Source: Rhodospirillaceae bacterium MC! (GTDB lineage Bacteria; Pseudomonadota; Alphaproteobacteria; MC1). Taken from it: DNA of 64,000 nt. Positions 1 through 64,000 of this stretch are shown here, one piece after another. The notes beneath the pieces are model-generated. The model was not told where the DNA came from and made no database searches. It worked only from the letters and a program-made list of their open reading frames with translations. Location: the NCBI GenBank assembly GCA_002632265.1, contig NQOV01000008.1, positions 1 to 64,000 of the forward strand. The letters are read 5' to 3'. The position numbers were made by a program, and so were the translations under genes. Every line of letters starts with the position of its first letter. Position 1 is the stretch's first letter.

Positions 1-85
1 TAAGTTCCTTATTAAACACCCTTACATAGAAAAGTCTTCCCTTTCTTTCACCTATGTATCAATTCTTTCTACAAATTTCCATATT

Positions 86-199
86 AAAAGAGCGTGAAAA
101 AGCACTCATTCAGTCGTTTTAAGCCATACTCATGTATGTGGTGTATACACCACGCATAGCTTAAAACAACTGACTAAGCACTTTTTCCCACTCCTTTAG
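86..199. repeat. Long imperfect inverted repeat (R3-type arms)
   Basis: The arms at 87-124 and 159-196 are about 38 bp each and pair over most of their length. Several differences are G-T compatible. At the tip, 138-153 is a perfect 16-nt palindrome (GTGGTGTATACACCAC). The arms carry the GTGAAAAAGCACT / AGCACTTTTTCCCAC motif that recurs at 5567-5611 and 35383-35410. It may be a cruciform or a bidirectional terminator; no gene overlaps it. Confidence 0.7.
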
Positions 200-233
200 T
201 TTAAGAGCTAATATAATATTTTAAAGATTACAC

Positions 234-268
234 AAAAAGCGATGAATTAATATTCATCGCTTTTTTTG
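234..268. terminator. Intrinsic terminator hairpin
   Basis: A perfect 14-bp stem (AAAAAGCGATGAAT at 234-247 with 252-265) closes a 4-nt loop and runs into a T tract, the form of a Rho-independent terminator. The flanking A and T runs would let it work in both directions. The gene it serves must lie left of the window or be the minus-strand array to the right. Confidence 0.7.
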
Positions 269-336
269 TTGTTTATAGCATATCTCAAATAAAAGTAACT
301 ATGTTTATACTAAGCTCTTATTTTTTGTGCTGTATG

Positions 337-484
337 ATTTATCATTACTGGCCTAATATGTAGGCCAGTAATGATAAATTAGCCACAAGCTCATACACAA
401 TAATTACCCCATATGAACAAGGAACTAGATCCTAGTTGAATATGTGATCGAACAAACTTTGTGCAACATCGCTATGTTCGGCCC
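337..484 (+). repeat. Composite interspersed repeat, copy A (R1 hairpin + R2)
   Basis: The R1 part is a perfect 19-bp stem (337-355 with 361-379) with core GGCCTAATATGTAGGCC. The R2 part starts near 442 (GATCGAACAAACTTTGTGC) and holds the small palindrome AACATCGCTATGTT. The same R1-spacer-R2 order recurs at 17665-17826, 49811-49980, 63012-63175 and, inverted, at 31875-32146. R2 faces the 3' end of the minus-strand TM2 array. Confidence 0.75.
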
Positions 485-682
485 GTCTGGCAAGACTTCC
501 GCCCGAGTAGGGCAACCGTCTGTTAAGACTTCCGCCCGAGTAGGGCAACCGTCTGTCAAGACCTCCGCTCGAGTAGGGCGACTGTCTGGCAAGACCTCTG
601 CTCGAGTAGAGCGACCGTCTGTTAAGACCTTTGCTCGAGTAGGGCGACTGTCTGTCAAGACCTCCAACTAAAGAGTGCGACT
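485..682. repeat. 33-bp tandem repeat, six units
   Basis: Units start at 485, 518, 551, 584, 617 and 650; the last is degenerate. Each intact unit has two short inverted repeats: GTCT-N4-AGAC and GCCC-GAGTA-GGGC. In later units the second stem becomes GCTC/GAGC or GCTC/GGGC, so pairing is kept through compensatory or wobble changes. The array extends the right end of the R2 element. Because 33 is a multiple of 3, both strands show open frames of 11-residue repeats, which look spurious. Confidence 0.85.
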
Positions 683-695
683 GCCAAAGCTGGGC

Positions 696-1031
696 TTATA
701 CAAGTATATTACCATTACTATTAGTTTTTTTAAATAGGCTTGAGATTGCTAGGATTTTTATGAATAGGATGAATAGGGCGATTAGGGTTAAAGATATTGC
801 AGGGACTATTCTAAATATTGAGAAAGTGTCGGTATTTAGGCGGTAGATGGCTGCTCCGATGATCATTAGGGCGAATAGTAGTATGAATGATCCTAAGAAC
901 ATGAATCCTTTCTTTTTTCGCCCTGCGTAAAATTCGTGGATACCGAATTCGCCGAAAAAGAAAGTTAAGATGAAGTATGGGATTTTTTGTACTTGTACTT
1001 TTTTGTTATTGTTGTTGGTTGTAGTAGTCAT
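696..1031 (-). CDS. Short TM2-domain membrane protein
   Basis: This 111-residue inner-membrane protein of unknown role is the last gene of a nine-member tandem array. It lacks the N-terminal soluble domain of its neighbours and starts with a Thr/Asn/Lys-rich stretch. The TM2 signature GIHEFYAG lies at residues 30-37 after a first hydrophobic helix, followed by two more hydrophobic segments and the family tail NSNGNILV. I chose the start at 1031 because AAAGGAAT precedes that ATG; a longer frame from 1109 adds 26 residues without domain support. TM2 domains form helical hairpins, but their function in bacteria is mostly unknown. Confidence 0.85.
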   Translation of the reverse strand: MTTTTNNNNKKVQVQKIPYFILTFFFGEFGIHEFYAGRKKKGFMFLGSFILLFALMIIGAAIYRLNTDTFSIFRIVPAISLTLIALFILFIKILAISSLFKKTNSNGNILV

Positions 1032-1128
1032 ATGGTTGATTCCTTTTAGTTGTGAACTATAATAATCTAGGCTTAATACTTTGTAAGTATAGCATAATTT
1101 ATATTTCAAAGCAAGTCTTTTAAAGCTT

Positions 1129-1629
1129 TTACCATTTGGATATAACTATATTACCGTTTCGGTTGGCGGTTGAGCAGAGGATTATAATTCCTCGAATGAA
1201 TAAATATATGGCAATGGCTAAATATACAAACATGTAAATTAAGAACAAGCTTGCTGATAGCTCATTGATACCAACTCCTAAAAATGCGAAACAAAATATG
1301 AAAAATCCCACAGTTATTCCAGCGAATAAAGATCCTGCTTTAAAATTACCTACGGAAAACTCATGAACGCCCCAGAGACCTAATAATATGCAAAGTAAAC
1401 CATATGATTGCTTATTGACATATATTTTACCGTATATTTCTGGTTCGAATTCGGCTTGATTTGGATCGGAGCTGGGGGAAAATATATATTTGTCGCTGTG
1501 TTTATAGACATCTACGGACATGAATTCTTGAATATCAAAATCAAAATCATCTCGATTGGCGTTAATTGTTGAGCCGTCGTCCAGACCTACGATGATGTTA
1601 TTATATTCGATACGTAATATTTTTGCCAT
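1129..1629 (-). CDS. TM2-domain protein with N-terminal soluble domain
   Basis: The 166-residue protein has a soluble N-terminal region (about 1-70) built on the array pattern VGLDDGST...DFDF...VDVYKHSDKYIFS, predicted here to be beta-rich. A membrane part follows from residue 74 with the variant TM2 motif GVHEFSVG (87-94) and further hydrophobic segments. It ends RNGNIVISKW, like the next gene upstream. It is the most divergent of the seven long-form members. Function unknown; the motif pattern supports membership of the family, and a regulatory or sensing role would be speculation. Confidence 0.88.
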   Translation of the reverse strand: MAKILRIEYNNIIVGLDDGSTINANRDDFDFDIQEFMSVDVYKHSDKYIFSPSSDPNQAEFEPEIYGKIYVNKQSYGLLCILLGLWGVHEFSVGNFKAGSLFAGITVGFFIFCFAFLGVGINELSASLFLIYMFVYLAIAIYLFIRGIIILCSTANRNGNIVISKW

Positions 1630-1669
1630 TGTGCTTGCCCTTATTTTTATGTTGTGATATTGCTATGTT

Positions 1670-2179
1670 TTACCATTTAGATATTAATATATTACCGTTT
1701 TTGTTGGGGGTTTTGCATAGGGTAATGATTGCAAAGATTTTGGTTACGATGATGTAGCCGTATAGAGTTATATTTATAGCTAATCCTAATCCTGTGTTTG
1801 GTTCGTCGTAGTCTGAGGATATTATTTGGCAGATTAATGTAATAAGTACAATTATTAATACTATCAGGGAAAGAATCCATAAGAAGCCTTTTTTGGGGTT
1901 GCCTGCGTAAAATTCGTGAACACCAATTGAACCAGTAAAGAAATATAGTAAGCCGTAGGCTGTTTTGTTAACATATATTTTGCCTTGGATTTCTGGTTCG
2001 CTTTCTTTAAATGCTTGAAGATTTTGGGAAAAGATATATTTATCATCGTGTGTATGAACATCTACTACAAGACCCACATGAAGATCGAAATTAAATTCAG
2101 TGCTTGAGACTTCGATAACTGATCCGTCATCCATACCAACTAGAACTTGAGTGTTATCTATTTTGATTATTTTAGCCAT
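1670..2179 (-). CDS. TM2-domain protein with N-terminal soluble domain
   Basis: This 169-residue member has the typical layout: MAKIIKIDN start, VGMDDGSVIEV and EFNF motifs, VDVHTHDDKYIFS near residues 39-51, then GVHEFYAG at 86-93 and KKG, two or three membrane segments, and the tail NKNGNILISKW. About 140 nt at its 5' end (2040-2179) are identical to the 5' end of the upstream paralogue (2621-2760), which implies recent duplication or gene conversion. Function unknown. Confidence 0.9.
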   Translation of the reverse strand: MAKIIKIDNTQVLVGMDDGSVIEVSSTEFNFDLHVGLVVDVHTHDDKYIFSQNLQAFKESEPEIQGKIYVNKTAYGLLYFFTGSIGVHEFYAGNPKKGFLWILSLIVLIIVLITLICQIISSDYDEPNTGLGLAINITLYGYIIVTKIFAIITLCKTPNKNGNILISKW

Positions 2180-2253
2180 GTTCTGACTCCTTTATTATAT
2201 TAAGGGATGTAAAGTGCGATTTGCTTATTTTTATGTTGTAAGAATTGTTGTGT

Positions 2254-2760
2254 TTACCATTTAGATACTAATATATTACCGTTTTTGTTGGGGGTTTTGC
2301 ATAGGGTAATGATTGCAGGGATTTTGGTTATGATGATGTAGCTGTATAGAATTATATTTATAGCGACTCCTGTTTCTCGTTCGTTGTAGTCGCCTGCGAT
2401 TATCATTTGGTAGACTACTGTAATAAGTACAATTATTAATACTATCAGGGAAAGAATCCATAATAAGCCTTTTTTGGGGTTGCCTGCGTAAAATTCGTGA
2501 ACGCCAATTGGACCAGTAAAGAAGTATAATAAGCCGTAGGTTGTTTTGTTAACATATACTTGGCCTTGGATTTCTGGTTCGCTATCTTCAAATGCTTGAA
2601 GATTTCGGGAAAAGATATATTTATCATCGTGTGTATGAACATCTACTACAAGACCCACATGAAGATCGAAATTAAATTCAGTGCTTGAGACTTCGATAAC
2701 TGATCCGTCATCCATACCAACTAGAACTTGAGTGTTATCTATTTTGATTATTTTAGCCAT
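2254..2760 (-). CDS. TM2-domain protein with N-terminal soluble domain
   Basis: This 168-residue protein is the closest paralogue of the gene at 1670-2179. The N-terminal domain differs at only a few residues, while the last membrane segments have diverged (VVYQMIIAGDYNERE in place of LICQIISSDYDEPN). The TM2 motif GVHEFYAG and the adjacent NPKKG are intact, and the tail is NKNGNILVSKW. Sequence is therefore kept in the soluble half and drifts in the loop between membrane segments. Function unknown. Confidence 0.9.
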   Translation of the reverse strand: MAKIIKIDNTQVLVGMDDGSVIEVSSTEFNFDLHVGLVVDVHTHDDKYIFSRNLQAFEDSEPEIQGQVYVNKTTYGLLYFFTGPIGVHEFYAGNPKKGLLWILSLIVLIIVLITVVYQMIIAGDYNERETGVAINIILYSYIIITKIPAIITLCKTPNKNGNILVSKW

Positions 2761-2774
2761 TGCTTTGCCTTAAA

Positions 2775-3233
2775 TTAGAATTTATTAACAAGAATTTTAC
2801 CGTTTTTTGGTGTTTTGCATAGGGTTATAATTGCAAGGATTAGTATTACAACACTATAAGCAATCCCCACAAAAAGCGTATTGCGTCTTAAGGAGTAATT
2901 TATTAAGCTTATTACGATAGTTAATAAGATCCACAGAAAGCCTTTTTTAGGATTTCCTGCGTAAAATTCGTGGATTCCCAATTGACCAAGGAAGAAAAAG
3001 AATAATCCGTATGGCACTTTGTTAACCGCTACTTTATCTTGTGGCACTTCGATATCGTCGGCGTTTGTGGGTGTTGGTTGTGAGAAGATGTAAGTATCAT
3101 TATGTTTGTGAGCGTCTACTTGCATATTTTCACTAATGGGAAAATTAAATTCGCTTTTTGCCACTTCGATTGTAGAGCTGTCATCCAAACTAACGGTTAC
3201 TTTATCATTATCGATTGTGATTATTTTAGCCAT
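2775..3233 (-). CDS. TM2-domain protein with N-terminal soluble domain
   Basis: This 152-residue member begins MAKIITIDNDKVTVSLDDSS, where DDSS replaces the DDGS of other copies. EFNF, HKHNDTYIFS, the TM2 motif GIHEFYAG (86-93) and the tail KNGKILVNKF follow. It forms a close pair with the next gene upstream at a spacing of 473 bp. The junction sequence around the start and the preceding stop is repeated almost exactly, so the duplicated unit is gene plus spacer. Function unknown. Confidence 0.9.
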   Translation of the reverse strand: MAKIITIDNDKVTVSLDDSSTIEVAKSEFNFPISENMQVDAHKHNDTYIFSQPTPTNADDIEVPQDKVAVNKVPYGLFFFFLGQLGIHEFYAGNPKKGFLWILLTIVISLINYSLRRNTLFVGIAYSVVILILAIITLCKTPKNGKILVNKF

Positions 3234-3247
3234 TGCTTTGCCTTAAA

Positions 3248-3715
3248 TTAGAATTTATTAACAAGAATTTTGCCGTTTTTTGATGTTTTGCATAGGGTTA
3301 TAATTGCAAGAATTATTACTATAATAACATAAATCAAGCCAATAAATGCGAAAAATATAGATTGTTTTTGTAGCATATAACTTATGACCCTTATTACTAC
3401 ACTAACTACAATCCATATTACGCCTTTTTTATGGTTTCCTGCGTAAAATTCGTGGATTCCCAATTGACCAAGGAAGAAAAAGAATAATCCGTATGGCACT
3501 TTGTTAACCGCTACTTTACCTTCTGGCACTTCGATATCGTCGGCGTTTGTGGGTGTTGGTTGTGAGAAGATGTAAGTATCATTATGTTTGTGAGTATCTA
3601 CTTGCATATTTTCACTAATGGGGAAGTTAAATTCTGTTTTTGCTACTTCGATTGTAGAGCTGTCATCCAAACTAACGGTTACTGTATCATTATCGATTGT
3701 GATTATTTTAGCCAT
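3248..3715 (-). CDS. TM2-domain protein with N-terminal soluble domain
   Basis: This 155-residue sister of the gene at 2775-3233 shares long identical stretches, for example the region encoding the TM2 motif and the residues before it (about 3437-3513 against 2956-3032). The TM2 motif is GIHEFYAG followed by NHKKG. Divergence is concentrated in the membrane segments after the motif (VIWIVVSVVIRVISYML). Tail SKNGKILVNKF. A 120-nt spacer and then a decayed TM2 copy lie upstream. Confidence 0.9.
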   Translation of the reverse strand: MAKIITIDNDTVTVSLDDSSTIEVAKTEFNFPISENMQVDTHKHNDTYIFSQPTPTNADDIEVPEGKVAVNKVPYGLFFFFLGQLGIHEFYAGNHKKGVIWIVVSVVIRVISYMLQKQSIFFAFIGLIYVIIVIILAIITLCKTSKNGKILVNKF

Positions 3716-3837
3716 GTTATTATTATCCTTACTTGCTTTTTATATTATATTAAATGGGTGTGAGTCATTTACTGAAGTTTCACATTGAAAGTTATCTTAT
3801 CACATAGCTATTTATAAATCAAGTGTTAAATTTTACT

Positions 3838-3982
3838 TAATTATTTATAGGGTGATATATCCGTGTTTATGGCTTTTGATTCTGATTGCTTTTATGTTAT
3901 CTAAATAACCCATATATTATTTATTAGGTAAACTAACTTGAATGCGTAAGTGATAAATATAGGTAGGGAATTTTTGTTAAAA
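3838..3982 (-). pseudogene. Decayed 3' part of a short-form TM2 gene
   Basis: The DNA aligns closely with the 3' end of the intact gene at 5168-5548; both share TAATTATTTATAGG, GATTGCTTTTATG and ACGTAAGTGATAAATATAGG-like blocks. In the gene's frame the remnant ends ...YGHKHSKIRIAKIND, but a 1-bp deletion near 3905-3925 shifts the frame and exposes stops. The N-terminal half, with the TM2 motif, is missing. It shows that the array once held another short-form copy here. Confidence 0.8.
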
Positions 3983-4471
3983 TTATTTATTTAAGAGAAT
4001 ATTTCCGTTGCGGTTTTCTTTTCTGTTGCAAAGGATTATGATGGCGTAAATTTTTACGAAGATTATGATGTATGACAGATAAAGTAGTGCTAACATTAAT
4101 ATAATTAGTTTGATAACGGGGTCTTCTGCTAGGCTAGCAATGACAATAAAACTGATTGGGATGATAAAGAATAAGGAAGCACGAAAGAATCTTTTAGCGT
4201 AAAATTCGTGAGCACCTACAAAACCTAATAACAGAGCAAAGAGGCAGAATGCTATTTTATTTACGTATATTTTGCCTTCTATTTCAGGTTCTACTTCAAA
4301 GCCTGTTTTGTGGTCAGGGGCAAAAATGTTTTTACCGTCGTGATTGTAGATATTTAAGGGCGTATTTACTTGAATAGGAAAAGTAAATTCTGATCTTGGA
4401 ACGTCGATTGCTGATCCGTCATCTAGTCCAACCATTACTTGATCGATAGTAATTTTAATAATTTTAGCCAT
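3983..4471 (-). CDS. TM2-domain protein with N-terminal soluble domain
   Basis: This 162-residue member has the usual N-terminal block (VMVGLDDGSAIDV, EFTFPI, NHDGKNIFA) and then the linker EVEPEIEGKIYVNK. The TM2 motif is altered to GAHEFYA followed by KRFFRAS, so the usual G-N-x-K-K-G is lost. Three hydrophobic segments follow, then the tail RKENRNGNILLNK. Its start at 4471 follows a weak purine-rich stretch. Function unknown. Confidence 0.88.
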   Translation of the reverse strand: MAKIIKITIDQVMVGLDDGSAIDVPRSEFTFPIQVNTPLNIYNHDGKNIFAPDHKTGFEVEPEIEGKIYVNKIAFCLFALLLGFVGAHEFYAKRFFRASLFFIIPISFIVIASLAEDPVIKLIILMLALLYLSYIIIFVKIYAIIILCNRKENRNGNILLNK

Positions 4472-4514
4472 GTTTGTATATTCTCCATAGTTTTAAGCAT
4501 GTAAGTAGTAGATA

Positions 4515-4577
4515 TTACCATTTACTTATAAGAATGTTAGCGTTGCGGTTTTCTTTGTGATTACACAAACGCATAAC
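4515..4577 (-). pseudogene. C-terminal fragment of a long-form TM2 gene
   Basis: A 20-codon minus-strand remnant translates as ...MRLCNHKENRNANILISKW followed by a stop. It matches the family tail (for example CNRKENRNGNIL and ISKW of neighbours). No upstream TM2 coding sequence remains; the gene at 4587 begins only 9 bp away. This is the second relic showing that copies are lost as well as gained. Confidence 0.8.
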
Positions 4578-4586
4578 AGACTAGAA

Positions 4587-5033
4587 TTATCTTTTGCCTT
4601 TAATAAGAATTTGACCGTTTTCATCAGCCTCTTTGCAGAATGTTATAATTGCACAAATGAATACGGCAGGGATGAAAATCAATAGTGGGAAACATAAACA
4701 GATGATAGATCCCACACATCCAAGAATCCATAGAAAAGCTTTTTTAGGGTTACCTGCGTAAAATTCATGAATGCCAATATGACCAAAGAAGAAAAATAAC
4801 AAAGCATATGGAATTTTATTCACAGGTTTCATGCCATAAGGAATAGGGACGCCTGACGCTGTATTGTTAGATTGTGAGAAAATATATCTATCTTCATGTT
4901 TATAAGCGTCTATAAGCATACCTTCAGCAATTGCAAAATCAAAATCTAGAGGCGAAACCTCTAAAGTTGTTTTGTCATCCATGCCAACTAGTACAAGATT
5001 ATTATCTTTATTAATTTGAAGTATTTGAGCCAT
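4587..5033 (-). CDS. TM2-domain protein with N-terminal soluble domain
   Basis: The 148-residue protein starts MAQILQINKDNNLVLVGMDDKTTLEV, where DDKT replaces DDGS. DFDFAI and YKHEDRYIFS follow, and a 20-residue linker leads into the TM2 motif GIHEFYAG plus NPKKAFLWILG. The last membrane segments are short and Cys-containing (SIICLCFPLLIFIPAVFICA). It ends ENGQILIKGKR. It keeps the two hallmark blocks but diverges elsewhere. Function unknown. Confidence 0.88.
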   Translation of the reverse strand: MAQILQINKDNNLVLVGMDDKTTLEVSPLDFDFAIAEGMLIDAYKHEDRYIFSQSNNTASGVPIPYGMKPVNKIPYALLFFFFGHIGIHEFYAGNPKKAFLWILGCVGSIICLCFPLLIFIPAVFICAIITFCKEADENGQILIKGKR

Positions 5034-5167
5034 TATCTTTGCCTTTGTCTTTTTTCTATGTATATATGATTATATTAATTGTAATATGGATTGTAACATA
5101 TCCATATCTAAAATTTATGTTATCATATAGTGTTGTTCAACACAAGTATTAATTTTTGGTTAATTAT

Positions 5168-5548
5168 TTATAGGTAGATGTATCCCTTTTTATCGCTTTT
5201 GTTTTTGATTGCTTTTATGCCGTCGAGTATGACCCATATGTTATTGATAAGGTAAAGTAACTTTAATACGTAAGTGATAAATATAGGTAATGGATTTTTA
5301 TTTAAACCATTTATTAAGTAATCTAACATGCTTTGATCGTGATTTTGTAGGATCATGATGAATTCCATTAAAAACACGCTAAAGGGAATGCAAAATAATA
5401 TCAGTAAAATTATTCCGTGGAGTGTTTTATTGATGAAGAATTTATGAACGCCCCATGTTCCTAAAAGAAATATGAGCCATACATAGGTTGATTTTTTTAC
5501 TTTTACTTGTTTTATTTTTGTTTTCGGCTTTGGCTTAGGTTGTGGCAT
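5168..5548 (-). CDS. Short TM2-like membrane protein
   Basis: This 126-residue protein is the first gene of the array. It has a Pro/Lys-rich N-terminus (alternating PKPKPKTK) instead of the soluble domain, then the weak TM2 motif GVHKFFIN, a long hydrophobic segment and a further membrane segment ending NKSDKKGYIYL. Its 3' half is the parent type of the decayed copy at 3838-3982. Whether it still counts as TM2 rests on the G-x-H-K-F-F core and its position. Confidence 0.8.
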   Translation of the reverse strand: MPQPKPKPKTKIKQVKVKKSTYVWLIFLLGTWGVHKFFINKTLHGIILLILFCIPFSVFLMEFIMILQNHDQSMLDYLINGLNKNPLPIFITYVLKLLYLINNIWVILDGIKAIKNKSDKKGYIYL

Positions 5549-5566
5549 GGCTCATATAAAACTCTC

Positions 5567-5611
5567 TAAAGGGTGGGAAAAAGTGCTTGAGTGAGTGCTT
5601 TTTCACGCCCT
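5567..5611. terminator. R3-type hairpin after serS
   Basis: The arms AGGGTGGGAAAAAGTGCTT and GAGTGCTTTTTCACGCCCT pair with a few mismatches, and the hairpin abuts the serS stop codon. It probably ends the serS transcript on the minus strand. The motif matches the arms at 86-199 and the half copy after dgoD at 35383-35410. Confidence 0.55.
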
Positions 5612-6887
5612 AGGAAATAACTTCTAAGCCACCCATGTAAGGGCGAAGAACTTCGGGTACAATGATAGATCCGTCGGCTTGTTGGTAGTTTTCCATTACG
5701 GCGATTAGACATCTGCCGATGGCGATACCTGATCCGTTAAGAGTGTGAACGAATTCGGTATTTTTTTCGCTTTTTTTTCTGAAACGTGCTTTCATGCGAC
5801 GGGCTTGGAATTCGCCTGTGGTTGAACAGCTGGAAATTTCTCGATATGTGTTTTGCCCAGGCAACCATACTTCAATATCGTATGTTTTGCGAGCCGAGAA
5901 ACCAAGATCGCCAGTGCAAAGCCTTACAACACGGTAGGGGATATCAAGCTTTTTTAGGATGTTTTCGGCACATCCTGTCATGCGTTCTAGTTCATTATCG
6001 GACTCGCTGGGTTTTGATAGTGTTACCATTTCGACCTTAGCAAATTGGTGTTGGCGTAACATGCCTTTTGTGTCTCGTCCTGCTGATCCTGCCTCGGATC
6101 TAAAACATTGGGTTAGGGCGGTCATGCGAATGGGTAATTTTTCTTCATCGATGATAGTATTGGAAAATTGGTTAGTTATGCTCACTTCGGCGGTGGGGAT
6201 TAGCCAAAAATCGCTATTTTCAATTTTATAAAGATCTTCGCCAAATTTAGGGAGTTGACCTGTACCATATAGAGCCGAACTGTTGACAATTACTGGGGTT
6301 TGTACTTCTTCTAGTTCGTGTTCTATAATGTGAGTGTCTAACATGAAACTTGACAAAGCACGCTCTAATCTGGCAAGATTTTTTCTTAGGATCACAAAGC
6401 GAGAGCCTGATATTTTAGTGGCGGTTAGGAAATCCATTTGCCCAAGATTTTCCCCTAGCTCGTAATGTTCTTTTGGAGTAAAATCGAACTGCTTGATTGT
6501 GCCATAGGTGCGTATTTCTTCGTTGTCGCTCTCATCTGTGCCTTTGGGTGTATCGGCATATGGTAGGTTGGGGATGGCCATAAGATCACGGTTGAGATCG
6601 TCAATTAATTCTTTGGCTTTGTTTTCTAAAACTGTAACTTCTTCTTTTGATTTTGCTACTTGTTGTTTTAGTTCTTCGGCTTTGTCCTTTTTGCCGTGTT
6701 TCATGGCCATGCCGATTTCTTTTGATAGAACGTTGCGTTCTGCCACTAAGGTTTCCGATTGAGTGATGACTTTTCGGCGAATCTCATCTTTAAGAAGTAA
6801 TTTTTCTGCTAGGGGGTCTAGTCCTCTAAGTGTTAAACCTGCGTCAAATTCATCTGGGTTAGTTTTTATAAATTTTATATCGTGCAT
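5610..6887 (-). CDS. serS: Seryl-tRNA synthetase
   Basis: This cytosolic enzyme charges tRNA-Ser, and also tRNA-Sec where present, with serine using ATP. The 425-residue length is standard. The N-terminal coiled-coil tRNA-binding arm runs to about residue 110 ([14 protein letters not shown] start, heptad-rich [15 protein letters not shown]). The class II core follows, with motif 2 around [24 protein letters not shown] and motif 3 near [20 protein letters not shown]. It sits before the minus-strand tatC-BMP pair in the read direction but is probably a separate unit with an R3 hairpin at its end. Confidence 0.97.
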   Translation of the reverse strand: [425 protein letters not shown]

Positions 6888-6937
6888 TGTCTTAATCCTT
6901 GGCTATGTATTATGTATTATGTGTTGTATGTTATATG

Positions 6938-7822
6938 CTATGTGTTGAAATCGGTATCCATGAAATTATGATGGCTGATTATGGTGGGTTGTTGTGGAGT
7001 TTTTCCATTTTCATAGGCATTTTGAGATGTCTTATTTAATGGTCTTATGATAAATCTTCCTATGATTATAGATGATTCATAAAGTAAAATCAAGGGAATT
7101 GCTAGCAAACATTGAGAAATAATGTCAGGCGGAGTTACTATCGCCGAGATTATAAAGGAAATTAATATGGCAAACTTTCTAAATTTCTTTAAGTTTCCTA
7201 TGCTTACTACGTTGAATTTCACTAAAAATAAGAGAAATATCGGTAATTCGAACCCCATGCCGAAAATGGTTATTAAGTGCATTATAAGAGATAAATATTG
7301 ATCAACTTTAGCTTGTAAAATTATCGGTAAGGAATTCGATGAGGGCAGTTTTTCAAAGCTAAGAAAGAAATTCCACGCTCTTGGAATTACGATAAAGTAG
7401 GAAAAACAAGCACCTAGCACAAACAAAACAGGCGATAAAATAATAAATGGTAAGATTGCAAGTTTTTCATATTTATATAAAGCAGGCGATAAAAATAACC
7501 ATGTGTTGATTATGAATAGGGGAAAAGTGGCAAATAAGCCAAACCATAGGGCGATCTTAATATATGTTACAAAGGTTTCCGATAAACCTGTGGCGATCAT
7601 TACATGTTTGTATCCTGTTAGATTGTGGGCGTTGGCTAGCGGATATCTTAAGATTTCAAAAATATTATCGGCAAAAATGTAACCGATGATCGAGCTAACT
7701 ACAAACCATAGGAGAATTATCATTATTTTTCGTCTAAGATCCATGAAGTGATCCATTAAGCTTAGATGTTTATCATTATATTCTGTGTGTTTATGCTCTG
7801 GAGATTCTTGAGATTTTGCCAT
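6938..7822 (-). CDS. tatC: Twin-arginine translocase subunit TatC
   Basis: TatC is the six-helix inner-membrane receptor that binds twin-arginine signal peptides and, with TatA and TatB, exports folded proteins. The 294-residue protein opens with a hydrophilic His/Lys-rich tail, then MDHFMDLRRKIM, the family's conserved N-terminal block. The cytoplasmic FxxE-like region and the GMGFELPIF segment, with the conserved Glu, are present. No tatA or tatB lies in the window. The start at 7822 is 4 nt after the upstream stop, so translation may be coupled. Confidence 0.95.
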   Translation of the reverse strand: MAKSQESPEHKHTEYNDKHLSLMDHFMDLRRKIMIILLWFVVSSIIGYIFADNIFEILRYPLANAHNLTGYKHVMIATGLSETFVTYIKIALWFGLFATFPLFIINTWLFLSPALYKYEKLAILPFIILSPVLFVLGACFSYFIVIPRAWNFFLSFEKLPSSNSLPIILQAKVDQYLSLIMHLITIFGMGFELPIFLLFLVKFNVVSIGNLKKFRKFAILISFIISAIVTPPDIISQCLLAIPLILLYESSIIIGRFIIRPLNKTSQNAYENGKTPQQPTIISHHNFMDTDFNT

Positions 7823-7826
7823 GATA

Positions 7827-8876
7827 TTAGTGGGAATTATAGCTAAAAGCTTTATTTATAGTGTGTGGTATTTGGATTTGATTTTTGAGTATTTTTTTCT
7901 TAGCTTGATAAATGTTATTTTTTAGAACTTTTGGGATCATACTGGTGAATTTATGGAATTGAGCGAGCTGTATGGCGTTTTCCCTAAAGCCTGCATGGAT
8001 GTATGTGGGCAAGTTTCCGCCTACAATATCGGTTCTGATAAGGTTATAAACAGATGTTTTGATGTCTTTTTCTATGGAGGTTAGAACAGTTGACGGAGCG
8101 TATATACTTTGATCTTTTTCAACTCCGATTATAAATTTATTATGTTTTTGTGCCGAACGAATAGCCCCTAAACTTGCCGTACCTGCCACTGGTAGGATGA
8201 TGTCAATTCCTTGGCTGATCATGGCGTCGGCTGTTTTCTCTGCCTTTTTTTGATCGCTAAAAGTATTTATGGTTGAGAGAACAATGGTAATTGTGGGATC
8301 TATCGAACGTACACCTGCGATGTATCCTGCCACGTAGGATTCTGTTTCTGGATTTTTTTCTCCTAAAATAATACCGAGTATTTTTTGCTTGTTTAATTTA
8401 CTTGAGATGGAAGAATATTTATAGGTTAAGTTTCCTGCAAGAATTCCCGCTAAGTATCCTGCTTGTTCTACTGCATAGGTGATTCCTGTAAGATTGGAAA
8501 GCGTAACCTTAGATGTATCAACTCCCAGAATAACAAAATTATTATGGGGGTGCATTTTCGCAGATTTCACGATATCGTTGGCAATTTTTTTGCCGATACC
8601 AAAGATGATATTTGCGTCATCTTCTACCGCCGTATTGATGTTGGGTAAAAAATCATCCTTGCGATTGGATTGAAGGTAGTTAATATTAATATCGTAATTG
8701 GTTTTTGCCATGAGAAAACCGTCGTAAATACTTTGATTGACAGAGTGGTCGTGTAGAGGTTTTCCGTCTGTTATGATTGTCGCATAATATTTTTTTGCAT
8801 AGGATTGTGAAAAAGCTAAGGTACTTCCGCCCATAATTAAAGCGAGTAAGATTTTTTTAGCAAGTGAATATTTCAT
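7827..8876 (-). CDS. BMP-family periplasmic substrate-binding protein
   Basis: The 349-residue protein carries a Sec signal peptide (cleavage likely near FSQSYA-K) and no lipobox. Its fold marks are those of the Bmp/Med/PnrA family: YYATIITDGKPLHDHSVNQS, GIGKKIANDIVKSA, VILGVD and GYLAGILAG. Family members bind purine nucleosides or related ligands and usually feed an ABC transporter. None is encoded nearby, and the gene instead precedes tatC, so ligand and partner are unknown. A mature protein without a lipid anchor would be freely periplasmic. Confidence 0.85.
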   Translation of the reverse strand: MKYSLAKKILLALIMGGSTLAFSQSYAKKYYATIITDGKPLHDHSVNQSIYDGFLMAKTNYDININYLQSNRKDDFLPNINTAVEDDANIIFGIGKKIANDIVKSAKMHPHNNFVILGVDTSKVTLSNLTGITYAVEQAGYLAGILAGNLTYKYSSISSKLNKQKILGIILGEKNPETESYVAGYIAGVRSIDPTITIVLSTINTFSDQKKAEKTADAMISQGIDIILPVAGTASLGAIRSAQKHNKFIIGVEKDQSIYAPSTVLTSIEKDIKTSVYNLIRTDIVGGNLPTYIHAGFRENAIQLAQFHKFTSMIPKVLKNNIYQAKKKILKNQIQIPHTINKAFSYNSH

Positions 8877-9035
8877 TGTCTGTCTCCTATTGATTGTAAT
8901 TTTTTGTATTTTATCTTTACTTTTGAGTATTATATCAAAAAATTAAGATTGAATCAAGATAATTTTATGGCAGTTATTATACTTGCAAAAATTCACAAGA
9001 AAAATGAATGGTTAAAGCTATGTGGTTAGGATGTG

Positions 9036-9887
9036 CTATTTTTTATTCTTGTTCTCATTCTTATTCTCATTCTTTTTTTCGCTCTCGTTTTCGTTGGAAA
9101 GGTTAGTATTTTCTTGATCGTCATCAGGATGATCGATTTTATATTGAGCTAAGGCCTTACGGTGAGCTTTAATACTGTAGGGAATTGTTAGTAAATATAA
9201 ATATAAAAATATCGGTAAGATCGATAAAGGAGTGGAAATTAATTTTACTATAATAATTAAAATACACAACAAAGACGGTACAATATATAATCGTCTAATG
9301 GTGATCCTTTTTTGCGAAAACATGGGGATGTTACTTACCATTAACGCCCCAATTAAAACCAACGCCAAGGAAATAAAATATGGATTCTGTAAGAATTTTG
9401 TAACATTATAAGAACGTGAAATCATTAAGGGACTAAGAACCAATAACGCCGCCGCAGGAGACGGACAGCCATAAAAGAAACGACTGTGGAAGATATCAAC
9501 AGAGCTATCAATATTAAATTTCGCCAAACGTAAGGCCGCACAAGCTATATAGAATATGGGAAATATCCAGCCAGTCTGACCAAGTACATGGGTAGACCAT
9601 AAATTTAAAATTAAGGCAGGAGCAACCCCAAAGGCCACCAAATCCGAAAGGCTATCCAGTTCCGCACCTATGGGGCTACTGGCATTTAAAAGCCTTGCGA
9701 CTTTACCGTCCATGGCGTCGAAGACTCCAGCAAGGATCACAAACATCACCGCATGATAAAAATGATCGGACATGGCATTAAATATGGCCGTAATCCCCAT
9801 GCCCAAAGCTGTAATGGTTATGGCGTTGGGAATTAGCTTTTTTAAATTAGCTTTTTGGTTGTCGTCATCTTCGTATATCATGTGCAA
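9036..9887 (-). CDS. pssA: CDP-diacylglycerol-serine O-phosphatidyltransferase
   Basis: PssA makes phosphatidylserine from CDP-diacylglycerol and serine in the inner membrane, the step before decarboxylation to phosphatidylethanolamine. The CDP-alcohol phosphotransferase motif DG-x2-AR-x8-G-x3-D-x3-D is complete (DGKVARLL...IGAELDSLSD). Several membrane helices follow. The C-terminus is a low-complexity Asn/Glu/Lys repeat (NENKNENKNKK). It follows psd directly, with its start next to the psd stop, so the two steps are made from one transcript. Confidence 0.95.
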   Translation of the reverse strand: MHMIYEDDDNQKANLKKLIPNAITITALGMGITAIFNAMSDHFYHAVMFVILAGVFDAMDGKVARLLNASSPIGAELDSLSDLVAFGVAPALILNLWSTHVLGQTGWIFPIFYIACAALRLAKFNIDSSVDIFHSRFFYGCPSPAAALLVLSPLMISRSYNVTKFLQNPYFISLALVLIGALMVSNIPMFSQKRITIRRLYIVPSLLCILIIIVKLISTPLSILPIFLYLYLLTIPYSIKAHRKALAQYKIDHPDDDQENTNLSNENESEKKNENKNENKNKK

Positions 9888-10616
9888 TTAATCCGCAGTA
9901 CCTTGGCGAGCCTCGGTTTCTTGACAATCGAAATCAGCAATGACCGTCTCTCCTGCTAAAGTTTTTTGTCCTGGAATAACCATAGGCACAGCACCTTCAG
10001 GCAAGAACACATCCACACGAGAACCAAAACGGATTAAACCATAACGTTGACCAACCGTTAAATTATCATCAGTTTTCTTAAAGCACAAAATACGACGAGC
10101 CACTAAACCCGCAATTTGAGTAAAAATAACTTCACGCCCTTTAGGATCTTCCATAACAAGAGTGTTTCTTTCGTTTTCTTCGGAAGCTTTATCAAGATCA
10201 GCATTGAAATATTTACCCTCATGATAGACAACATTTTTTATACGTCCTGCCACAGGCACACGATTCACATGAACATCAAAAACATTCATAAAGATCGCAA
10301 TTCTTAAAAGAGCTTTAGGCTCAATGGGGTTACCATTTTCATCTTTTTCCCATATTTCCTTTGGTGGAAGTGCTTTTGTTACGTGAAGTACACGACCATC
10401 GGCAGGGGATATCACAAGATCTTCACGAGTGGGCGTAACACGTACAGGATCTCTAAAGAAATATACACACCACAAAGTAAGCACAACCCCAATCCACCCT
10501 AAAGGTTGAGAGAGTAAAAAGAAAATAAAAGTAAAGGCAGCGAAAGCCCCTATAAAAGGATGTCCTGCTTTATTTACAGGAACTAGTACTTCATTTAAAA
10601 CACTTTTAATTTGCAT
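9888..10616 (-). CDS. psd: Phosphatidylserine decarboxylase proenzyme
   Basis: Psd converts phosphatidylserine to phosphatidylethanolamine. At 242 residues it is the short proenzyme type. The N-terminus has a membrane segment (FAAFTFIFFLLSQPLGWIGVV). The self-cleavage site sits in LIRFGSRVDVFLPEG, where the Ser of Gly-Ser becomes the pyruvoyl group. Also present are the conserved SPADGRV block and the FMNVFDVHVNR block with His. It pairs with pssA as a two-gene phosphatidylethanolamine operon. Confidence 0.95.
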   Translation of the reverse strand: MQIKSVLNEVLVPVNKAGHPFIGAFAAFTFIFFLLSQPLGWIGVVLTLWCVYFFRDPVRVTPTREDLVISPADGRVLHVTKALPPKEIWEKDENGNPIEPKALLRIAIFMNVFDVHVNRVPVAGRIKNVVYHEGKYFNADLDKASEENERNTLVMEDPKGREVIFTQIAGLVARRILCFKKTDDNLTVGQRYGLIRFGSRVDVFLPEGAVPMVIPGQKTLAGETVIADFDCQETEARQGTAD

Positions 10617-11055
10617 GATATAACCTTGTTATTAGATTGTAAGAAATAAATTTAAGATCATTATACATGCTTTTTTTTTAAAACTCAATGCTTTTTTTAT
10701 TTATTTATCTCGCATGTTGCCACCGACCATAGTTTCGGCCCTAATTTCAGGTGCGTACTAGCTTATTTTATCCACCTATTTTTAAAATGTATTTGACAAA
10801 TTAGGAAAGATATGCTACAATATAATTATAAACGTGCTTAGAATTTTAAGGCGTTTATGGCAGATACAACAGGATTTATTCGCTATATTGATAGGAATAC
10901 ATCAGTATCCACCTTATATAATATATATAATTACTAACATGTATGATCGGAAACTAGATCATATCATGCTTTAATCTCTATATATAACTAGATATTTATG
11001 TAGCGATACATGAATAACAATTGCTTATTTTAGAATTGTAAAGGAATCTAACATC
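10617..11055. other. psd-clpB divergent region with structured clpB leader
   Basis: A sigma70-type promoter at 10793-10821 leaves a leader of roughly 230 nt before clpB. The leader holds a hairpin at 10938-10968 (CATGTATGATC against GATCATATCATG, one bulge, 8-nt loop) and a smaller one near 10890 (GGAATAC against GTATCC). The ribosome site AAAGGAATC precedes ATG 11056. No alphaproteobacterial sigma32 promoter was recognised. No other gene was seen. Confidence 0.6.
10793..10821 (+). promoter_or_regulatory. clpB promoter, TTGACA-17-TACAAT
   Basis: A -35 TTGACA at 10793-10798 and a -10 TACAAT at 10816-10821 are spaced by 17 bp, close to the sigma70 consensus. It is the only strong promoter found upstream of clpB. 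Confidence 0.75.
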
Positions 11056-13728
11056 ATGGATGAAAACAAATTAACTCATAGAGTACAGGGCTTCATAAGA
11101 ACCGCTCACGGCTTAGCCATTAGACGAGAAAACCAAGTTTTAACTCCCCAGCATTTATTATACGTCTTGCTAGAAGATAAACAAGGATCAGCCTGCTTAT
11201 TAATTGATGACGCTAAGGGAAGTAGTTTAAAGGCTCGTGATCTTATAGAACAAGAAATCGAAAAATTACCAAAAGTAACAGGCGGAGGATCGGTTAGTGT
11301 AACGCCGTCGAATTCCTTTAGTCGATTACTTCAATTGGCAGAAGATATCAGCACTAAAGCAGGCGATAGCTATATCACAAGTGAATATATCTTACTGGCG
11401 ATGCTTTTAAGTAAAGGCGAGAAAGTATCAGAAGTTTTGATAAACGCCAATCTGGACGAAAAAAACTTAAACAAAGCCATAAAAAACCTAAGAAAGGGCC
11501 AACCTGCCGACAGTGCTGACGCTGATAGCAATTGGGATTCCCTAAAGAAATACACCATAGATCTAACAGATAAAGCCCTACAAGGTAATCTAGATCCTGT
11601 AATTGGCAGAGATGAAGAGATCCGCCGAGCTATCCAAGTATTATCAAGAAGAACCAAGAACAATCCCATTTTAATCGGCGAACCTGGGGTCGGTAAAACC
11701 GCCATAGCCGAGGGTTTAGCTTTGCGTATCGTCAATAAAGACGTGCCTGATAATCTGCTAAATAAACGCCTACTTGAATTGGATCTCGGAGCATTAATCG
11801 CAGGAGCTAAGTTTCGTGGCGAATTCGAAGAGCGTCTAAAAGCCGTATTAAAAGAGATCGAAGGATCAAACGGACAAATTATTTTATTCGTCGATGAAAT
11901 CCACACACTAGTAGGAGCAGGAGCAAGCGAGGGGAGTATGGACGCATCTAACTTGCTAAAACCTGCCCTAGCACGTGGAGAGCTTAGTACTATCGGAGCT
12001 ACTACCATTAATGAGTATCGTAAATACGTGGAAAAGGATCAAGCTTTAGCACGCAGATTCCAACCAGTATTCATCGATGAACCGAGTATTGAAGATACAA
12101 TCTCTATTCTGCGTGGAATAAAAGAAAAGTATGAGCTACATCATAGCATACGCATACAAGATAGTGCCATAGTTTCGGCGGTATTGCTTTCAAGTCGTTA
12201 CATAAATGATAGATTCTTGCCAGATAAAGCCATTGATCTCATGGACGAAGCAGCCTCAAGAGTGAAAATGGAGGCCACATCTAAACCCGAAAAGCTTGAT
12301 GAAGTTGATCGCCGTTTAACCCAATTACACATCGAACAAGAGGCCTTAAAACGAGAAAAGGATGACGATAGTAAAGAGCGTCTTGAAAAAATCAACATGG
12401 AACTTCAAAGCTTAAAGCTAGAATCCGCAAGCTTAACAGAAGAATGGCAGGCAGAGAAAAATTCCATAAACAAACTTGCCGAATATCAAAAACAGCTGGA
12501 CGAAGCAAGGAGCGAAGTGGAAAAGGCTACCAGAAATGGTCAATATGAAAAAGTCGGCGAACTTCAATATGATCTCATCCCCAAACTTGAAGAGCTAATT
12601 ACCGCCACCAAGGGAAAAGATGACGGTCAAGAGCTAGTACGTAAAGAAGTTACAGATGAACACATGGCGATTATCGTTTCTCGTTGGACAGGTATCCCAG
12701 TGGATAAAATGCTCGATAGCGAAAAAACACGCCTAACCCAAATGGAAAACATTCTAGGTAAACGTGTGGCAGGGCAAAGAGAGGCCATAACTGCGGTATC
12801 AAATGCCATTCGTCGATCTCGTGCAGGCTTGCAAGATCCCAACCGTCCCATAGGATCATTCCTATTCTTAGGGCCAACAGGAGTCGGCAAAACAGAGCTT
12901 ACAAAAACCCTAGCAGATTTCCTATTTAATGATGAACATGCGATGATTCGTCTTGATATGTCCGAATACATGGAGAAACATTCCGTATCTCGTTTGATCG
13001 GCTCGCCTCCGGGTTACGTGGGTTACGATGAGGGCGGAGCTTTAACCGAGGCCGTACGCCGTCGTCCCTATCAAGTGATTTTATTTGATGAAGTGGAAAA
13101 GGCTCACCCTGACGTATTTAATATCTTACTACAAGTACTTGACGATGGCCGCCTAACCGACGGCCAAGGACGTACCGTGGATTTTACTAATACCCTAATT
13201 ATTATGACATCTAACCTAGGTGCTAGGGTTCTTGTGGAACAAAATAGCGAAGAAGATAGCTTTTTAGTGCGTGATCAAGTCATGAATGAAGTGAAAAACG
13301 CTTTCAAACCTGAATTCCTAAATAGACTAGATGAAATTACCTTGTTCCATAAACTATTTAAGGAAAATATGTACCCAATTATCGATATTCAATTGGAACA
13401 TTTATATAAACTACTAGGGAGTAAATCCATAACTCTAGATGTGGACCAAACCGCCAAAGATTGGATCGCTGATAACGGCTATGAACCAGCTTATGGAGCT
13501 AGACCTTTAAAACGTCTTATCCAACAGCATTTACAAAATAATCTAGCTAGTATGATTCTCGACGGCTCGATAAAAAATGGCGATAACATCACAATTACCG
13601 CCAATACTAACAATAATCTAGTTATCAACAATCAGGAGATCCCCACCCACAACCCCCACAATCCCAACATCCACCATTCATCATCCCCCTATACTGATGA
13701 TGACGAGCCTAAATTAATAGTAAATTAA
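11056..13728 (+). CDS. clpB: ATP-dependent disaggregase ClpB
   Basis: ClpB is a hexameric cytosolic AAA+ chaperone that pulls proteins out of aggregates with the DnaK system. The 890-residue protein has the N-domain, a first nucleotide-binding domain with Walker A GEPGVGKT (about residues 208-215), the long coiled-coil middle domain (about 410-530) that separates ClpB from ClpA, and a second Walker A GPTGVGKT (about 606-613). The C-terminal tail is Asn/His/Pro-rich before PKLIVN. Its last 80 nt are C-rich, and a clear intrinsic terminator follows. Confidence 0.97.
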
Positions 13729-13741
13729 GGCGGTAATCTAT

Positions 13742-13780
13742 AAAGGTATGAAAATTCACAATAATTTTCATACCTTTTTT
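13742..13780 (+). terminator. clpB intrinsic terminator
   Basis: Perfect stem GGTATGAAAATT with AATTTTCATACC (13745-13774), loop CACAAT, then a run of T. It lies 14 nt after the clpB stop. Confidence 0.9.
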
Positions 13781-13832
13781 ATTTTTTCTAATTTTAACAC
13801 TAAAAATTGCTATGGCCAAACCATAATATGTA

Positions 13833-13861
13833 TTGACATTTAAAACATTAAAATGTATACT
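13833..13861 (+). promoter_or_regulatory. Promoter of first OMP gene, TTGACA-17-TATACT
   Basis: TTGACA at 13833-13838 and TATACT at 13856-13861 with 17-bp spacing. Transcription should start near 13868, giving a leader of about 175 nt that contains the inverted repeat at 13877-13942. Confidence 0.85.
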
Positions 13862-13876
13862 ATAGATTATAACTTA

Positions 13877-13942
13877 ATATACTACATTTAAGATTGTAGA
13901 GATTCTGTCAGTGTGTTCTTTGCAATCTTAAATGTAGTATAT
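13877..13942 (+). promoter_or_regulatory. Perfect 20-bp stem-loop in the OMP leader
   Basis: 13877-13896 and 13923-13942 are exact reverse complements over 20 bp, with a 26-nt loop. The element lies just downstream of the mapped promoter and about 100 nt before the start codon, so it should form in the mRNA leader. No T tract follows, which argues against a terminator. A second, imperfect hairpin (AAAAATGAG with CTCATTTTTT) follows at about 13950-14000. Confidence 0.8.
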
Positions 13943-14044
13943 GAAAAAGTGTGAAAAATGAGCTGATATCACACATATCTAAACTCATTTTTTCCACTTG
14001 TGTTTTATTAATTATCTTACTTAAATATTTAAAAGGAATCAATC

Positions 14045-14845
14045 ATGTTTAAATTAAAACAAGCTTTCTTATGTTCGACTATCGTACTTTCTTTCTTTAC
14101 CTTGTCAATGTCGGCCAATGCTAATGAAAGCCAAGAAACATCAACAAATACAACAAATACAGATACCACTCAAACCGCTAATACCAATACAGCGAACCAG
14201 AATAAACCTGCTACTAATCCTCTTAATCATCCTCATTTGGGTATCGGTGCTTATTTAGAATTGGGTGGGAATTTTAATTTTATTGATATGTTTAATGCCA
14301 AAAGCGATACCGAAGAAGTATCAATTGGAAAATCAGCTAATTTTACTGGTGGTTTTGGCGTTAGATTTAATACTTTTTCTATAGGTATGGATGTAGCTAT
14401 TCTTAGTCCTAATGTAAATTTTAAATATACAGGCTTAGGGCATACTGTTGTTACTGCTATTGATAATGCTATTGATGGTACTGATGTTAATACCGTAGGC
14501 TATTTAGATACTAATATTGTTCTTTTTAAATTTTCACGTGAATTACTAATTAGTGATCATGCTTCTATGTCTTTAAATATCGGTTTAGGTGCGGCCGCAT
14601 ATACGGTACACGATTCAAAAGAAAATGTTAGATATTCGCCAGTATATATAAATCCTGCTGTAATGGGTGGCGTGGATTTTAGATTGTATCTTGGTAAAGA
14701 TCGAGGGCTTTATCTTTCTGCAGGTGCAAGATATACTCATATTTTTCAAAAAGAATTGGTTATAGATACTCTTTTATCTTCACATACCCTAACAGGTGGC
14801 TTGGGTACAGCTCAAGGAATTGTTAAAATCGGCTATCAATTTTAA
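14045..14845 (+). CDS. Outer-membrane beta-barrel protein 1
   Basis: The 266-residue precursor has a signal peptide ending SMSANA-NES. A Thr/Asn-rich linker (about residues 27-58) follows, then alternating hydrophobic strands such as GIGAYLELGGNFNF and FTGGFGVRFNTFSIGMDV. The C-terminal strand ends KIGYQF; the terminal Phe is the usual recognition signal for the BAM assembly complex. It shares strand motifs with the two genes downstream, so the three are paralogues of the small-barrel (OmpA-barrel-like/opacity) kind. AAAGGAATC precedes the start. Function unknown: pore, adhesin or structural. Confidence 0.8.
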   Translation: MFKLKQAFLCSTIVLSFFTLSMSANANESQETSTNTTNTDTTQTANTNTANQNKPATNPLNHPHLGIGAYLELGGNFNFIDMFNAKSDTEEVSIGKSANFTGGFGVRFNTFSIGMDVAILSPNVNFKYTGLGHTVVTAIDNAIDGTDVNTVGYLDTNIVLFKFSRELLISDHASMSLNIGLGAAAYTVHDSKENVRYSPVYINPAVMGGVDFRLYLGKDRGLYLSAGARYTHIFQKELVIDTLLSSHTLTGGLGTAQGIVKIGYQF

Positions 14846-14891
14846 CCTATCTTGATTCTATTGATAATTCTTGTTAAATATCAATTTTTCA

Positions 14892-14930
14892 AATATCCCC
14901 CAGCGTGAATTTATTGTGGTGGGGGATATT
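14892..14930 (+). terminator. Hairpin after OMP 1
   Basis: Stem AATATCCCCC (14892-14901) with GGGGGATATT (14921-14930) and a 19-nt loop containing GTGAATTTATTGTGG. The loop closely resembles that of the hairpin after OMP 2 (15721-15757). The T tail is weak. Confidence 0.65.
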
Positions 14931-15014
14931 CGTATCCTATTGAGATAATTAAGTTAATGATAGTACGATAGTTGCAAATAATATTGCATTTTAAATACTT
15001 AAAGGGGATCAGCT

Positions 15015-15043
15015 ATTGACAAATGATTTATTTTGTGATAGTA
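15015..15043 (+). promoter_or_regulatory. OMP 2 promoter, TTGACA-17-TAGTAT
   Basis: TTGACA at 15015-15020 and TAGTAT at 15038-15043. The spacer shares the block TGATTTATTTTGTG with the OMP 3 promoter, so promoter and gene were duplicated together. A TTG-initiated frame at 15016 lies inside this -35 box and is not the real start. Confidence 0.8.
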
Positions 15044-15087
15044 TGTTAGAGTGTGTAGTAGAATTTATATTTGAAAGGACATTCAAA

Positions 15088-15684
15088 ATGTCAAAATTAA
15101 AAACACTTTTATTATCTTCGGCGGTATCGCTTGCAATATTACCGACTGTAGCTCATGCCGATGATATTGGCTTTTACGCAGATTTAGGTGGTAACTTTAC
15201 CTACTCTAATTTGGATTACGATGGGGATACAAACATCGATTACATAAGATCTTTAGGTGTTACTGGTGGTTTTGGTATGAAAATAGATGCTGTTACTATT
15301 GGTGCTGATGTATCTTCAATGGGTTTAGACGGTGCTTATACTGCCTTATCTCTTGCTAAAATTGGCTTAGAATATACCTTTGGCAAGCATAATACTCTTT
15401 ATGTTTCTTTAGCTGGCGGTGGTGCGTTTTCAGTGGCTGATAATGATGTCTTAAATACTGACGCCCTAAAAGATATGCAGATAGATCCTGCCGTAGCTCT
15501 TGGTGCAGGCTATAAAATTTATTTTGATAAAAAAGACGGTTTTTATTTAGATCTTGGTGTAAGATATATTAAAACCTTTCCAAAAGATACAGTGTTAGAT
15601 TTCGGTTATGGTTCAAAACCTGTAGTGATAGAAAATAAATTTTCTACAGTACAAGGAACATTAAAAATTGGATATCAATTCTAA
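15088..15684 (+). CDS. Outer-membrane beta-barrel protein 2
   Basis: This 198-residue precursor has a textbook signal peptide (MSKLKTLLLSSAVSLAILPTVAHA, cleaved before DDIG). The mature part begins GFYADLGGNFTYS and contains the family blocks VTGGFGMKIDAVTIGADVS, FGKHNTLYVSLAGGGA and GAGYKIYFDKKDGFYLDLGVRY. It ends KIGYQF. I chose ATG 15088, preceded by GAAAGGAC, since the in-frame upstream TTG lies in the promoter. It is the shortest barrel of the three and lacks the low-complexity linker of OMP 1. Confidence 0.82.
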   Translation: MSKLKTLLLSSAVSLAILPTVAHADDIGFYADLGGNFTYSNLDYDGDTNIDYIRSLGVTGGFGMKIDAVTIGADVSSMGLDGAYTALSLAKIGLEYTFGKHNTLYVSLAGGGAFSVADNDVLNTDALKDMQIDPAVALGAGYKIYFDKKDGFYLDLGVRYIKTFPKDTVLDFGYGSKPVVIENKFSTVQGTLKIGYQF

Positions 15685-15720
15685 TTTATAAATATTTGAT
15701 AAATAATCTTTATCTTAATC

Positions 15721-15757
15721 CCCCTTACCTGCGAATTTATCGTGGTAAGGGGTTTTT
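15721..15757 (+). terminator. Intrinsic terminator after OMP 2
   Basis: Stem CCCCTTACC (15721-15729) with GGTAAGGGG (15744-15752), then TTTTT. The loop TGCGAATTTATCGT is related to the loop after OMP 1. Confidence 0.8.
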
Positions 15758-15842
15758 GTGTCATATTGATAGGGTTAAACTAATGATAGCCTTAGAGTTA
15801 TAAATAATATTCTATTTTAGATACTTAGGAGAAATAAATATA

Positions 15843-15871
15843 TTGACAGTTGATTCATTTTGTGTTATTGT
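15843..15871 (+). promoter_or_regulatory. OMP 3 promoter, TTGACA-17-TATTGT
   Basis: TTGACA at 15843-15848 and TATTGT at 15866-15871. The spacer block TGATTCATTTTGTG is almost the same as in the OMP 2 promoter. Confidence 0.7.
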
Positions 15872-15918
15872 GGTTATAATAAATATAATTATGAAATTCA
15901 TATTTGAAAGGAAATACA

Positions 15919-16674
15919 ATGTTAAGATTTTCAACTTCAAAGCTTTTTTTATGCCCAACTGTGGCAATTTTATGCTTACTAGCTGGGGGAAATGTGGCGA
16001 ATGCTTTAGGATATTATCCAAGAGATACCAAAGACACATTACCACCAATAAAAAATCCCCACCCAAATGTAGGCGGATACGTGGAAGCAGGCGGAAACCT
16101 TGGCTTTATGGATGTTCTATCAGTTAAAACCGCTGGCGGTCATGAATTTGAAAAAACTACAATCAATAGCTCAAATGGAGGCTATAACGCAGGAGTAGGA
16201 ATTCGCTTTTATGGCGTTGCCATAGGAGTCGATGCGTCAATGTTCACCCTACCCATAAATCATCAATTCTTAGGCTACGATTTTGGCGGTGGATTAACTC
16301 AATCAGAAGAAGACGAAGAAACTATCGGTAATGTCAATATGTCCGTAATTACCGCAAAACTCACAACCGAATACATCTTCGACGGCCACAACACCCTATA
16401 CGCTCACTTCGGTGCAGGGACTGCAATGTACGATATCTCCGACGAAAATAACAACACAAAATACTCCGACCAATACATAAAACCCGCCCTAACCGTAGGA
16501 GCAGGCTATAAACTATACACAGAACAAAATAAAGGCCTCTACCTACTAATCGGTGCAAAATACACCGCCATAATCAATAACAACCTCAAAACCCACAAAA
16601 CCGCAGGCAATCTCGACCTATCAGGCTGGCTAAACATAACCCAACTCGAACTTAAAATCGGCTACCAATTCTAA
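15919..16674 (+). CDS. Outer-membrane beta-barrel protein 3
   Basis: The 251-residue precursor starts MLRFSTSKLFLCPTVAILCLLAGGNVANA, a signal peptide cleaved before LGYY. Barrel blocks match the paralogues: VGGYVEAGGNLGFMDV, GVGIRFYGVAIGVDASM, FDGHNTLYAHFGAGTAMYD, VGAGYKLYTEQNKGLYLLIGAKY and the end KIGYQF. I chose ATG 15919 after GAAAGGAAATACA, not the TTG at 15904. Codon use changes along the gene: the last 200 nt favour C-ending codons and carry few G, unlike the T-rich start of its paralogues. Confidence 0.82.
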   Translation: MLRFSTSKLFLCPTVAILCLLAGGNVANALGYYPRDTKDTLPPIKNPHPNVGGYVEAGGNLGFMDVLSVKTAGGHEFEKTTINSSNGGYNAGVGIRFYGVAIGVDASMFTLPINHQFLGYDFGGGLTQSEEDEETIGNVNMSVITAKLTTEYIFDGHNTLYAHFGAGTAMYDISDENNNTKYSDQYIKPALTVGAGYKLYTEQNKGLYLLIGAKYTAIINNNLKTHKTAGNLDLSGWLNITQLELKIGYQF

Positions 16675-17034
16675 CCTCTCTTACAACATCTCTATGTTCA
16701 AGCCCATGTTAGCGATGTGGATAGGTCATTGTGTATAATGTCGGTATCATATTGTTATTATAATTCTATATTACATCGTCTCCAACAAATAGAATGCCAT
16801 AATACAGATAATAAATACATGTTCTTAACTTAAGAAAATAATAAATAATTGATGACTCTTGACTCGTTTATCAAAAAAACTGCTTGCATTATAAAATTAT
16901 TTATTTTATACTGAATAACTACTTAAAAATGTTAAATACGTAATTATAGTAGAGTTTTAATAATATATAGTGTCATATTAAATATTTGTTTTGATATGGT
17001 GTTAAATATAATTCTTAAATATGGAGAAAACACA
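16675..17034. other. AT-rich spacer with an R2 fragment
   Basis: 16681-16715 resembles the R2 core (ACAACATCTCTATGTTCAAGCCC), as a fragment without the rest of the element. The remainder is AT-rich with no convincing promoter, RNA or gene. A purine-rich ribosome site (TGGAGAAAA) ends it. Confidence 0.5.
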
Positions 17035-17460
17035 ATGTCAAACAATTTACAAGAATTGCACAAACAGATTACTAATCTAAATACAAACCCTGAATTAGAT
17101 ACACAAGGCATAAAAAATAATATTACCAATATTAATCAAAATATTTTAAATATAATGACTGATATTTTAAAATTTAATGAATTCAAATCTAATATGAGCA
17201 TGCATAATAATAAATTGACGTTAGTTGAATATTTATCCTCGACGGTATTAGAATACCTAGTTAATACAATGCATTATCTTTATGCGATTAACAAAGAAAT
17301 AAACAATAAGCAATTTCTTTTAACTACGCCTAATGCAATTAATAGCACTATTAATGGATTTAATAAGGTAACAAAAACATTGCAACCATGTTCATTTAAT
17401 ATGCTTTTTCCAGAACAAAAATGTTTAGATAAAATTAAAGATGGAATAAGTAATTTATAA
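17035..17460 (+). CDS. Hypothetical protein, helical
   Basis: This 141-residue cytosolic-looking protein matches no family I know. It starts MSNNLQELHKQITNLNTN and is rich in Asn, Ile and Leu with heptad-like spacing, so it is probably mostly helical. There is no signal peptide or membrane segment. I chose ATG 17035 because GGAGAAAA stands 6 nt before it, rather than the in-frame ATG at 16996. It stands alone between an OMP gene and a candidate miniature element. It could be a recent or lineage-specific gene. Confidence 0.6.
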   Translation: MSNNLQELHKQITNLNTNPELDTQGIKNNITNINQNILNIMTDILKFNEFKSNMSMHNNKLTLVEYLSSTVLEYLVNTMHYLYAINKEINNKQFLLTTPNAINSTINGFNKVTKTLQPCSFNMLFPEQKCLDKIKDGISNL

Positions 17461-17479
17461 ATTATCAGACCAAGACTAA

Positions 17480-17610
17480 ATATTGTTATTCCAAGTTATA
17501 TGTAGTTAATCTCATAAAATAACCATACAAAATTTAGTATGATGTGAATTTATTTTGATATAAATTACAATAAATATTTTTTGTAGTATTATAACTTGGA
17601 ATGACAATAT
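17480..17610. mobile_element. Candidate MITE-like element with 21-bp terminal inverted repeats
   Basis: ATATTGTTATTCCAAGTTAT at the left end (17480-17500) and its reverse complement at the right (17590-17610) match at 20 of 21 positions and enclose about 89 bp of AT-rich non-coding DNA. Size and end structure fit a non-autonomous miniature element. No clear target-site duplication was seen and no parental transposase is in the window. A large cruciform is the alternative. Confidence 0.45.
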
Positions 17611-17664
17611 GTATTGTGATCTTTTTTATTTAGAATCTTGCTTGTGTATTATATGTATCTATCA

Positions 17665-17826
17665 TTTCAGGCCTATTATTTAGGCCTGAAAACACAATAT
17701 AAAACCCAACAGTATTATACACATAAGCGTTATACATTCTGATATTATAGACTATTACCTATCCATCCCCTAACGTGAGATCGAACAAGTGTTGTGTAAT
17801 ATTGCTATGTTTGGGTCGTGTGTTAG
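17665..17826 (+). repeat. Composite interspersed repeat, copy B
   Basis: R1 hairpin TTTCAGGCCTA with TAGGCCTGAAA (17665-17691), then a spacer and R2 (GATCGAACAAGTGTTGTG...). 17692-17806 is almost identical to 63034-63148 over 115 nt. The R2 end points toward the 3' end of the minus-strand gene at 17883. Confidence 0.8.
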
Positions 17827-17844
17827 GGTGGGATGGGGTAAGAA

Positions 17845-17881
17845 AAGACCGCTATTTAGTGGTGGTAAATAGCGGTTTTGG
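17845..17881. terminator. Bidirectional terminator
   Basis: Stem ACCGCTATTTA (17848-17858) with TAAATAGCGGT (17866-17876), flanked by A-rich and T-rich runs. It lies just after the stop of the minus-strand lipoprotein gene. Confidence 0.8.
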
Positions 17882-17882
17882 G

Positions 17883-18425
17883 TTAGTTGTTGATGATTTC
17901 GGCTTTTTTGAATTTGTAGGTTTTGCGGGATTGGAAGGTGTGGTGGCTGTTGTCGGCGACGCCTAGGAAGCGGATTTTTAGTTTGTAGGTTGCGATTCGC
18001 ATATTCTCTTTATTTTGTAAAGTATCTTCCAAGGTAACTTCTAGGTTGTGAGTATTTTCACGGTCCAGGATGTCGTATACTTCGAATTCGTTACTGTCTA
18101 GGAGTTTAGATTCGACGATACGGCGAATATCTTTTTTATTCATATTGATATTTTTGGATCTAATTTCAATTTTTGAAATTGATACCTTGTGTTTAGATCC
18201 ACGTTGCAGGCTACCAAATACGGCATTTGTATTTAGGACTTTAGAAATAACAGATCCTGTTAATTCTGTAAGATTAGCCTCATTTAGGGTTGTTGCGGTT
18301 TTAGCTTTTTGTTCCTGTTGAGCTTGTAATTCTTCGGGGCTTAAGCTTCCGCATGCACCAAGGGCGAATGTTGATCCTAGTACAACTGATGTAACTAATA
18401 AGGATTTAATAAGATTTTTTTTCAT
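17883..18425 (-). CDS. LpoB-like lipoprotein
   Basis: The 180-residue lipoprotein has lipobox LGAC in MKKNLIKSLLVTSVVLGSTFALGAC. The mature part pairs an N-terminal helix (LNEANLTELTGSVISKVL) with KVSISKIEIRSKNINMNKKDIRRIVESKLLDSNEFEVYD. This follows the order of PBP-activator LpoB: a beta strand, a helix, then 's-kf-vvd'. I chose ATG 18425 after TTGGAGAC. It lacks the N-R-T loop of classical LpoB, so the assignment is tentative. It is the last gene of the four-gene envelope cluster. Confidence 0.6.
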   Translation of the reverse strand: MKKNLIKSLLVTSVVLGSTFALGACGSLSPEELQAQQEQKAKTATTLNEANLTELTGSVISKVLNTNAVFGSLQRGSKHKVSISKIEIRSKNINMNKKDIRRIVESKLLDSNEFEVYDILDRENTHNLEVTLEDTLQNKENMRIATYKLKIRFLGVADNSHHTFQSRKTYKFKKAEIINN

Positions 18426-18451
18426 GATAAATGTCTCCAATTCTGATGATG

Positions 18452-19237
18452 TTATTTTCTAAAGAAAGTTAATACTGAATTATATTTCTTAGTATTACCA
18501 GTTGTTACTGATGTTGTATCTAGAGTTACGGTGTATGTTGCTTGAGTGTTTGAGATGTTAGATCCACCTTTTACACTTAGAGATAGCACAACTTTTACCG
18601 CTGAATCCTTTGGATTCTTTTTGATAATAAAGTGTCCTGTACTTTGTAAGGCATTAGTAACGAACGCCCCCATGTCTTCTACAGAGATTGTTGAATTGCT
18701 TGTTCTATTTCTAAAGTTTGCAATTGATATTGTAGCTTTTCTATTGTCAAAATTTGCTTCGGCTCTGAATTGATCGATTACCGATGTTATCATATCTTGA
18801 TAATCATTTTGATTTAAGTTAAGGGATCTTCTGTAGATTGGTTTACTGTTGATTGTAATAACTGCGGTTCTAGCTCTTGCATTTGGAGCGGGAACAATTA
18901 CAGTTACAGGAGTACCATGTTTAATGAATATACTAGCCTTACTATTTCCGCCTAGGATAAATCCTGCGGAATTTTTCCAAGTAGTTGCATAGGTTAAAGC
19001 AATGTCTTTTGAGGTATTGTTTGTAATACCAAATTGAGCCATTAAATTACCATGATTCATTCCCATGATAGGGTTAGCTAGTTTGATTTGATCAACCGAG
19101 TTACCTGCTTTAATAATTGTTAGGTTTTTCGGCATATTTTCCAGATCTGATGTTACAGGTTCTGAATTGTTACATGCCGATAACATTAAAGCACTACCAA
19201 GCAATAAGCCTGCGAAAAGTTTAGATTGTTTTAACAT
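18452..19237 (-). CDS. YcfL-LpoB fusion lipoprotein
   Basis: The 261-residue lipoprotein has lipobox LSAC. Residues about 45-125 resemble YcfL (DUF1425): LMAQFGITNNTSKDIALTY then TTWKNSAGF. Residues about 140-260 resemble the LpoB domain: ATISIANFRNRTSNSTISVED then ALQSTGHFIIKK. In enterobacteria ycfL and lpoB are adjacent separate genes; here one chain carries both. LpoB is an outer-membrane lipoprotein that activates the peptidoglycan synthase PBP1B, so a role in wall synthesis is inferred. Family assignment is from pattern only. Confidence 0.7.
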   Translation of the reverse strand: MLKQSKLFAGLLLGSALMLSACNNSEPVTSDLENMPKNLTIIKAGNSVDQIKLANPIMGMNHGNLMAQFGITNNTSKDIALTYATTWKNSAGFILGGNSKASIFIKHGTPVTVIVPAPNARARTAVITINSKPIYRRSLNLNQNDYQDMITSVIDQFRAEANFDNRKATISIANFRNRTSNSTISVEDMGAFVTNALQSTGHFIIKKNPKDSAVKVVLSLSVKGGSNISNTQATYTVTLDTTSVTTGNTKKYNSVLTFFRK

Positions 19238-19307
19238 TGGATTATCTCCTTAAATGTTTTGAGTTATATGGGTTTGTTGTTAAAAAGTGCGATTTAAAAA
19301 ATTTAGT

Positions 19308-20885
19308 TTATTCTGATGTATCGATTGAGACGGTATTGCCACCGGCTCGAATATAAACTAAACTGGCAAAGTTTTTATTTATCTCTATTGTGTGGTTCTT
19401 ACCACCTACATTTAAGCTAATGGAATTTTTACCCTTAGGGAGTACAATTCTTGTAGCATATACATTGGCTGGCATGGTTTGCCATTCTTCTGTTTGTGGT
19501 AAGGCGATACGATCTCCTACAGCTGATACGGTTTTATTAACAATCATGCCTAAACCGATTCCGCCATCATCATCGCCTTCGGACTCAAATATAGAGCCTG
19601 CCATTTGTGAGGCGATGTATGTACCGATTGACATGGCTATCTGCTTGGTAAGATTATGATCATAATGATCAATGAAATCTTTTGACATATAAGCTTCGGG
19701 ACTGGCGATTTTATATATTTTCTTATTGTTAATATATACGTTATTCACAGAATGCGGATTCGGAGATAAATTTAAGAAAGAAAAGGCAATACTTGAATAA
19801 TCATCACCCATGGGGACTTTAGTATATAAGATCTTCTTAGATGGGGCGATATCTGTGGCCACTAGAACGTAAACCACATGATATAAGTGATTTGGTTCTT
19901 GCTTGACAGATGCTAAAATATCCTTAAAGGCCGTAGGATTATAGATATTTCTTGCCACATTCTTAAGTTGTAATTGTACCAAAGACCAATCGGCTGATTC
20001 ATCTTCTTGCAAGCGATTTAAATAATGCTTTTCTTGAGCATAAGCCCGTAAGAAATCCGCCGTTGAGTTAACGTATGGTGATTTTACAGTTTTAGATAAT
20101 CTTAAAGCCCTGTAGTATCCCTTCGTCTTAAATAAGGATCTTACCTGATTTTTAGTACGTCGGTGTTCTCTGTATTCTTCGGGTTTATTTTTATCGACTT
20201 CCTGTAATGTTCTTAAAGCTTTGGCGTATTTCTCTCGTTCTTCCTGTTGAAATTGTACCACTCGCATGGCGTCATTTTCAAAAGCAGGATTGCCCAAGAG
20301 AGCCTCGGCGATAATGCGATTATTTAAAGCTTGAATTTCTTCAAATTTCTGATTATTATTTTCTGTTGAAATATTATCTAGAATTGGCAATACTACTTTA
20401 GAGGCAGATTTCAAATGTCCTGTATCTAGTAAGATTTGCGAGGATTCCTGTTGACCTCTGTAGCCCATCTTATTAAATAAGGCGTTATCGTTCTGACCTA
20501 AAGAGTCTCTGATATCTCTAGAGTGTATGTATCCGTTATACATTAGGGCTTCTTCAAATTGACCCTTTCTATATAATTTATAGAGCGGGAAAACTTCAGC
20601 GGAATAGCCGTACCTATCGTTTATCAAAGCAAGAGGCAAAGGGTTAATTAATGCTACATCTACTTGGCGGTTTTGGTTTTCGGCGATTCTTTTGTACTTA
20701 TTATAGTTAAAAGTTTGACGCCTGTTGTATTTCTCGCCAGCAAGGGCATAAGCCAATGGATCTGCTTTGGTAATTTCTAAGCTACGATATTCCTCCACTG
20801 TAATCTTGTGATCTTGGTACTTAACGCAAGAGCATACAGACAGCACGGAGGCAACACTAACAATTTTAATAACATACTTAATCAT
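19308..20885 (-). CDS. COG3014-like lipoprotein with helical repeats
   Basis: The 525-residue protein starts with a lipoprotein-type signal (VLSVCSC). A long alpha-helical region with TPR-like features follows (YKLYRKGQFEEALMYN, HLKSASKVVLPIL). A Gly/Asp-rich membrane-proximal segment (IFESEGDDDGGIGLGMIV) precedes a C-terminal beta domain (ATRIVLPKGKNSISLNVGG). From memory, COG3014 proteins with this layout are found beside lpoB/ycfL genes in gammaproteobacteria, which fits the neighbour downstream. Direct function is unknown. Confidence 0.6.
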   Translation of the reverse strand: MIKYVIKIVSVASVLSVCSCVKYQDHKITVEEYRSLEITKADPLAYALAGEKYNRRQTFNYNKYKRIAENQNRQVDVALINPLPLALINDRYGYSAEVFPLYKLYRKGQFEEALMYNGYIHSRDIRDSLGQNDNALFNKMGYRGQQESSQILLDTGHLKSASKVVLPILDNISTENNNQKFEEIQALNNRIIAEALLGNPAFENDAMRVVQFQQEEREKYAKALRTLQEVDKNKPEEYREHRRTKNQVRSLFKTKGYYRALRLSKTVKSPYVNSTADFLRAYAQEKHYLNRLQEDESADWSLVQLQLKNVARNIYNPTAFKDILASVKQEPNHLYHVVYVLVATDIAPSKKILYTKVPMGDDYSSIAFSFLNLSPNPHSVNNVYINNKKIYKIASPEAYMSKDFIDHYDHNLTKQIAMSIGTYIASQMAGSIFESEGDDDGGIGLGMIVNKTVSAVGDRIALPQTEEWQTMPANVYATRIVLPKGKNSISLNVGGKNHTIEINKNFASLVYIRAGGNTVSIDTSE

Positions 20886-20904
20886 TGTTTTATATCACTT
20901 TATT

Positions 20905-21840
20905 TTAAAATAAAGATCCATCATCAGTGTTTTCACGTTCCATTTTTTGTAAGAAGTAGCCATTTTTAATTCTGGCTTTAGTTGTTACAATTTTTGCTGT
21001 AGCTGATGTGTCGTTCACTTGTGTAACTCGAGCTACGGCAATGGAATTACCTTCTTGATTGACAATGTGGAATTGATCGTTAAGTTGGATGTTTCCTGTA
21101 AGTTTACCTTTGTTTAATTTTATTATATTATTAGCAGAATTGCTTGAAAGAACATATAATTGTTCTTGCTTGTTTATGATCTTTGATGTCATTTTTCTAG
21201 TTGCTTTGGCGATAATTTCATTCCAAAAACGAGAATTAACATGTTTTGTATCGTTGGATCTTAAACGTCTGTAAGGTGTGCTATATGTTACATTAACATT
21301 TTCGCTAAACACTTGATTACCAGCGTTAGCACCGTTTTTGTCGTTTGCTCCTGTATCTATAATGGCAAGATTAAGCGAAATACTGCCTGAATCTTGATAT
21401 GTGTAAACATTTTTAGAAAGTCTTGTTACTGAACGTCCTGCATCTACGGCAGTTAGAGACGCTTGTACTAAGAATCTTGCTTTTTGTTTGATCATGTAAT
21501 TGACAGAGTTGGTTGCTTCTTCGCTATCACTTGAAGCAAGTTCTTGTCTAATTGCTTTTTCAAGTTCTGAATCTCTAACTAGTTTGATATCAAATTTGTT
21601 AGATTTAAGAAGAGCCTCTTTTAAACTGGTTGAAACTGTAGATATAACTTTTTCCGAATCGAATCTGTTAATACTCTCACTTTTATATATATCCTGTTGA
21701 GCACCAGGGTCGGCAAATGGTTTTAATACAATTATTGTATTTTTCGCCATTGCGTAATTGCTAACAAGAAAACTTGTTGAAGCTACTAATGCTACTGCTA
21801 AAAATTTTTTAGACGGTAACAGGATTTTATTAATGTTCAT
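20905..21840 (-). CDS. CsgG/LpoB-superfamily periplasmic protein
   Basis: The 311-residue precursor has a signal peptide ending SNYAMA-K and no lipobox. The first domain has the CsgG/LpoB-type order: IIVLKPFADPG, a helix (VSTSLKEALLKSNKFDI), KLVRDSELEKA, then KARFLVQASLTAVDAG. The C-terminal 70 residues (GKLTGNIQLNDQFHIVNQEG...ATAKIVTT) look like the FlgT-type C-terminal beta domain. It is the first gene of the cluster and 19 nt from the next, so the genes are probably co-transcribed. An envelope role is inferred. Confidence 0.6.
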   Translation of the reverse strand: MNINKILLPSKKFLAVALVASTSFLVSNYAMAKNTIIVLKPFADPGAQQDIYKSESINRFDSEKVISTVSTSLKEALLKSNKFDIKLVRDSELEKAIRQELASSDSEEATNSVNYMIKQKARFLVQASLTAVDAGRSVTRLSKNVYTYQDSGSISLNLAIIDTGANDKNGANAGNQVFSENVNVTYSTPYRRLRSNDTKHVNSRFWNEIIAKATRKMTSKIINKQEQLYVLSSNSANNIIKLNKGKLTGNIQLNDQFHIVNQEGNSIAVARVTQVNDTSATAKIVTTKARIKNGYFLQKMERENTDDGSLF

Positions 21841-21959
21841 ATTGTGATCTCTCTTTATATAATTATATGGGCGATGTTAAAAACATCTAGATTAATATTA
21901 AAAATTAATGAACTGCACTACACTATTATATCCTATGTAATTATCATATGCAATCTTTT

Positions 21960-22943
21960 TTAATTTATTTTTATAATTTCTTTTGGGTCGATTTTGTATT
22001 CTCTTGAACAAAATTCACATTTTACTTCAATTTGCTTGGATGTTTGGTCAATAAGATCAAGTATCTCGGCTTGTGGGAAGCCTGACATTGAATTTATTAC
22101 TTTTTCTTTAGAACATCTGCATTTATCTTGGAGTTTTTGTGAGTCGAATGTTAGAATTTTAAATTCGTTGAATAATCTATATAGAATGTCTTCGGCTGAT
22201 AGTTTAGATGATAAAATTTCATCATCTTTTAAAGTGGATGCTAAAGTGGTAATTGTGGCGAATTTTTCATCTGCTTGATCTTCTGTGATGTCATCTCGCC
22301 AAGAATCTGGCATTCTTTGGAGAATTAAGCCACCGCATTCGTTGCCGTTGGTGAATATCTTGATGAAAGTTTCCACTTGATCGGATTGCTTAAAGTAGTT
22401 TGTTGCCGAATCTTCAAGTGTGCTTTCGCCTAAAGCGGTTATGGTTTGATATCTATCGGTATGTTTTCCTTGATCAATGGTAAAGACCATTTGACCGTTG
22501 GGCATAAGGGTTTTTATGAGATCTGTATTTTCTAGATTCTCGGCAATGGGTTTGCCATTTGATTCGCTAGTTGATTCTTTATGGGATTCTTTATGGGATT
22601 CCTTAGTTGATTCGCTAGGATTCTTTGGGGATGAGTTTGCGAATCTTGATTGATCAAAACGTGCTACGGCTCTGATATCTCCTGCGGAAGTGATGTCAGT
22701 TACGAGCGTGCCAACGATTCCATGTTCGGAAAGAATTTGTAAGGTAAATATGCCGTCGTATTGTACTAGCGAGCTAAAAAGCGTAGTTAATACCGCCGTT
22801 TGAGACAATAAAGAATTTACAGAATCAGGATAGTTATGACGATTTTTTATATCTTGCCATATGTGATTTAAGCGTACGATTCTTCCACGAATGGCAGATC
22901 CCTTGATCTCAAAGGGTAATAAGAAATCTTGATAGTTGCTCAT
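21960..22943 (-). CDS. hslO: Redox-regulated chaperone Hsp33
   Basis: Hsp33 is a cytosolic holdase activated by oxidation. The C-terminal zinc module has CRC followed by CEFC, the expected C-x-C and C-x2-C. The 327-residue length exceeds the common 290 or so because residues about 103-140 hold a Ser/Lys/Glu/His insertion with repeats (KESHKESHKES). The N-terminal fold begins FLLPFEIKGSAIRGRIVRL. It is separated from infA by an R3-like segment. The insertion lies in the folded N-domain and probably forms a surface loop. Confidence 0.93.
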   Translation of the reverse strand: MSNYQDFLLPFEIKGSAIRGRIVRLNHIWQDIKNRHNYPDSVNSLLSQTAVLTTLFSSLVQYDGIFTLQILSEHGIVGTLVTDITSAGDIRAVARFDQSRFANSSPKNPSESTKESHKESHKESTSESNGKPIAENLENTDLIKTLMPNGQMVFTIDQGKHTDRYQTITALGESTLEDSATNYFKQSDQVETFIKIFTNGNECGGLILQRMPDSWRDDITEDQADEKFATITTLASTLKDDEILSSKLSAEDILYRLFNEFKILTFDSQKLQDKCRCSKEKVINSMSGFPQAEILDLIDQTSKQIEVKCEFCSREYKIDPKEIIKIN

Positions 22944-22999
22944 AAGAAATGCTCACCCCTTTGAGTTTGGTGGGTAAAGTGCTTTTTTACAGCTCTTAA

Positions 23000-23218
23000 T
23001 TATTTATAGCGATAAACAATTCTACCTTTGGTTAGATCATAGGGAGTCATTTCAACACCTACTTTATCGCCTGGTAAAACTCTAATACGGAATTTACGCA
23101 TTTTACCCGCAGTATGTGCTAGAATCTCATGATCGTTTTCTAGCTTTACTCTGAATGTGGCGTTTGGAAGTTGTTCAACAACAACTCCATTAAATTCCAA
23201 TAGATCTTCTTTAGACAT
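23000..23218 (-). CDS. infA: Translation initiation factor IF-1
   Basis: IF-1 binds the ribosomal A site during initiation. The 72-residue OB-fold protein starts [24 protein letters not shown] and ends [12 protein letters not shown], a standard sequence. The frame stays open upstream to 23407 through the tRNA-Phe gene, but that extension encodes no IF-1 sequence, so ATG 23218 is taken as the start. It lies downstream of tRNA-Phe on the same strand. Confidence 0.97.
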
Positions 23219-23283
23219 GTTTAAAACCTTTAAGTATATAATGTAAAAAAAGCATTGTGGAAATCCAGAATGCCTTTTAAATA

Positions 23284-23359
23284 TGGTGCTCGAGGGCAGA
23301 CTCGAACTGCCGACACAAGGATTTTCAATCCTTTGCTCTACCAACTGAGCTACTCGAAC
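23284..23359 (-). tRNA. tRNA-Phe (anticodon GAA)
   Basis: On the minus strand the gene has acceptor stem GTTCGAG with CTCGAGC, D arm AGCTCAGTTGGTAGAGC, anticodon stem AAGGA/TCCTT around the loop TTGAAAA (anticodon GAA), variable loop GTGTC, T arm GGCAGTTCGAGTCTGCC, and an encoded CCA after discriminator A. All arms pair. It lies between infA and rpoN on the same strand. Confidence 0.97.
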
Positions 23360-23528
23360 TTGTATTTGGTATATATAATATATACAAAATAACCATATTA
23401 AAAGCAAGAACTTTTTTTATATTTAGCTTGTTTTTTCTCTAAGAGATTGTTAAACAACAATGTTTTTAAGTTGTATTTTAATGGGTTAAAATTTAACGAG
23501 TTTGATTTTGCTTGTGTAAAATCTCAAA

Positions 23529-25094
23529 TTATAACTTAATATTGTTGTAATATCGTCTTTTAGATGAAGAGGGGATGTTTAAGGCAGAGCGATATTTGGC
23601 AACGGTACGGCGGGCGATGTTAACCCCTTCGCCCATGAGAATGGTTACTATTTTATCATCTGATAAGGGCTTGGAGCTGTTTTCTTTGGCGATTAGGGAT
23701 TTTATGCGTTCTCGTACGACATGGGTGGATCTTTCACCGTCGCCACTGGTGTTATTTAGGGCGGAATTAAAGAAGTATCGCAATTCAAAAACGCCGTAAG
23801 GAGTTGACATATATTTATTGTTTACAATTCTTGAGACGGTGGATTCGTGAATGCCACAGGCTTGGGCGATGTCTTTCATTCCTAAGGGTTTGAGTCTGTG
23901 TAAGCCATGATTGAAAAAATCAGCTTGGACTTTTAATATTTCTGTGGAAATATCTAAAATATGCTTAGCTCGTTGATCAAGGGATTTTAAAAGAAAGTTG
24001 CCACTTTTAAGATTATCGTTTAAAAACTTTTTGACCTTTTTATCGCTAGTATCATTGGACACTTCGGCGTAATAGGTTTCATTAAGTAAAATTTTAGGGA
24101 GAATTTGCGAGTTTAACTCGGCTATCCAAGTATTTTTTTTCTGATTGTAACTGACGATAACATCAGAGACAACCGTAATAACTGGAGCTGTGTTAATTAG
24201 CTTTAAGGGATTGATCGTTAGATCCTTAAGATCGTCAATGACAGATTGGAAATCTTCATCATTAACATTCATGATCTTTTTGAGCTTTTTCGAATTGCCT
24301 GATATGAACAGATCAAAATTATCTAAAAAGCTTTTAATTATGGGATCATATTTGTTTTTGTTTTTTAACTGTAATTCCAAACATTCCACTATACTGGTAC
24401 TAAATATGCCCACTGGAGTAAGTTTTTCTTGCAATTCCGCAAGAATCCCTTTGATTTTAGTGGGATTATGGCTGGAGTATAGGGATTCCACATCCGTAAG
24501 GGAGATTTTGCCCGTTTCATCCATGAACTCTAGGAGTTTATAGCCGATTTTTCTTTTGTTTTTATCGAGATTTAAATTTATTTGATCGATAATCTCTTCA
24601 TAGGTGGATTTTTCCCCACTTAGGGAATCCTTTAGGAAGTCATATTCGCCATTGGAAATATTTGAATTGGATGTTTTAGTTACAATATCGTTATAATTCT
24701 GTGAAGTGATTTCATTTAAAGAGCTGATGTTTTCATCAGAACTATTGTTTTTTATTTCGGTTTTTGTATCTTCTGACCATAAAAGCTCATGATCGATATC
24801 AGAATTGTTAAGATCTCCCAACTTTCCTGCGAGCATATCATCGATCACAACTTCGGTTTCCGCTTTTACCGTATCCAGTTGGCTTTTATCTTCTGCAGTG
24901 AGAGAATTGGCGTTGCTTGGCGAATTTTCCATGTCTTCAGGCTTGCTTAAGAGCGGATTCGATGCGATAGCTTCTTCAACAAAACTTTCCAATTCAACTG
25001 CACTTAATTGCAACACTTCAATAGCTTGACGTAATTCTGGCGTCAAAACTAAATTCTGCGATTGCTTTAAATTCTGTTGAATCGATAAAGCCAT
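23529..25094 (-). CDS. rpoN: RNA polymerase sigma-54 factor
   Basis: Sigma-54 directs polymerase to -24/-12 promoters and needs AAA+ enhancer-binding activators. The 521-residue protein has region I (QQNLKQSQNLVLTPELRQAIEVLQLS), an acidic Asn/Ser-rich region II, the core-binding domain, the helix-turn-helix (MKDIAQACGIHESTVSRIVNNKY) and the RpoN box ARRTVAKYR near the C-terminus. No activator gene is in the window. Its presence in an otherwise streamlined AT-rich genome is worth noting. Confidence 0.96.
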   Translation of the reverse strand: MALSIQQNLKQSQNLVLTPELRQAIEVLQLSAVELESFVEEAIASNPLLSKPEDMENSPSNANSLTAEDKSQLDTVKAETEVVIDDMLAGKLGDLNNSDIDHELLWSEDTKTEIKNNSSDENISSLNEITSQNYNDIVTKTSNSNISNGEYDFLKDSLSGEKSTYEEIIDQINLNLDKNKRKIGYKLLEFMDETGKISLTDVESLYSSHNPTKIKGILAELQEKLTPVGIFSTSIVECLELQLKNKNKYDPIIKSFLDNFDLFISGNSKKLKKIMNVNDEDFQSVIDDLKDLTINPLKLINTAPVITVVSDVIVSYNQKKNTWIAELNSQILPKILLNETYYAEVSNDTSDKKVKKFLNDNLKSGNFLLKSLDQRAKHILDISTEILKVQADFFNHGLHRLKPLGMKDIAQACGIHESTVSRIVNNKYMSTPYGVFELRYFFNSALNNTSGDGERSTHVVRERIKSLIAKENSSKPLSDDKIVTILMGEGVNIARRTVAKYRSALNIPSSSKRRYYNNIKL

Positions 25095-25445
25095 TGGTTA
25101 AGTTTCCTGTTATTTTACTTTTGTAACTTAATTTAAAGATGTAATCTCTAAACCATTATATAATGAAATGTAGGTATAATCAAGCATATTTTCAAATTTA
25201 GCTTTAATTATAGTTATAATTTTAGCTAACAATTTAATAGATTCTAAATAAAGATAATCTTTTTATATGAAGATCTGGTTTTTATCTTATATGTCTTACT
25301 ATTTCAGGCCTAATATTTAGGCCTGAAATAATGATATTGTGATAAACCAAAATGAGAAATTAAGAGAAAAGAATAGCCATTCCAATCACTTGCCAGACTA
25401 TTAGCCCTATGAGATCACATTCCTTTAAGAAAGATATGGGAAAAA
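25095..25445. other. rpoN-lptB spacer with an R1 hairpin
   Basis: 25301-25329 is a perfect R1 hairpin (13-bp stem with 3-nt loop, core CAGGCCTAATATTTAGGCCTG). About 60 nt later, 25388-25430 keeps a weak R2 trace (CTTGCCAGACTATTAGCCC). The rest is AT-rich and holds the rpoN upstream region; no gene was seen. The R2 trace again faces a gene 3' end (lptB). Confidence 0.6.
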
Positions 25446-26249
25446 TTATAGCTCGAAGGAATCGCCTAGGTAAACTTCTTTTACTTTGTCGTTATTCATG
25501 ATATCTTGAGCTGTTCCTGATGCTAGGACGTGGCCTTCGAATATGACATAGGCACGGTCAACGATATCTAGGGTTTCACGGACATTATGATCGGTGATTA
25601 GCACGCCGATACCACGTCTTTTTAAGGTTTGAACAAGCCCCCTAATATCGCCGACTGCGATGGGGTCGACTCCTGCGAATGGTTCGTCTAAAAGGATGAA
25701 ATCTGGGTTGGCGGCTAAGGCACGGGCGATTTCTACTCGACGGCGTTCGCCACCTGATAGGGATAAGGCTTGGGATTTTCTTAAGGGTTCGATAGAGAAA
25801 TCGTTTAGTAATTGTTCCAGCTGTAATTCTCGCTTACCCTTATCTTTAACCGAAACTTCAAGAACGGCCATGATATTATCTTCCACTGTCATCCCCCTAA
25901 AGATTGACATTTCCTGCGGTAAATAGCCAATACCTGCTCTAGCACGGCGATACATGGGCATGCGTGAGATATTTTTACCGTGAAGTGTTACGATTCCTTG
26001 ATTGGCATGGATCAAACCACATACCATATAAAAACATGTGGTCTTTCCTGCTCCATTCGGCCCTAAGATCCCCACAGCTTCGCCCTGACGCACATGGAAA
26101 GATACATCACGCACCACAACCTTATCGCCGAACGCTTTCGCCACTTGGTGGACGTATAAGCCCTCATAGGCTTCATCTGGCAATGGTCTTAATTCGGGTA
26201 AATTTAAGGATTTATTCGATGGTTTGCGTTTAAATATTTTTTCTAGCAT
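25446..26249 (-). CDS. lptB: LPS export ABC transporter ATPase LptB
   Basis: LptB powers extraction of LPS from the inner membrane together with LptF and LptG. The 267-residue ATPase has Walker [10 protein letters not shown], the [16 protein letters not shown] segment typical of LptB, signature [16 protein letters not shown], and Walker [14 protein letters not shown]. An N-terminal extension of about 25 residues ([17 protein letters not shown]) precedes the ABC domain. It is the last gene of the kdsD-lptC-lptA-lptB cluster; LptFG are not in the window. Confidence 0.96.
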
Positions 26250-26313
26250 GGGATCATCTTTCCGTTTGTTTTTACTTGCTTGCTTATTTCCTTACATTAC
26301 TTAAGCTGATTTC

Positions 26314-27792
26314 CTATTCCGTATCGAAGTTTGGTAAAGGCAATTGCTTATGTAAAGATTTGTTTAATTCCTTAGTGTGTGTTGGATTAACGCTTAATTC
26401 TATCACTACTTGATCTTTAGAGTCAACTTTTTTACCTTTTTTTCTAAGTTTGCGATTAAATTTATGATTATTTTTACCATATTTACGATCACAAGGGCCG
26501 ACTTCTGTTAAGGTAGTTTTAAGATTCACATACGCCATACAAGCCTTAATGGAATCTCCCCCACGATAGGCAATCACATCGTAAATATATGCCTCGCCCC
26601 TGTTGGGATGATACAAAGCACTAGAGCCGATTACCGTTTGATTGGCGTTTTTATATTGCACATGTCCGATAGCGGTAACCTTGTCGATCCCTTGGGTGGA
26701 TTTACCGCCGTTATTTTTTGTTAGATAGCCAACAATATGATCCGCTTGGATGATACGATTCTCGGGCTTTACTCCTTTGGTTTTATTTTTTCTCTGTTTG
26801 TAAGTATGAAATTCTTCAGGAGTGGGATAACGGATGATTTTTGCGTGGCCATCCACTTTAACGATGTTATCTTTTATGTTAAATGTAGCTTTGTGTCCTG
26901 TGATTTGTTGGGCGTCCGTATTGATTTTCACATTGCCGATAGCGTTAATCTGGTTAAGATTTATCGTGCTTGTGGATTTGGAGTGATTCTCTTGGACCTT
27001 ACCAGTTTTGAGTACTTCAATGGGAGTTATGGTTGTTGTCAGCTCGTTTGCTTGGATTATTCTACCGTCTGACAAGGCACGTACATCGCCTACCGCTTGA
27101 AATAATCCCGATGTGGTATTGTAGTCAAAATAGTTTTGGGCAACGATAGTAACATGATTGGTAGTAATTTGTAAGGTGGCGTTTTTACCTGCTAAATGCA
27201 CCTTATGATCTGCCACAGACCATACACCTTTATCGCCACTGCCGATAACTTGTTCCGTTTGAAAGCGAACACCGTCATTTAACTTTACAGTATCGATCAC
27301 ATTTATAGTTTGCTTGCTTGGGCTTTGCTTTTCCGTATGATATTTAACATTAATACTTCCACGAGCATAGGCAGTATTAAGATTACTTTTAACATAAGCA
27401 TTCTCAATCAGATCTAAAGAAAAGTGCGATCTATCCCATTTAATTTCCTTATCTGCTGTGAACTCTTGAGAATCTGCAGGAATTTTGCGGACAAGAAGTT
27501 CGTTAAAATCGGGAATCTCTGATACAGGATAAAGGGGGGTAGTGGTATCTTGATTCTGATCTGATAAAGAATCCGCTTGAATTTGGGTTTCCGTTGTATT
27601 GTTGTTCTTGTTAGTATTCTTGTTAGTATTCTGATTAGTATTCTTGTCATTGCTAGTATTACTACTAGTATTAGTATTAGTCTTGCTATTGCTATTAACA
27701 GATCTCGCCACGCTAGATACGGATAGAGCTATTAAAAATAATAAGCCAACTACAAAGGAAGATTTATGAAATTTATGAGAAAATTTTTTCAT
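26314..27792 (-). CDS. lptA: LptA/OstA-family LPS transport protein, enlarged
   Basis: LptA forms the periplasmic beta-jellyroll bridge that carries LPS to the outer membrane. This copy is 492 residues, far longer than E. coli LptA (185). After a signal peptide comes an Asn/Thr/Ser/Lys low-complexity stretch (about residues 34-75), then repeated jellyroll strands: DGVRFQTEQVIGSGDKGVW, KNATLQITTNHVTIVAQNYF, QQITGHKATFNIKDNIVKVDGH and ANQTVIGSSALYHPNRGEAYIYDV. It ends with a basic tail. Its start overlaps the lptC stop (TAATG). More strands could mean a longer bridge or one stable monomer. Confidence 0.85.
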   Translation of the reverse strand: MKKFSHKFHKSSFVVGLLFLIALSVSSVARSVNSNSKTNTNTSSNTSNDKNTNQNTNKNTNKNNNTTETQIQADSLSDQNQDTTTPLYPVSEIPDFNELLVRKIPADSQEFTADKEIKWDRSHFSLDLIENAYVKSNLNTAYARGSINVKYHTEKQSPSKQTINVIDTVKLNDGVRFQTEQVIGSGDKGVWSVADHKVHLAGKNATLQITTNHVTIVAQNYFDYNTTSGLFQAVGDVRALSDGRIIQANELTTTITPIEVLKTGKVQENHSKSTSTINLNQINAIGNVKINTDAQQITGHKATFNIKDNIVKVDGHAKIIRYPTPEEFHTYKQRKNKTKGVKPENRIIQADHIVGYLTKNNGGKSTQGIDKVTAIGHVQYKNANQTVIGSSALYHPNRGEAYIYDVIAYRGGDSIKACMAYVNLKTTLTEVGPCDRKYGKNNHKFNRKLRKKGKKVDSKDQVVIELSVNPTHTKELNKSLHKQLPLPNFDTE

Positions 27793-28472
27793 TATTTTTG
27801 CTCCTTTTTTTCATCTTTTTGTTCATCTGTCGGCTCGTCTGTGGTATTGGGTTTGTTAAATAAAACCACACGAGATTTACCCTTAAGAGTAATTGTCTTA
27901 TTGGTGAGATCGTAGGATAAACCTTGACTAGCAACGAAAAAGCCCGAAGGTCCCCAATCAACAAAGGGGACTTGATTGTTAATCAAGCGATTTTTCACAT
28001 CGATATCCATACTTTCTGCATAGGCTTTATCTTCTCCATTGCGAAGTACATAAACCCCTTTTGATAAAAACATCAAACTTCTTGTACGGTTTAATATCCC
28101 GAAAGATCCACGGATTTTAAATGTTCCACCATTGGCAAAATTTTGTAATAAATCAGCATGTTCTAGATGATATGTGTCATCATTTTTATATTGCGGGTCA
28201 GTATATTTGTAAATTTTATCCGTATGAAGTTTGTAGGTATCTCCTGAAGTTGATGTGCCAACTACGGTACTATTGGTTACAGAAGTTTTAAGATTGGAGT
28301 AATAACCAGTATCAACACTAGTATGAATATTGGTTGTACTACTTTTATGAACCATCGGCCATAGGAATAAAAAGAGCAACAAAACCACAGCCAAAAGCGG
28401 AGCAAAGATCTTGATAAAATGCAGGATCTTTTCTCGTATGGTTCTTTTGTGTATGTTTGTATGATCTATCAT
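27792..28472 (-). CDS. lptC: LPS export protein LptC
   Basis: LptC is a bitopic inner-membrane protein whose periplasmic jellyroll hands LPS to LptA. The 226-residue protein has one N-terminal membrane helix (IFAPLLAVVLLLFLFLWPMV) after a basic cytosolic stretch, then beta-rich sequence (GDTYKLHTDKIYKYTDP, GTFKIRGSFGILNRTRSLMFLSKGVYVLRNG). It ends in a Lys/Glu-rich tail. It follows kdsD by 6 nt and overlaps lptA by one base, so expression is coupled. Confidence 0.88.
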   Translation of the reverse strand: MIDHTNIHKRTIREKILHFIKIFAPLLAVVLLLFLFLWPMVHKSSTTNIHTSVDTGYYSNLKTSVTNSTVVGTSTSGDTYKLHTDKIYKYTDPQYKNDDTYHLEHADLLQNFANGGTFKIRGSFGILNRTRSLMFLSKGVYVLRNGEDKAYAESMDIDVKNRLINNQVPFVDWGPSGFFVASQGLSYDLTNKTITLKGKSRVVLFNKPNTTDEPTDEQKDEKKEQK

Positions 28473-28478
28473 TGTACT

Positions 28479-29480
28479 TTAAATTACTCCAGCCTTAAGG
28501 CAATCTTGCAGATGAATTAATCCTAAAACTTTATTATCTTTATCTTCGATGAATATACTTGAAATTTTTTTCTCTTCCATTATGGATAAAGCCTTGCTCG
28601 CTAAGGATGTATGCAATAGGGTTATGGGCTTAACCTTAATGAATTCACTCACTGGAGCGGAAAGACTATGATTTAAATCATCACTTTGGAAGATTCGACG
28701 TAAATCGCCGTCGGTTATGATTCCCACTAGTTGCCTGTGTTTGGGATCTTTATGATTCTCTGTCATGCTCTCTAGAATACCAACACAACCGAATTTTTTT
28801 TCTGATATGATGCTTATGGCTTCCTTTAGGGATTTATCGCTTGTGATTAACGGTAGTTCATCTTGAATGTGCATAAGATTTTCCACCGTTAATAATTGCT
28901 GACCAAGTTTTCCCCCTGGATGATATTTATAGAAATCATCCGCAGTAAAGCCACGTTTATCCAGTAAGGATATGGCTATGGCGTCCCCCAGCACGATACT
29001 TTGGGTTGTTGATGTGGTAGGAGCTAGTTTTAAGATACAAGCTTCATCCGTATTCGGAATATTTAAGGCCACCTTAGAGGCTTGAGCTAATGTACTATGT
29101 GGATTGCGTGATATGGCTATCAACGGAATGGAAAAGCGAGTGCAGTAAGATATAATATCAGATAACTCGGCAGTTTCCCCTGAATTGGAAAGAGCGATTA
29201 CCACATCATGATCATTTATCATCCCAAGATCCCCATGGCTCGCTTCGGCAGGGTGGACAAATATGGAAGGCGTACCAGTGGATGATAAAGTGGCAGATAT
29301 CTTATGCCCTATGTGTCCACTTTTCCCCATACCTGTAACGACAATCTTACCTTTGCAATTGTAAAGGATATTAATGGCGTCAATGAAATTTTGATTATCT
29401 GCTAGATAATCATGTAAGGCTTGTATTCCTTGTATTTCTACATTAACAAGATCTTGAGCTACTTTTAAAATATCATTCAT
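28479..29480 (-). CDS. kdsD: D-arabinose 5-phosphate isomerase
   Basis: KdsD turns ribulose 5-phosphate into arabinose 5-phosphate, the precursor of Kdo in LPS. The 333-residue protein has an SIS domain (KIVVTGMGKSGHIGHKISATLSSTGTPS and HPAEASHGDLGM) and two C-terminal CBS domains (LITSDKSLKEAISIISEKKFG; FIKVKPITLLHTSLASKAL). It heads the LPS export cluster, which ties Kdo supply to transport. Confidence 0.95.
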   Translation of the reverse strand: MNDILKVAQDLVNVEIQGIQALHDYLADNQNFIDAINILYNCKGKIVVTGMGKSGHIGHKISATLSSTGTPSIFVHPAEASHGDLGMINDHDVVIALSNSGETAELSDIISYCTRFSIPLIAISRNPHSTLAQASKVALNIPNTDEACILKLAPTTSTTQSIVLGDAIAISLLDKRGFTADDFYKYHPGGKLGQQLLTVENLMHIQDELPLITSDKSLKEAISIISEKKFGCVGILESMTENHKDPKHRQLVGIITDGDLRRIFQSDDLNHSLSAPVSEFIKVKPITLLHTSLASKALSIMEEKKISSIFIEDKDNKVLGLIHLQDCLKAGVI

Positions 29481-29624
29481 AATCTAAGTTAGTCTTCGCT
29501 TTAGTATTTCTTATAACATGATAAAGATTAATGTCATAAGTTTAATATCGTTATTTTAATATGCTCTACCATTGTAAAACAATAAGTTTAAAGTTTTATT
29601 AAGTTAATTTATAAAATCTTTTTG

Positions 29625-29652
29625 TTGACACAATCCTTTAAGATGTTATATT
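29625..29652 (+). promoter_or_regulatory. Promoter of the DnaJ-like gene, TTGACA-16-TATATT
   Basis: TTGACA at 29625-29630 and TATATT at 29647-29652. The leader of about 100 nt holds an R3-like fragment (GGAGCGTGCAGAAGATCC). Confidence 0.65.
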
Positions 29653-29760
29653 TATATTATAAAGGAGCGTGCAGAAGATCCTAAGTAAGCACCCCTTATA
29701 TATAAGATGTAAAATTTTTTTTACCATTAATACTAAAATTTAATATTTGAGATATAACCC

Positions 29761-30618
29761 ATGATAGAAAAGAATCCCTATACAATATTAAGATTAAAAT
29801 CAACGGATAACCAAGAAAGCATTAAGCAATCCTTTAAAAAGTTAGCCAAGGAGAATCATCCTGATAATGGTGGGAATGAAGAATATTTTAAAGATGTAAA
29901 TAGAGCATATCAGATTCTTAGCGATCCCAAAGAAAAAGAAAAATATGATAAAGGCTTTATAGATTTCTACGGCAATAAAAAAATAGGTGCAAGCCATAGT
30001 GCAGATTATGCAAAAAAAGCATACGGCAAACATAAAGGCGGTGGACATACACAAGGAAGTAAAAAATGGCGTGATATCTTCGGCGAACATCAAAAAGCCT
30101 TAAATGGAGCAGATGTGTCAGTAACCGTCTATCTAGATATCAAAATAGCTAAAGAAGGCTGTAATCGTATCGTATCCCTACCAAATGGCAAGAAAATTAA
30201 TGTGAAAGTTCCACCACACGCCAAAGATGGACAACAATTAAGAGTAAAAGGTATGGGTAGTGCAGGTAAATTCGGCGGAGAACCAGGCGATGCAATAATC
30301 CACATATACGTAACAGGTCTGCCTAAAGAATATATAAGCGAAAATGATAACTATGTCTATATCCTAAAAGTAACCATAGATGAAGCTATCTTAGGAACTA
30401 AAATAGAAGTGCCATCCCCCACAGGATCACCCCTAATGATAACAATCCCCCCAATGACAAACAATGGTAATCGTTTAAGACTAAAAGGCTTAGGCAAAAC
30501 CTCCAAAGACAGCCTATTCGTAGAAATAAAAGTCGTCTATGATAAAAATGACAAAGACCTCATAAAGTATATGGAAAAGTACTCCAAAAAACGCAAATTC
30601 AATCCTAGAGAATTGTGA
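29761..30618 (+). CDS. DnaJ-like co-chaperone of the CbpA type
   Basis: The 285-residue protein has an N-terminal J domain with the HPD motif (LAKENHPDNGGNEEYF) that stimulates DnaK ATPase. There is no G/F-rich region or zinc-finger module. The two-lobed DnaJ C-terminal substrate domain follows (VTVYLDIKIAKEGCNRIVSLP; DAIIHIYVTGLP; YILKVTIDEAILGTKIEVPSP). Absence of the zinc finger separates it from DnaJ and places it with CbpA-type proteins. It has its own promoter and a hairpin after the stop. Confidence 0.92.
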   Translation: MIEKNPYTILRLKSTDNQESIKQSFKKLAKENHPDNGGNEEYFKDVNRAYQILSDPKEKEKYDKGFIDFYGNKKIGASHSADYAKKAYGKHKGGGHTQGSKKWRDIFGEHQKALNGADVSVTVYLDIKIAKEGCNRIVSLPNGKKINVKVPPHAKDGQQLRVKGMGSAGKFGGEPGDAIIHIYVTGLPKEYISENDNYVYILKVTIDEAILGTKIEVPSPTGSPLMITIPPMTNNGNRLRLKGLGKTSKDSLFVEIKVVYDKNDKDLIKYMEKYSKKRKFNPREL

Positions 30619-30635
30619 TAAATGGGCTAATCTGC

Positions 30636-30690
30636 ACTTGGAAGTAGGGCTTATGTAGACGTGAGTAAACGTCGCCCTATTTCCAAGCAC
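30636..30690 (+). terminator. Large hairpin after the DnaJ-like gene
   Basis: CTTGGAAGTAGGGC at about 30637-30650 pairs with GCCCTATTTCCAAG at 30674-30687, with an inner GACG/CGTC stem. There is no T tract, so it may be a Rho-independent terminator of weak form or an mRNA-stabilising hairpin. Its layout resembles the R3 family. Confidence 0.55.
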
Positions 30691-30872
30691 ATCCTACGGC
30701 ATTTCTCATAATCTTAACGGATAATGTTCAATGAGTTAGTTTAGGTTTGTGAGCTATTAAATGGAAATTAAATGGAAATTAAGACTAAAATAAAAATTAT
30801 CCTTGATTTTTATCTCTTATATGTGTTATTTTTGACATAGTAGGATACAATACAAAATGAAAGTATATATTT

Positions 30873-31820
30873 ATGAGTAATGCAATTTTTTTAGATTTTG
30901 AAAAAACAATCGCTGAATATGAAGGGCATATTGAAGAATTACGCCGTTCAAGTGAAAATGTTAACGTGCTTGAAGAAATAACCATTCTTGAAGAAAAAAG
31001 AAAAAAAGAATTAAGCCTTATATATACAGATCTTACCCCTTGGCAAAAAGTCCAAGTGGCAAGACACCCCAATCGCCCACATGCACAAGATTATATTAAA
31101 AACTTAATAGAAGATTTTACCCCCCTAGCAGGCGATCGTAATTTTGCCGAAGATAAAGCAATTATCGGCGGAATAGGGCGTTTTCGTGGTCAAAGTGTGG
31201 TGATTATGGGTACAGAAAAAGGCCACGATACCGAATCACGCTTAAAACATAATTTCGGCATGGCAAAACCTGAAGGATATCGCAAAGCCCAAAGGTTAAT
31301 GCGTTTAGCCGAACAATTCAACTTGCCAATCATAACCCTTGTGGACACATCAGGAGCATTCCCAGGTAAAGAAGCCGAAGAACGTGGACAAGCCGAAGCC
31401 ATTGCCCGTAGTATCGACATATGTCTCGATATCAAAGTCCCACTTATTTCTATTATTATCGGCGAAGGCGGATCAGGTGGTGCTATCGCCCTAGCCGCCG
31501 CCAATTCCATTTTCATGCTCGAACATTCCATATATTCGGTAATATCCCCTGAAGGTTGTGCCTCAATCCTATGGCGTTCCAGCGAAATGAACAAAATCGC
31601 CGCCAAAGCCCTAAAAATCACCGCCCAAGACCTTAAAGAATTAAAAATCATCGACGACATCATCCCCGAACCCATCGGCGGTGCTCACAGATTCCCAACC
31701 GAAGCCATGACCACCGTCGCCAACCGCATCGAAAAAGAACTAACCGACCTCCAAAAAATCGAATCAGGCATCCTAAAACAGATGCGTGCCGACAAATTCC
31801 TCGAAATGACCCGATTATAA
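30873..31820 (+). CDS. accA: Acetyl-CoA carboxylase carboxyltransferase subunit alpha
   Basis: AccA joins AccD to transfer the carboxyl group from biotin to acetyl-CoA, the first step of fatty-acid synthesis. The 315-residue protein is of usual length and has an N-terminal helical region (MSNAIFLDFEKTIAEYEGHIEELRR), the crotonase-like core PIITLVDTSGAFPGKEAEERGQAEAIARS, and IIGEGGSGGAIALA. Its last 200 nt are markedly C-rich, and the C-rich, G-free stretch continues past the stop to 31862, as in a Rho loading site. Confidence 0.97.
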   Translation: MSNAIFLDFEKTIAEYEGHIEELRRSSENVNVLEEITILEEKRKKELSLIYTDLTPWQKVQVARHPNRPHAQDYIKNLIEDFTPLAGDRNFAEDKAIIGGIGRFRGQSVVIMGTEKGHDTESRLKHNFGMAKPEGYRKAQRLMRLAEQFNLPIITLVDTSGAFPGKEAEERGQAEAIARSIDICLDIKVPLISIIIGEGGSGGAIALAAANSIFMLEHSIYSVISPEGCASILWRSSEMNKIAAKALKITAQDLKELKIIDDIIPEPIGGAHRFPTEAMTTVANRIEKELTDLQKIESGILKQMRADKFLEMTRL

Positions 31821-32348
31821 CTTTACCACCTTACCCCCACCCCAACAAACACTCACTCTCTTTAGATAGATTGCCTTATCAGACCACCCGAACATAACAA
31901 TGTTATAGAAAGTTTGCTCGATCCCACTTTACTTTGGGGTAGATGTTAGATGTTAGGTGCGTAAAAGGTACTAGCGTGAGTAATGTGAAAAATTTTACTT
32001 TGGGGTAGGTACTAGATGTTAGGTGCGTGCTAGGTGTTAGGGGATGGGTAGGTGTGTTTTATATTGGTGTGTATAATATTGATATCTCTTGTATTCTTTT
32101 GGGGTTTTATTTATTGCTGGCCTAATATATAGGCCAGCAATAAATAAGGATATGGTGTGTATGGTGTGTGTATGATGTGTATGATATATGTGATGTATCT
32201 GGCGTGTGGTGTATGTGGTGTGTCTGGCGTATGGTGTGAGTGTGAGTGTATGGTGTATGTGGGGAGGATTGTGTGGGTGGGGGGAATGGGGAGGGGGCAT
32301 GTATATGGGGTTTATACATGGGGTTTGGTTTTTTGGGGGAGAGAGCTT
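31821..32348. other. accA-lipoprotein gap: C-rich tails and a composite repeat
   Basis: 31821-31864 has no G on the plus strand (accA tail). 31875-32146 is an inverted copy of the composite repeat: R2 near 31875-31925 and a 17-bp R1 hairpin at 32108-32146. It also has an internal direct repeat (TACTTTGGGGTAG...GATGTTAGGTGCGT) at about 31928-31963 and 31993-32030. 32150-32348 is extremely G/T-rich, so the transcript from the minus-strand gene gets a C/A-rich tail. Open frames here are spurious. Confidence 0.65.
31875..32146 (-). repeat. Composite interspersed repeat, copy E (inverted)
   Basis: Read on the minus strand: R1 stem TATTTATTGCTGGCCTA with its complement (32108-32124, 32130-32146), then a spacer with ACCCATCCCCTAACA, an internal duplication, and R2 (GGATCGAGCAAACTTTC...GTTATGTTCGGG). 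R2 faces the 3' end of accA. It is longer than the other copies because of the duplicated block. Confidence 0.65.
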
Positions 32349-32834
32349 TTACTGCCCGTCGGGGTATTGGTCGGTGCGGTAGCGTTCGTTGTTTTGGCGT
32401 TGGTGTTCTTGGCGTTGGGCTTTGTTGCGGTAGTAGTCGTGGACGGTTTTACGGCGTTGTTCTTTTTTGGTGGTTGGGATGTAGGTATCGCCCACTTCTT
32501 CGCCGTATTGGTTTTGTTCGTCGGTGTAGCAGTCGATACCGCCTAGGGTTTTATAGCAATGTTCTTCGGCTTGGACGAATTTTTCTTTGGGTTCGCAATA
32601 GCTTTTGCCTGCTTCTACTCGTAATATAGAACAGTTTCGCCCTGTGATCCATGATACCACGTGGCCCACTGGAGTTTTTTTAGCGTAAGCAAGATCTACG
32701 GCTACGCCCATGGCTAAGAATTCAGGAGATCCCCATAAAGCTTTTGTAAAATATGGATCTCTGATACTACTACATGACGATAATAAAAGCCCTAATCCTA
32801 ATGCCAGTGTAGTCGATTTGAAAAGTTTTTTCAT
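32349..32834 (-). CDS. Alphaproteobacterial-type lipoprotein
   Basis: The 161-residue lipoprotein has lipobox LSSC (MKKLFKSTTLALGLGLLLSSC). The mature part has four conserved-looking Cys in the pattern ITGRNCSILRVEAGKSYC...EEHCYKTLGGIDCY. This resembles small hypothetical lipoproteins seen in other alphaproteobacteria, as I recall them. A Gln/Arg-rich tail ends the protein. The Cys pairs probably form disulfides in the periplasm. Function unknown. A good promoter precedes it, and its 3' end runs into a C-rich tail. Confidence 0.75.
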   Translation of the reverse strand: MKKLFKSTTLALGLGLLLSSCSSIRDPYFTKALWGSPEFLAMGVAVDLAYAKKTPVGHVVSWITGRNCSILRVEAGKSYCEPKEKFVQAEEHCYKTLGGIDCYTDEQNQYGEEVGDTYIPTTKKEQRRKTVHDYYRNKAQRQEHQRQNNERYRTDQYPDGQ

Positions 32835-32905
32835 GGGTGTATTCCTTATTAAATATTATCTGTGCTATTTAATTAATTTTTATACTAGTTTTACATTATG
32901 TAAGC

Positions 32906-32934
32906 ATTATATATTAAAAATGGTTAAATAACAA
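32906..32934 (-). promoter_or_regulatory. Lipoprotein gene promoter, TTGTTA-17-TATAAT
   Basis: On the minus strand, -35 TTGTTA at 32929-32934 and -10 TATAAT at 32906-32911, spaced 17 bp, about 70 nt before the start codon. Confidence 0.65.
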
Positions 32935-33078
32935 TAAAAAAAGTTATTTTATTACATAATATTAGTATATTTTTTTTGCCAAATATGAGAAAAAAATTGT
33001 TACTTATGTTAAGTTATTGTATATCCCTTATTATTATCTTATGATAATCTTGTTATCTTAATTATCTTGAGATCATAA

Positions 33079-34044
33079 TTATCTTGCACTACCAAACATT
33101 TTAGGAGAAAATTGGACATTCATGGTATTGATGATTTTATAATATTTTTGCGGTATGGGTATGGGTTTGGATTGTGATTTCTTAAGAGCTTGAATTACGG
33201 AAGTTTTTAAGATCTGATAATTTTCTTGCTCTTCAAAATCTTCGCTAGGATCTACGATAAACTTGATGATTTTCCCTGTTTTTTGATCCACATATATGGT
33301 AACATCAACGCTCATTTTTTGAATATCCTTTAAGCCTGTGGGCTGATTCCAATTGTTTTTTATGAAATTAATGATTTGCGATTGTACTGTGGCATTGATT
33401 TTATCGGCTACTTTGGTACTACCTGCCATGTTTTCGGTTTCTTTGTCCACTTCTTCGAGATCTTCATTTAGCTCTTGAATTTTCGAAAGAGTAGCTTTTT
33501 TCTTGGATTCGGCTTGGTTTTCCTTTTCTGTGTTAGGATCTTTGGCAGATTCGTTCTTTAGTGGTTCGCTCTCCTCTGTGGATTTTGTGTCTGTGGGTTT
33601 TTTATCTGTGTTAGGATCTTGGGTGGATTCGTCCTTTAGGGGTTCGCTCTCCTCTGTGGATTTTGTGTCTGTGGGTTTTTTATCTGTATTAGGATCTTGG
33701 ATTGGATCGGGTTTTTGATTCTTGGGAGAATCGTTCTTGGGAGAATCGTCTTTTATCGGTATATCTTTTGTCGATGTATCCTGAATAGGCTTGATCTTGT
33801 TAGGTATTGCTTTGCTAGGTATCGCCTTGCTAGGTATTGCTTTGGTGTGTGTGTCTTTAGCGTGGGCGTGATTGTCTTTGGCGAAGTGGGTATGGGAATC
33901 TTGGTTGGCGATTTGTGAGACGTCAATATTTATGATATCTAATTTTACTTCCTTATCCTTTGAGATATGAATGAGCAATACGCTAATGAGTACTATAGCG
34001 ATATGCAAAAAGATTGAGCTAACGAAACTTGAAAACTTATCCAT
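33079..34044 (-). CDS. tolA: TolA-like cell envelope protein
   Basis: TolA links the TolQR motor in the inner membrane to TolB/Pal at the outer membrane during constriction. The 321-residue protein has one N-terminal membrane helix (SSIFLHIAIVLISVLLIHI). A charged periplasmic linker (about 55-215) follows with IPSKA repeats and two 26-residue repeats, then a C-terminal domain (SVDVTIYVDQKTGKIIKFIV). The linker is Pro/Asp/Thr/Lys-rich, not the usual Ala-rich helix. Position after tolQ and tolR supports TolA over TonB. Confidence 0.82.
   Translation of the reverse strand: MDKFSSFVSSIFLHIAIVLISVLLIHISKDKEVKLDIINIDVSQIANQDSHTHFAKDNHAHAKDTHTKAIPSKAIPSKAIPNKIKPIQDTSTKDIPIKDDSPKNDSPKNQKPDPIQDPNTDKKPTDTKSTEESEPLKDESTQDPNTDKKPTDTKSTEESEPLKNESAKDPNTEKENQAESKKKATLSKIQELNEDLEEVDKETENMAGSTKVADKINATVQSQIINFIKNNWNQPTGLKDIQKMSVDVTIYVDQKTGKIIKFIVDPSEDFEEQENYQILKTSVIQALKKSQSKPIPIPQKYYKIINTMNVQFSPKMFGSAR
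33548..33703. repeat. 78-bp tandem repeat inside tolA
   Basis: Two 78-bp copies start at 33548 and 33626 with few differences; a third, partial copy lies to the left. They encode 26-residue units containing DPNTDKKPTDTKSTEESEPL. The period is in frame, so copy number would change linker length without breaking the gene. Confidence 0.85.
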
Positions 34045-34065
34045 AATCTGTCTTTTTATTACTGG

Positions 34066-34500
34066 TTAATGTTTGGGTGTGGGAATGGTAACTAGGGCGA
34101 TTTTTGTGTAGCCGTGTTGTGCTACCATAACCATTATTTGGGCTATCTTGCCGTATGCCACCAGTTTATCGCCTTTAATATACAGTTGATTTTTAAATTG
34201 CTTATTCATGGCTAAATCAAGATTAGCTAAAAGATTTCTTGTGCTAACCTTTTTTTTATCAATATAGATCAAGCCATTCTTTTTTATGATAATACTTACA
34301 GGATTCTTGGAAGATTTTAAGGGCTTGGCCTTGGTTTGCGGAAGATTCACATGGACTCCGCTTTTCATTAAGGGAGCAGTAACCATAAATATAATCAGTA
34401 ATACCAACATAACATCTACCATGGGGGTAATGTTGATACTATTCATGGGCGAGAATTTCGAGTGCTTTTTGAGTTTGCGTCTGGATATGAGATTTGCCAT
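34066..34500 (-). CDS. tolR: TolR/ExbD-family protein
   Basis: The 144-residue protein has one membrane helix (NITPMVDVMLVLLIIFMVTAPLM) holding the conserved Asp of the proton pathway, then a periplasmic domain (VSIIIKKNGLIYIDKKKV, LYIKGDKLVAYGKIAQIMVMVAQHGYTKIALVT). It starts 2 nt after tolQ ends, so the motor subunits are made together. Order tolQ-tolR-tolA is conserved in proteobacteria. Confidence 0.95.
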   Translation of the reverse strand: MANLISRRKLKKHSKFSPMNSINITPMVDVMLVLLIIFMVTAPLMKSGVHVNLPQTKAKPLKSSKNPVSIIIKKNGLIYIDKKKVSTRNLLANLDLAMNKQFKNQLYIKGDKLVAYGKIAQIMVMVAQHGYTKIALVTIPTPKH

Positions 34501-34502
34501 TT

Positions 34503-35237
34503 TTATGTATGCTCTTCAATGTGATTAATCTGATCGCTTGATTCTTTTGTGCCATTTTCCGATAAAACGTCTAAATTATAGCTAAAATCACTTAAGGCAT
34601 GATCTGTATATTTTGTTAACAGAGTTTCATATTCATTGACTTGGTTGTTAATCCGATTGTAGAAAATTACCGCAGGTATGGCCACAAGCAAACCCAAAGC
34701 CGTTACAAATAAAGCCTCGGCGATGCCTGGAGCTACTACCGCTAGCCCTGTATTTTGGGTTTTTGATATGTGCTGGAAACTGTTCATAATTCCCCATACC
34801 GTACCAAATAAACCAATAAATGGCGAAATAGCCCCAATTGTTCCCAAAAAAGTATACTCCTGTTGTGCCGTGTGTAATAACTCTTCAATGGCAATATCGG
34901 ATTTCTTTTGTATGCGTTGTAATATACTATCCTTATTGAGTTTGATATCTAATTTTTTTGAACGGATTAGCTCATCTTTCATCACTAGAATAATCTTAGA
35001 AAGCGGATTAAAACTATGGGATTGTGCAATCTGGAATTGATTCAATAGATTAGTAGATGACGCATGATATATTTTCTCTCCTAATAAATCCACTTCTTGA
35101 TTGTATCTGCGTATGCCAATGCTTTTACGGATGATAATACTCCAACTGTAAACCGACATTAAAATTAAAATTCCAGCTACTATCTGAACAATAATCCCCG
35201 CTTGTAAGAACATGCCTAATATGGAAAAACTAGTCAT
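34503..35237 (-). CDS. tolQ: TolQ/ExbB-family proton channel protein
   Basis: The 244-residue inner-membrane protein has an N-terminal helix (AGIIVQIVAGILILMSVYSWSIII). The long cytoplasmic region is followed by the motif block LGTIGAISPFIGLFGTVWGIMNSF and the third helix (GIAEALFVTALGLLVAIPAVIFYN), with the conserved Thr and Glu/Ala pattern of the family. It begins the tolQRA operon; tolB and pal are not in the window. Confidence 0.95.
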   Translation of the reverse strand: MTSFSILGMFLQAGIIVQIVAGILILMSVYSWSIIIRKSIGIRRYNQEVDLLGEKIYHASSTNLLNQFQIAQSHSFNPLSKIILVMKDELIRSKKLDIKLNKDSILQRIQKKSDIAIEELLHTAQQEYTFLGTIGAISPFIGLFGTVWGIMNSFQHISKTQNTGLAVVAPGIAEALFVTALGLLVAIPAVIFYNRINNQVNEYETLLTKYTDHALSDFSYNLDVLSENGTKESSDQINHIEEHT

Positions 35238-35321
35238 TTATCTAAACTCCATGATCTGTATTGTATTAAATAAGATTTTAACCTATTTATAAGGTAAATG
35301 TCAAGTTATTTGAATCCTATC

Positions 35322-35410
35322 ACTACAGGCCTACAGGCCTAAATGCCAAATTTAATCCCCCATACATAAGCATGACTTAAGGACGGTGAATGAGTACTTT
35401 TTCACACTCC
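35322..35410. repeat. Degenerate R1 and half R3 after dgoD
   Basis: 35322-35345 holds a broken R1 (CTACAGGCCTACAGGCCTAAATG). 35383-35410 carries one R3 arm (GAGTACTTTTTCACACTCC) directly at the dgoD stop codon. Confidence 0.5.
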
Positions 35411-36562
35411 TTACCATTCGGCGAGAGAGCCGTCTTCGTAAGACCATACGGGATTACGCCATCTGTGAGGTTCTTCTTTTGAGCGTTTTATGACCATTTG
35501 CTCATCGATTTCCACGCCTAAGCCTGGACCTTGGGGGATGTTCATATAGCCGTTGGTAACTTTGAAGACTTCGGGATTTTTCATATAATCTAGGATATCA
35601 GCACCCTTATTATAGTGAATGCCCATGCTTTGCTCTTGGATTACGGCGTTATAGCATACACTATCCAGTTGTAAGCTAGACGCTAGAGTTAATGGTCCTA
35701 GTGGACAGTGAAAAGCTACGCTTACATCATAGGCTTCGGCCATGGTGGCAATGCGTAAACCTTCGCTTATGCCACCGCAATGACTAAGATCAGGTTGGAT
35801 AATATCGACCCAACCAGACTGCAAGATATCCTTATAATCAAAGCGAGTAAATAGGCGTTCGCCTGTGGCGATGGGGATGGATGTATTAGAGGCGATATTT
35901 TTTAAGCAATCGAGATTTTCAGGTAATACAGGCTCTTCTACAAACATTGGTTGAAAGGGTTCTAATTCTTTTAATAGCACTTTGGCGGTGGCTCTGTGAA
36001 CTCTACCGTGGAAATCAATACCGATACCAAAGTCATCGCCCCCAGCTCGGCGAGCTTCGGCTACTCTGTCAACTGTTGCTTGGATATCTTTAGGAGTGCT
36101 AACGAAAGGCGATTCGCTTGTGCCGTTCATTTTAATGGCGTTAAAGCCATTTTGTTTAGCTTGGATAACTTGATCATAGATATCATTTGGATGATCGCCC
36201 CCAACCCAGGAATATACTTTCATTTTCTCTCGCAAACGACCGCCAAGAAGTTGATTTACAGACGTATTATGATATTTACCCTTAATATCCCATAGGGCTT
36301 GATCGATCCCAGCAATGGCACTCATTAGGATCGGTCCGCCCCTGTAAAATCCGCCACGATACATGATAGTCCATAGTTTATTAATTTGTAAGGGATCTTC
36401 GCCTATGAGATAATCGCTTAATTCATCTATCATGGTTTGCACACTGTTCGCACGACCTTCAATGACAGGCTCGCCCCAACCGACGATCCCTTCATCTGTT
36501 TCGATTTTTAAAAATAACCAACGTGGTGGCACTAAAAAGGTTTTTAATTTTGTAATTTTCAT
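35411..36562 (-). CDS. dgoD: D-galactonate dehydratase
   Basis: DgoD is an enolase-superfamily enzyme that dehydrates D-galactonate to 2-keto-3-deoxygalactonate. The 383-residue length from ATG 36562 matches the family (about 382); AGGGGAAAA precedes that ATG, so the in-frame ATG at 36592 is not used. Metal ligands and catalytic blocks are visible: GIDFHGRVHRA, FVEEPVLPEN, IATGERLF, DLSHCGGISE and FHCPLGP. No other galactonate genes are nearby, so it is an orphan; related sugar acids are possible substrates. Confidence 0.9.
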   Translation of the reverse strand: MKITKLKTFLVPPRWLFLKIETDEGIVGWGEPVIEGRANSVQTMIDELSDYLIGEDPLQINKLWTIMYRGGFYRGGPILMSAIAGIDQALWDIKGKYHNTSVNQLLGGRLREKMKVYSWVGGDHPNDIYDQVIQAKQNGFNAIKMNGTSESPFVSTPKDIQATVDRVAEARRAGGDDFGIGIDFHGRVHRATAKVLLKELEPFQPMFVEEPVLPENLDCLKNIASNTSIPIATGERLFTRFDYKDILQSGWVDIIQPDLSHCGGISEGLRIATMAEAYDVSVAFHCPLGPLTLASSLQLDSVCYNAVIQEQSMGIHYNKGADILDYMKNPEVFKVTNGYMNIPQGPGLGVEIDEQMVIKRSKEEPHRWRNPVWSYEDGSLAEW

Positions 36563-36656
36563 GTTTTCCCCTAACGTAATAAATATTTTCAATACTCATA
36601 AGTATAACATTTCTTAGAGCATTAGTCAAGAATTATAAAAAAGTTATAAAAAAATA

Positions 36657-36685
36657 TTGACAGAAATCTAAATCTATACTAATAT
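36657..36685 (+). promoter_or_regulatory. Promoter of the thiBPQ operon, TTGACA-17-TAATAT
   Basis: TTGACA at 36657-36662 and TAATAT at 36680-36685. The riboswitch begins within 10 nt of the -10 box, as expected for a leader that starts with the aptamer. Confidence 0.7.
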
Positions 36686-36691
36686 CATAAT

Positions 36692-36776
36692 CAAGCTCTA
36701 GGGGTGCATGTTTATACATGCTGAGATTATACCCATAGAACCTGATCCAGATAATTCTGGCGGAGGAATTGAGTTT
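36692..36776 (+). promoter_or_regulatory. TPP riboswitch (thi box)
   Basis: The aptamer shows the conserved order: GGGGTGC, hairpin GCATGTTTATACATGC, CTGAGATTATACCC, GAACCTGATCC, GATAATTCTGGCGGAGGAA. P1 can pair AAGCTC with GAGTTT. Thiamine pyrophosphate binding should lower expression of thiBPQ. No clear intrinsic terminator follows before thiB, so control may be at translation or by Rho. Confidence 0.95.
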
Positions 36777-36820
36777 AATTATATGTATGTGTGCAATGTG
36801 TATCATATTGTTATCTATCA

Positions 36821-36880
36821 CATTTGTATATATTACATTTGTATATATTACATTTGTATATCTTACGTTTTACGTACATA
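36821..36880 (+). repeat. 15-bp tandem repeat in the thi leader
   Basis: CATTTGTATATATTA occurs at 36821-36835 and 36836-36850, with one mismatch at 36851-36865, and then a decayed fourth unit. It lies between the riboswitch and thiB. Confidence 0.85.
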
Positions 36881-36942
36881 TTAAATAAAATTCCAATGTC
36901 AAATTTAGAATATAACTTTAAATTTAAGAAAGACATTGAATA

Positions 36943-37965
36943 ATGAAAATCCAACTAATAAAACACATTAATAATAAAACCCTATCGGCTTTAGCTGTGG
37001 TTTTATTTGCTAGTACATCCTTAGCACATGGAAAAAAGCCAGATGTATCGCCGTTAGTAGTATATGCTCCCAGTAGTTATACATCCAGTTACGGCCCTAG
37101 CAAGTTACTAACTAAGCTTTTTTATAAGCAATATCATGCAAAAATCAAATGGATAGGGTTAGACGGTAGTACAACTATTATTACACGTCTAAAACTTGAA
37201 GGGAAAAAATCTAAAGCCGATGCAGTGGTGGAGATGGCTGATCCGATTATTCAGACCCTAAATCAAAATTCCTATCTAAAAACCATTGATCCGAAGACGT
37301 TCCCTGCCATAGCAATCCATAAAAAAGCTTACGATTCTAAACATTACATCCCCATTGAAACAGGGCAACTGGCTTTTGTTTATAATAATAAAAAAATCAA
37401 GAATCCGCCGAAAAGTATAGCAGATCTTGCCAATAGTAAATATAAAGTTATTCTTGAAGATCCTAGATTTTCAGGTACTGGTATCTCATTTTTATATTGG
37501 GTAGATTCTATCTATAAAAAGAAAACAACTCAAATATTACAACAGTTAATGAAACACACCATTACGCAAAAAACATGGGATGATTCCTATAATATGTTCC
37601 TAAAAGGAGAAAGCGATTTCGTTTTAAGCTATGCCACATCGCCAGCATATCATATTTTAGAAGAACATAATAATAATTATAGTGCTACCATGTTTACACA
37701 CGGAAATCTAGAAACTAACTATTATGCAGGTATCTTGAAAACATCCAAACATCCACAGTTAGCAACTAATTTTATTAAGATGCTTTTATCCAAAGAGGGT
37801 CAAGAAATCATCTCACGTAAAAATTACGCTCTGCCAGTAATTAAAGAAAAAATATCCATCGATAAATCTTTACTTAAGTATAAAAACACCCAACTATCGG
37901 TAACTCCTGCATACATCCGCACCAATAAGAAGCGTCTTCAACGTTTATGGCTAAACCTTAAGTAA
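36943..37965 (+). CDS. thiB: Thiamine-binding periplasmic protein ThiB
   Basis: ThiB captures thiamine, its phosphate or TPP in the periplasm for ThiPQ. The 340-residue precursor has a signal peptide ending STSLAHG. Family blocks: LVVYAPSSYTSSYGPSKLLT near the start of the mature part, DAVVEMADPII, VILEDPRFSGTGISFLYWV and YNMFLKGESDFVLSYATSPAYH. It follows a TPP riboswitch, which supports the ligand. Confidence 0.93.
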   Translation: MKIQLIKHINNKTLSALAVVLFASTSLAHGKKPDVSPLVVYAPSSYTSSYGPSKLLTKLFYKQYHAKIKWIGLDGSTTIITRLKLEGKKSKADAVVEMADPIIQTLNQNSYLKTIDPKTFPAIAIHKKAYDSKHYIPIETGQLAFVYNNKKIKNPPKSIADLANSKYKVILEDPRFSGTGISFLYWVDSIYKKKTTQILQQLMKHTITQKTWDDSYNMFLKGESDFVLSYATSPAYHILEEHNNNYSATMFTHGNLETNYYAGILKTSKHPQLATNFIKMLLSKEGQEIISRKNYALPVIKEKISIDKSLLKYKNTQLSVTPAYIRTNKKRLQRLWLNLK

Positions 37966-38013
37966 GGATTGGGGGGATATGCAACAAACTACCCATGAAA
38001 AGAGTTTATTATT

Positions 38014-39531
38014 ATGAAATCGGTTATATGTGCTTGTATATCCATAGCTATTAGTTTAGGGATATCGGCTTGTTTAGGGTTGGAATTCGATAGTTATTTA
38101 TGGGGGACTTTACGTTTTAGTGTGATAGAATCCCTTTTAACAGCGTTTATATGCGTAATACTGGGATTTTTTCTCTCGCTTGCCATATTTAGGCAATTTA
38201 GTTCTTATGCTAAGATAATTACAGCGGTTTTAACGGTTTCCACTTTAATACCGTCCATATTTATAGTGATTATGATCATTAATAACTTCGGTAGATCAGG
38301 AGTGTTAACTCGATATTTACACATTCCTTTTAATAACTATGTTTACGGATTACCAGGGATATTATACGCCTTAGTTTTTATGAATCTCATATTCATGATC
38401 AAAACTAGCTTAAATATTTTATTTAATATCCCTGATGAAAATTGGAAGTTAGCACAACAATTAGATCTTAAAGCCATACATTTATTTAATATTTTCTATA
38501 AGAATATCTTAAAAGAAAGCGTAAAGAGATCCAGTTTTTTTATTTTTCTCATGTGTTTTTCTGCCTTTACTATTATTCTTGCTTTAGGCGGAAGCCCTAA
38601 GAATTCCACCTTGCAAGTGGTAGTATATGAATATATTTACGATGATTTTAATATGAAAAAAGCCTTGGCCATATCCATATTACAAGCAGGGATTATCATG
38701 GCTTTAATTTTTTTAATTCCACAAAAAAGCAACATGATTCTAGATAATAAAGGCTCAAACTTCAACACAAACCATAAGTATGATAGCAAATTCATTTCAT
38801 CGAAGATAATGGATTATAGTGTGTTTATAGTTGTTATATTTATATTTATATTACCTGTATGTATTAGCATTCTCCGAGATCTTATGAATATAAATTCATG
38901 GTCTATTTTGATATCGCCTCAATTTATAAGTGCGTTGATTCATAGTCTGATAACATCATTTTTTGCTACGCTGATAAGTGTTATTTTAGGCTTTGCGATT
39001 TTACTTAATATCCAACATCATAAGCATATGGATAAAATCATAAATATCTCAACGATGTTATTTTATATTATCCCATCCTTTGCTTTGGCCGTGATCTTAT
39101 TTGAGATATTATCGCCTTTCATTAGTATTGATACTACGCCTTTCATTTTAGTATCTTTAATTAATGGGATAATAAGCACGTCGGTTTTCATATATATAGT
39201 TTATCCAGGATTTCAACAGAGTAATAATATTTATGGGAATCTCTCAAGAAATCTGAATATATCATGGTCTGTTAGATTAGTGAAAATTCATATGTTCTAC
39301 ATCAATAAACCCTTACGATTCGCCATTAGTATCATATTTTGTTGGACAATGGGCGATATGAACATCATCGCCCTATTCGGCAATGGCGAAAATACCACCC
39401 TTGCCTATTTAGCCTATGAATTAATGTCCAAATATCAAACAGATAAAGCCGAACTTGTCGGATTATTTATTTTTATGTTATCATTATTTATCGTGTTAAT
39501 AGTCAACTACCAAAGAGGGCAGGCAAAATGA
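38014..39531 (+). CDS. thiP: Thiamine ABC transporter permease ThiP
   Basis: The 505-residue permease has about twelve membrane helices in two similar halves, as in ThiP and FbpB. EAA-type coupling loops are seen near NWKLAQQLDLKAIHLFNIFYKNIL and RNLNISWSVRLVKIHMFY. It lies 48 nt after thiB. A 13-bp inverted repeat (CAAAATGAGCTAA at 39524-39536 with 39563-39575) overlaps its stop codon and may tune expression between thiP and thiQ. Confidence 0.92.
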   Translation: MKSVICACISIAISLGISACLGLEFDSYLWGTLRFSVIESLLTAFICVILGFFLSLAIFRQFSSYAKIITAVLTVSTLIPSIFIVIMIINNFGRSGVLTRYLHIPFNNYVYGLPGILYALVFMNLIFMIKTSLNILFNIPDENWKLAQQLDLKAIHLFNIFYKNILKESVKRSSFFIFLMCFSAFTIILALGGSPKNSTLQVVVYEYIYDDFNMKKALAISILQAGIIMALIFLIPQKSNMILDNKGSNFNTNHKYDSKFISSKIMDYSVFIVVIFIFILPVCISILRDLMNINSWSILISPQFISALIHSLITSFFATLISVILGFAILLNIQHHKHMDKIINISTMLFYIIPSFALAVILFEILSPFISIDTTPFILVSLINGIISTSVFIYIVYPGFQQSNNIYGNLSRNLNISWSVRLVKIHMFYINKPLRFAISIIFCWTMGDMNIIALFGNGENTTLAYLAYELMSKYQTDKAELVGLFIFMLSLFIVLIVNYQRGQAK

Positions 39532-39627
39532 GCTAATTAAGTGAGCTAATGTGTGCCTTAACTTAGCTCATTTTGTACGCCCTTATGGAAAGCATATAAC
39601 TTATAGATAAAAGAGACGAGTATAAAA

Positions 39628-40275
39628 ATGTTAGAAATTAAAAACTTAAGATATAACTATGAAGATTGGAATCTTCAAGTGGATAATATCTCCTTTAACA
39701 AAGGGGAAATCACATCACTAATAGGAAAAAGTGGCTTGGGGAAATCCACACTTTTAAATCTAATAGCAGGCTTTAACCAAACCACCACAGGCAAGATCCT
39801 ACTTGATAACGTGGATATATCCAAGAAAAAACCCCATAAACGTGATGTTAACATCTTATTTCAAGATAATAATCTCTTTCATCAACTAAACATATGGGAA
39901 AATATCGCCTTAGGAGTATGTAACAACCTAAAACCTAACCCTAAACAAAAAGCCTTAATTCAAGAAGTTATAGAAAATGTAAAACTCACAGGCAAAGAAA
40001 AATCCTACCCCAAAGAACTATCAGGCGGTCAACAACAACGAGTAGCCATCGCCCGAATCCTCCTAAGAAACAAAAAAATCCTCCTCCTAGACGAACCATT
40101 CAACGGCCTAGACAACCACCTCCGCCAAGAAATCCTAACCCTAACCCACACCATCACCCAAGAAAAAAACCTAATCACAATCCTCGTCTCCCACCACAAA
40201 AAAGACCTCACCCTCTCCACCAAAACCCACACCATCACCCAATCCCCCAACCACAAAACATCCATAATTCTTTAG
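39628..40275 (+). CDS. thiQ: Thiamine ABC transporter ATPase ThiQ
   Basis: The 215-residue ATPase has Walker A GKSGLGKST, signature LSGGQQQRVAIARIL and Walker B ILLLDEPFNGLDN. It is short, as ThiQ proteins are. From about 40060 on, codons switch to C-ending forms: 40201-40260 holds 30 C and a single G on the coding strand. No intrinsic terminator follows, so this may be a Rho loading region inside the gene. Confidence 0.94.
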   Translation: MLEIKNLRYNYEDWNLQVDNISFNKGEITSLIGKSGLGKSTLLNLIAGFNQTTTGKILLDNVDISKKKPHKRDVNILFQDNNLFHQLNIWENIALGVCNNLKPNPKQKALIQEVIENVKLTGKEKSYPKELSGGQQQRVAIARILLRNKKILLLDEPFNGLDNHLRQEILTLTHTITQEKNLITILVSHHKKDLTLSTKTHTITQSPNHKTSIIL

Positions 40276-40403
40276 ATTTTATTTTATTGGCACGTCTTAA
40301 ATTAACGCAATAAAGGAAAAAGTAAATTTAAAAAGATTGCTTTAACACTTTTACATATAAGTTATACCTATTGTCAAGAAAATTACTCTCTTAAAGGCAC
40401 TAA

Positions 40404-40940
40404 CTAAGATATGGGATACATCATAAATTGAGCATTCTCAAAAGTTTTGGTTTTATGGATGGCCACAACGGGAATAAGGGATAGTTCGTGCAACCAATTA
40501 ATGCGATCCTCTTCAGCTTCGTACCAGCTATTAGCATAACTATTACCGACAGCGATGTAATCAGGTTCTAACTCCATAGCCTGCATATTGCTATGGGATG
40601 AGTTAGTAACTTCCATGCCGATCATCATATTATCTTGTAAATTATCTAAAATCTCATGGGCATTAACACTTAAAGGAGCAATGTGTAAGCCGTCAGCATA
40701 GACGCTATTGGCAATGGATTGAGAATATTGGATAATACTTGCAATTTCCAGATCATGAAGTTTTGCAATCAAAGGCTTTAAGCGAATAAGAATTTGCACT
40801 TCCTTTTCTGCGTCCTTTAAGATACCATTATTATTAGCAGTAACATCAATTAAAACACAAGAAAAATCATGCTCCTTATGTAACTCTTCCAAGCGAGAGA
40901 TCTCCATATCGTAAGAGATAATAGGGAATATTTTACTCAT
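40404..40940 (-). CDS. Divergent ThiE/TenI-like protein
   Basis: The 178-residue protein resembles thiamine-phosphate synthase in its second half: YADGLHIAPLSVNAHEIL, IGMEVTNSSHSNMQAMELEPDYIAVG, then PVVAIHKT. These match the A-D-G-V-H-L, I-G-V-S and A-D-Y-I-G-V-G blocks of ThiE. The pyrophosphate-binding residues are not convincingly kept, so activity is uncertain. It lies tail to tail with thiQ. It may salvage thiamine precursors or be a regulatory relic. Confidence 0.55.
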   Translation of the reverse strand: MSKIFPIISYDMEISRLEELHKEHDFSCVLIDVTANNNGILKDAEKEVQILIRLKPLIAKLHDLEIASIIQYSQSIANSVYADGLHIAPLSVNAHEILDNLQDNMMIGMEVTNSSHSNMQAMELEPDYIAVGNSYANSWYEAEEDRINWLHELSLIPVVAIHKTKTFENAQFMMYPIS

Positions 40941-41079
40941 ATTTAAATCCTTAATTTCAATTAGTTATTTCTTATAATAACCAATATGCCACACTTTCCC
41001 ACAATTGTCAACAAAACAATATAAAGGACTGATGTATATATCCTACCGAAGAGTGTACATAATAAATACAAAACCCACA

Positions 41080-41700
41080 TTAAAACTTACGCTTAGATTT
41101 TATTTGTTTGATGAGTTGTAGGGATTGGGAGCGTTGTTGTTTGGATAGGGATTGGGAGATGTGGTTTTCTTCTATTTGGACGTCGGGGTCGTGGATGTTG
41201 GCGAGGGTGTACCATGCGTATGCTTTAATTTTATCTTTGGCGACGCCGTAGCCGTTTTTGTAGATACGGGCGATCATGAGTTCGGCACGTGGGACGTGTT
41301 TCATTTCGGCTACTTCAATGTAGAGTTTTAGGGCTTTTTTATAGTCTTGTTTAACGGAAAAGCCGTCATAGTATATGGTTGCAAGGTTGTATTTAGCTTT
41401 ATAACTGCCGTTATTTGCGGATTTATTGTACCACATTAGGGATTTTTTCATATCTTTATCGATAACAATACCCTTAGCATAGAAGAGGGCTAAGACGAAT
41501 TGAGCGTAGCTATTGTTTTTATTGGCGTAATTTTGCCAACATTTTATATTGGCGTTTCCCACTCCGCATTTGTGTTGCATTTCTTTGTTGGAAATGGCGT
41601 AAGATAGGGAACTAAAAGCTAGGCTAAAAACCAATATTAAGATTCCAACATTTAAGAATGTCATACTTATTTTGCTAATATTAATATGCTGTAATTTCAT
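41080..41700 (-). CDS. Sel1-repeat protein
   Basis: The 206-residue protein has an N-terminal signal or anchor (VGILILVFSLAFSSLSYA). About four Sel1-like repeats follow, with the pattern A-x2-x-L-x3-Y-x2-G-x-x-V-x-x-D-x-x-K-A: YAQFVLALFYAKGIVIDKD, AKYNLATIYYDGFSVKQDY and AELMIARIYKNGYGVAKDK. Sel1 repeats mediate protein contacts. A Cys pair (CGVGNANIKC) precedes the repeats. The last 150 nt of the gene are C-rich on the coding strand. Confidence 0.85.
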   Translation of the reverse strand: MKLQHINISKISMTFLNVGILILVFSLAFSSLSYAISNKEMQHKCGVGNANIKCWQNYANKNNSYAQFVLALFYAKGIVIDKDMKKSLMWYNKSANNGSYKAKYNLATIYYDGFSVKQDYKKALKLYIEVAEMKHVPRAELMIARIYKNGYGVAKDKIKAYAWYTLANIHDPDVQIEENHISQSLSKQQRSQSLQLIKQIKSKRKF

Positions 41701-42158
41701 TGAGTTTTTCCATATGTAAGAATTGTGTGATAAGTTTATACTATACTTTATACTATACTATATATTAATTCTCATATCAAATTAAAAGAATATTCTCTTA
41801 AAAAAAATACTTAGCAAAGAGTAAGATATATGTATAGTAATACAATTAATTCTACAGATTATATAAGTACTTTTCCCCAGCTCTTTAGTTTTGGGGATAA
41901 AGGGCTTGGGGATAAAGGCATATTTTAGTTTATTGTTTTACATCTTTTTATATTGCTTTTTTTTAAAATAATAAGAAATAATAAGAAATAAAATGAATAA
42001 TTTAATAGAAAGTCGTAATATCTTAAAAGAATACCTTGCTTTTAGGATGTTTTTTTATTATAATATAAGCATATTACATTACTATGGTATTTAAAGTATT
42101 ATATTAATTCATTTATCTCTTTGAGATTCATTAAATAAATAAAGGTTAAGAATTATAT
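41701..42158. other. Sel1-thyX gap with a terminator-like hairpin
   Basis: 42020-42048 forms a 10-bp stem (ATCTTAAAAG with CTTTTAGGAT, one G-T pair) followed by a T run, an intrinsic-terminator form with no annotated plus-strand gene before it. A possible thyX promoter follows (TTACAT-17-TATTAT, near 42075-42103). A direct repeat TTGGGGATAAAGG lies at about 41891-41922 and an R3-like motif near 41870. Confidence 0.45.
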
Positions 42159-42746
42159 ATGTCAAAAAGTTTTGCTAAATTATTATATATGTCGCCCTTG
42201 GAAACCATATACAGATCATACAGAGTATCATACGGCTTTCATTTGGATGAATGTCCGAGTGATCAAGAAATGTATGATTTTATCTTAAAGTGGGTGTCTC
42301 ACGGTCATGTTAGTCCTTTAAAGCAATCTTTTATTCAGATAGCTTGTGAAACGCCTGTATATATTTCTCGTCAATTGTCGAAACATCAAATTGGCATGGC
42401 TTGGAACGAAATATCACGCAGGTATACCGATAAAAGGGTGGTTTGTAAAAGTGATGATTATTTTAACGATATAACGCAAAAGGCCATGGATGTATACGAA
42501 CAAGCCATAAAAGACGGAATCCCCAAGGAAGAGGCTCGCCAGATCTTACCACAATCTATGATAGTTGAATGGGTATGGTGTGGATCGGCGTTATCATTTG
42601 CGAATTTATATTGGCAACGCAGTAGTAAGCATTCACAATCGGAAGCGGGCAACTTTGTCACGCAGGTCATGGATACCATAGCAAACACAAACCCCCTTAT
42701 GGCTAAATTGATTGTCGAATGTGGCGAGAAAATTAGAAATTTCTAA
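42159..42746 (+). CDS. thyX: Flavin-dependent thymidylate synthase ThyX, variant
   Basis: ThyX methylates dUMP to dTMP using methylene-tetrahydrofolate and FAD/NADPH. The 195-residue protein has the family frame: HGHVSPLKQSFIQIAC, then RQLSKHQIGMAWNEISRRY, and late EARQILPQSMIVEW with a Gln/Glu block (HSQSEAGNFV). The signature RHR-x7-S is changed to KHQ (residues 75-77) plus eight residues and Ser, and the protein is shorter than most ThyX. From memory, some phage ThyX proteins look similar, so a viral origin is possible. No thyA is in the window. Confidence 0.8.
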   Translation: MSKSFAKLLYMSPLETIYRSYRVSYGFHLDECPSDQEMYDFILKWVSHGHVSPLKQSFIQIACETPVYISRQLSKHQIGMAWNEISRRYTDKRVVCKSDDYFNDITQKAMDVYEQAIKDGIPKEEARQILPQSMIVEWVWCGSALSFANLYWQRSSKHSQSEAGNFVTQVMDTIANTNPLMAKLIVECGEKIRNF

Positions 42747-42809
42747 TGTATCGATCTTCACAACATATTAATCTTAAGAAAAAAAATATAAAAGAATAGG
42801 AAAATAATC

Positions 42810-43985
42810 ATGGTTATAGCACGTATAGCATTTTTTGGAATGTCAATGAGTAAAAAAGGTACAGTAGAGCATACCACAAGAGATCTAACTAGATCCTTAC
42901 TGGAAAAAGGATACGGCGTAACATGGTTGGACGTTTCTCCTAATGCAGAAGATATAAAAGATATCCCTGACGGTTGTGTCGTTGAACACCTCGCATGGGG
43001 AGAGACTCCTTTATCCTTAAAGGGTATCAATAAAAAGGATCTGATGTCATTTGGTTTAAAGGCTTTGTATGATCAAGATTCGCCCTATGCAACCGATTTA
43101 TTATCTTTAACCCATGCCATGGAAGCTTGTAAAGCCGATACGGTAATCGCATGGGGGACTCTGGCCACTAGATACGCTCTGGATACCGTGGTAGCAGGTA
43201 CAACCGTAGTAAGCGGATTAACACGAAATCCCAAGCGTGATATCGGTTTGCAACTCTTAGAGCGAGATATGCAAACAAAAAACTATATGATGAGAGTAAG
43301 AGCCATTCAAACCCCTGCTATAGCTTTGGCAAATGCTTTCCCAGCTAAATATAAGCGTAAGTTTATAGATATTTCTCACACCATCGAGGCGGGCAAACAT
43401 GTTATTGATCCTGTAGGGAAAAAAGATCAGACTAAATATATAGTATACGCAGGAGAATTGATCGAAACCGCCGATGTGGACGCTTTATTATACGCCTATC
43501 AACACATCGCACAAGATCACGCCGATTGGAATTTAAGAATTATCGGATCAGGCCCCGAAAGAAAAGGCTTGATAGCCTCTGCCCATGCCCGTGGTCTTGA
43601 CGGACGTACCGAATTTATTGAGGCTGATGATAATTACGATGATTATTTCGCCGATGCTCAACTTTTTGTTAGTCCATCCACTTACGACGCCTTTCCAGCG
43701 ACCTTATTACTGGCTGGATCTTGTGGCTTTCCTTTAATTGCCACATCGGAAACCCCTGTGGTGAGCCGAGTGATCAAGCCTGATATCAATGGTATTATCA
43801 TTCCTGAAATCAGCAAAACCAAGGAGTTATTTAAGGCCTTAACAACCATGATCGAAGACGATGAAAAACGTGCCTTCTATGGTAAAAATTCCATGACCCT
43901 AATAAATAATAACTTTGTTAGACCGAATTATACTTCAAAATGGATAGATCTAATTATTCACGCTTGCCCATTATTATCAAAATAA
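42810..43985 (+). CDS. GT4-family glycosyltransferase
   Basis: The 391-residue protein has the GT-B fold pattern of family 4 transferases. An N-terminal domain (KKGTVEHTTRDLTRSLLEKGYGVTWLD) is followed by a C-terminal nucleotide-sugar domain (YIVYAGELIETADVDALLYA, LRIIGSGPERKGL, FVSPSTYDAFPATLLLAGSCGFPLIA). The E-x7-E motif of many GT4 enzymes is altered to D-A-F-P-A-T-L-L-L-A. The substrate is unknown; LPS or glycolipid decoration would fit the envelope genes nearby. Probably in one unit with thyX. Confidence 0.82.
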   Translation: MVIARIAFFGMSMSKKGTVEHTTRDLTRSLLEKGYGVTWLDVSPNAEDIKDIPDGCVVEHLAWGETPLSLKGINKKDLMSFGLKALYDQDSPYATDLLSLTHAMEACKADTVIAWGTLATRYALDTVVAGTTVVSGLTRNPKRDIGLQLLERDMQTKNYMMRVRAIQTPAIALANAFPAKYKRKFIDISHTIEAGKHVIDPVGKKDQTKYIVYAGELIETADVDALLYAYQHIAQDHADWNLRIIGSGPERKGLIASAHARGLDGRTEFIEADDNYDDYFADAQLFVSPSTYDAFPATLLLAGSCGFPLIATSETPVVSRVIKPDINGIIIPEISKTKELFKALTTMIEDDEKRAFYGKNSMTLINNNFVRPNYTSKWIDLIIHACPLLSK

Positions 43986-44110
43986 TTAATGGTTAATAGC
44001 TAATGATTAATGATTAATTTACTTAAATATACTATATTATAGATGAAACCATATTATATATGTGAAATTAAGCCTATTACAAGCTAACGAAAATAAGGAA
44101 AATAAAATCC

Positions 44111-44677
44111 ATGACAGAATTTAATTATCCCCTATGGTTAAATCAAGCCTTTCTAGAAGTATTAAAAAAATCTTTGAAAGTGGCGTCCGAATACGAATCA
44201 TTGGAAGATAATTCTTTATACATCTCATTTAAAGTTAATTATGACGGTGTTCAATTATCAAGATCCATGCGAGAACGCTTTCCTGAAGAAATCATGATCG
44301 TAATTCAAAATGAATATTGGAATCTTCAAGTAAATGAAGAGAATTTCTCCATAGATCTAAGCTTTAATGGCGTCTTGGAAACCGTGATTGTGCCTTATAA
44401 GGCGATTATCTCTTTTTCTGATCCTGAATATAAAGTCGGCTACGAATTCATAGGCGAAGAATTTTTAACATCTTCCGCAGATGATCAATCTCATAAGGAT
44501 AAGCTAGCAGATCAGCAAAAGCAAAATGAGAACGAAAACGATAACACTCCCAATATGTACGATGAAGACGAAATCTCGAAAACTCTAACCGATATCCTAG
44601 CTAAAAAATCCCCTTTCGAAAAAGATCCCGCAAAACCTAAGAAAAAAGCCAAAATCGTTACGCTTAATAAAAAGTAA
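44111..44677 (+). CDS. sspB: ClpXP adaptor SspB, alphaproteobacterial type
   Basis: SspB tethers ssrA-tagged proteins to ClpXP. The 188-residue protein has the substrate-binding domain in the first 115 residues (LSRSMRERFPEEIMIVIQNEYWNLQV, then FSIDLSFNGVLETVIVPYKAIISFSDPEYKVG). A charged flexible linker and a basic C-terminal peptide (PKKKAKIVTLNKK) follow; the tail is the ClpX-docking element. Layout and sequence are those of alpha-SspB. Confidence 0.9.
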   Translation: MTEFNYPLWLNQAFLEVLKKSLKVASEYESLEDNSLYISFKVNYDGVQLSRSMRERFPEEIMIVIQNEYWNLQVNEENFSIDLSFNGVLETVIVPYKAIISFSDPEYKVGYEFIGEEFLTSSADDQSHKDKLADQQKQNENENDNTPNMYDEDEISKTLTDILAKKSPFEKDPAKPKKKAKIVTLNKK

Positions 44678-44699
44678 GCTTTGGGGGTTTCTTGATATC

Positions 44700-44740
44700 T
44701 AAAGTAAAGTAAAGTTAAGTAAAGTAAAGTAAAGTAAAGA
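44700..44740 (+). repeat. Pentanucleotide repeat (AAAGT)n
   Basis: About eight AAAGT units, one of them altered to TAAGT, end 13 nt before ATG 44753. The repeat sits in the ribosome-binding region, where a change of one unit would alter spacing or structure by 5 nt. Confidence 0.9.
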
Positions 44741-44752
44741 GAAATAAATAAC

Positions 44753-45406
44753 ATGGAATTACTCATCGATAATCCCAAAGGTAAAACAACATTTATCATG
44801 GCTCATGGTGCAGGGGCGTTTATGGATAGTAAATTCATGAACGAATTCGCCCAAGCCATTGCAGAACAAGGTAATATTAAAGTTGTGCGTTTTGAATTTC
44901 CATATATGCAGGAACGCCGAAAAACCCAACGTAAACGCCCACCAAATGCCATGAAAATTCTAGTGAAAACATTCTACGACGTTTTACGTAAATTAGATGA
45001 ACCCTACGAAAATATCGTAGTCGGCGGTAAATCCATGGGCGGACGTGTAGCCTCTATTTTATCCCAAGAATTAGAAGATAAAGGAATGAACTTCAAAGGC
45101 GTCTGCGTCTTCGGCTATCCTTTTCATGCCATCGGTAAACAAATAACTTTCCCCACCCCTGACGACGATAAACGAGTAGGCTCTCTCATACGTAACCAAA
45201 CCCCCATGCTCATATGCCAAGGCTCACGAGACAATTTCGGCTGGTTCGACGAAGTCGACACCTACCCCCTATCCGATAAAATCCAATACACCTGGCTCGA
45301 CGACGGCGACCACGACTTCCGCCCCAGAGTCCTATCTGGCTTAACCCAACCCCAAAACTGGCACACCGCCCAACAATCCGCCATAGATTTTATAAATAAC
45401 TTGTAG
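44753..45406 (+). CDS. KANL3/Tex30-type alpha/beta hydrolase
   Basis: The 217-residue cytosolic protein has an alpha/beta-hydrolase core: oxyanion block AHGAGAFMDSKF, nucleophile elbow GGKSMGGRVAS with Ser, GYPFHAIGK, an acid near ICQGSRDNFGWFDE, and the catalytic-His block DDGDHDFRPR. This matches the bacterial COG3571/Tex30-like group. Substrate unknown. The last 150 nt are C-rich on the coding strand. Expression may be affected by the (AAAGT)n tract before the start. Confidence 0.85.
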   Translation: MELLIDNPKGKTTFIMAHGAGAFMDSKFMNEFAQAIAEQGNIKVVRFEFPYMQERRKTQRKRPPNAMKILVKTFYDVLRKLDEPYENIVVGGKSMGGRVASILSQELEDKGMNFKGVCVFGYPFHAIGKQITFPTPDDDKRVGSLIRNQTPMLICQGSRDNFGWFDEVDTYPLSDKIQYTWLDDGDHDFRPRVLSGLTQPQNWHTAQQSAIDFINNL

Positions 45407-45436
45407 CTTTGTTCTGGCTCTTTTTTTTCATTTTCA

Positions 45437-45703
45437 TCATTGGTTTAAGGGAAACCATTTTTTAGTTATTGGATTTTGACTACAAAAATATTGTAATTTA
45501 TCATGGCAAACTATGTTTCTAACTCTTTGATAAAACATTATTTCATTAGGTCTGGTGTTTGATACTGCTAAATCGTTATGAGTTAGTTTTTTTTCGTTTA
45601 AAAAATATTGTAAAGTTAGTTTTCTAAGGTCTTCCATTGTAAATCCATGACCTGTCTGTATTATATTTATTGCATAATGTAATATTTCATTTTCTGTAAC
45701 CAT
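45437..45703 (-). CDS. Small protein, possible winged-helix
   Basis: I do not recognise this 88-residue protein. It starts MVTENEILHYAINIIQTGHGFTMEDLRKL, then has a helix-rich middle and NEIMFYQRVRNIVCHDKLQYF, and ends NPITKKWFPLNQ. The order helix-helix-helix-beta is compatible with a winged-helix DNA-binding domain, but no family match is claimed. AAGGAATAA precedes the start, so translation is likely. It stands alone between converging and diverging neighbours. Confidence 0.55.
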   Translation of the reverse strand: MVTENEILHYAINIIQTGHGFTMEDLRKLTLQYFLNEKKLTHNDLAVSNTRPNEIMFYQRVRNIVCHDKLQYFCSQNPITKKWFPLNQ

Positions 45704-45898
45704 ATGATTATTCCTTATAGTTGTTGATTAAAAGTGTTTAACTAAAAACTCACATGTTAGAGAATCTATAGATAATCTGATAGTACATCACAAAATGAGA
45801 AATATTGCAAGAAAAAAATTACTTTCAATATAAAACAACTAATAATCAAAGTATTATAATAATAAGTTTAACTAGTAGTTAAGTCCAAGCTGCGATTC

Positions 45899-47665
45899 TT
45901 ACTTATATAAATCTTTCTGTGGTTTAAGTACTTTGTCGTAGTCTATGCCGTTGATTGTTCCTGAACGGAATCCGATTTTGCGGATTCGTTTTGTGTTTAG
46001 AGATGAGCTGAATAGGGATTTGGGTAGGATGTTTATGGGGTGGTTTTTGCTTTTGTTATATATGTTAATATCAGCTAAATGGAAAAGAGAAAAGGCAAGT
46101 TGATCGCTCATGTAAGGGGCGTTTATGTTGGTTTGTACGGTTCTGATGATATTAGGATGATGAGCTTTAAAAGTGGGATTACTCCAAAATATTAGGGGGA
46201 TTTCGTAAACGTCTTTATCTGTATTAATGGAATGTTGTAGGTGTTTGCCGTTGCCAGTACGAGCGGTGGCATCGCCATGGTCTGAAATGTAGACTATCGA
46301 TATTTCATAACTTTTATGATCTTGCATGGTGCTAATCTTTTTGATGATTTCATTTAAGATATAATCAGTGTATAATACGGAATTGTCATAGCTATTTATA
46401 CTTTTAACTTTATTAGCAGATAAGAATTTATTAGCTAATAATTCCTTAATGGGCTTTTTGTACTTATTGAAATTTTTAGGATATCGATCTTTATAATCAA
46501 AATGACTACCTTGTAAATGGATAAGCATAAAAATTTTGTCATCTTTATTTTTTAAGATATTATTTAAGATCCCTAATACGGCGTTGTCATATGTGGCATT
46601 TATGGCGGTGTATCTGTTGGAAAAATGTTTTATGGTATTTGTTATGAGAGAGAAATCATATTCCCATGTGGAATTAGGCGGATTGTTTTTACTCATGAGA
46701 GTATCCTTATAGGGATATTTCACATATTGATTTTCTATATAATAATTTTTAAAGCCTGCATTATTAAATGCAGTCATAAGATTAATATTAGGTCTTGTTT
46801 CGTAGCCCTGTTTAAAAAATATATTTCTCATGCTCGTTGCAGTTGATGGCTCTGATGTTATGACATTCTTAAAAACAGAAATTTGCTTATTGTCGTATAA
46901 TGCTTGTAAATTAGGAGTGGTTTGCCTATGATAGCCATATAGCCCTAAATGGTTTCTTGTTTGACTTTCCCCTAAAATAAAAACTACTAATTGCTTATTT
47001 TGATTGCTTGTGGTAGCGGTATAAATTGTATGTAGATTTTTTCTGCTATATTGTATGGCAAGCCCTAAAGGGATCATGCCATAGTATAAGGTATTTTGAG
47101 TAATTATTTTCTTTTCTGTACGATGAAAATTTCCCAAATGATATATGGGAAAGATCATCAATAAAATTAATGATGTAAATTTAAAATTCTTAGCTTGAGT
47201 AAATTTTATTTTTGTAATGAAATATATGGCAATGGCACAATACAGAATATAGAGTACTATTAATATTACTTGTTGGATAATAACTTTTAGCGAAAAAAAT
47301 GTAGTGGCGAATTCTTGCATTTCTTTATGATTGGTTGCTAGAACGCTGTACATTATATCAGTCGAAAAATATCTCTTTAAAAAGAATAGTGATTCCATTT
47401 CAATGAAAATAATTAAAGCCATTAACACGAGAGAACAGATCAGCACACTTTTAAATATTTTAGTATTAAAAAATGATGAGAGAATTATAAAAGGCATAAA
47501 TAAAATTAAGTTTAATAATTCGCCTTCTATTCTAAATGCAATAAATGGTATTGTATGTAAAATAGTGATTTTATACAGTAGTATAGCATATATCGGAGAT
47601 GTTACTAATAGGAACAGAATTACATTTTTAACTGTCGCACAAAATATCTTTTTTGATCTTTTCAT
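45899..47665 (-). CDS. Phosphoethanolamine transferase, EptA type
   Basis: The 588-residue inner-membrane protein has five N-terminal membrane helices and a periplasmic alkaline-phosphatase/sulfatase-type domain from about residue 215. Visible blocks: VVFILGESQTRNHLGLYGYHRQTTPNL with the metal-binding Glu, the nucleophile region SEPSTATSMRNIF, LIHLQGSHFDYKDRYP and the metal site VYISDHGDATARTGNGKHL. Family members add phosphoethanolamine to lipid A or core. The usual Cys near the nucleophile are absent. The LPS target is inferred. Confidence 0.88.
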   Translation of the reverse strand: MKRSKKIFCATVKNVILFLLVTSPIYAILLYKITILHTIPFIAFRIEGELLNLILFMPFIILSSFFNTKIFKSVLICSLVLMALIIFIEMESLFFLKRYFSTDIMYSVLATNHKEMQEFATTFFSLKVIIQQVILIVLYILYCAIAIYFITKIKFTQAKNFKFTSLILLMIFPIYHLGNFHRTEKKIITQNTLYYGMIPLGLAIQYSRKNLHTIYTATTSNQNKQLVVFILGESQTRNHLGLYGYHRQTTPNLQALYDNKQISVFKNVITSEPSTATSMRNIFFKQGYETRPNINLMTAFNNAGFKNYYIENQYVKYPYKDTLMSKNNPPNSTWEYDFSLITNTIKHFSNRYTAINATYDNAVLGILNNILKNKDDKIFMLIHLQGSHFDYKDRYPKNFNKYKKPIKELLANKFLSANKVKSINSYDNSVLYTDYILNEIIKKISTMQDHKSYEISIVYISDHGDATARTGNGKHLQHSINTDKDVYEIPLIFWSNPTFKAHHPNIIRTVQTNINAPYMSDQLAFSLFHLADINIYNKSKNHPINILPKSLFSSSLNTKRIRKIGFRSGTINGIDYDKVLKPQKDLYK

Positions 47666-47831
47666 TTCAATAACTTGTTATATAGGTTAATAATTAAAAT
47701 AGATATTATCATACATAAATCTCATAAGCAAGGTATAATATGAATATTTTTCTTCTTATTATTATAAAGTTTATTTTATAACGTTTATTTACCTCTGTAA
47801 ATCAAGACCCTTGCTCCGAGAGAGGTGGGAT

Positions 47832-48536
47832 TTAAAATGGTTTTTCTTGGCCGTTGATGAAGAATTTGCCGGTGGGGCTGTGTTCGTCGGTGTTTATGAG
47901 CCATAGGAGGGAGTTTGCACCTTCTTCGGCGGAGTAGGTGGCACGGGGGCCGCCCATGTCGGTGCGACACCACATGGGGCAGGCGGAATTTATTTTGATG
48001 TTTGCGTCTTTATATTCGTCGGCCATCATTGCGGTAAGGGTCATGAGTGCCATTTTAGAGACTTTGTATGCCACATGGATACTTGCGGTTTCTTTGATAA
48101 TACCAGGTACGAGATTGATGATTCGTCCGTAATTATTTGCTAGCATATCTGGTAAGAATTCTTTGGATAGACGATAAGCTCCCATGGTATTGGTTTGAAA
48201 ACTATCAATCATTGCTTGTTCGCTACTTTGGGAAAAGGGCAATTTTTTCTCAAGGAATATACCTGCGTTATTGATGAGAATATCCACTTTAATATCATTT
48301 TGCATGAGAGCCATTTTCACCATAGATATAGAGCCGTTATTGGTAACATCGAGAATTACGCCGTGAACGTGCAAGCCTTCGTTTGTCCAATCTTTTTCTA
48401 GTTTTTTTACATCTTTTAGGGTTCTTCCGCCAAGAATAACGAAAAAGCCCTGTTTTGCCAAGGCGTAAGATATGGCCTTGCCTATGCCACGATTAGCCCC
48501 AGTTACAAGAGCGGTTTTGCCGTTGTGTTCAACCAT
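47832..48536 (-). CDS. Short-chain dehydrogenase/reductase
   Basis: The 234-residue Rossmann enzyme has TGANRGIGKAIS near the N-terminus (cofactor site), the NNAG motif, and the catalytic Y-x3-K in YKVSKMALMT. The Arg after the second strand (GGRTLKD) suggests NADP(H). Substrate cannot be told from sequence; the family includes carbonyl reductases and sugar or fatty-acid reductases. The coding strand becomes C-rich in the last 130 nt. Confidence 0.88.
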   Translation of the reverse strand: MVEHNGKTALVTGANRGIGKAISYALAKQGFFVILGGRTLKDVKKLEKDWTNEGLHVHGVILDVTNNGSISMVKMALMQNDIKVDILINNAGIFLEKKLPFSQSSEQAMIDSFQTNTMGAYRLSKEFLPDMLANNYGRIINLVPGIIKETASIHVAYKVSKMALMTLTAMMADEYKDANIKINSACPMWCRTDMGGPRATYSAEEGANSLLWLINTDEHSPTGKFFINGQEKPF

Positions 48537-48656
48537 GTTGATGATCCTTTATTTCTTCATTAGTGATATTATTAGTGTTAACTTATCTTGATATCTCTTA
48601 TTATAGTATATTTTCAATAAAATAGATAGAAAAAATAAAATATTTCTAAAATTTAA

Positions 48657-48685
48657 TTGAAACTATGCTATTATCATTCTATAAT
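48657..48685 (+). promoter_or_regulatory. bioB promoter, TTGAAA-17-TATAAT
   Basis: TTGAAA at 48657-48662 and TATAAT at 48680-48685, about 40 nt before ATG 48728. No BirA operator was recognised. Confidence 0.7.
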
Positions 48686-48727
48686 ATAATATAGATTACA
48701 TTCCTACCTAACCGAAAGCATAACAAA

Positions 48728-49735
48728 ATGACTAACTTAACCGTAATACGCAACGATTGGACAGAAGAACAAGCCTTAGAAGTATATAACATGCCCTTTA
48801 ATGATCTACTTTTCAAGGCCTCGAGCATTCATAGAGAGAATTTTGATCCCAATGAGTTGCAACTTTCAACCCTTTACAACGTTAAAGTGGGTGGATGTGA
48901 AGAAGATTGCTCCTATTGTGCACAATCTTCTCACAATGATACAGGAGTCAAAGCAGAAAAGATCGTAGATGTGGAAGAAGTATATAAGGCCGCCCAGCAA
49001 GCAAAAGAAATTGGGGCTAGTCGCTTTTGCATGAGTGCAGCGTGGAAAAATCCCAAAGCAAGAGACTTGCCGAAGATCAAAGAAATGATCTCAAAAGTGA
49101 AAAGTTTAGGGCTGGAAACTTGCACAACTCTTGGGATGTTAACAAAAGAACAAGCTCAAGAATTACGTAGTGCGGGCCTGGATTATTATAATCATAATGT
49201 GGATACATCTCGAGATCACTATAAAAATATCACAACCACACGCACATACGATGATCGCTTAGAGACCTTAAAACATGCGTCTGATTCTGGTATTAAGCTT
49301 TGTACTGGTGGGATTATCGGCATGGGCGAAGAAATTAAAGATCGTACTAATATGCTAGTAACTTTGGCGAATCTGCCAGAACATCCGCAAAGTGTGCCAA
49401 TTAACGTCCTAACCCCCATAAAAGGTACACCTTTAGAAGACGCTAAACCCATTGATGTCTTCGATCTCGTTCGCATGATAGCTACCGCACGTATTATCAT
49501 GCCTGCCACTTATATCCGCCTTTCAAGTGGCAGATCTAAGATGTCCGATTCCACTCAAGCATTGTGTTATTTCGCAGGAGCAAACAGTACCTTTATTGGC
49601 GATAAACTCCTAACCACAGGCAATCCCTCAACCGATAAAGACCGCATTCTCTTCGATAAACTTAACCTTAAATCATTCGAACACCGTGAAAGCATCCCAG
49701 ATTTCGGCACAGGCGATACTCATACACACGAATAA
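48728..49735 (+). CDS. bioB: Biotin synthase
   Basis: BioB inserts sulfur into dethiobiotin by radical-SAM chemistry with a [4Fe-4S] and an auxiliary [2Fe-2S] cluster. The 335-residue protein has the CxxxCxxC motif (GGCEEDCSYCAQS), CMSAAWKNP, YYNHNVDTSRDHY, CTGGIIGMGE and RLSSGRSKM. No bioA, bioD or bioF lies nearby, so earlier steps must be encoded elsewhere or dethiobiotin is acquired. It shares the biotin theme with accA only indirectly. Confidence 0.97.
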   Translation: MTNLTVIRNDWTEEQALEVYNMPFNDLLFKASSIHRENFDPNELQLSTLYNVKVGGCEEDCSYCAQSSHNDTGVKAEKIVDVEEVYKAAQQAKEIGASRFCMSAAWKNPKARDLPKIKEMISKVKSLGLETCTTLGMLTKEQAQELRSAGLDYYNHNVDTSRDHYKNITTTRTYDDRLETLKHASDSGIKLCTGGIIGMGEEIKDRTNMLVTLANLPEHPQSVPINVLTPIKGTPLEDAKPIDVFDLVRMIATARIIMPATYIRLSSGRSKMSDSTQALCYFAGANSTFIGDKLLTTGNPSTDKDRILFDKLNLKSFEHRESIPDFGTGDTHTHE

Positions 49736-50048
49736 TTAATAAACTTAAACTTTCGCATATTCTAACAACAAGTGCAACGATTTTCCTATGAAAATCTTGT
49801 TTATGCTTGTGTTGCTTATTATTGCAGTCCTAAATAGTTGGCCAGAAATAACAAGCAACACAAATGATATAAAAATACATACCAACCTTATACACATTTA
49901 CTTAATCCCCATCCCCAAAGTAAGATTGAACGAACTTTGTGCAATATCGCTATGTTAGAACTATCTGGTAAGATGTATATAAAGAGTGTGAGCGTATGTT
50001 AGGGAGCTCTAGTGAAAGAGTGTTAGGGGTATAACTAATGAAGATTTT
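49736..50048. repeat. Composite interspersed repeat, copy D, in the bioB-Sel1 gap
   Basis: 49811-49859 is an imperfect, longer R1 hairpin (GTTGCTTATTATTGC... with ...AACAAGCAAC). A spacer with CCCCATCCCC follows, then R2 near 49920-49980 (GATTGAACGAACTTTGTGCAATATCGCTATGTT). R2 again faces the 3' end of the next minus-strand gene. Nothing else was seen in the gap. Confidence 0.65.
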
Positions 50049-52031
50049 TTAACCATTAGAGCAGAAGTAAGGGAGAAGGCGTTTGTTGGGGTTGGATTTT
50101 AGGCGTTTGAGTACTTTTGGGGAGCATACTCGTTGGTGGGAGTTTTTTGTCTTTGCTTTTGTTTTTGTTTTTGCTTTAGTTTTTGTCTTTGTCTTTGGTT
50201 TGGTTTGGGTTTTGGTGGTTGGGTTGATGGATTGGTTGAGGATTTGTTGTTCGGCGGGGGATAGGGTTATGTTGGTGGTGTTGTCGATGACGAATGATTC
50301 ATCTTTTGGGGGTTGGTTGGTGGTTGTGGTGGTAGTTGGAGAGGTTGGAGTGGGTGTGTTATTATTATTGGCATTATGATTTTGTTCATTGTTTATGGTG
50401 GAACTATGGACTGTTGTTTGGGGTGGGGTTTTTGCTTTAGGGGTAGTTGTTTTCTTGTGAGTTGGGGTTCGGGTCGGGGTTTGGATTGGGGGAGTGTTGG
50501 AGCTGTTGGAGTCGCTGGGTTTTATGGCTAGGGAATCGTCGAAAACGTCAAAGGTTTCGTTACCGCTATCATCGTAATTTGCGATTGAAGATTCTACGCT
50601 TTCGGCGGCGTCTTCTATGGTGTTTGAAAGCATATAATCAAGATTTTTTCTTACTTGGTCTAGGGTTTGCCCTGTGATATCGGCTTCTAGTTTAATAAAA
50701 TAATTTTTTTGGACATTAAGTTGAGCGTCTTCTCGTTCATGATTGCGAATATTTCTTTCGTTTTGATTGGCTACTATGGTATTTTTAATGATTTTATAGA
50801 TATCTTCCGCTTTTGTGGCGTAAGATTTAGGACTCTGTTTTTTTGTCATGATATATAGAGTATTATCATAGGTCATATCATTAAAGATTTTAGCCCAAGC
50901 GATACCACGTATGCGATCTTGAGACACGCCGAATCCTTTCATGTAATAGCCGATAAGGGTTTGTATAGCGTCAGTATTACCTTTTAGAGCTGATTCTTTG
51001 ATTTCGTTAAAGGCGATTTTTATGGCTTTATTGTAGGCGATTTTATTGAGATTAAATTGATGTCTCACGTCGTAACGTGCTTGGCGTTCTTTTTTGCTGG
51101 GAACGTATTTTCTATGATGAGTTCTTAAATATGATTTAGCTTTTAAGATATCTTGAGATATGCGTAAATGCAATTGATCTTGATCTAAATAGGCGTGAGT
51201 ATGATTTTCTTGTAAGGTTGCCAGACCGTGATAATAACATCCGTAGATATTTTGCATTTTACAGGCTTGTTCAAAATATTGATTTGCGATTGTAAGATTG
51301 GGATTCATATTCGTTCCAGAGAAGTATATTAATCCTAAATTTACGGTAGATTGAACATAACCTAAATTACTTGCCTTAGTAAAATATGATTTTGCATTTG
51401 TGATATTAAAAGGCACGCCATGGAATCCATTTAAACTATACACGCCTAATTTATTTAAGACTATCCCTTCTTGATCGTTATTGGCGGCCTCGTGGAATAG
51501 GCTATAACCGATTTTTTTATTGGGCTTAACCGATACCGCACCTACAACATACATTTGCCCAAGGATAAATTGAGCATAGGCATATTGTTCATTTGCCGAT
51601 TGCTTAATGAGATTTACCCCTTTTGTTGCTTCTACCTTATCGTTACCTGCTTGGTTATAGGTTAATAACCCTAGTATTAGTTGGGATGTGGGAACGCCTA
51701 AGTTGGCGTATTTTTCCAAGCATTCTATATTATTACCGCATACGCTATGAATTTTCTTGATATCGATGAAAAATTTAGTTTTATATTCATGTTCTTCGGT
51801 AATTGTTTGGAGATCTGTTAAGGGCGTAGGAGCGTAGGATTGCTTGGTTGATACTTCAGGAATCGGCGGGCTTTTTTCTTGATAGAAATCCTTAACTTGG
51901 GGTTGTGGGACGTCGTTATCTTCGTTAGTTTGCGGATTTTGGCTCGCTGATGTACTATCACTACATGATATTAGAAATATAGAACTCATTAAGACTATTA
52001 TTATGTATAAGCTTTTTTTTAAATTCATCAT
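50049..52031 (-). CDS. Large Sel1-repeat lipoprotein
   Basis: The 660-residue lipoprotein has lipobox LISC (MSSIFLISC). A Sel1-repeat region (about residues 95-400) follows, with units such as SQLILGLLTYNQAGNDKVEA, AQFILGQMYVVGAVSVKPN and TVNLGLIYFSGTNMNPN. A low-complexity tail (about 510-630) is rich in Thr/Pro/Lys, including a KTKTKAKTK run, and ends with a Cys-bearing segment. Sel1 lipoproteins scaffold envelope or host-contact proteins. Two adjacent ATG codons could start it. The KT tail is short-period DNA and may vary in length. Confidence 0.82.
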   Translation of the reverse strand: MMNLKKSLYIIIVLMSSIFLISCSDSTSASQNPQTNEDNDVPQPQVKDFYQEKSPPIPEVSTKQSYAPTPLTDLQTITEEHEYKTKFFIDIKKIHSVCGNNIECLEKYANLGVPTSQLILGLLTYNQAGNDKVEATKGVNLIKQSANEQYAYAQFILGQMYVVGAVSVKPNKKIGYSLFHEAANNDQEGIVLNKLGVYSLNGFHGVPFNITNAKSYFTKASNLGYVQSTVNLGLIYFSGTNMNPNLTIANQYFEQACKMQNIYGCYYHGLATLQENHTHAYLDQDQLHLRISQDILKAKSYLRTHHRKYVPSKKERQARYDVRHQFNLNKIAYNKAIKIAFNEIKESALKGNTDAIQTLIGYYMKGFGVSQDRIRGIAWAKIFNDMTYDNTLYIMTKKQSPKSYATKAEDIYKIIKNTIVANQNERNIRNHEREDAQLNVQKNYFIKLEADITGQTLDQVRKNLDYMLSNTIEDAAESVESSIANYDDSGNETFDVFDDSLAIKPSDSNSSNTPPIQTPTRTPTHKKTTTPKAKTPPQTTVHSSTINNEQNHNANNNNTPTPTSPTTTTTTNQPPKDESFVIDNTTNITLSPAEQQILNQSINPTTKTQTKPKTKTKTKAKTKTKAKTKNSHQRVCSPKVLKRLKSNPNKRLLPYFCSNG

Positions 52032-52284
52032 AAATATAATTTTAACAACCCTTATATCTTGTGGCTTTAGTTTCTAATAACCCTTGTGTGTAACTTCTTT
52101 ATATCATATACGATCCGTATGGTGGCTATGATCTTAAAATTAATGTCAGTTAATATTATACATATTAATAGTTAATTTTTTCTTTGATTCTTAAATTATA
52201 TTTATGATTATAATATAATTTTTATTCTGTATAATTAAGTAATTATATACTTTAACTTTACAGATAGCTCGCATATGATAATTC

Positions 52285-53544
52285 TTATACAGGAACTACG
52301 ATAATATGCTTTTTCTTTCCTGCTGATAGTTTGATAACGCCGTCTTTATCCAGATCATTTAGGGTAATTTCTTGTTTATCGTTGGTAACTTTTTCGTTAT
52401 TGACCTTAGCTCCGCCACCTGATATTAAACGACGGGCCTCACTACTACTTGAGACTAATCCCACGGATGCAAATAATTTAAAAGCCAGAATCCCGCTTGT
52501 TAGTTCAGCACGAGATACTTCAACTTTAGTAAGAGCGTCGCCCATTCCATTTTGTTCGAATGTTTTTTGGGCGGTATCTTGGGCTTTTTTTGCCGAATCT
52601 TCACTTCTAGCGAGTTTGGTAACTTCGCCAGCGAGAATCTTTTTAGCCTCATTGATTTCCGAACCCTCAAGGGATTCTAGCTTGGCGATCTCATCCAAAG
52701 GCAATTCGGTAAAGAGGCGAAGAAATTTTCCGACGTCAGCATCTTGGACATTTCTCCAGTATTGCCAAAAATCATGATCCGATAACATATCATCATTCAA
52801 CCACACAGCTCCGCCTTCAGATTTACCCATTTTTTTACCGTCAGCAGTGGTTAATAGGGGCGATGTAATAACGTGAGCCGAACGAGAATCCACACGGCGA
52901 TTTAATTCCAAGCCGTTGATCATATTTCCCCATTGATCAGATCCGCCCATCTGTAATTTACATCCGTAACGACGCCCTAACTCTAAGAAATCATAGGCTT
53001 GTAAGATCATATAGTTAAATTCTAAGAACGTAAGCGGTTGTTCTCGCTCTAGGCGAATCTTAACGGATTCAAAGTTCATCATGCGATTAACCGAAAAGTG
53101 CGGACCATAATCACGTAAGAAATCAAGATATTGTAATTTATTTAGCCAGTCATCATTGTCGACCATAACCGCATCGGTTTCGCCGTCGCCAAACTTGATG
53201 TATTTGGCGAAGACTTTGCGGATACCTGCCTTATTATTTTCCAGATCTTCCATAGTAAGCATTTCACGACTTTTATCCTTACCGCTAGGATCGCCCACTT
53301 TAGAAGTACCGCCACCAAGTAGAATGATCGGCTTGTGTCCACATTTTTGCAACCATCTTAACATCATAATTTGCACTAAAGATCCCACATGCAAAGAACG
53401 TGCGGTACAATCAAAGCCAATATACGCAGGAACGATTCCACTTGATAGTTCCTTATCAAGAGCCTTTTCATCACTCATTTGATACATAAACCCACGTTCT
53501 TTTAGGATATTTAAAAAATTTGAATTGTATTGTTGTTCTGTCAT
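52285..53544 (-). CDS. tyrS: Tyrosyl-tRNA synthetase
   Basis: This class I synthetase charges tRNA-Tyr. The 419-residue protein has the HIGH-type motif HVGS ([14 protein letters not shown]), the tyrosine pocket [13 protein letters not shown] and [15 protein letters not shown], the KMSKS-type motif KMGKS, and a C-terminal S4 RNA-binding domain ([25 protein letters not shown]). Length and order are standard. Confidence 0.97.
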
Positions 53545-53630
53545 AATATGTACGCCTTACAATGATTAGTATTAGTATTAGAATGGGAAATAGTTAGAAT
53601 GGAAATAGTTAGAATGGGAAATAATTAAAG

Positions 53631-54281
53631 TTACATGTGTTTATCAGGTTCGATAACATCCAAGAAATCTGATAGTTCTTTAAGTAAGATATCTTCAGAT
53701 CCAATAAAACAAGCTTTAACTTTCTTATGTGATGAAACGGTTATCTGACTGTTTCTTTTTCCGCCGATTTTAATTTTGATGTTCGTGGCCACCGAAGTCG
53801 CTCCTGATGTGGAATTCCCCACAAGGATTTTCCCTTTAGATGTACAAATATCAAATTTTGATATTTCTTGGGAACTTAATAGGGGATCAACAATAAAGAA
53901 ATATTCGATTTCTGGACGTCTCATCATCACATGGGTGGCAATGGCCCCGCCAAGTTCTAAGCCCACAAGCATAAATTGGGTTGTTGTGTTGTTGCGTTGC
54001 ATGATCCAATCCATTAGGGTAGAAGTATTAATGACTTCTTCTGTGATCTCATCGAATGTACCGCTCGAATTCCCCATGCCACGATAGTGCATGCCAAAGG
54101 TTACATAGCCACGTTCTGCCACTTTGTACATGATTGTTTTAATATAATCACTGGTACAATCTAGCTCGTGTTTATGTGCGGTTGGTAGTACTATCGCTAC
54201 TACATTTGACTGTAACTCATCGGGAATTTGTATGTAACACTCGAGATTACCTTGACTTGTATGTATTCCATATTGTTGCAT
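53631..54281 (-). CDS. Alpha/beta-hydrolase-fold protein lacking the nucleophile
   Basis: The 216-residue protein follows the COG2945-like pattern: VVAIVLPTAHKHELDCTSDY, FGMHYRGMGNSSGTFDE (the usual N-F-R-G-V-G-x-S-x-G), then an elbow read as VGLELGGAIA. In active relatives the elbow is G-x-S-x-G; here Ser is Glu, and the late Asp and His are not obvious. It is probably a non-catalytic member that kept the fold. It lies between tyrS and the IscR-like regulator. Confidence 0.75.
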   Translation of the reverse strand: MQQYGIHTSQGNLECYIQIPDELQSNVVAIVLPTAHKHELDCTSDYIKTIMYKVAERGYVTFGMHYRGMGNSSGTFDEITEEVINTSTLMDWIMQRNNTTTQFMLVGLELGGAIATHVMMRRPEIEYFFIVDPLLSSQEISKFDICTSKGKILVGNSTSGATSVATNIKIKIGGKRNSQITVSSHKKVKACFIGSEDILLKELSDFLDVIEPDKHM

Positions 54282-54456
54282 TTATCCTAAAGCCCCCTTG
54301 ACAAAATTAAATTTTAATACTAGTCTAATATATAACAAGCACTAATATAATAGCGGTTATTATAGAATGACATACACTAAAACCATGACAATTTAAATAA
54401 TGACAACCATTATAACATAAAAATAAAAATTATCAATAGGAATTTAAAGAAATAAC

Positions 54457-55059
54457 ATGAAACTAGGAAAAAAAACCCATTACGCCGTAGTATCACTTAT
54501 ATATTTAGCTCATGATAACAAGAAAAATGATCCTGTTTCGCTTTCTACTATCTCGGCTAGTCAAGATTTATCCTTAATGTATTTGGAAAAATTGTTCGTG
54601 AATTTGAGAAATGCGGGAATTGTTCAAAGCGTACGAGGCCCTGGTGGCGGATATAAGTTGGAAAAAAAGCCCATAGATGTATCTGTGTGGGATATCGGCT
54701 TGGCAGTTGGCGAAGTGTTCTCCGCTAGCCAGTGCGATAAATGTGCAGGCGATAACTGTTCATCCAACGGCAATAATAAAAGTGAGTGTAATAACACAAA
54801 CGATAAGCATAATCATACACACAATCATACCCACAATTATAATCATGAAACTCACGATCATAAATCTCACGATCATAAGAGTCATAATCATAAGAGTCAT
54901 AACCATGATCATGAGACTCACGACCATAAGGACAATAGCACACTTGCCATGTGTAAAACCTACGCCCTATGGGACGGTTTAGAAAACACCATGCAAACCT
55001 ATCTTGAAAGCATTTCCCTGGATTCTCTTTTAGATAGTTCCAAATGCGACTGGGGTTAA
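54457..55059 (+). CDS. Rrf2/IscR-family regulator with a His-rich insertion
   Basis: The 200-residue protein has the Rrf2 winged helix (MKLGKKTHYAVVSLIYLAH...LSLMYLEKLFVNLRNAGIVQSVRGPGGGYKL). A Cys block follows (C93, C96, C101), then about 60 inserted residues with 17 His in units such as HDHKSHDHK, then C166 in MCKTYALW and the IscR-type end (YLESISLDSLL). In IscR the equivalent block is C-L-T-H-A-L-W, whose His binds the [2Fe-2S] cluster; here it is Tyr169. The insert suggests metal binding. A cysteine desulfurase follows. Confidence 0.88.
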   Translation: MKLGKKTHYAVVSLIYLAHDNKKNDPVSLSTISASQDLSLMYLEKLFVNLRNAGIVQSVRGPGGGYKLEKKPIDVSVWDIGLAVGEVFSASQCDKCAGDNCSSNGNNKSECNNTNDKHNHTHNHTHNYNHETHDHKSHDHKSHNHKSHNHDHETHDHKDNSTLAMCKTYALWDGLENTMQTYLESISLDSLLDSSKCDWG

Positions 55060-55179
55060 TTTAAGACAATATTTAAGACTAATCTAGATATTAATCATAA
55101 TATTAACATTAACATTAACCATACCAATCATAATATTAATTAATAATAATTAAGGAACAGCAGAAAAGGATATCTATAG

Positions 55180-56364
55180 ATGTTTAGCAGTTCACAAACA
55201 CCGCCCATTTACTTAGATTATAACGCATCTACTCCCATAAGTGAGAATGTAAAGTTAAGTATCATGGATATATTAGATGTCTATGGAAACCCCAGTTCCA
55301 CCCATAGCATGGGGATGTTAGCCAACAAGATACTAGAAGATAGCCGAGAAAATATCGCAGAGTATTTGCATATAGACCCACGTCATATGGTCTTTACTAG
55401 CGGAGCGACCGAATCCAATAACATCATATTTAACTCCCATGATGGTTTAATCATAACCGCTATGAGCGAGCATTCATCCATAGTTAATTCCATAAAAGCA
55501 CGCAAAGAAAAAGGATGTATCTTACCCATATGTTCCGCTGGGCATATTAATTTAAACTTGCTAGAAAACAAACTAAAAGAAGAACAAGGACAAGCCAACA
55601 CACAACCCATATTATTATCCCTAGCTTTAGTTAATGGCGTTAATGGGGTTATCGCCCCCATTGAGGCCATTATGGCTTTGGTGGAAAAGTATCAGATCTT
55701 AATTCATTGGGATTGCACTCAAGCTTTAGGCAAAATGCCACTTGATATGGATAAGCTTAATCCCGATTATCTAGTAGCTAGTGGACACAAGCTCGGAGCA
55801 TTAAAAGGCGTAGGCATTCTATATTATAAGAGCCAAATAAAAACCATGTCCCACGGTGGCGGGCAAGAGCTGGGCGTAAGATCAGGCACAGAAAACATTC
55901 TCGCAATCCATAGCCTATCCCAAGCCATTACCCATATTAACATCCCCCATTATCATCAGCACACATCACAGTTAATAGATCACATCCACAAAAAAATTAC
56001 TGACAGTCTCAAGATTGATAACATCAAGCAAACAGATAAACACAACGAAATATTTCTCTTTAGCAGATACTCTAAAGTAAACACCATTCAGAGCATAAAC
56101 AACACCATAATTCTAGCGATGAAAAATAAAACATCAGCTCAACAATTCATGTTATTTGATATGGCAGGTTTTTGCTTATCCATCGGCAGTGCCTGCACAT
56201 CATCGAAAACCGACGCCAATAACTGGTTAGAACCACAAGAAATATCAGACACTTACAAAAATCTCTCCCAATCCATTTTACGAATTAGCATAGGATTACA
56301 AACCACTAAAGAAGAAATAGATAGTTTTATCGATAAATGGTTATCAATATACTTAAGCACTTGA
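55180..56364 (+). CDS. Cysteine desulfurase (NifS/IscS family)
   Basis: This PLP enzyme takes sulfur from cysteine for Fe-S cluster assembly. The 394-residue protein has YLDYNASTPI at the start, TSGATESNN, HWDCTQALGKMPLD, the PLP Lys in VASGHKLGALKGVG, and the active Cys in SIGSACTSSKTDAN. The insertion around residue 260-310 differs from IscS of E. coli. It follows the Rrf2 regulator, an isc-like order, but no iscU, iscA or hscBA is nearby. Confidence 0.92.
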   Translation: MFSSSQTPPIYLDYNASTPISENVKLSIMDILDVYGNPSSTHSMGMLANKILEDSRENIAEYLHIDPRHMVFTSGATESNNIIFNSHDGLIITAMSEHSSIVNSIKARKEKGCILPICSAGHINLNLLENKLKEEQGQANTQPILLSLALVNGVNGVIAPIEAIMALVEKYQILIHWDCTQALGKMPLDMDKLNPDYLVASGHKLGALKGVGILYYKSQIKTMSHGGGQELGVRSGTENILAIHSLSQAITHINIPHYHQHTSQLIDHIHKKITDSLKIDNIKQTDKHNEIFLFSRYSKVNTIQSINNTIILAMKNKTSAQQFMLFDMAGFCLSIGSACTSSKTDANNWLEPQEISDTYKNLSQSILRISIGLQTTKEEIDSFIDKWLSIYLST

Positions 56365-56560
56365 TAAATAACTTGATAAATAACTTAATACCTAGCCTAA
56401 TTTACAGCTTGAAAAAATAGCTTGAAATATAAAGCAATTTAGTGTATTATGATAATATCTATTATGAATAAATAATATGTGAAAATTTTTCCATATTATC
56501 TAACTGTAACATAATTTTAATATAATTTTAAAACCCAAATAAAAATATAAAGAAAAAAAC

Positions 56561-57250
56561 ATGCCAAATACAAATTTAATCCCACCATTTTCGCCTATAT
56601 TAATAGCAGGTCTTGCCTTAAAGCATATCCCCATATCTTTACTACAACCTTTATTTAGTAAGGCTATGACTATCATGAGCGAACGTCATGAGCGTGTTTT
56701 TGAGTGTTTGGAAGATGTGGGAAGTCCCTCTTACATTATCAATCCTACGGATCTACCTTTTTTCTTTATTCTGGAAACCAAGCCCGCAAGCTTAACCCTT
56801 TTTAAGAGTTCCGAAATCGACACCCAAACCGCCGACGCTAGAATCACAGGATCATTTGCTTTACTTATCGACCTACTGGAAGGCAAAATCGACGGCGACG
56901 CCGTATTCTTCTCTCGTGATCTCATCGTCGAGGGCGATACCGAGGCCGTGCTTGCCCTAAGAAATGCCATAGATGGCAATGATATTGATGTCTTCTCTCA
57001 AATGTTCGAACCGTTGGGGGGATCACTCCAAGGCGTCGCTCAAGGAGTAACATCAACAGTAGGAGGATTACTCAATAAAGCAGGCGAGAATATGTCAATC
57101 ATAAAAGATTCCATAAATTATGATCTCATTAAGAATATGGATAGCCAAAACTCTCTCATTAAGAAAATGCAAGAACAACTTGCTACCCTAATGAAAGAAC
57201 ACCGCCAAAATAAACGCAAAGACAAAAAGAAAGACGAAAAGAAAGAATAA
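56561..57250 (+). CDS. ubiT: SCP2-domain ubiquinone factor UbiT
   Basis: UbiT carries ubiquinone intermediates through its SCP2 lipid-binding domain during oxygen-independent synthesis. The 229-residue protein has the SCP2 core at about residues 60-150 (FFFILETKPASLTLFKSSE; ARITGSFALLIDLLEGKIDGDAVFFSRDLIVEGDTEAVL). The extra C-terminal helix (KKMQEQLATLMKEHRQNKRK) is strongly basic. It stands 5 nt before ubiU, and ubiV follows, the diagnostic trio. Confidence 0.9.
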   Translation: MPNTNLIPPFSPILIAGLALKHIPISLLQPLFSKAMTIMSERHERVFECLEDVGSPSYIINPTDLPFFFILETKPASLTLFKSSEIDTQTADARITGSFALLIDLLEGKIDGDAVFFSRDLIVEGDTEAVLALRNAIDGNDIDVFSQMFEPLGGSLQGVAQGVTSTVGGLLNKAGENMSIIKDSINYDLIKNMDSQNSLIKKMQEQLATLMKEHRQNKRKDKKKDEKKE

Positions 57251-57255
57251 TTATC

Positions 57256-58242
57256 ATGATGGAACTAGTATGCCCCGCAGGAACTCCTGCTTCTCTAAAA
57301 GTAGCCGTTGACGCTGGAGCTGATTCGGTATATTGCGGTTTTAGAAATGAAACCAACGCTCGCAATTTCCCAGGCTTAAATTTTAGCACCAAAGAAATGG
57401 AAGAAGGTATAGCTTATGCCAACGCCAACGGTTCTAAAGTTCTCGTAGCAATCAACACATTTCCCACCGCAGGCAATGAACAATTATGGCGTGATCATAT
57501 TGATATCGTAGCACGTTGCAAAGCCCATGCAGTTATCTTATGCGACATTAGTCTCCTAGAATATGCACGTACGAAACATCCAGAATTGCGTCGCCATTTA
57601 TCGGTACAAGCGTCGGCCTCCAATCCAGATTCTATCAATTGGTATGTGAATACTTTCGGCGTAAGTCGTGTGGTTCTCCCACGTGTTATGGCCATGGATC
57701 AAATCGCCTACATCAACGAACACACAACCGCCGAACTGGAAACATTCGTCTATGGCGGATTGTGTGTTATGGCGGAAGGCCGTTGCTCTCTTTCTTCCTA
57801 CGCCACAGGAAAATCCCCAAATATGCAAGGTGTATGCTCGCCTGCGTCCCATGTGGAATACATCGAAGAAGGGTCAGAGTTAGTCTCAAAGCTTGGAGAA
57901 TTTACCATCAACAGATTCGGCAAAACCGAACCCGCAGGATATCCAACCCTATGTAAAGGTCGCTTTGTTACTGGCGATGAAGAAGAAAATATATCCTATC
58001 TTTTTGAAGATCCTATCAGCTTAAACGTATCCGAAATGCTTCCAAACTTCGCCAAAGCAGGAGTAAAAGCCCTAAAGATCGAGGGAAGACAACGCAGTAA
58101 AGCCTACGTTAAAGCCGTAGTCCAAGCCTTTAAGCAAGCCGTCCAAGAAGTCGAAAACGGCGAAACCCCAACTCTGGATCTTACCGCCCTATCCGAAGGT
58201 CAACGAGAAACCCAAGGAGCATTCAAAAAAGGCTGGAAATGA
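57256..58242 (+). CDS. ubiU: O2-independent ubiquinone hydroxylase component UbiU
   Basis: UbiU, a U32-peptidase-family [4Fe-4S] protein, works with UbiV to hydroxylate the ubiquinone ring with prephenate as oxygen donor. The 328-residue protein starts MELVCPAGTPASLKVAVDAGADSVYCG. The cluster Cys are seen at C170 and C177 (GLCVMAEGRCSLSS) with further Cys in MQGVCSPAS and TLCKGRF. A late block KALKIEGRQRSKAYVKAVV is typical. There is no protease signature needed for activity. Confidence 0.94.
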   Translation: MMELVCPAGTPASLKVAVDAGADSVYCGFRNETNARNFPGLNFSTKEMEEGIAYANANGSKVLVAINTFPTAGNEQLWRDHIDIVARCKAHAVILCDISLLEYARTKHPELRRHLSVQASASNPDSINWYVNTFGVSRVVLPRVMAMDQIAYINEHTTAELETFVYGGLCVMAEGRCSLSSYATGKSPNMQGVCSPASHVEYIEEGSELVSKLGEFTINRFGKTEPAGYPTLCKGRFVTGDEEENISYLFEDPISLNVSEMLPNFAKAGVKALKIEGRQRSKAYVKAVVQAFKQAVQEVENGETPTLDLTALSEGQRETQGAFKKGWK

Positions 58243-58330
58243 TCAGCGAATCACAGGCCAGCGAGCCCACCCACAACAATATACAAACTAATAACAAACA
58301 ACTAACAATTAAAAATGAAAGATAACAAAA

Positions 58331-58522
58331 ATGGATAATAATTCCCCACAAGATTCGCAGAATAGTAATTCTCAAGATAATTCAAACTCACAAAATAAAG
58401 ATTCGCAAAAGAAATATTTATCAGCAAAGGAACAAGGAGAGCTATTAAAAAAGGCTCTAGGTAGTTTAGATGAGCAAATGGACGCATTCAAAAACATCAG
58501 AGATAGCGATCACGAGCAATAG
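58331..58522 (+). CDS. Small Ser/Asn/Gln-rich protein between ubiU and ubiV
   Basis: The 63-residue frame begins MDNNSPQDSQNSNSQDNSN, a low-complexity polar stretch, and ends with a helix (EQGELLKKALGSLDEQMDAFKNI). Only a weak GAAAGA precedes the ATG. Position inside the ubi cluster on the same strand supports it being made. I know no family match; it may be a lineage-specific partner or chance ORF. Confidence 0.45.
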   Translation: MDNNSPQDSQNSNSQDNSNSQNKDSQKKYLSAKEQGELLKKALGSLDEQMDAFKNIRDSDHEQ

Positions 58523-58569
58523 CGATTGCAAGCAATCATCAACATACACACATGTAAGGATAAATAAAA

Positions 58570-59478
58570 ATGACAACAGAATTTAAATTAAATCTAGGTG
58601 CGAATCCTTTCCATTGGGATCCTGATAAATGGCGTGATTTTTATTTCAAAATAGCCGAAGAGTCTTGCTATGATGAAATACACGTGGGTGAAATGGTATG
58701 TGCTAAACGCTTTCCCACATTCCACAAACAAATCGATGAAGTGGTAGAGAGAATCCAATCTTGCGGTAAAAAGCCGATTCTTTCCACCTTAGCCCTAATT
58801 ATTTCCAATGGCGAAATCAACGTCAATCGTAAATTAGTGGAAAAAGCCGTAAAAAATAATATCACAATCGAAGCCAACGATAATTCAGCCATGCACTTGT
58901 TAAACGGTGTGGAACATGTTATCGGATATCTAGTGAATACCTATAACGAATCCACTTTCGATCTATACGCAAAAGGCGGAGCAACTCGCATATGCCTACC
59001 GCCAGAACTTCCAAGAAAATCCATAAAAGCAATCAGCGAGAATAAAAAATCCACTGCCGAATTGGAAGTCTTCGTCTTTGGTCGCCTACCCCTGGCCATT
59101 GCCACACGTTGCTATCATGCTCGCCATTACAAACTCCCTAAAGAAGATTGTAAACTCATTTGCATAAAAGATCCTGACGGTATGAGCGTCGAAACCGTCG
59201 ACTATGAAGAATTCCTAGTGGCTAATGGTCTTCAAACCATGAGTTTTACTTGTGCAAATCTTATAAATGAAATCGCCGATCTTAAAAATATCGGTGCTAC
59301 AAGCTTTAGAATATCGCCCCATAGCTTTGATATGATCGCCATAGCTAAACAATTCCGTATGGTAATCGATGAACAAATATCCCCCAACGAAGCCACAGCA
59401 AAGTTAAAAGAAATCTGCAATATTCCATTCTCAAATGGCTTTTATTATGGTATTGAGGGCCATAAACTCCAGTTGTAA
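58570..59478 (+). CDS. ubiV: O2-independent ubiquinone hydroxylase component UbiV
   Basis: UbiV pairs with UbiU as the second [4Fe-4S] U32-family subunit. The 302-residue protein has LNLGANPFHWDPDKWRDFY at the start, an early Cys (ESCYDEIHVGEMVC), and the cluster block RCYHARHYKLPKEDCKLIC with spacing C-x12-C-x3-C. It ends EGHKLQL. The trio ubiT-ubiU-ubiV lets the cell make ubiquinone at low oxygen. Confidence 0.93.
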   Translation: MTTEFKLNLGANPFHWDPDKWRDFYFKIAEESCYDEIHVGEMVCAKRFPTFHKQIDEVVERIQSCGKKPILSTLALIISNGEINVNRKLVEKAVKNNITIEANDNSAMHLLNGVEHVIGYLVNTYNESTFDLYAKGGATRICLPPELPRKSIKAISENKKSTAELEVFVFGRLPLAIATRCYHARHYKLPKEDCKLICIKDPDGMSVETVDYEEFLVANGLQTMSFTCANLINEIADLKNIGATSFRISPHSFDMIAIAKQFRMVIDEQISPNEATAKLKEICNIPFSNGFYYGIEGHKLQL

Positions 59479-59521
59479 ATTAGAGCAAGAAATTTTTTTC
59501 TAAGATTCGTGAAAATAATTC

Positions 59522-59549
59522 TTGACAGATACAAGTATTTATGTTAAAA
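59522..59549 (+). promoter_or_regulatory. rpsT promoter, TTGACA-16-TTAAAA
   Basis: TTGACA at 59522-59527; the best -10 is TTAAAA at 59544-59549 within TGTTAAAAAT. A TTG-initiated frame at 59522 lies in this -35 box and is not the rpsT start. Confidence 0.5.
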
Positions 59550-59605
59550 ATCTAATATATAATAAATTAATTAAATATATATTTTTATCGAAGGTATTAA
59601 ACAAT

Positions 59606-59869
59606 ATGGCTCACTCTAGCTCAGCAAAAAAACGTATTCGTCAGAATGCAACACGTAAAGCAATCAACCACTCACGTATTACTAAAGTGCGTACCTATAT
59701 TAAAAAAGTTGAAACAGCTATTCTTGCAGGTGATAAAACACTAGCCCAAGAAGCTTTAAAAACTGCTCAACCGATTATACACTCAAGTGTTAGTAAAGGT
59801 ATGTTACATAAAAATACTGCTGGTCGTAAACTTTCACGTTTATCTGCTCGCATTAAAGCTTTAGGTTAA
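59606..59869 (+). CDS. rpsT: 30S ribosomal protein S20
   Basis: The 87-residue basic helical protein binds 16S rRNA. It begins MAHSSSAKKRIRQNATRKAINHSR and ends LSARIKALG, a standard S20. ATG 59606 is preceded by GAAGG. The frame is open upstream to 59522 but that part is leader. Confidence 0.96.
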   Translation: MAHSSSAKKRIRQNATRKAINHSRITKVRTYIKKVETAILAGDKTLAQEALKTAQPIIHSSVSKGMLHKNTAGRKLSRLSARIKALG

Positions 59870-60401
59870 TAAAACACTCAATAAACAATATATATGGGCG
59901 AAGAATTCAACCATCTTAATTTACACTTTTAAACAAGTTCATGTAAAATACACTAATTTTACACGCAATACCACACCACGTTTAAAAGACTAATAATTTA
60001 AAATCACAATATTTTAAATTATAGTGTGCAAATACTCATACTTGTATTGAGCTTATTATATACCCCAATTTCCCACAAAATATTAATCCATTAATATTTC
60101 CAAAAGAAATTGGGGTTACTTATATCTCCATTCCATATTACCCTCCCCATGCAGGCCTAAACAGTTGGCCTGTAACAATAGATTAATGATAAACCAACTA
60201 ATAAATAAAGAAAGACAGAGTATCTAGCAAGAGTTCTGATTGAAAAGGTGGAGTATTGGTGGGATATCATATTAGTTTACATCTATATTAACAAATTCGT
60301 TAAACAAAAAAAGAAAATTCTTGCAAAAGAGTATGAGTTACTGTATAATACAAATTATAACTTAAATTAATATTTATACTTAACACAAAAAGGAGGCACA
60401 A
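59870..60401. other. rpsT-fdx gap rich in hairpins
   Basis: Four inverted repeats lie here: TGTAAAAT/ATTTTACA (59942-59963); AATTTAAAAT/ATTTTAAATT (59995-60020, perfect 10 bp); a nested pair at 60062-60116 (outer ACCCCAATTT/AAATTGGGGT, inner AAATATTAAT/ATTAATATTT); and a degenerate R1 (CAGGCC/GGCCTG, 60152-60172). None has a good T tract after it except weakly the nested one. The fdx promoter lies at 60321-60349. No gene was seen. Confidence 0.6.
60321..60349 (+). promoter_or_regulatory. fdx promoter, TTGCAA-17-TATAAT
   Basis: TTGCAA at 60321-60326 and a perfect TATAAT at 60344-60349, about 50 nt before ATG 60402, which has the strong ribosome site AAGGAGG. Confidence 0.75.
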
Positions 60402-60722
60402 ATGCCTAAAGTAATTTTTAATGAAAAAGACGGAACTAAACATGAGTTCGACGCTCCTGAAGGTACTACTTTACAGGAATTGGCTAAAGAGAAGCATTTA
60501 TCTTTAGAAAGTGCTTGTGAGGGGGCGTTGGCTTGTTCTACTTGTCATGTAATTGTTAAAGAAGAGTGGTTTGCCAAATTAGAAGACGCATCAGAAGATG
60601 AAGAAGATCTTTTAGATATGGCTTTTGGTTTAACTCCCACATCTCGCCTTGCTTGTCAGCTTAAATTAACAAGTGATCTTGACGGTATTGAAGTAACAAT
60701 TCCACCTAGTCGCAACACTTAA
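60402..60722 (+). CDS. fdx: [2Fe-2S] ferredoxin, ISC/adrenodoxin type
   Basis: This electron carrier serves Fe-S cluster assembly. The 106-residue protein has the ligand pattern C-x5-C-x2-C...C: CEGALACSTC and then RLACQL. Acidic helix residues EDASEDEEDLLDMAFGL are as in adrenodoxin-type ferredoxins. It is followed 41 nt later by a sulfur-transporter-like gene. Confidence 0.95.
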   Translation: MPKVIFNEKDGTKHEFDAPEGTTLQELAKEKHLSLESACEGALACSTCHVIVKEEWFAKLEDASEDEEDLLDMAFGLTPTSRLACQLKLTSDLDGIEVTIPPSRNT

Positions 60723-60763
60723 AATAAAATAAGATTCGTTATATTTTAACTTATGGAGTTATT

Positions 60764-62020
60764 ATGATTACTCAATTTAGAGTGGGAGTATTTCTTGCTA
60801 TACTTCTTGTTGTTGGGGCATCTTTTATACCGACTGACATTATTTTATTTCGTTTAATAGCGGGTGTTGTCTTGGGTTTTGCCTTAACACGTGGATCTTT
60901 TGGCTTTGGCTCATGTATAAATAGAGCATATTTATTTGGCTCTACAAAATTGTTACGTATGATAATGATTTTGTTTATCATTACGTCGTTATTTTCGGGA
61001 TTCATTATATTTGCAGGTGGCGGCCCATCTCATTTTTATCTTGATATTCATCCCATAAACTTCGGTTTGTTTTTAGGCAGTTTAATGTTTGGATTCGGTT
61101 TATCCATAGCTTATAACTCGACAAACGGTGTGATTATTGCTTTATTGATGTCGCCTAAACGATCATTTATCGGTTTGATATTCTTTTCTCTTGGTGTATT
61201 TGTGGGATTATATCCGCAAACAAGATACACTTGGATTACAACAAGCGTATATCATACAAAAAGCTTCACAAACGGGGTGTTTTTACCCGATTTGTTCGGC
61301 GAACTGACTCTAAAAGCCTATATTGGCGGAGCAATGATTACCGCTTTAGTCGGTTATGCTGTCATATATCTTGCAAGATACTACGAAGCAAAAAATAAAT
61401 TTAGCATAACATTAACTCCCTTTGAAAAAGAACAATATGAAACTCCTGCCTATCTAGATAATGGCTTGAGAATCAATCTCTTTAGCACAGGGTTATTTAA
61501 AACATTATTCTTCAAACCGTGGACATTATGGGGATCTACCACCGTAATTATTGCCGTATTTATTTTACAAATGCTAGTAACAAAAAAGGGTTGGTTTTTA
61601 TCTACTCAATTCGGTCATTTAACTGGTAAAGTATTGTGGCATATGGGTGTTTCTCTTGATTGGATAGTATCTTTTACAGGCTTGCCTGCTAAAACATTCG
61701 ATACTCCCATAATGCTACTGGGCGAGCAAGTCCAAAACTTTGCGATTTTCGGCGGTGGGATTATTTCCTTACTGATTTCAAGTCATTTCACTCTTGCGGA
61801 AAAGTCTCCTAAATTTCACGAAATGATTCTCCTTGCCATTGGTGCATTTGTCATGGGCGTTGGTACACGTCTTGCCAACGGCGGTAATATGGGCGGATTA
61901 TATACTCCAGTGGCCAATATGTCCCTTTCTGGCTGGATATTTTTCTTTATGATGATGTTAGGCGGGCTAATTGGTAACATAATACGAGAAAGAATCAAAA
62001 AATATATCGAACTAGAATAA
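60764..62020 (+). CDS. YeeE/YedE-family membrane transporter
   Basis: The 418-residue protein has about ten membrane helices with the YeeE/YedE repeated motif: LTRGSFGFGSCINRAY, FGFGLSIAYNSTNGVIIALL, and late GVGTRLANGGNMGGLYTP. The characterised homologue TsuA imports thiosulfate through several conserved Cys; I find only one Cys here (GSCINRA), and the late motif has G-G-N-M in place of G-C-x-x. Substrate may differ from thiosulfate or use one Cys. Position after fdx hints at sulfur supply. Confidence 0.8.
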   Translation: MITQFRVGVFLAILLVVGASFIPTDIILFRLIAGVVLGFALTRGSFGFGSCINRAYLFGSTKLLRMIMILFIITSLFSGFIIFAGGGPSHFYLDIHPINFGLFLGSLMFGFGLSIAYNSTNGVIIALLMSPKRSFIGLIFFSLGVFVGLYPQTRYTWITTSVYHTKSFTNGVFLPDLFGELTLKAYIGGAMITALVGYAVIYLARYYEAKNKFSITLTPFEKEQYETPAYLDNGLRINLFSTGLFKTLFFKPWTLWGSTTVIIAVFILQMLVTKKGWFLSTQFGHLTGKVLWHMGVSLDWIVSFTGLPAKTFDTPIMLLGEQVQNFAIFGGGIISLLISSHFTLAEKSPKFHEMILLAIGAFVMGVGTRLANGGNMGGLYTPVANMSLSGWIFFFMMMLGGLIGNIIRERIKKYIELE

Positions 62021-62125
62021 GCATACATATATGGCTATATATTTGTTTTATAATAGATATTTAACATAACAATCATAGTTTAAGTTCGCATTTTAAAATT
62101 ATTTGTAAAAACATCATATTAGTTA

Positions 62126-62154
62126 TTGACTTTTAACTATAAATACAGTATAAA
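62126..62154 (+). promoter_or_regulatory. rpsD promoter, TTGACT-17-TATAAA
   Basis: TTGACT at 62126-62131 and TATAAA at 62149-62154. The leader is about 130 nt and contains the hairpin at 62209-62240. Confidence 0.7.
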
Positions 62155-62208
62155 TACACTATTCTTAGCAATGAAGATTCCATTTATTAGAAGTGGGATC
62201 TCGGATTG

Positions 62209-62240
62209 TGTAAAATGTAATTATATATTTGCATTTTACA
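62209..62240 (+). promoter_or_regulatory. Hairpin in the rpsD leader
   Basis: TGTAAAATGTAA (62209-62220) pairs with TTGCATTTTACA (62229-62240), 12 bp with one G-T pair, and an 8-nt loop. S4 represses its own synthesis in other bacteria by binding structured leaders, so this may be a control site. Confidence 0.45.
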
Positions 62241-62293
62241 TAACACCAGCTAGGACAATATTATAACACTTTGAAAAACAGAGGTTTTTTTAT

Positions 62294-62905
62294 ATGTCTA
62301 AACGTCATAGTACGAAATACAAAATTGATCGACGCCTAGGTGTAAACCTATGGGGTCGTGCAAAATCGCCGTTCGAATCACGTCCGAGCCGTCCAGGTCA
62401 ACACGGTACACGCCGTCATAAATTATCAGATTATGGTGTGCAGTTAATGTCTAAACAGAAATTAAAAGGTTACTATGGTAACATTTCTGAAAAAGCATTC
62501 CGCCGTTACTTTAAAGAAGCTGATCGCCGTAAGGGTGATACATCAGAAAACCTTATCGGTATTCTAGAATGTCGCCTTGATGCAATCGTATACAGAATGA
62601 ACTTCGTTCCTACCGTATTCGCATCTCGCCAGTTCGTAAACCATGGTCATGTTCTTGTAAATGGTAAAAGAGTAAACATCCCTTCTTACATGGTAAGAGT
62701 AGGCGATGTAGTGGAAGTTCGTGAACGCTCAAAACAAATTCCAATGGTTCTAGAATCACTTAAATCAGGCGAACGCACAATCCCAGGCTATATCGCCATG
62801 GAACACGAATATAAAGGTAAATTTACCTTCATCCCTAAATTAGCCGATGTACCTTACCCCGTACAAATGGAACCTAATCTAGTTGTCGAATTCTACAGCC
62901 GTTAA
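62294..62905 (+). CDS. rpsD: 30S ribosomal protein S4
   Basis: S4 starts 16S rRNA assembly. The 203-residue protein begins [16 protein letters not shown] and has no zinc-binding Cys in its N-terminus (the C-minus form). It keeps the S4 RNA-binding core ([45 protein letters not shown]) and ends VVEFYSR. Single-gene unit with a clear terminator. Confidence 0.97.
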
Positions 62906-62950
62906 TAAAACCCCTGAAATTCAACAACACACAACAAACTAAATAACTTA

Positions 62951-62988
62951 AACCTTTTGTATACCCTATACAAAAGGTCTTTCTTTTA
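62951..62988 (+). terminator. rpsD intrinsic terminator
   Basis: Perfect 12-bp stem ACCTTTTGTATA (62952-62963) with TATACAAAAGGT (62967-62978), loop CCC, then CTTTCTTTT. Confidence 0.92.
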
Positions 62989-63011
62989 TATCATTTTTAC
63001 CGCCCATACTT

Positions 63012-63175
63012 ACAGGCCTAAACTAGATATAATACACAATATAAAACCCAACAGTATTATACACACCTGCGTTATACATTCTGATATTATAGACTATTAC
63101 CTATCCACCCCCTAACGTGAGATCGAACAAGTGTTGTGTAATATTGCTCTCTTTGGGCCATGTGTCAAGATTTTT
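63012..63175 (+). repeat. Composite interspersed repeat, copy C
   Basis: Only one half of R1 remains (ACAGGCCTAAAC at 63012). 63034-63148 matches 17692-17806 over 115 nt with few differences. R2 ends just before the minus-strand gene at 63205. Confidence 0.8.
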
Positions 63176-63204
63176 GTTTAGGGGGGAGTGTGTGTGGATT
63201 AAAA

Positions 63205-63504
63205 TTATTTTTGTTTGTCGAGGTCGAGTTGTAGGGATATGTTGTGGGTTTTTATTGGGAGGCCTTGTTTTTTATTTTCTTTTTGGGATATGAAGTTGAT
63301 GGTTTTTTGGTCTAGGGCTATGTTTAGGGTGTTGGATTCTTTGGAGATAGTAAGGGAATCGGCTAGGGTTATGTTAATGTTTAGGTTTAAAAAGCCGTTG
63401 GTATTATCCTTATTAAAAGTAAAGGTATTATTGTTTTGTATATGGTTTATTACTTTTGATGTTAGGCGGATTCTTGTGTGATTTTCTTCAATGATTATTT
63501 TCAT
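63205..63504 (-). CDS. Hypothetical protein
   Basis: The 99-residue protein starts MKIIIEENHTRIRLTSKVINHIQN and is rich in Asn, Ile and Lys, with a beta-like alternation (GFLNLNINITLADSLTISK, NTLNIALDQKTINFIS). AGGAAAAA precedes its ATG. The beginning vaguely recalls small DUF7009-type proteins, but the rest does not, so no family is claimed. A C-rich tail (CACACACTCCCCCC on the coding strand) follows the stop. Confidence 0.55.
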   Translation of the reverse strand: MKIIIEENHTRIRLTSKVINHIQNNNTFTFNKDNTNGFLNLNINITLADSLTISKESNTLNIALDQKTINFISQKENKKQGLPIKTHNISLQLDLDKQK

Positions 63505-63576
63505 GTGTTTTTCCTGATAATGTGATTTTTTCCATATGATCCAACAAGTTAGATATTATCTATTGTATATTATACA

Positions 63577-63855
63577 TTAGATAAAAATATCTAAATAATA
63601 TCCTCGTGGAGCGTCTTCTAGGGGTTTGTTAGAGTTGAGTAGAGAGTGCAAACGATCTAAGGCACGGTATAACATTCCTGTAGTTTCTAGTTTACGTTTG
63701 GGTGAATATACTCGAGTGTCGAAAATATCGATGAGATCATTTTTGTTACGATCGCCAACGCCACCATTTCCGCTACTTGATACTGGGCGAGTGGTTTTTT
63801 TTACTGCTGGTTTATGATCGTGGTTACTTTGCGAACCGATTCTTAATTCAGACAT
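63577..63855 (-). CDS. Small conserved-looking protein with a GYYLDI tail
   Basis: The 92-residue protein has a polar N-terminus (HDHKPAVKKTTRPVSSSGNGG), then a helical part (LETTGMLYRALDRLHSLLNSNKPL), and ends EDAPRGYYLDIFI. The end recalls small alphaproteobacterial hypothetical proteins with a V-P-R-G-Y-Y-L-N-I type terminus, though I cannot name the family. AAAGGAG precedes the ATG and a good promoter lies upstream (63900-63927), so it is expressed. Confidence 0.65.
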   Translation of the reverse strand: MSELRIGSQSNHDHKPAVKKTTRPVSSSGNGGVGDRNKNDLIDIFDTRVYSPKRKLETTGMLYRALDRLHSLLNSNKPLEDAPRGYYLDIFI

Positions 63856-63899
63856 AATAGTCTCCTTTAAATTTTACTTTTTACTAGTAAGTATAAGCT

Positions 63900-63927
63900 A
63901 TTATAGCAATTATAATTATATTTGCAA
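63900..63927 (-). promoter_or_regulatory. Promoter, TTGCAA-16-TATAAT
   Basis: On the minus strand, -35 TTGCAA at 63922-63927 and -10 TATAAT at 63900-63905, leading to the gene at 63577-63855. Confidence 0.7.
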
Positions 63928-64000
63928 CAAAAATTTACAAATTCTTTATTTATATGTACTTTACTTAAGTATCTATGAAGTGGGAAAATTACAAGGCCTT

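Follow-up and report, generated by a model that had tools for sequence, protein, structure and literature searches.

A tandem array of nine TM2-domain genes whose N-terminal domain recurs in streptococcal prophage proteins

We have analyzed a window of 64,000 nucleotides of DNA from Rhodospirillaceae bacterium MC! (positions 1 to 64,000 of contig NQOV01000008.1). Nine intact ORFs stand in tandem at positions 696-5548 of this window; they, and all domains and relics located below, are on the minus strand. In seven of the nine (g2-g8) an N-terminal domain of about 52 residues (the N-domain) precedes the TM2 unit, and the array ends with short forms that lack it: g1 (696..1031, counted from its ATG, the mechanical ORF reaching 1109; 111 aa, TM2 score 36.3 bits, AAAAGGA before the ATG) and g9 (5168..5548; 126 aa, TM2 score 28.2 bits, Lys-rich N-terminus). 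The long forms are g2 (1129..1629, 166 aa), g3 (1670..2179, 169 aa), g4 (2254..2760, 168 aa), g5 (2775..3233, 152 aa), g6 (3248..3715, 155 aa), g7 (3983..4471, 162 aa) and g8 (4587..5033, 148 aa), of which g3 and g4 form one young pair and g5 and g6 another. By eye, a purine-rich stretch resembling a ribosome-binding site lies upstream of the ATG in 8 of the 9 genes and is weak for g9. Promoter-like sites were fewer in positions 1-7000 than in shuffled sequences (19 versus a mean of 29.2) and thus lend no support to expression of the array.

The Pfam TM2 model (PF05154) matches all nine proteins, whose TM2 signature is G-x-x-G-x-H-x-F, and exceeds the gathering score in seven. The proteins g2 (17.4 bits) and g7 (22.6 bits) fall under that score (27.9), and both align over their full length with the other members. 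The seven long forms can be aligned across the entire N-domain. The first-pass annotation had described a nine-gene TM2 array with seven N-domain genes and two short end forms, and the Pfam matches, the alignment and its named motifs bear this out. A whole-protein profile finds nine matches in the 2.05-Mb genome (95.5% complete) and an N-domain profile finds seven, even at E<=10; all lie inside the array, which is the sole TM2 cluster of this kind found in the genome. Among 384 other alphaproteobacterial genomes sampled, 72 have a TM2 match, with at most four per genome and a single gene in 60 of the 72; the previously proposed local expansion is upheld. The best match of the array proteins to DUF1344 (PF07076), 18.2 bits, is below its gathering score of 23.1, and one protein has a weak NCBIfam match to the TomO hydrophobic C-terminal domain (E 0.032).

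The neighbours of the array in the window, which we take to be serS, tatC and a lipoprotein gene, have an ordinary chromosomal look. No integrase was noticed by eye among the listed window ORFs and ORFs of at least 120 aa. Inspection by eye likewise showed no repressor/integrase pair flanking the array, of whose downstream side just 695 bases are visible before the end of the contig. The window is AT-rich (GC 31-40%), and the 2-Mb genome contains dispersed repeats. Two nearby repeats were considered as parts of the array and rejected. A palindrome that stands in inverted orientation at 94-113 and 5587-5606 might have marked the ends of a mobile unit, but it has 62 sites genome-wide with at most 2 mismatches (reversed control, 0), and 10 of the 15 sites of a 33-bp repeat (483-665) are on other contigs.

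In g5 the N-domain occupies 3078..3233 (52 residues), and the equivalent stretches of the other long forms are 1474-1629, 2024-2179, 2605-2760, 3560-3715, 4316-4471 and 4872-5033. It is acidic, with a net charge of -2 to -6 across the long forms. AlphaFold predicts for g5 a five-stranded OB/SH3-like barrel followed by membrane helices (mean pLDDT 81.4, pTM 0.48). A model of a phage relative has strands and helices in the same order (mean pLDDT 69.8, pTM 0.40); the two models are not independent, each input alignment including sequences of the other group. Among the structural matches listed for residues 1-56, EF-P and IF5A rank first, ahead of the OB domains of proteasome ATPases and cold-shock proteins. 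The top match is EF-P (1ueb; Z 8.0, rmsd 1.6, 52 residues), and the best 50 have Z of 6.1-8.0 over 44-62 aligned residues, a range in which, according to the tool, values below 8 may reflect merely a common arrangement. Foldseek alone and a BFVD structure search each returned no match at E<=0.001, and sequence searches of solved structures yielded no persuasive match (lowest E 1.5 and 0.21). Hints about membrane topology conflict: judged by eye, the first loop and the tail of the long forms carry basic residues that favour an N-out orientation, whereas the Lys-rich N-terminus of g9, and the N-terminal fusion of TM2 elsewhere to exonuclease or HTH domains (HTH by eye), suggest N-in.

Constraint is distributed unevenly along the long forms. 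Over 21 pairs (ratio defined in 19-21 of them), the median pN/pS is 0.46 for the N-domain (residues 1-52), 0.84 for the linker (53-69), 0.47 for TM2 (70-104), 0.87 for the hairpin between the last two helices (105-145; range 0.72-1.48, 21 pairs) and 0.49 for the tail (146-169). The N-domain, TM2 signature and tail are thus constrained, while the linker and hairpin are little constrained. Purifying selection on the N-domain is supported for pairs within the array; the earlier claim that the soluble half is kept while membrane loops vary holds for the N-domain and hairpin but overlooks the linker, which at 0.84 varies as well. A hairpin pN/pS near 0.87 is no demonstration of positive selection; for the g3/g4 pair, nonsynonymous and synonymous changes in the hairpin occur in proportions indistinguishable from neutral (p 0.78). 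For linker and hairpin, relaxed constraint explains values of about 0.85-0.87 as well as diversifying selection does. Selection for diversity or dosage, for which the first-pass annotation gave envelope or host interaction as examples, may thus underlie the expansion or may not.

Two relics lie between intact genes. One (3845..3965) corresponds to the 3' end of a short-form, g9-like gene, with 82.8% DNA identity over 122 alignment columns (E 4e-15). The other (4515..4556), a long-form 3' end, reads KENRNANILISKW followed by a stop; 16 exact bases are common with g7 (E 9e-5), the remainder being recognized by eye. A tandem period of 482 bp is present at g6. DNA divergence is uneven along both young pairs, with long identical tracts covering 154 of 501 sites in g3/g4 and 84 of 456 in g5/g6 (permutation p 0.0003 and 0.0002). 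Nine genes, two relics and unevenly diverged pairs together show turnover in the array. Neither the relics nor this uneven divergence had been mentioned in the first-pass annotation.

The same order of N-domain and TM2 is found in four distinct phage proteins, two from Streptococcus phage records and two from IMG/VR contigs (host unstated). Of 94 ORFs matching the family profile at E<0.01, an HMM built from the window N-domains alone gave five (these four distinct proteins) 15.8-23.2 bits and none of the others more than 2.3 bits, an N-domain likeness independent of TM2. Across phyla, identity in the N-domain is as low as 27-31% relative to g5. Ten distinct loci, picked as good matches and not at random, were examined (8 of 18 Streptococcus phage records and the IMG/VR contigs L107 and L108, whose genes were read by eye from ORFs; the L106 protein is identical to that of L083). 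In all ten the TM2 gene is flanked on one side by a repressor- or regulator-type gene and on the other by a gene for an integrase, a recombinase or, in L087, a 'mobile element protein'. At one phage-type locus a SIR2-like gene adjoins the TM2 gene. The PHROG family phrog_10680 matches all nine array members at E<=1, g2 lacking a match at E<=0.01. It aligns through the N-domain to two window genes (profile positions 8-113 and 9-113), and in repeat searches one of these aligned at 10-113 and the other only from 44; for the remaining genes the TM2 half and little before it was aligned. A second scan of viral contigs, with four phage proteins as queries, returned the same three loci. Phage searches gave no match with g8 at E<=0.01 or with g6 at E<=10, and a viral contig search with g3 gave none. 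One pattern match, L149, was rejected as a TM2 protein; inspected by eye, it resembles a terminase ORF that contains an intein-like stretch. The proposal that the N-domain might be undescribed survives insofar as no Pfam or NCBIfam model names it above cut-off in the scans made; it is not peculiar to the array, given the four phage proteins and phrog_10680.

Outside phages, profile matches in other genomes begin in the linker or TM2, apart from a few that begin inside the N-domain (none in Actinomycetota). Among these few are one at 3-49 (E 0.0061), one at 30-111 whose N-domain score is at most 1.9 bits, and several from 40-51. The genomes reached by the whole-protein profile include none of the same order as this one. 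A contig scan with two patterns found one relative, a TM2-only protein of Enorma. Plasmids searched with g3 gave nothing at E<=0.01 and four TM2-only pieces at E<=10; a phage relative matched 235 plasmid records, none covering 80% of the query and none with the N-domain, and a second probe matched 242, none over more than 80% of it. Another 21 Enterococcus and 2 Bacillus phage records, unsorted by lifestyle, carry TM2 genes. The first-pass annotation had held that an N-domain common with TM2 across many phyla would refute its reading. Such a distribution is borne out only in part: the domain occurs in this phylum and in Bacillota phages, and the TM2 loci examined from Alphaproteobacteria, wider Pseudomonadota and Actinomycetota showed no copy of it.

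It is well supported that the array is a lineage-specific tandem expansion sharing its architecture, in which the predicted barrel of the N-domain is followed by linker, TM2 unit and a short tail strand, with proteins of streptococcal prophage lysogeny modules. We tentatively favour the view, while holding it far from assured, that the genes encode superinfection-exclusion or envelope-defence proteins of prophage type that were domesticated and have since undergone birth-and-death turnover. A phage or other mobile element probably supplied the ancestor, which would then have multiplied on the chromosome beside serS. The proteins would act in the inner membrane in superinfection exclusion or envelope defence. 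Their conserved barrel and TM2 core would maintain oligomerisation or partner contact, and the hairpin would drift or diversify with what is blocked at the membrane; many parallel copies could widen the range of what is blocked. There is precedent in the passages cited on Ltp, a lipoprotein from a lysogeny module that serves superinfection exclusion (PMC3952083), and on PdpSau, a membrane protein encoded by a prophage, which has an OB-fold-like region, acts by abortive infection and is likened there to AbiP (PMC10127798). The shared phage architecture, locus position, array turnover and structure models count in its favour. Against it stand the ordinary neighbours, the failure to notice an integrase, the mostly single TM2 genes elsewhere, the 27-31% N-domain identity across phyla, the near-neutral hairpin, the lack of any N-domain in the plasmid searches, the occurrence of TM2 genes in Enterococcus and Bacillus phage records of unsorted lifestyle and an acidic N-domain that poorly resembles the nucleic-acid-binding OB fold of AbiP. 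A retained soluble part and a changing hairpin hint at an anti-virus role and do not prove it. Also counting against that role, PADLOC gave only weak matches, KwaA (E 0.0026) and MTase_II (E 0.0054), in one member each, and a literature search found no tested defence function for any bacterial TM2 protein. An elaboration, in which gene conversion homogenises barrel, TM2 core and tail of a domesticated exclusion gene while a hairpin cassette of about 100-140 bases varies, yielding a membrane-level exclusion repertoire in one bacterium, seems to us improbable.

A possible, if somewhat unlikely, alternative is a role in envelope homeostasis, with the array encoding small regulators or stress proteins of the inner membrane that were multiplied for dosage and the hairpin being weakly constrained lipid-facing sequence. 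The about neutral hairpin (median 0.87), the conserved N-domain and tail, adjacent genes presumed to be of housekeeping type and the mostly single TM2 genes of other alphaproteobacteria (60 of 72 bearers among 384) all agree with this. However, nine copies, relics and unevenly diverged pairs represent more turnover than a dosage array needs, and among phages, plasmids, Pseudomonadota and Actinomycetota the closest architecture found sits on phages. The same phage kinship argues against a role in host interaction, in which a bacterium with a eukaryotic host would export or expose the proteins to host membranes; variable membrane hairpins, an AT-rich window in a 2-Mb genome with dispersed repeats and the weak TomO match are compatible with that role, but no signal peptide was noticed by eye, and we regard it as decidedly improbable.

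The 482-bp tandem unit, relics and long identical tracts would also follow from near-neutral duplication by unequal crossing-over, kept for want of strong counter-selection. All nine ORFs are nevertheless intact, and medians of 0.46-0.49 for N-domain, TM2 and tail over long-form pairs make this account doubtful, and in our judgement improbable too. We consider it very unlikely that the N-domain is an OB module which binds nucleic acid while anchored to the membrane, in the manner described for AbiP: its top structural matches are EF-P and IF5A, then OB domains of proteasome ATPases and cold-shock proteins, but its net charge is -2 to -6, Z below 8 may be common arrangement and Foldseek found none at E<=0.001.

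TM2 proteins are widespread, and we found no functional study of a bacterial one. The array ties a chromosomal nine-gene family to the lysogeny modules of phages whose hosts belong to another phylum and so provides a testable idea of function; its young pairs reveal what in the protein is conserved and what can vary. On the defence reading, the array would be a repertoire of diversified membrane-exclusion proteins; otherwise it stands as a clear recent gene-family expansion.

All nine proteins resemble known TM2-domain proteins (PF05154), to which seven members add the N-domain. Membrane-anchored, anti-phage PdpSau and AbiP, compared by description in the passages cited, likewise have a membrane segment and an OB-fold-like region; PdpSau differs in having one predicted membrane helix and a soluble domain said there to be positively charged, as opposed to the acidic array barrel (PMC10127798). 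Metazoan TM2D proteins share the TM2 unit of two membrane helices and differ, in the sections cited, in a signal sequence, an extracellular N-terminal region, a Notch-related role and a DRF loop motif (PMC8714088). The phage family phrog_10680, of unknown function, resembles two array genes across the N-domain. Closest are the TM2 proteins of the streptococcal phages Javan227 and Javan355 and their two IMG/VR relatives, which have the same N-domain, linker, TM2 and G-x-I tail and the same predicted order of strands and helices. Unlike the array, they occur as one gene per locus examined, between repressor and integrase genes, and have a longer, Asn-rich linker without the extra hairpin; the long forms of the array add hydrophobic sequence and the variable hairpin after the second helix.

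The minus strand holds nine complete ORFs (window positions 696-5548) between the start of contig C14 and a neighbouring gene taken to be serS. The genome comprises 2,046,227 bases in 19 contigs and is 95.5% complete (the window is C14:1-64000). All nine proteins matched Pfam TM2, seven of them above the gathering score, and in the alignment seven (the long forms) have about 52 extra N-terminal residues and a linker, absent from the two outermost. These results establish family and architecture and bear out the first-pass annotation of a nine-gene tandem TM2 array, seven genes with an N-terminal domain and two short forms at the ends; the observation is real and well made. Full-profile matches in the genome were the nine array genes and none elsewhere, and an N-domain profile, even with its threshold relaxed to E≤10, picked out no protein but the seven long forms. 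The array is unusually large. Among 385 sampled alphaproteobacterial genomes, host included, 73 had a TM2 match (E≤0.001); 60 of the other 72 had a single one, and the highest counts outside the host were four (G094) and three (G048 and G300). The host scores eight in this survey, versus nine with the array's own profile. In the array-profile search 57 other genomes were taken as relatives, the nearest sharing the class and nothing closer.

Beyond TM2, Pfam gave sub-threshold matches only (DUF1344, at most 18.2 bits against a cut-off of 23.1; Myosin_N, 16.5 against 27), and NCBIfam weak, unrelated-looking ones, none above cut-off where cut-offs were displayed. To that extent the suggestion that the N-terminal domain may be undescribed stands; it does not stand for phages, since the domain occurs in four phage proteins and the PHROG profile phrog_10680 aligns with it. 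This profile matches all nine array proteins at E≤1, mostly across TM2. For two of the genes its alignment begins at profile position 8 or 9 and runs to 113 (profile length 144), N-domain included; one of these again aligned across the N-domain (10-113) in a further comparison, whereas in another the second gene aligned no earlier than position 44. A probe sequence of Bacillota type found 44 phage records, two of which, Streptococcus phages Javan227 and Javan355, matched at least 80% of it. An N-domain HMM built from the window alone was run on 94 family-profile ORFs from 91 loci, including some duplicates and excluding the window's own genome. Four distinct phage proteins, those of Javan227 and Javan355 plus a further two on IMG/VR contigs whose host is not stated, scored 23.2, 22.1, 19.1 and 15.8 bits, and all other ORFs at most 2.3; the array thus shares its N-domain with phages of Bacillota. 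Bacillota chromosomes may carry similar proteins too. The combined N-domain and TM2 architecture is already present in streptococcal phages. The family profile matched 46 of 384 alphaproteobacterial, 36 of 397 other Pseudomonadota and 10 of 198 actinomycetotal genomes (E≤0.01). No N-domain was seen in the genomes examined from these groups, apart from partial exceptions whose matches start inside it: G346 (3-49, E 0.0061), G588 (30-111; N-domain at most 1.9 bits) and several from 40-51.

From twelve aligned sequences, AlphaFold modelled a long form with mean pLDDT 81.4 and pTM 0.48, placing five strands within residues 2-51, one each at 67-71 and 146-150, and helices at 72-82, 84-91, 95-114 and 119-138. 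The model of a phage relative, less confident at mean pLDDT 69.8, has its elements in the same order; the two models are not independent, because their input alignments have sequences in common. With VIA-align, residues 1-56 matched OB domains of EF-P, IF5A, proteasome ATPases and cold-shock proteins (best match Z 8.0, rmsd 1.6 over 52 residues); Foldseek alone gave no match at E≤0.001 in PDB or BFVD. The predicted N-domain fold is best called OB/SH3-like and no more.

Over the 21 long-form pairs, median pN/pS was 0.46 in the N-domain (residues 1-52) versus 0.87 in the hairpin (105-145), with 0.84 in the linker, 0.47 in TM2 (70-104) and 0.49 in the tail, values that are rough because synonymous sites are near saturation in many pairs and hairpin alignments are gapped. 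This established pattern of constraint agrees with the earlier description of a soluble half that is kept and membrane loops that vary. Turnover is equally established. Two gene pairs are young: 1670-2179 and 2254-2760 are identical over the initial 154 of 501 compared sites, with 32 differences in total (permutation p 0.0003), and 2775-3233 and 3248-3715 share a longest identical tract of 84 of 456, with 59 differences (p 0.0002) that crowd in the hairpin block. Synonymous differences in the latter pair are denser in the hairpin (8.5 per 18 sites versus 10 per 82 outside; Fisher p 0.004, on rounded counts); the same comparison in the former gave p 0.08, and its hairpin has a nearly neutral balance of nonsynonymous and synonymous change (p 0.78). 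Conversion of the flanks would fit this uneven divergence as well as faster hairpin change. Array gene remnants lie at 3845-3965 and 4515-4556, so copies have also been lost.

Several other features of the window were noted. A 33-bp minisatellite (483-665, 5.5 copies) also occurs on contigs C1, C5 and C18; its unit has 15 genome-wide sites at up to two mismatches, and a dispersed element (94-113, 5587-5606, 35386-35405) has 62, the reversed control giving 0 for each. By eye, three successive plus-strand proteins (14045-16674; 222-266 aa) look like outer-membrane proteins, end in IGYQF and form another local expansion, and two minus-strand proteins (41080-41700 and 50049-52031) resemble Sel1-type repeat proteins. 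A plus-strand regulator ORF, presumably Rrf2/IscR-like (54457-55059), has a long His-rich insert (HNHTHNHTHNYNHETHDHKSHDHK...) among cysteines and is followed by ORF 55180-56364 (plus strand), presumably an IscS-like cysteine desulfurase.

The relatives and their positions are established from ten distinct loci, namely 8 of 18 Streptococcus records and IMG/VR loci L107 and L108, whose gene neighbours were read by eye. In all ten the TM2 gene has a gene of repressor or regulator type on one side and an integrase/recombinase gene (once a 'mobile element protein') on the other; the annotated regulator of L103 is on the opposite strand. The N-domain is present in four of these loci. TM2 stands alone in L085 and L086, and has other extensions in L087, L088 and L104. 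It is fused to an RNase_T exonuclease domain in a Streptococcus satellite phage (L103:1587-2513) and in Enorma (L067:5191-6219), and, by eye, to a helix-turn-helix-like domain on two staphylococcal plasmids (L091:1359-1772 and L105:2088-2501). The former plasmid, 2,321 bp from S. epidermidis, lists only rep and this fusion. In a streptococcal prophage a SIR2_2 (SIR2-like) gene (L106:4713-6308) separates the TM2 gene from that of the integrase. TM2 genes are also found in phage records of Enterococcus (21) and Bacillus (2), counted regardless of lifestyle.

For the array proteins we tentatively favour membrane-level exclusion or envelope defence, itself well short of an even chance. The ancestor would have been gained from a mobile element, and the proteins would sit in the inner membrane, hairpin exposed, and act in exclusion. 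Envelope homeostasis is an alternative of nearly the same probability; a near-neutral expansion of the array is unlikely, a part in host interaction somewhat more so, and nucleic-acid binding by the proteins is the most improbable of these readings. Among the listed literature on the TM2 domain with bacterial, phage/prophage or symbiont themes, we recognised none that examines what a bacterial TM2 protein does. PMC3861447 places TM2 genes close to one belonging to a prophage-like fosmid insert and describes the domain's function as unknown, and PMC11083783 uses a Listeria TM2 protein as a lineage marker. The exclusion reading has a known counterpart in ltp, the exclusion gene of a temperate Streptococcus phage, which sits in the lysogeny module (PMC3952083), a position like that of the phage TM2 relatives.

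Follow-up and report, generated by a model that had tools for sequence, protein, structure and literature searches.

Can an IscR-type regulator that lacks the usual histidine ligand of its iron-sulphur cluster, and that carries a long histidine-rich insert, still act as a cluster sensor, and might the insert make it a sensor of metals? This question is raised by an open reading frame at positions 54457 to 55059 of the window, by which we mean the whole 64,000-nucleotide stretch of DNA analysed here. Judged by its sequence, the product is a true but unusual IscR ortholog that keeps the Rrf2 winged-helix fold, three cluster cysteines and the gene neighbourhood. We give about even odds (roughly 0.5) to the reading that it is a cluster-dependent regulator with His8 as fourth ligand, that it autoregulates its operon, and that the insert is a loose metal-binding loop.

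Identity and neighbourhood of the protein

The gene and its neighbours are laid out as follows.
53631..54281, reverse strand: alpha/beta hydrolase, a conserved neighbour of alphaproteobacterial iscR
54457..55059, forward strand: iscR ortholog, 200 amino acids, ATG start, Rrf2 domain, IscR clade
54571..54660, forward strand: recognition helix and wing (LSLMYLEKLF...RGPGGGYKL), intact, in invariant alignment columns
55180..56364, forward strand: NifS/IscS-like cysteine desulfurase, the next gene, on the same strand and beside iscR in most relatives

A profile search matched the 200-residue product to the Pfam Rrf2 domain (PF02082, 5e-30); this was the sole Pfam match, with no Fur/Zur or DtxR domain. 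The top NCBIfam model was IscR (TIGR02010), at 116 bits against a cut-off of 207.55. The equivalog threshold was thus missed, because the match, which covers residues 1 to 112, stops at the start of the insert. In the tree the protein falls inside the IscR clade (support 97/86) on a long branch (0.88) beside sampled IscR rows, and outside NsrR and the other non-IscR Rrf2 clades. Its nearest IscR relatives are alphaproteobacterial, and genomes of the same class cluster with the Rhodobacter, Brevundimonas and Thalassospira rows, from which we infer that the class is Alphaproteobacteria. Since the C-terminal half still has its dimer helix (CxTxxLWxxL) as well as the three cysteines Cys93, Cys101 and Cys166, the insert preserves the reading frame and leaves the protein whole. 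Furthermore, the AF2 model has a pLDDT of 88 to 97 in most blocks outside the insert, and its best PDB matches by Foldseek are E. coli apo-IscR and IscR-DNA (4HF0/4HF1).

The genome (2.05 Mb in 19 contigs, 95.5% complete) is the sole sampled genome of its family and order. With alphaproteobacterial IscR proteins of the (Cys)3(His)1 type, the query shares the fold, the recognition helix, the three cysteines and the order hydrolase - iscR - cysteine desulfurase; among 136 relatives' iscR loci, the desulfurase lies in the fetched flank of 123 and the hydrolase in that of 88. It differs from them by Tyr for His107, His for Arg8 and a histidine-rich insert of about 58 residues, and by having iscS, iscU and iscA on another contig, away from iscR. 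No metal transporter or other metal genes adjoin iscR.

Further downstream, at 56561-59478, an SCP2-domain protein and two U32 peptidases stand in a row that resembles the ubiT-ubiU-ubiV genes of oxygen-independent ubiquinone synthesis, with a [2Fe-2S] ferredoxin (60402) and a sulphur-transport protein (60764) nearby. At the other end, the window starts with a 33-bp tandem repeat (483-665; 5.5 copies, 87% match), followed at 696-5548 by a tandem family of about nine small membrane proteins, TM2-like by eye, in whose region there is a 482-bp tandem duplication (2735-3715).

The histidine-rich insert

Two features describe the insert.
54781..54951, forward strand: the roughly 58-residue insert that separates Cys2 from Cys3, seen as an alignment gap and predicted to be disordered
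54808..54927, forward strand: histidine array, residues 118 to 157, with 17 His in HNHT, HDHKS, HNHKS and HETHDHK units

The preliminary description had reported 17 histidines between the cluster cysteines, and our count agrees: of the 19 histidines in the protein, 17 lie within residues 118-157, all inside the insert. At the window's own histidine frequency, 17 in 40 residues has a probability of about 1e-17, and the second-richest of the 58 window genes reaches 7 per 40. The gap from Cys101 to Cys166 is 64 residues, against a normal Cys2-Cys3 spacing of 5 to 15 in 112 proteins that have His107, and this segment contains at most three histidines in every other surveyed Rrf2 protein. In the insert region (blocks 101-160) the AF2 model has a pLDDT of about 49 to 56. 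The repeats noticed earlier are genuine but degenerate, with a period of 15 nt and an 81% match.

HxHxxHxH spacing is typical of metal-binding loops, and because of this spacing the insert is very likely to bind metal in vitro. A stronger proposal is that it is a working metal-sensing module, in which zinc, nickel, cobalt or iron on the HxH array would alter cluster occupancy or DNA binding. The spacing itself fits this proposal, as does a PDB hit, weak and of low complexity, to a binding protein for zinc uptake (1pq4, E 0.019). The product is also the only Rrf2 protein detected in the genome, where searches for two metal-sensor families, FUR and the DtxR C-domain, found no protein of either at 95.5% completeness, so that one regulator may cover more. 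The adjoining cysteine desulfurase has a lineage-specific histidine cluster of its own at 55930-56000 (THINIPHYHQHTSQLIDHIHKK), with six histidines against at most two in 110 homologs; this cluster is only mildly above chance across the window, yet the gene adjoins the histidine-rich IscR.

Against a sensing module, the insert has no conserved site, is predicted to be disordered and is absent from the relatives examined. A non-exhaustive search of GTDB r220 with the insert's own peptides recovered no locus, none of 30 homologs read from genomes of the class carried it (385 genomes sampled, 217 matching at 1e-8; non-exhaustive), and neither did any of 214 proteins in a non-exhaustive Rrf2 survey. 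A histidine-rich Rrf2 protein was likewise not described in the literature searched. The lack of an adjoining metal transporter and the frequency of low-complexity inserts in this genome also count against it, and we consider a working sensing module rather unlikely. The earlier suggestion of zinc, nickel or cobalt sensing is thus neither backed nor contradicted, given no conserved site, the disorder and no adjoining metal genes. That description had also set, against a role for the insert, the case of a one-off expansion without effect that is absent from every relative; the comparison bears out the absence, which holds for every relative examined.

The insert could instead be one of this genome's many simple-repeat expansions, nearly or wholly neutral in a loop that tolerates it, with metal binding incidental, which is compatible with His8 as ligand. 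In-frame low-complexity repeats occur in the window at 33079-34044, 26314-27792, 50049-52031 and 21960-22943, in genes that by eye encode TolA-like, LptA-like, Sel1-type lipoprotein and Hsp33 products. Similar AT-rich short repeats lie directly 3' of the iscR stop codon (55088-55153), and three other genes contain a 30-residue stretch of lower entropy. When the repeat units are aligned as DNA, their differences show no excess at the third codon position (4,1,3). Aligned by residue, the units often differ at synonymous sites only, which would speak against neutrality, but such an alignment is biased. The choice of histidine also looks non-random, given at most seven per 40 residues elsewhere in the window and only one other likely gene in the genome with an HxHxxHxH array. 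Because other in-frame simple repeats are present, simple-repeat growth is a local habit of this genome; the histidine content of the insert is not. We regard neutral expansion as a serious possibility that falls somewhat short of even chances.

The one other gene with the array (locus L260, G000:C13, about 28,000-29,800) is a 566-codon stop-to-stop open reading frame with 48 histidines and the C-terminal tail KHKHKHKHHKHMKHNHNHVHH; the 500 residues scanned had no Pfam match. Within the window, the Hsp33 repeat includes HKESHKEST and the TolA-like protein includes HTHFAKDNHAH.

The fourth cluster ligand

The residues that bear on cluster binding are these; the protein has cysteines at positions 93, 96, 101, 111, 166 and 197.
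54478..54480, forward strand: His8, candidate substitute fourth ligand from the partner subunit, from the position-8 survey
54733..54735, forward strand: Cys93, cluster ligand 1, invariant column
54742..54744, forward strand: Cys96, an extra cysteine and rival fourth ligand
54757..54759, forward strand: Cys101, cluster ligand 2, invariant column
54787..54789, forward strand: Cys111, an extra cysteine in the insert and rival fourth ligand
54952..54954, forward strand: Cys166, cluster ligand 3, invariant column
54961..54963, forward strand: Tyr169 replacing IscR His107, by alignment to an otherwise nearly invariant His column

The alignment confirms Tyr169 at the position of the IscR ligand histidine, as first proposed. 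The preliminary description missed a second change: residue 8 is His in the query and Arg in almost every IscR. We surveyed 156 other Rrf2 proteins with the three cysteines (112 with His107, 44 without), counting Asp, Glu, His or Cys at residue 8 as ligand-capable. Arg8 is present in 107 of the 112 proteins with His107. A ligand-capable residue 8 occurs in 2/112 proteins with His107 and in 27/44 without it (Fisher 1.5e-16, uncorrected for kinship). The two are thus nearly mutually exclusive, although the covariation follows subfamilies, so that few independent events lie behind the pattern. Some candidate fourth ligand is present in 151/156 of these proteins. Note that a Pseudomonadales IscR (L086) is an exception to the rule, with three cysteines, Gln at 107 and Arg8; it keeps its cysteines with neither ligand, so His107 can be lost without a replacement.

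Position 8 is a proven ligand site in NsrR, where the partner subunit supplies Asp8 as fourth cluster ligand (PMC5411485). RirA carries Asn at this position, and its N8D variant has a stable cluster but has lost iron sensing; RirA apparently functions with no fourth ligand from the protein (PMC10510648). Streptomyces coelicolor NsrR ([4Fe-4S], Asp8 in trans) resembles the query in its three cysteines, ligand-capable residue 8 and lack of His107, but it belongs to a separate subfamily, senses NO and has an Asp8-Arg12 pair that the query lacks. Rhizobium RirA likewise has three cysteines and no His107, and residue 8 governs its cluster stability; unlike the query, it has Asn8 and no insert. The closest parallel in pairing is Thermincola potens IscR (PDB 4CIC), whose crystallised sequence has His8 with Lys at 107. 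It is a Gram-positive protein from another phylum with no histidine-rich insert, and is counted among the cluster-sensing IscR proteins (PMC9338935). Because of the near-exclusion of His107 and a ligand-capable residue 8, and because the Thermincola protein shows the same pairing, the fourth ligand has probably moved from His107 to His8, with Cys96 and Cys111 as rivals. The earlier remark that the protein may coordinate its cluster differently gains substance from this possible substitute, although the literature searched contained no demonstration of His8 as a ligand in an Rrf2 protein.

An alternative is a four-cysteine cluster in which Cys96 or Cys111 is the fourth ligand and His8 is not. 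The query has both extra cysteines, and a fourth cysteine lies in the segment of 12/17 three-cysteine Rrf2 proteins that have neither His107 nor a ligand-capable residue 8. In those proteins, however, it belongs to a fixed CxxC site immediately ahead of Cys2 that is missing from the query, and they do not have the His8 that the query has. This arrangement is, in our judgement, unlikely. More doubtful still is loss of the cluster, which would leave a Cys/His site that holds zinc or is empty, and a protein that binds DNA either constitutively or in response to metal alone. His107 is indeed gone, and there is precedent in the Rhodobacteraceae IscR proteins (R. sphaeroides; Dinoroseobacter, 7ZPN), which are alphaproteobacterial and, like the query, have an altered ligand set (PMC4618611); E. 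coli IscR, moreover, binds type 2 sites with no cluster (PMC5411485). The Rhodobacteraceae proteins have lost all three cluster cysteines, whereas the query retains them, in alignment columns that are invariant, and we consider loss of its cluster very improbable.

Candidate operators and the reach of the regulator

Two related inverted repeats lie upstream of the iscR start and are natural candidates for autoregulation.
54346..54364, no strand: inverted repeat TATAATA-GCGGT-TATTATA, candidate operator
54397..54413, no strand: inverted repeat ATAATG-ACAAC-CATTAT, candidate operator, 50 bp further on

Across the genome, a strict form of the operator pattern had 18 sites against 12 in a reversed control (1.5 times), and the sites read with their surroundings lay mostly within genes; we therefore dropped the attempt to define a regulon from it. 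One site upstream of a ccmF-like gene resembles a terminator hairpin and was rejected, and the genome scan found no operator upstream of iscS. The site at 54396 matches a Fur box at 15/19 positions (P 0.0035 in the intergenic stretch). We did not adopt this reading, since the genome has no detected member of the FUR family.

In the reading that we favour, the protein would still act as an iron-sulphur-cluster-dependent transcription regulator, its cluster gripped by three cysteines from one subunit (Cys93, Cys101, Cys166) and by His8 from the partner, in the manner of NsrR Asp8. Through the two upstream repeats it would regulate its own operon of iscR and the cysteine desulfurase. The insert would form a flexible loop off the cluster site that loosely binds zinc, nickel, cobalt, copper or iron; it would at most tune iron supply or cluster lability, and would not be a dedicated metal-sensing domain. 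In a genome with no detected Fur or DtxR, the sole Rrf2 protein could even be a combined sensor, its cluster held in trans by His8 and its lability set by metal on the loop, which we think quite unlikely.

Of the two novelties in this protein, the loop is the more striking and the ligand swap the easier to test. The fourth ligand helps to set the lability of Rrf2 clusters, and hence what is sensed, as in RirA, NsrR and IscR. If the swap is true, an IscR that has exchanged its in-cis ligand, His107, for residue 8 of the partner subunit would bridge the IscR and NsrR modes, and a rule of 'position 8 or position 107' would become testable by single substitutions. If the histidine loop matters too, it would offer one way for a cluster sensor to take on metal sensing where the genome lacks Fur.
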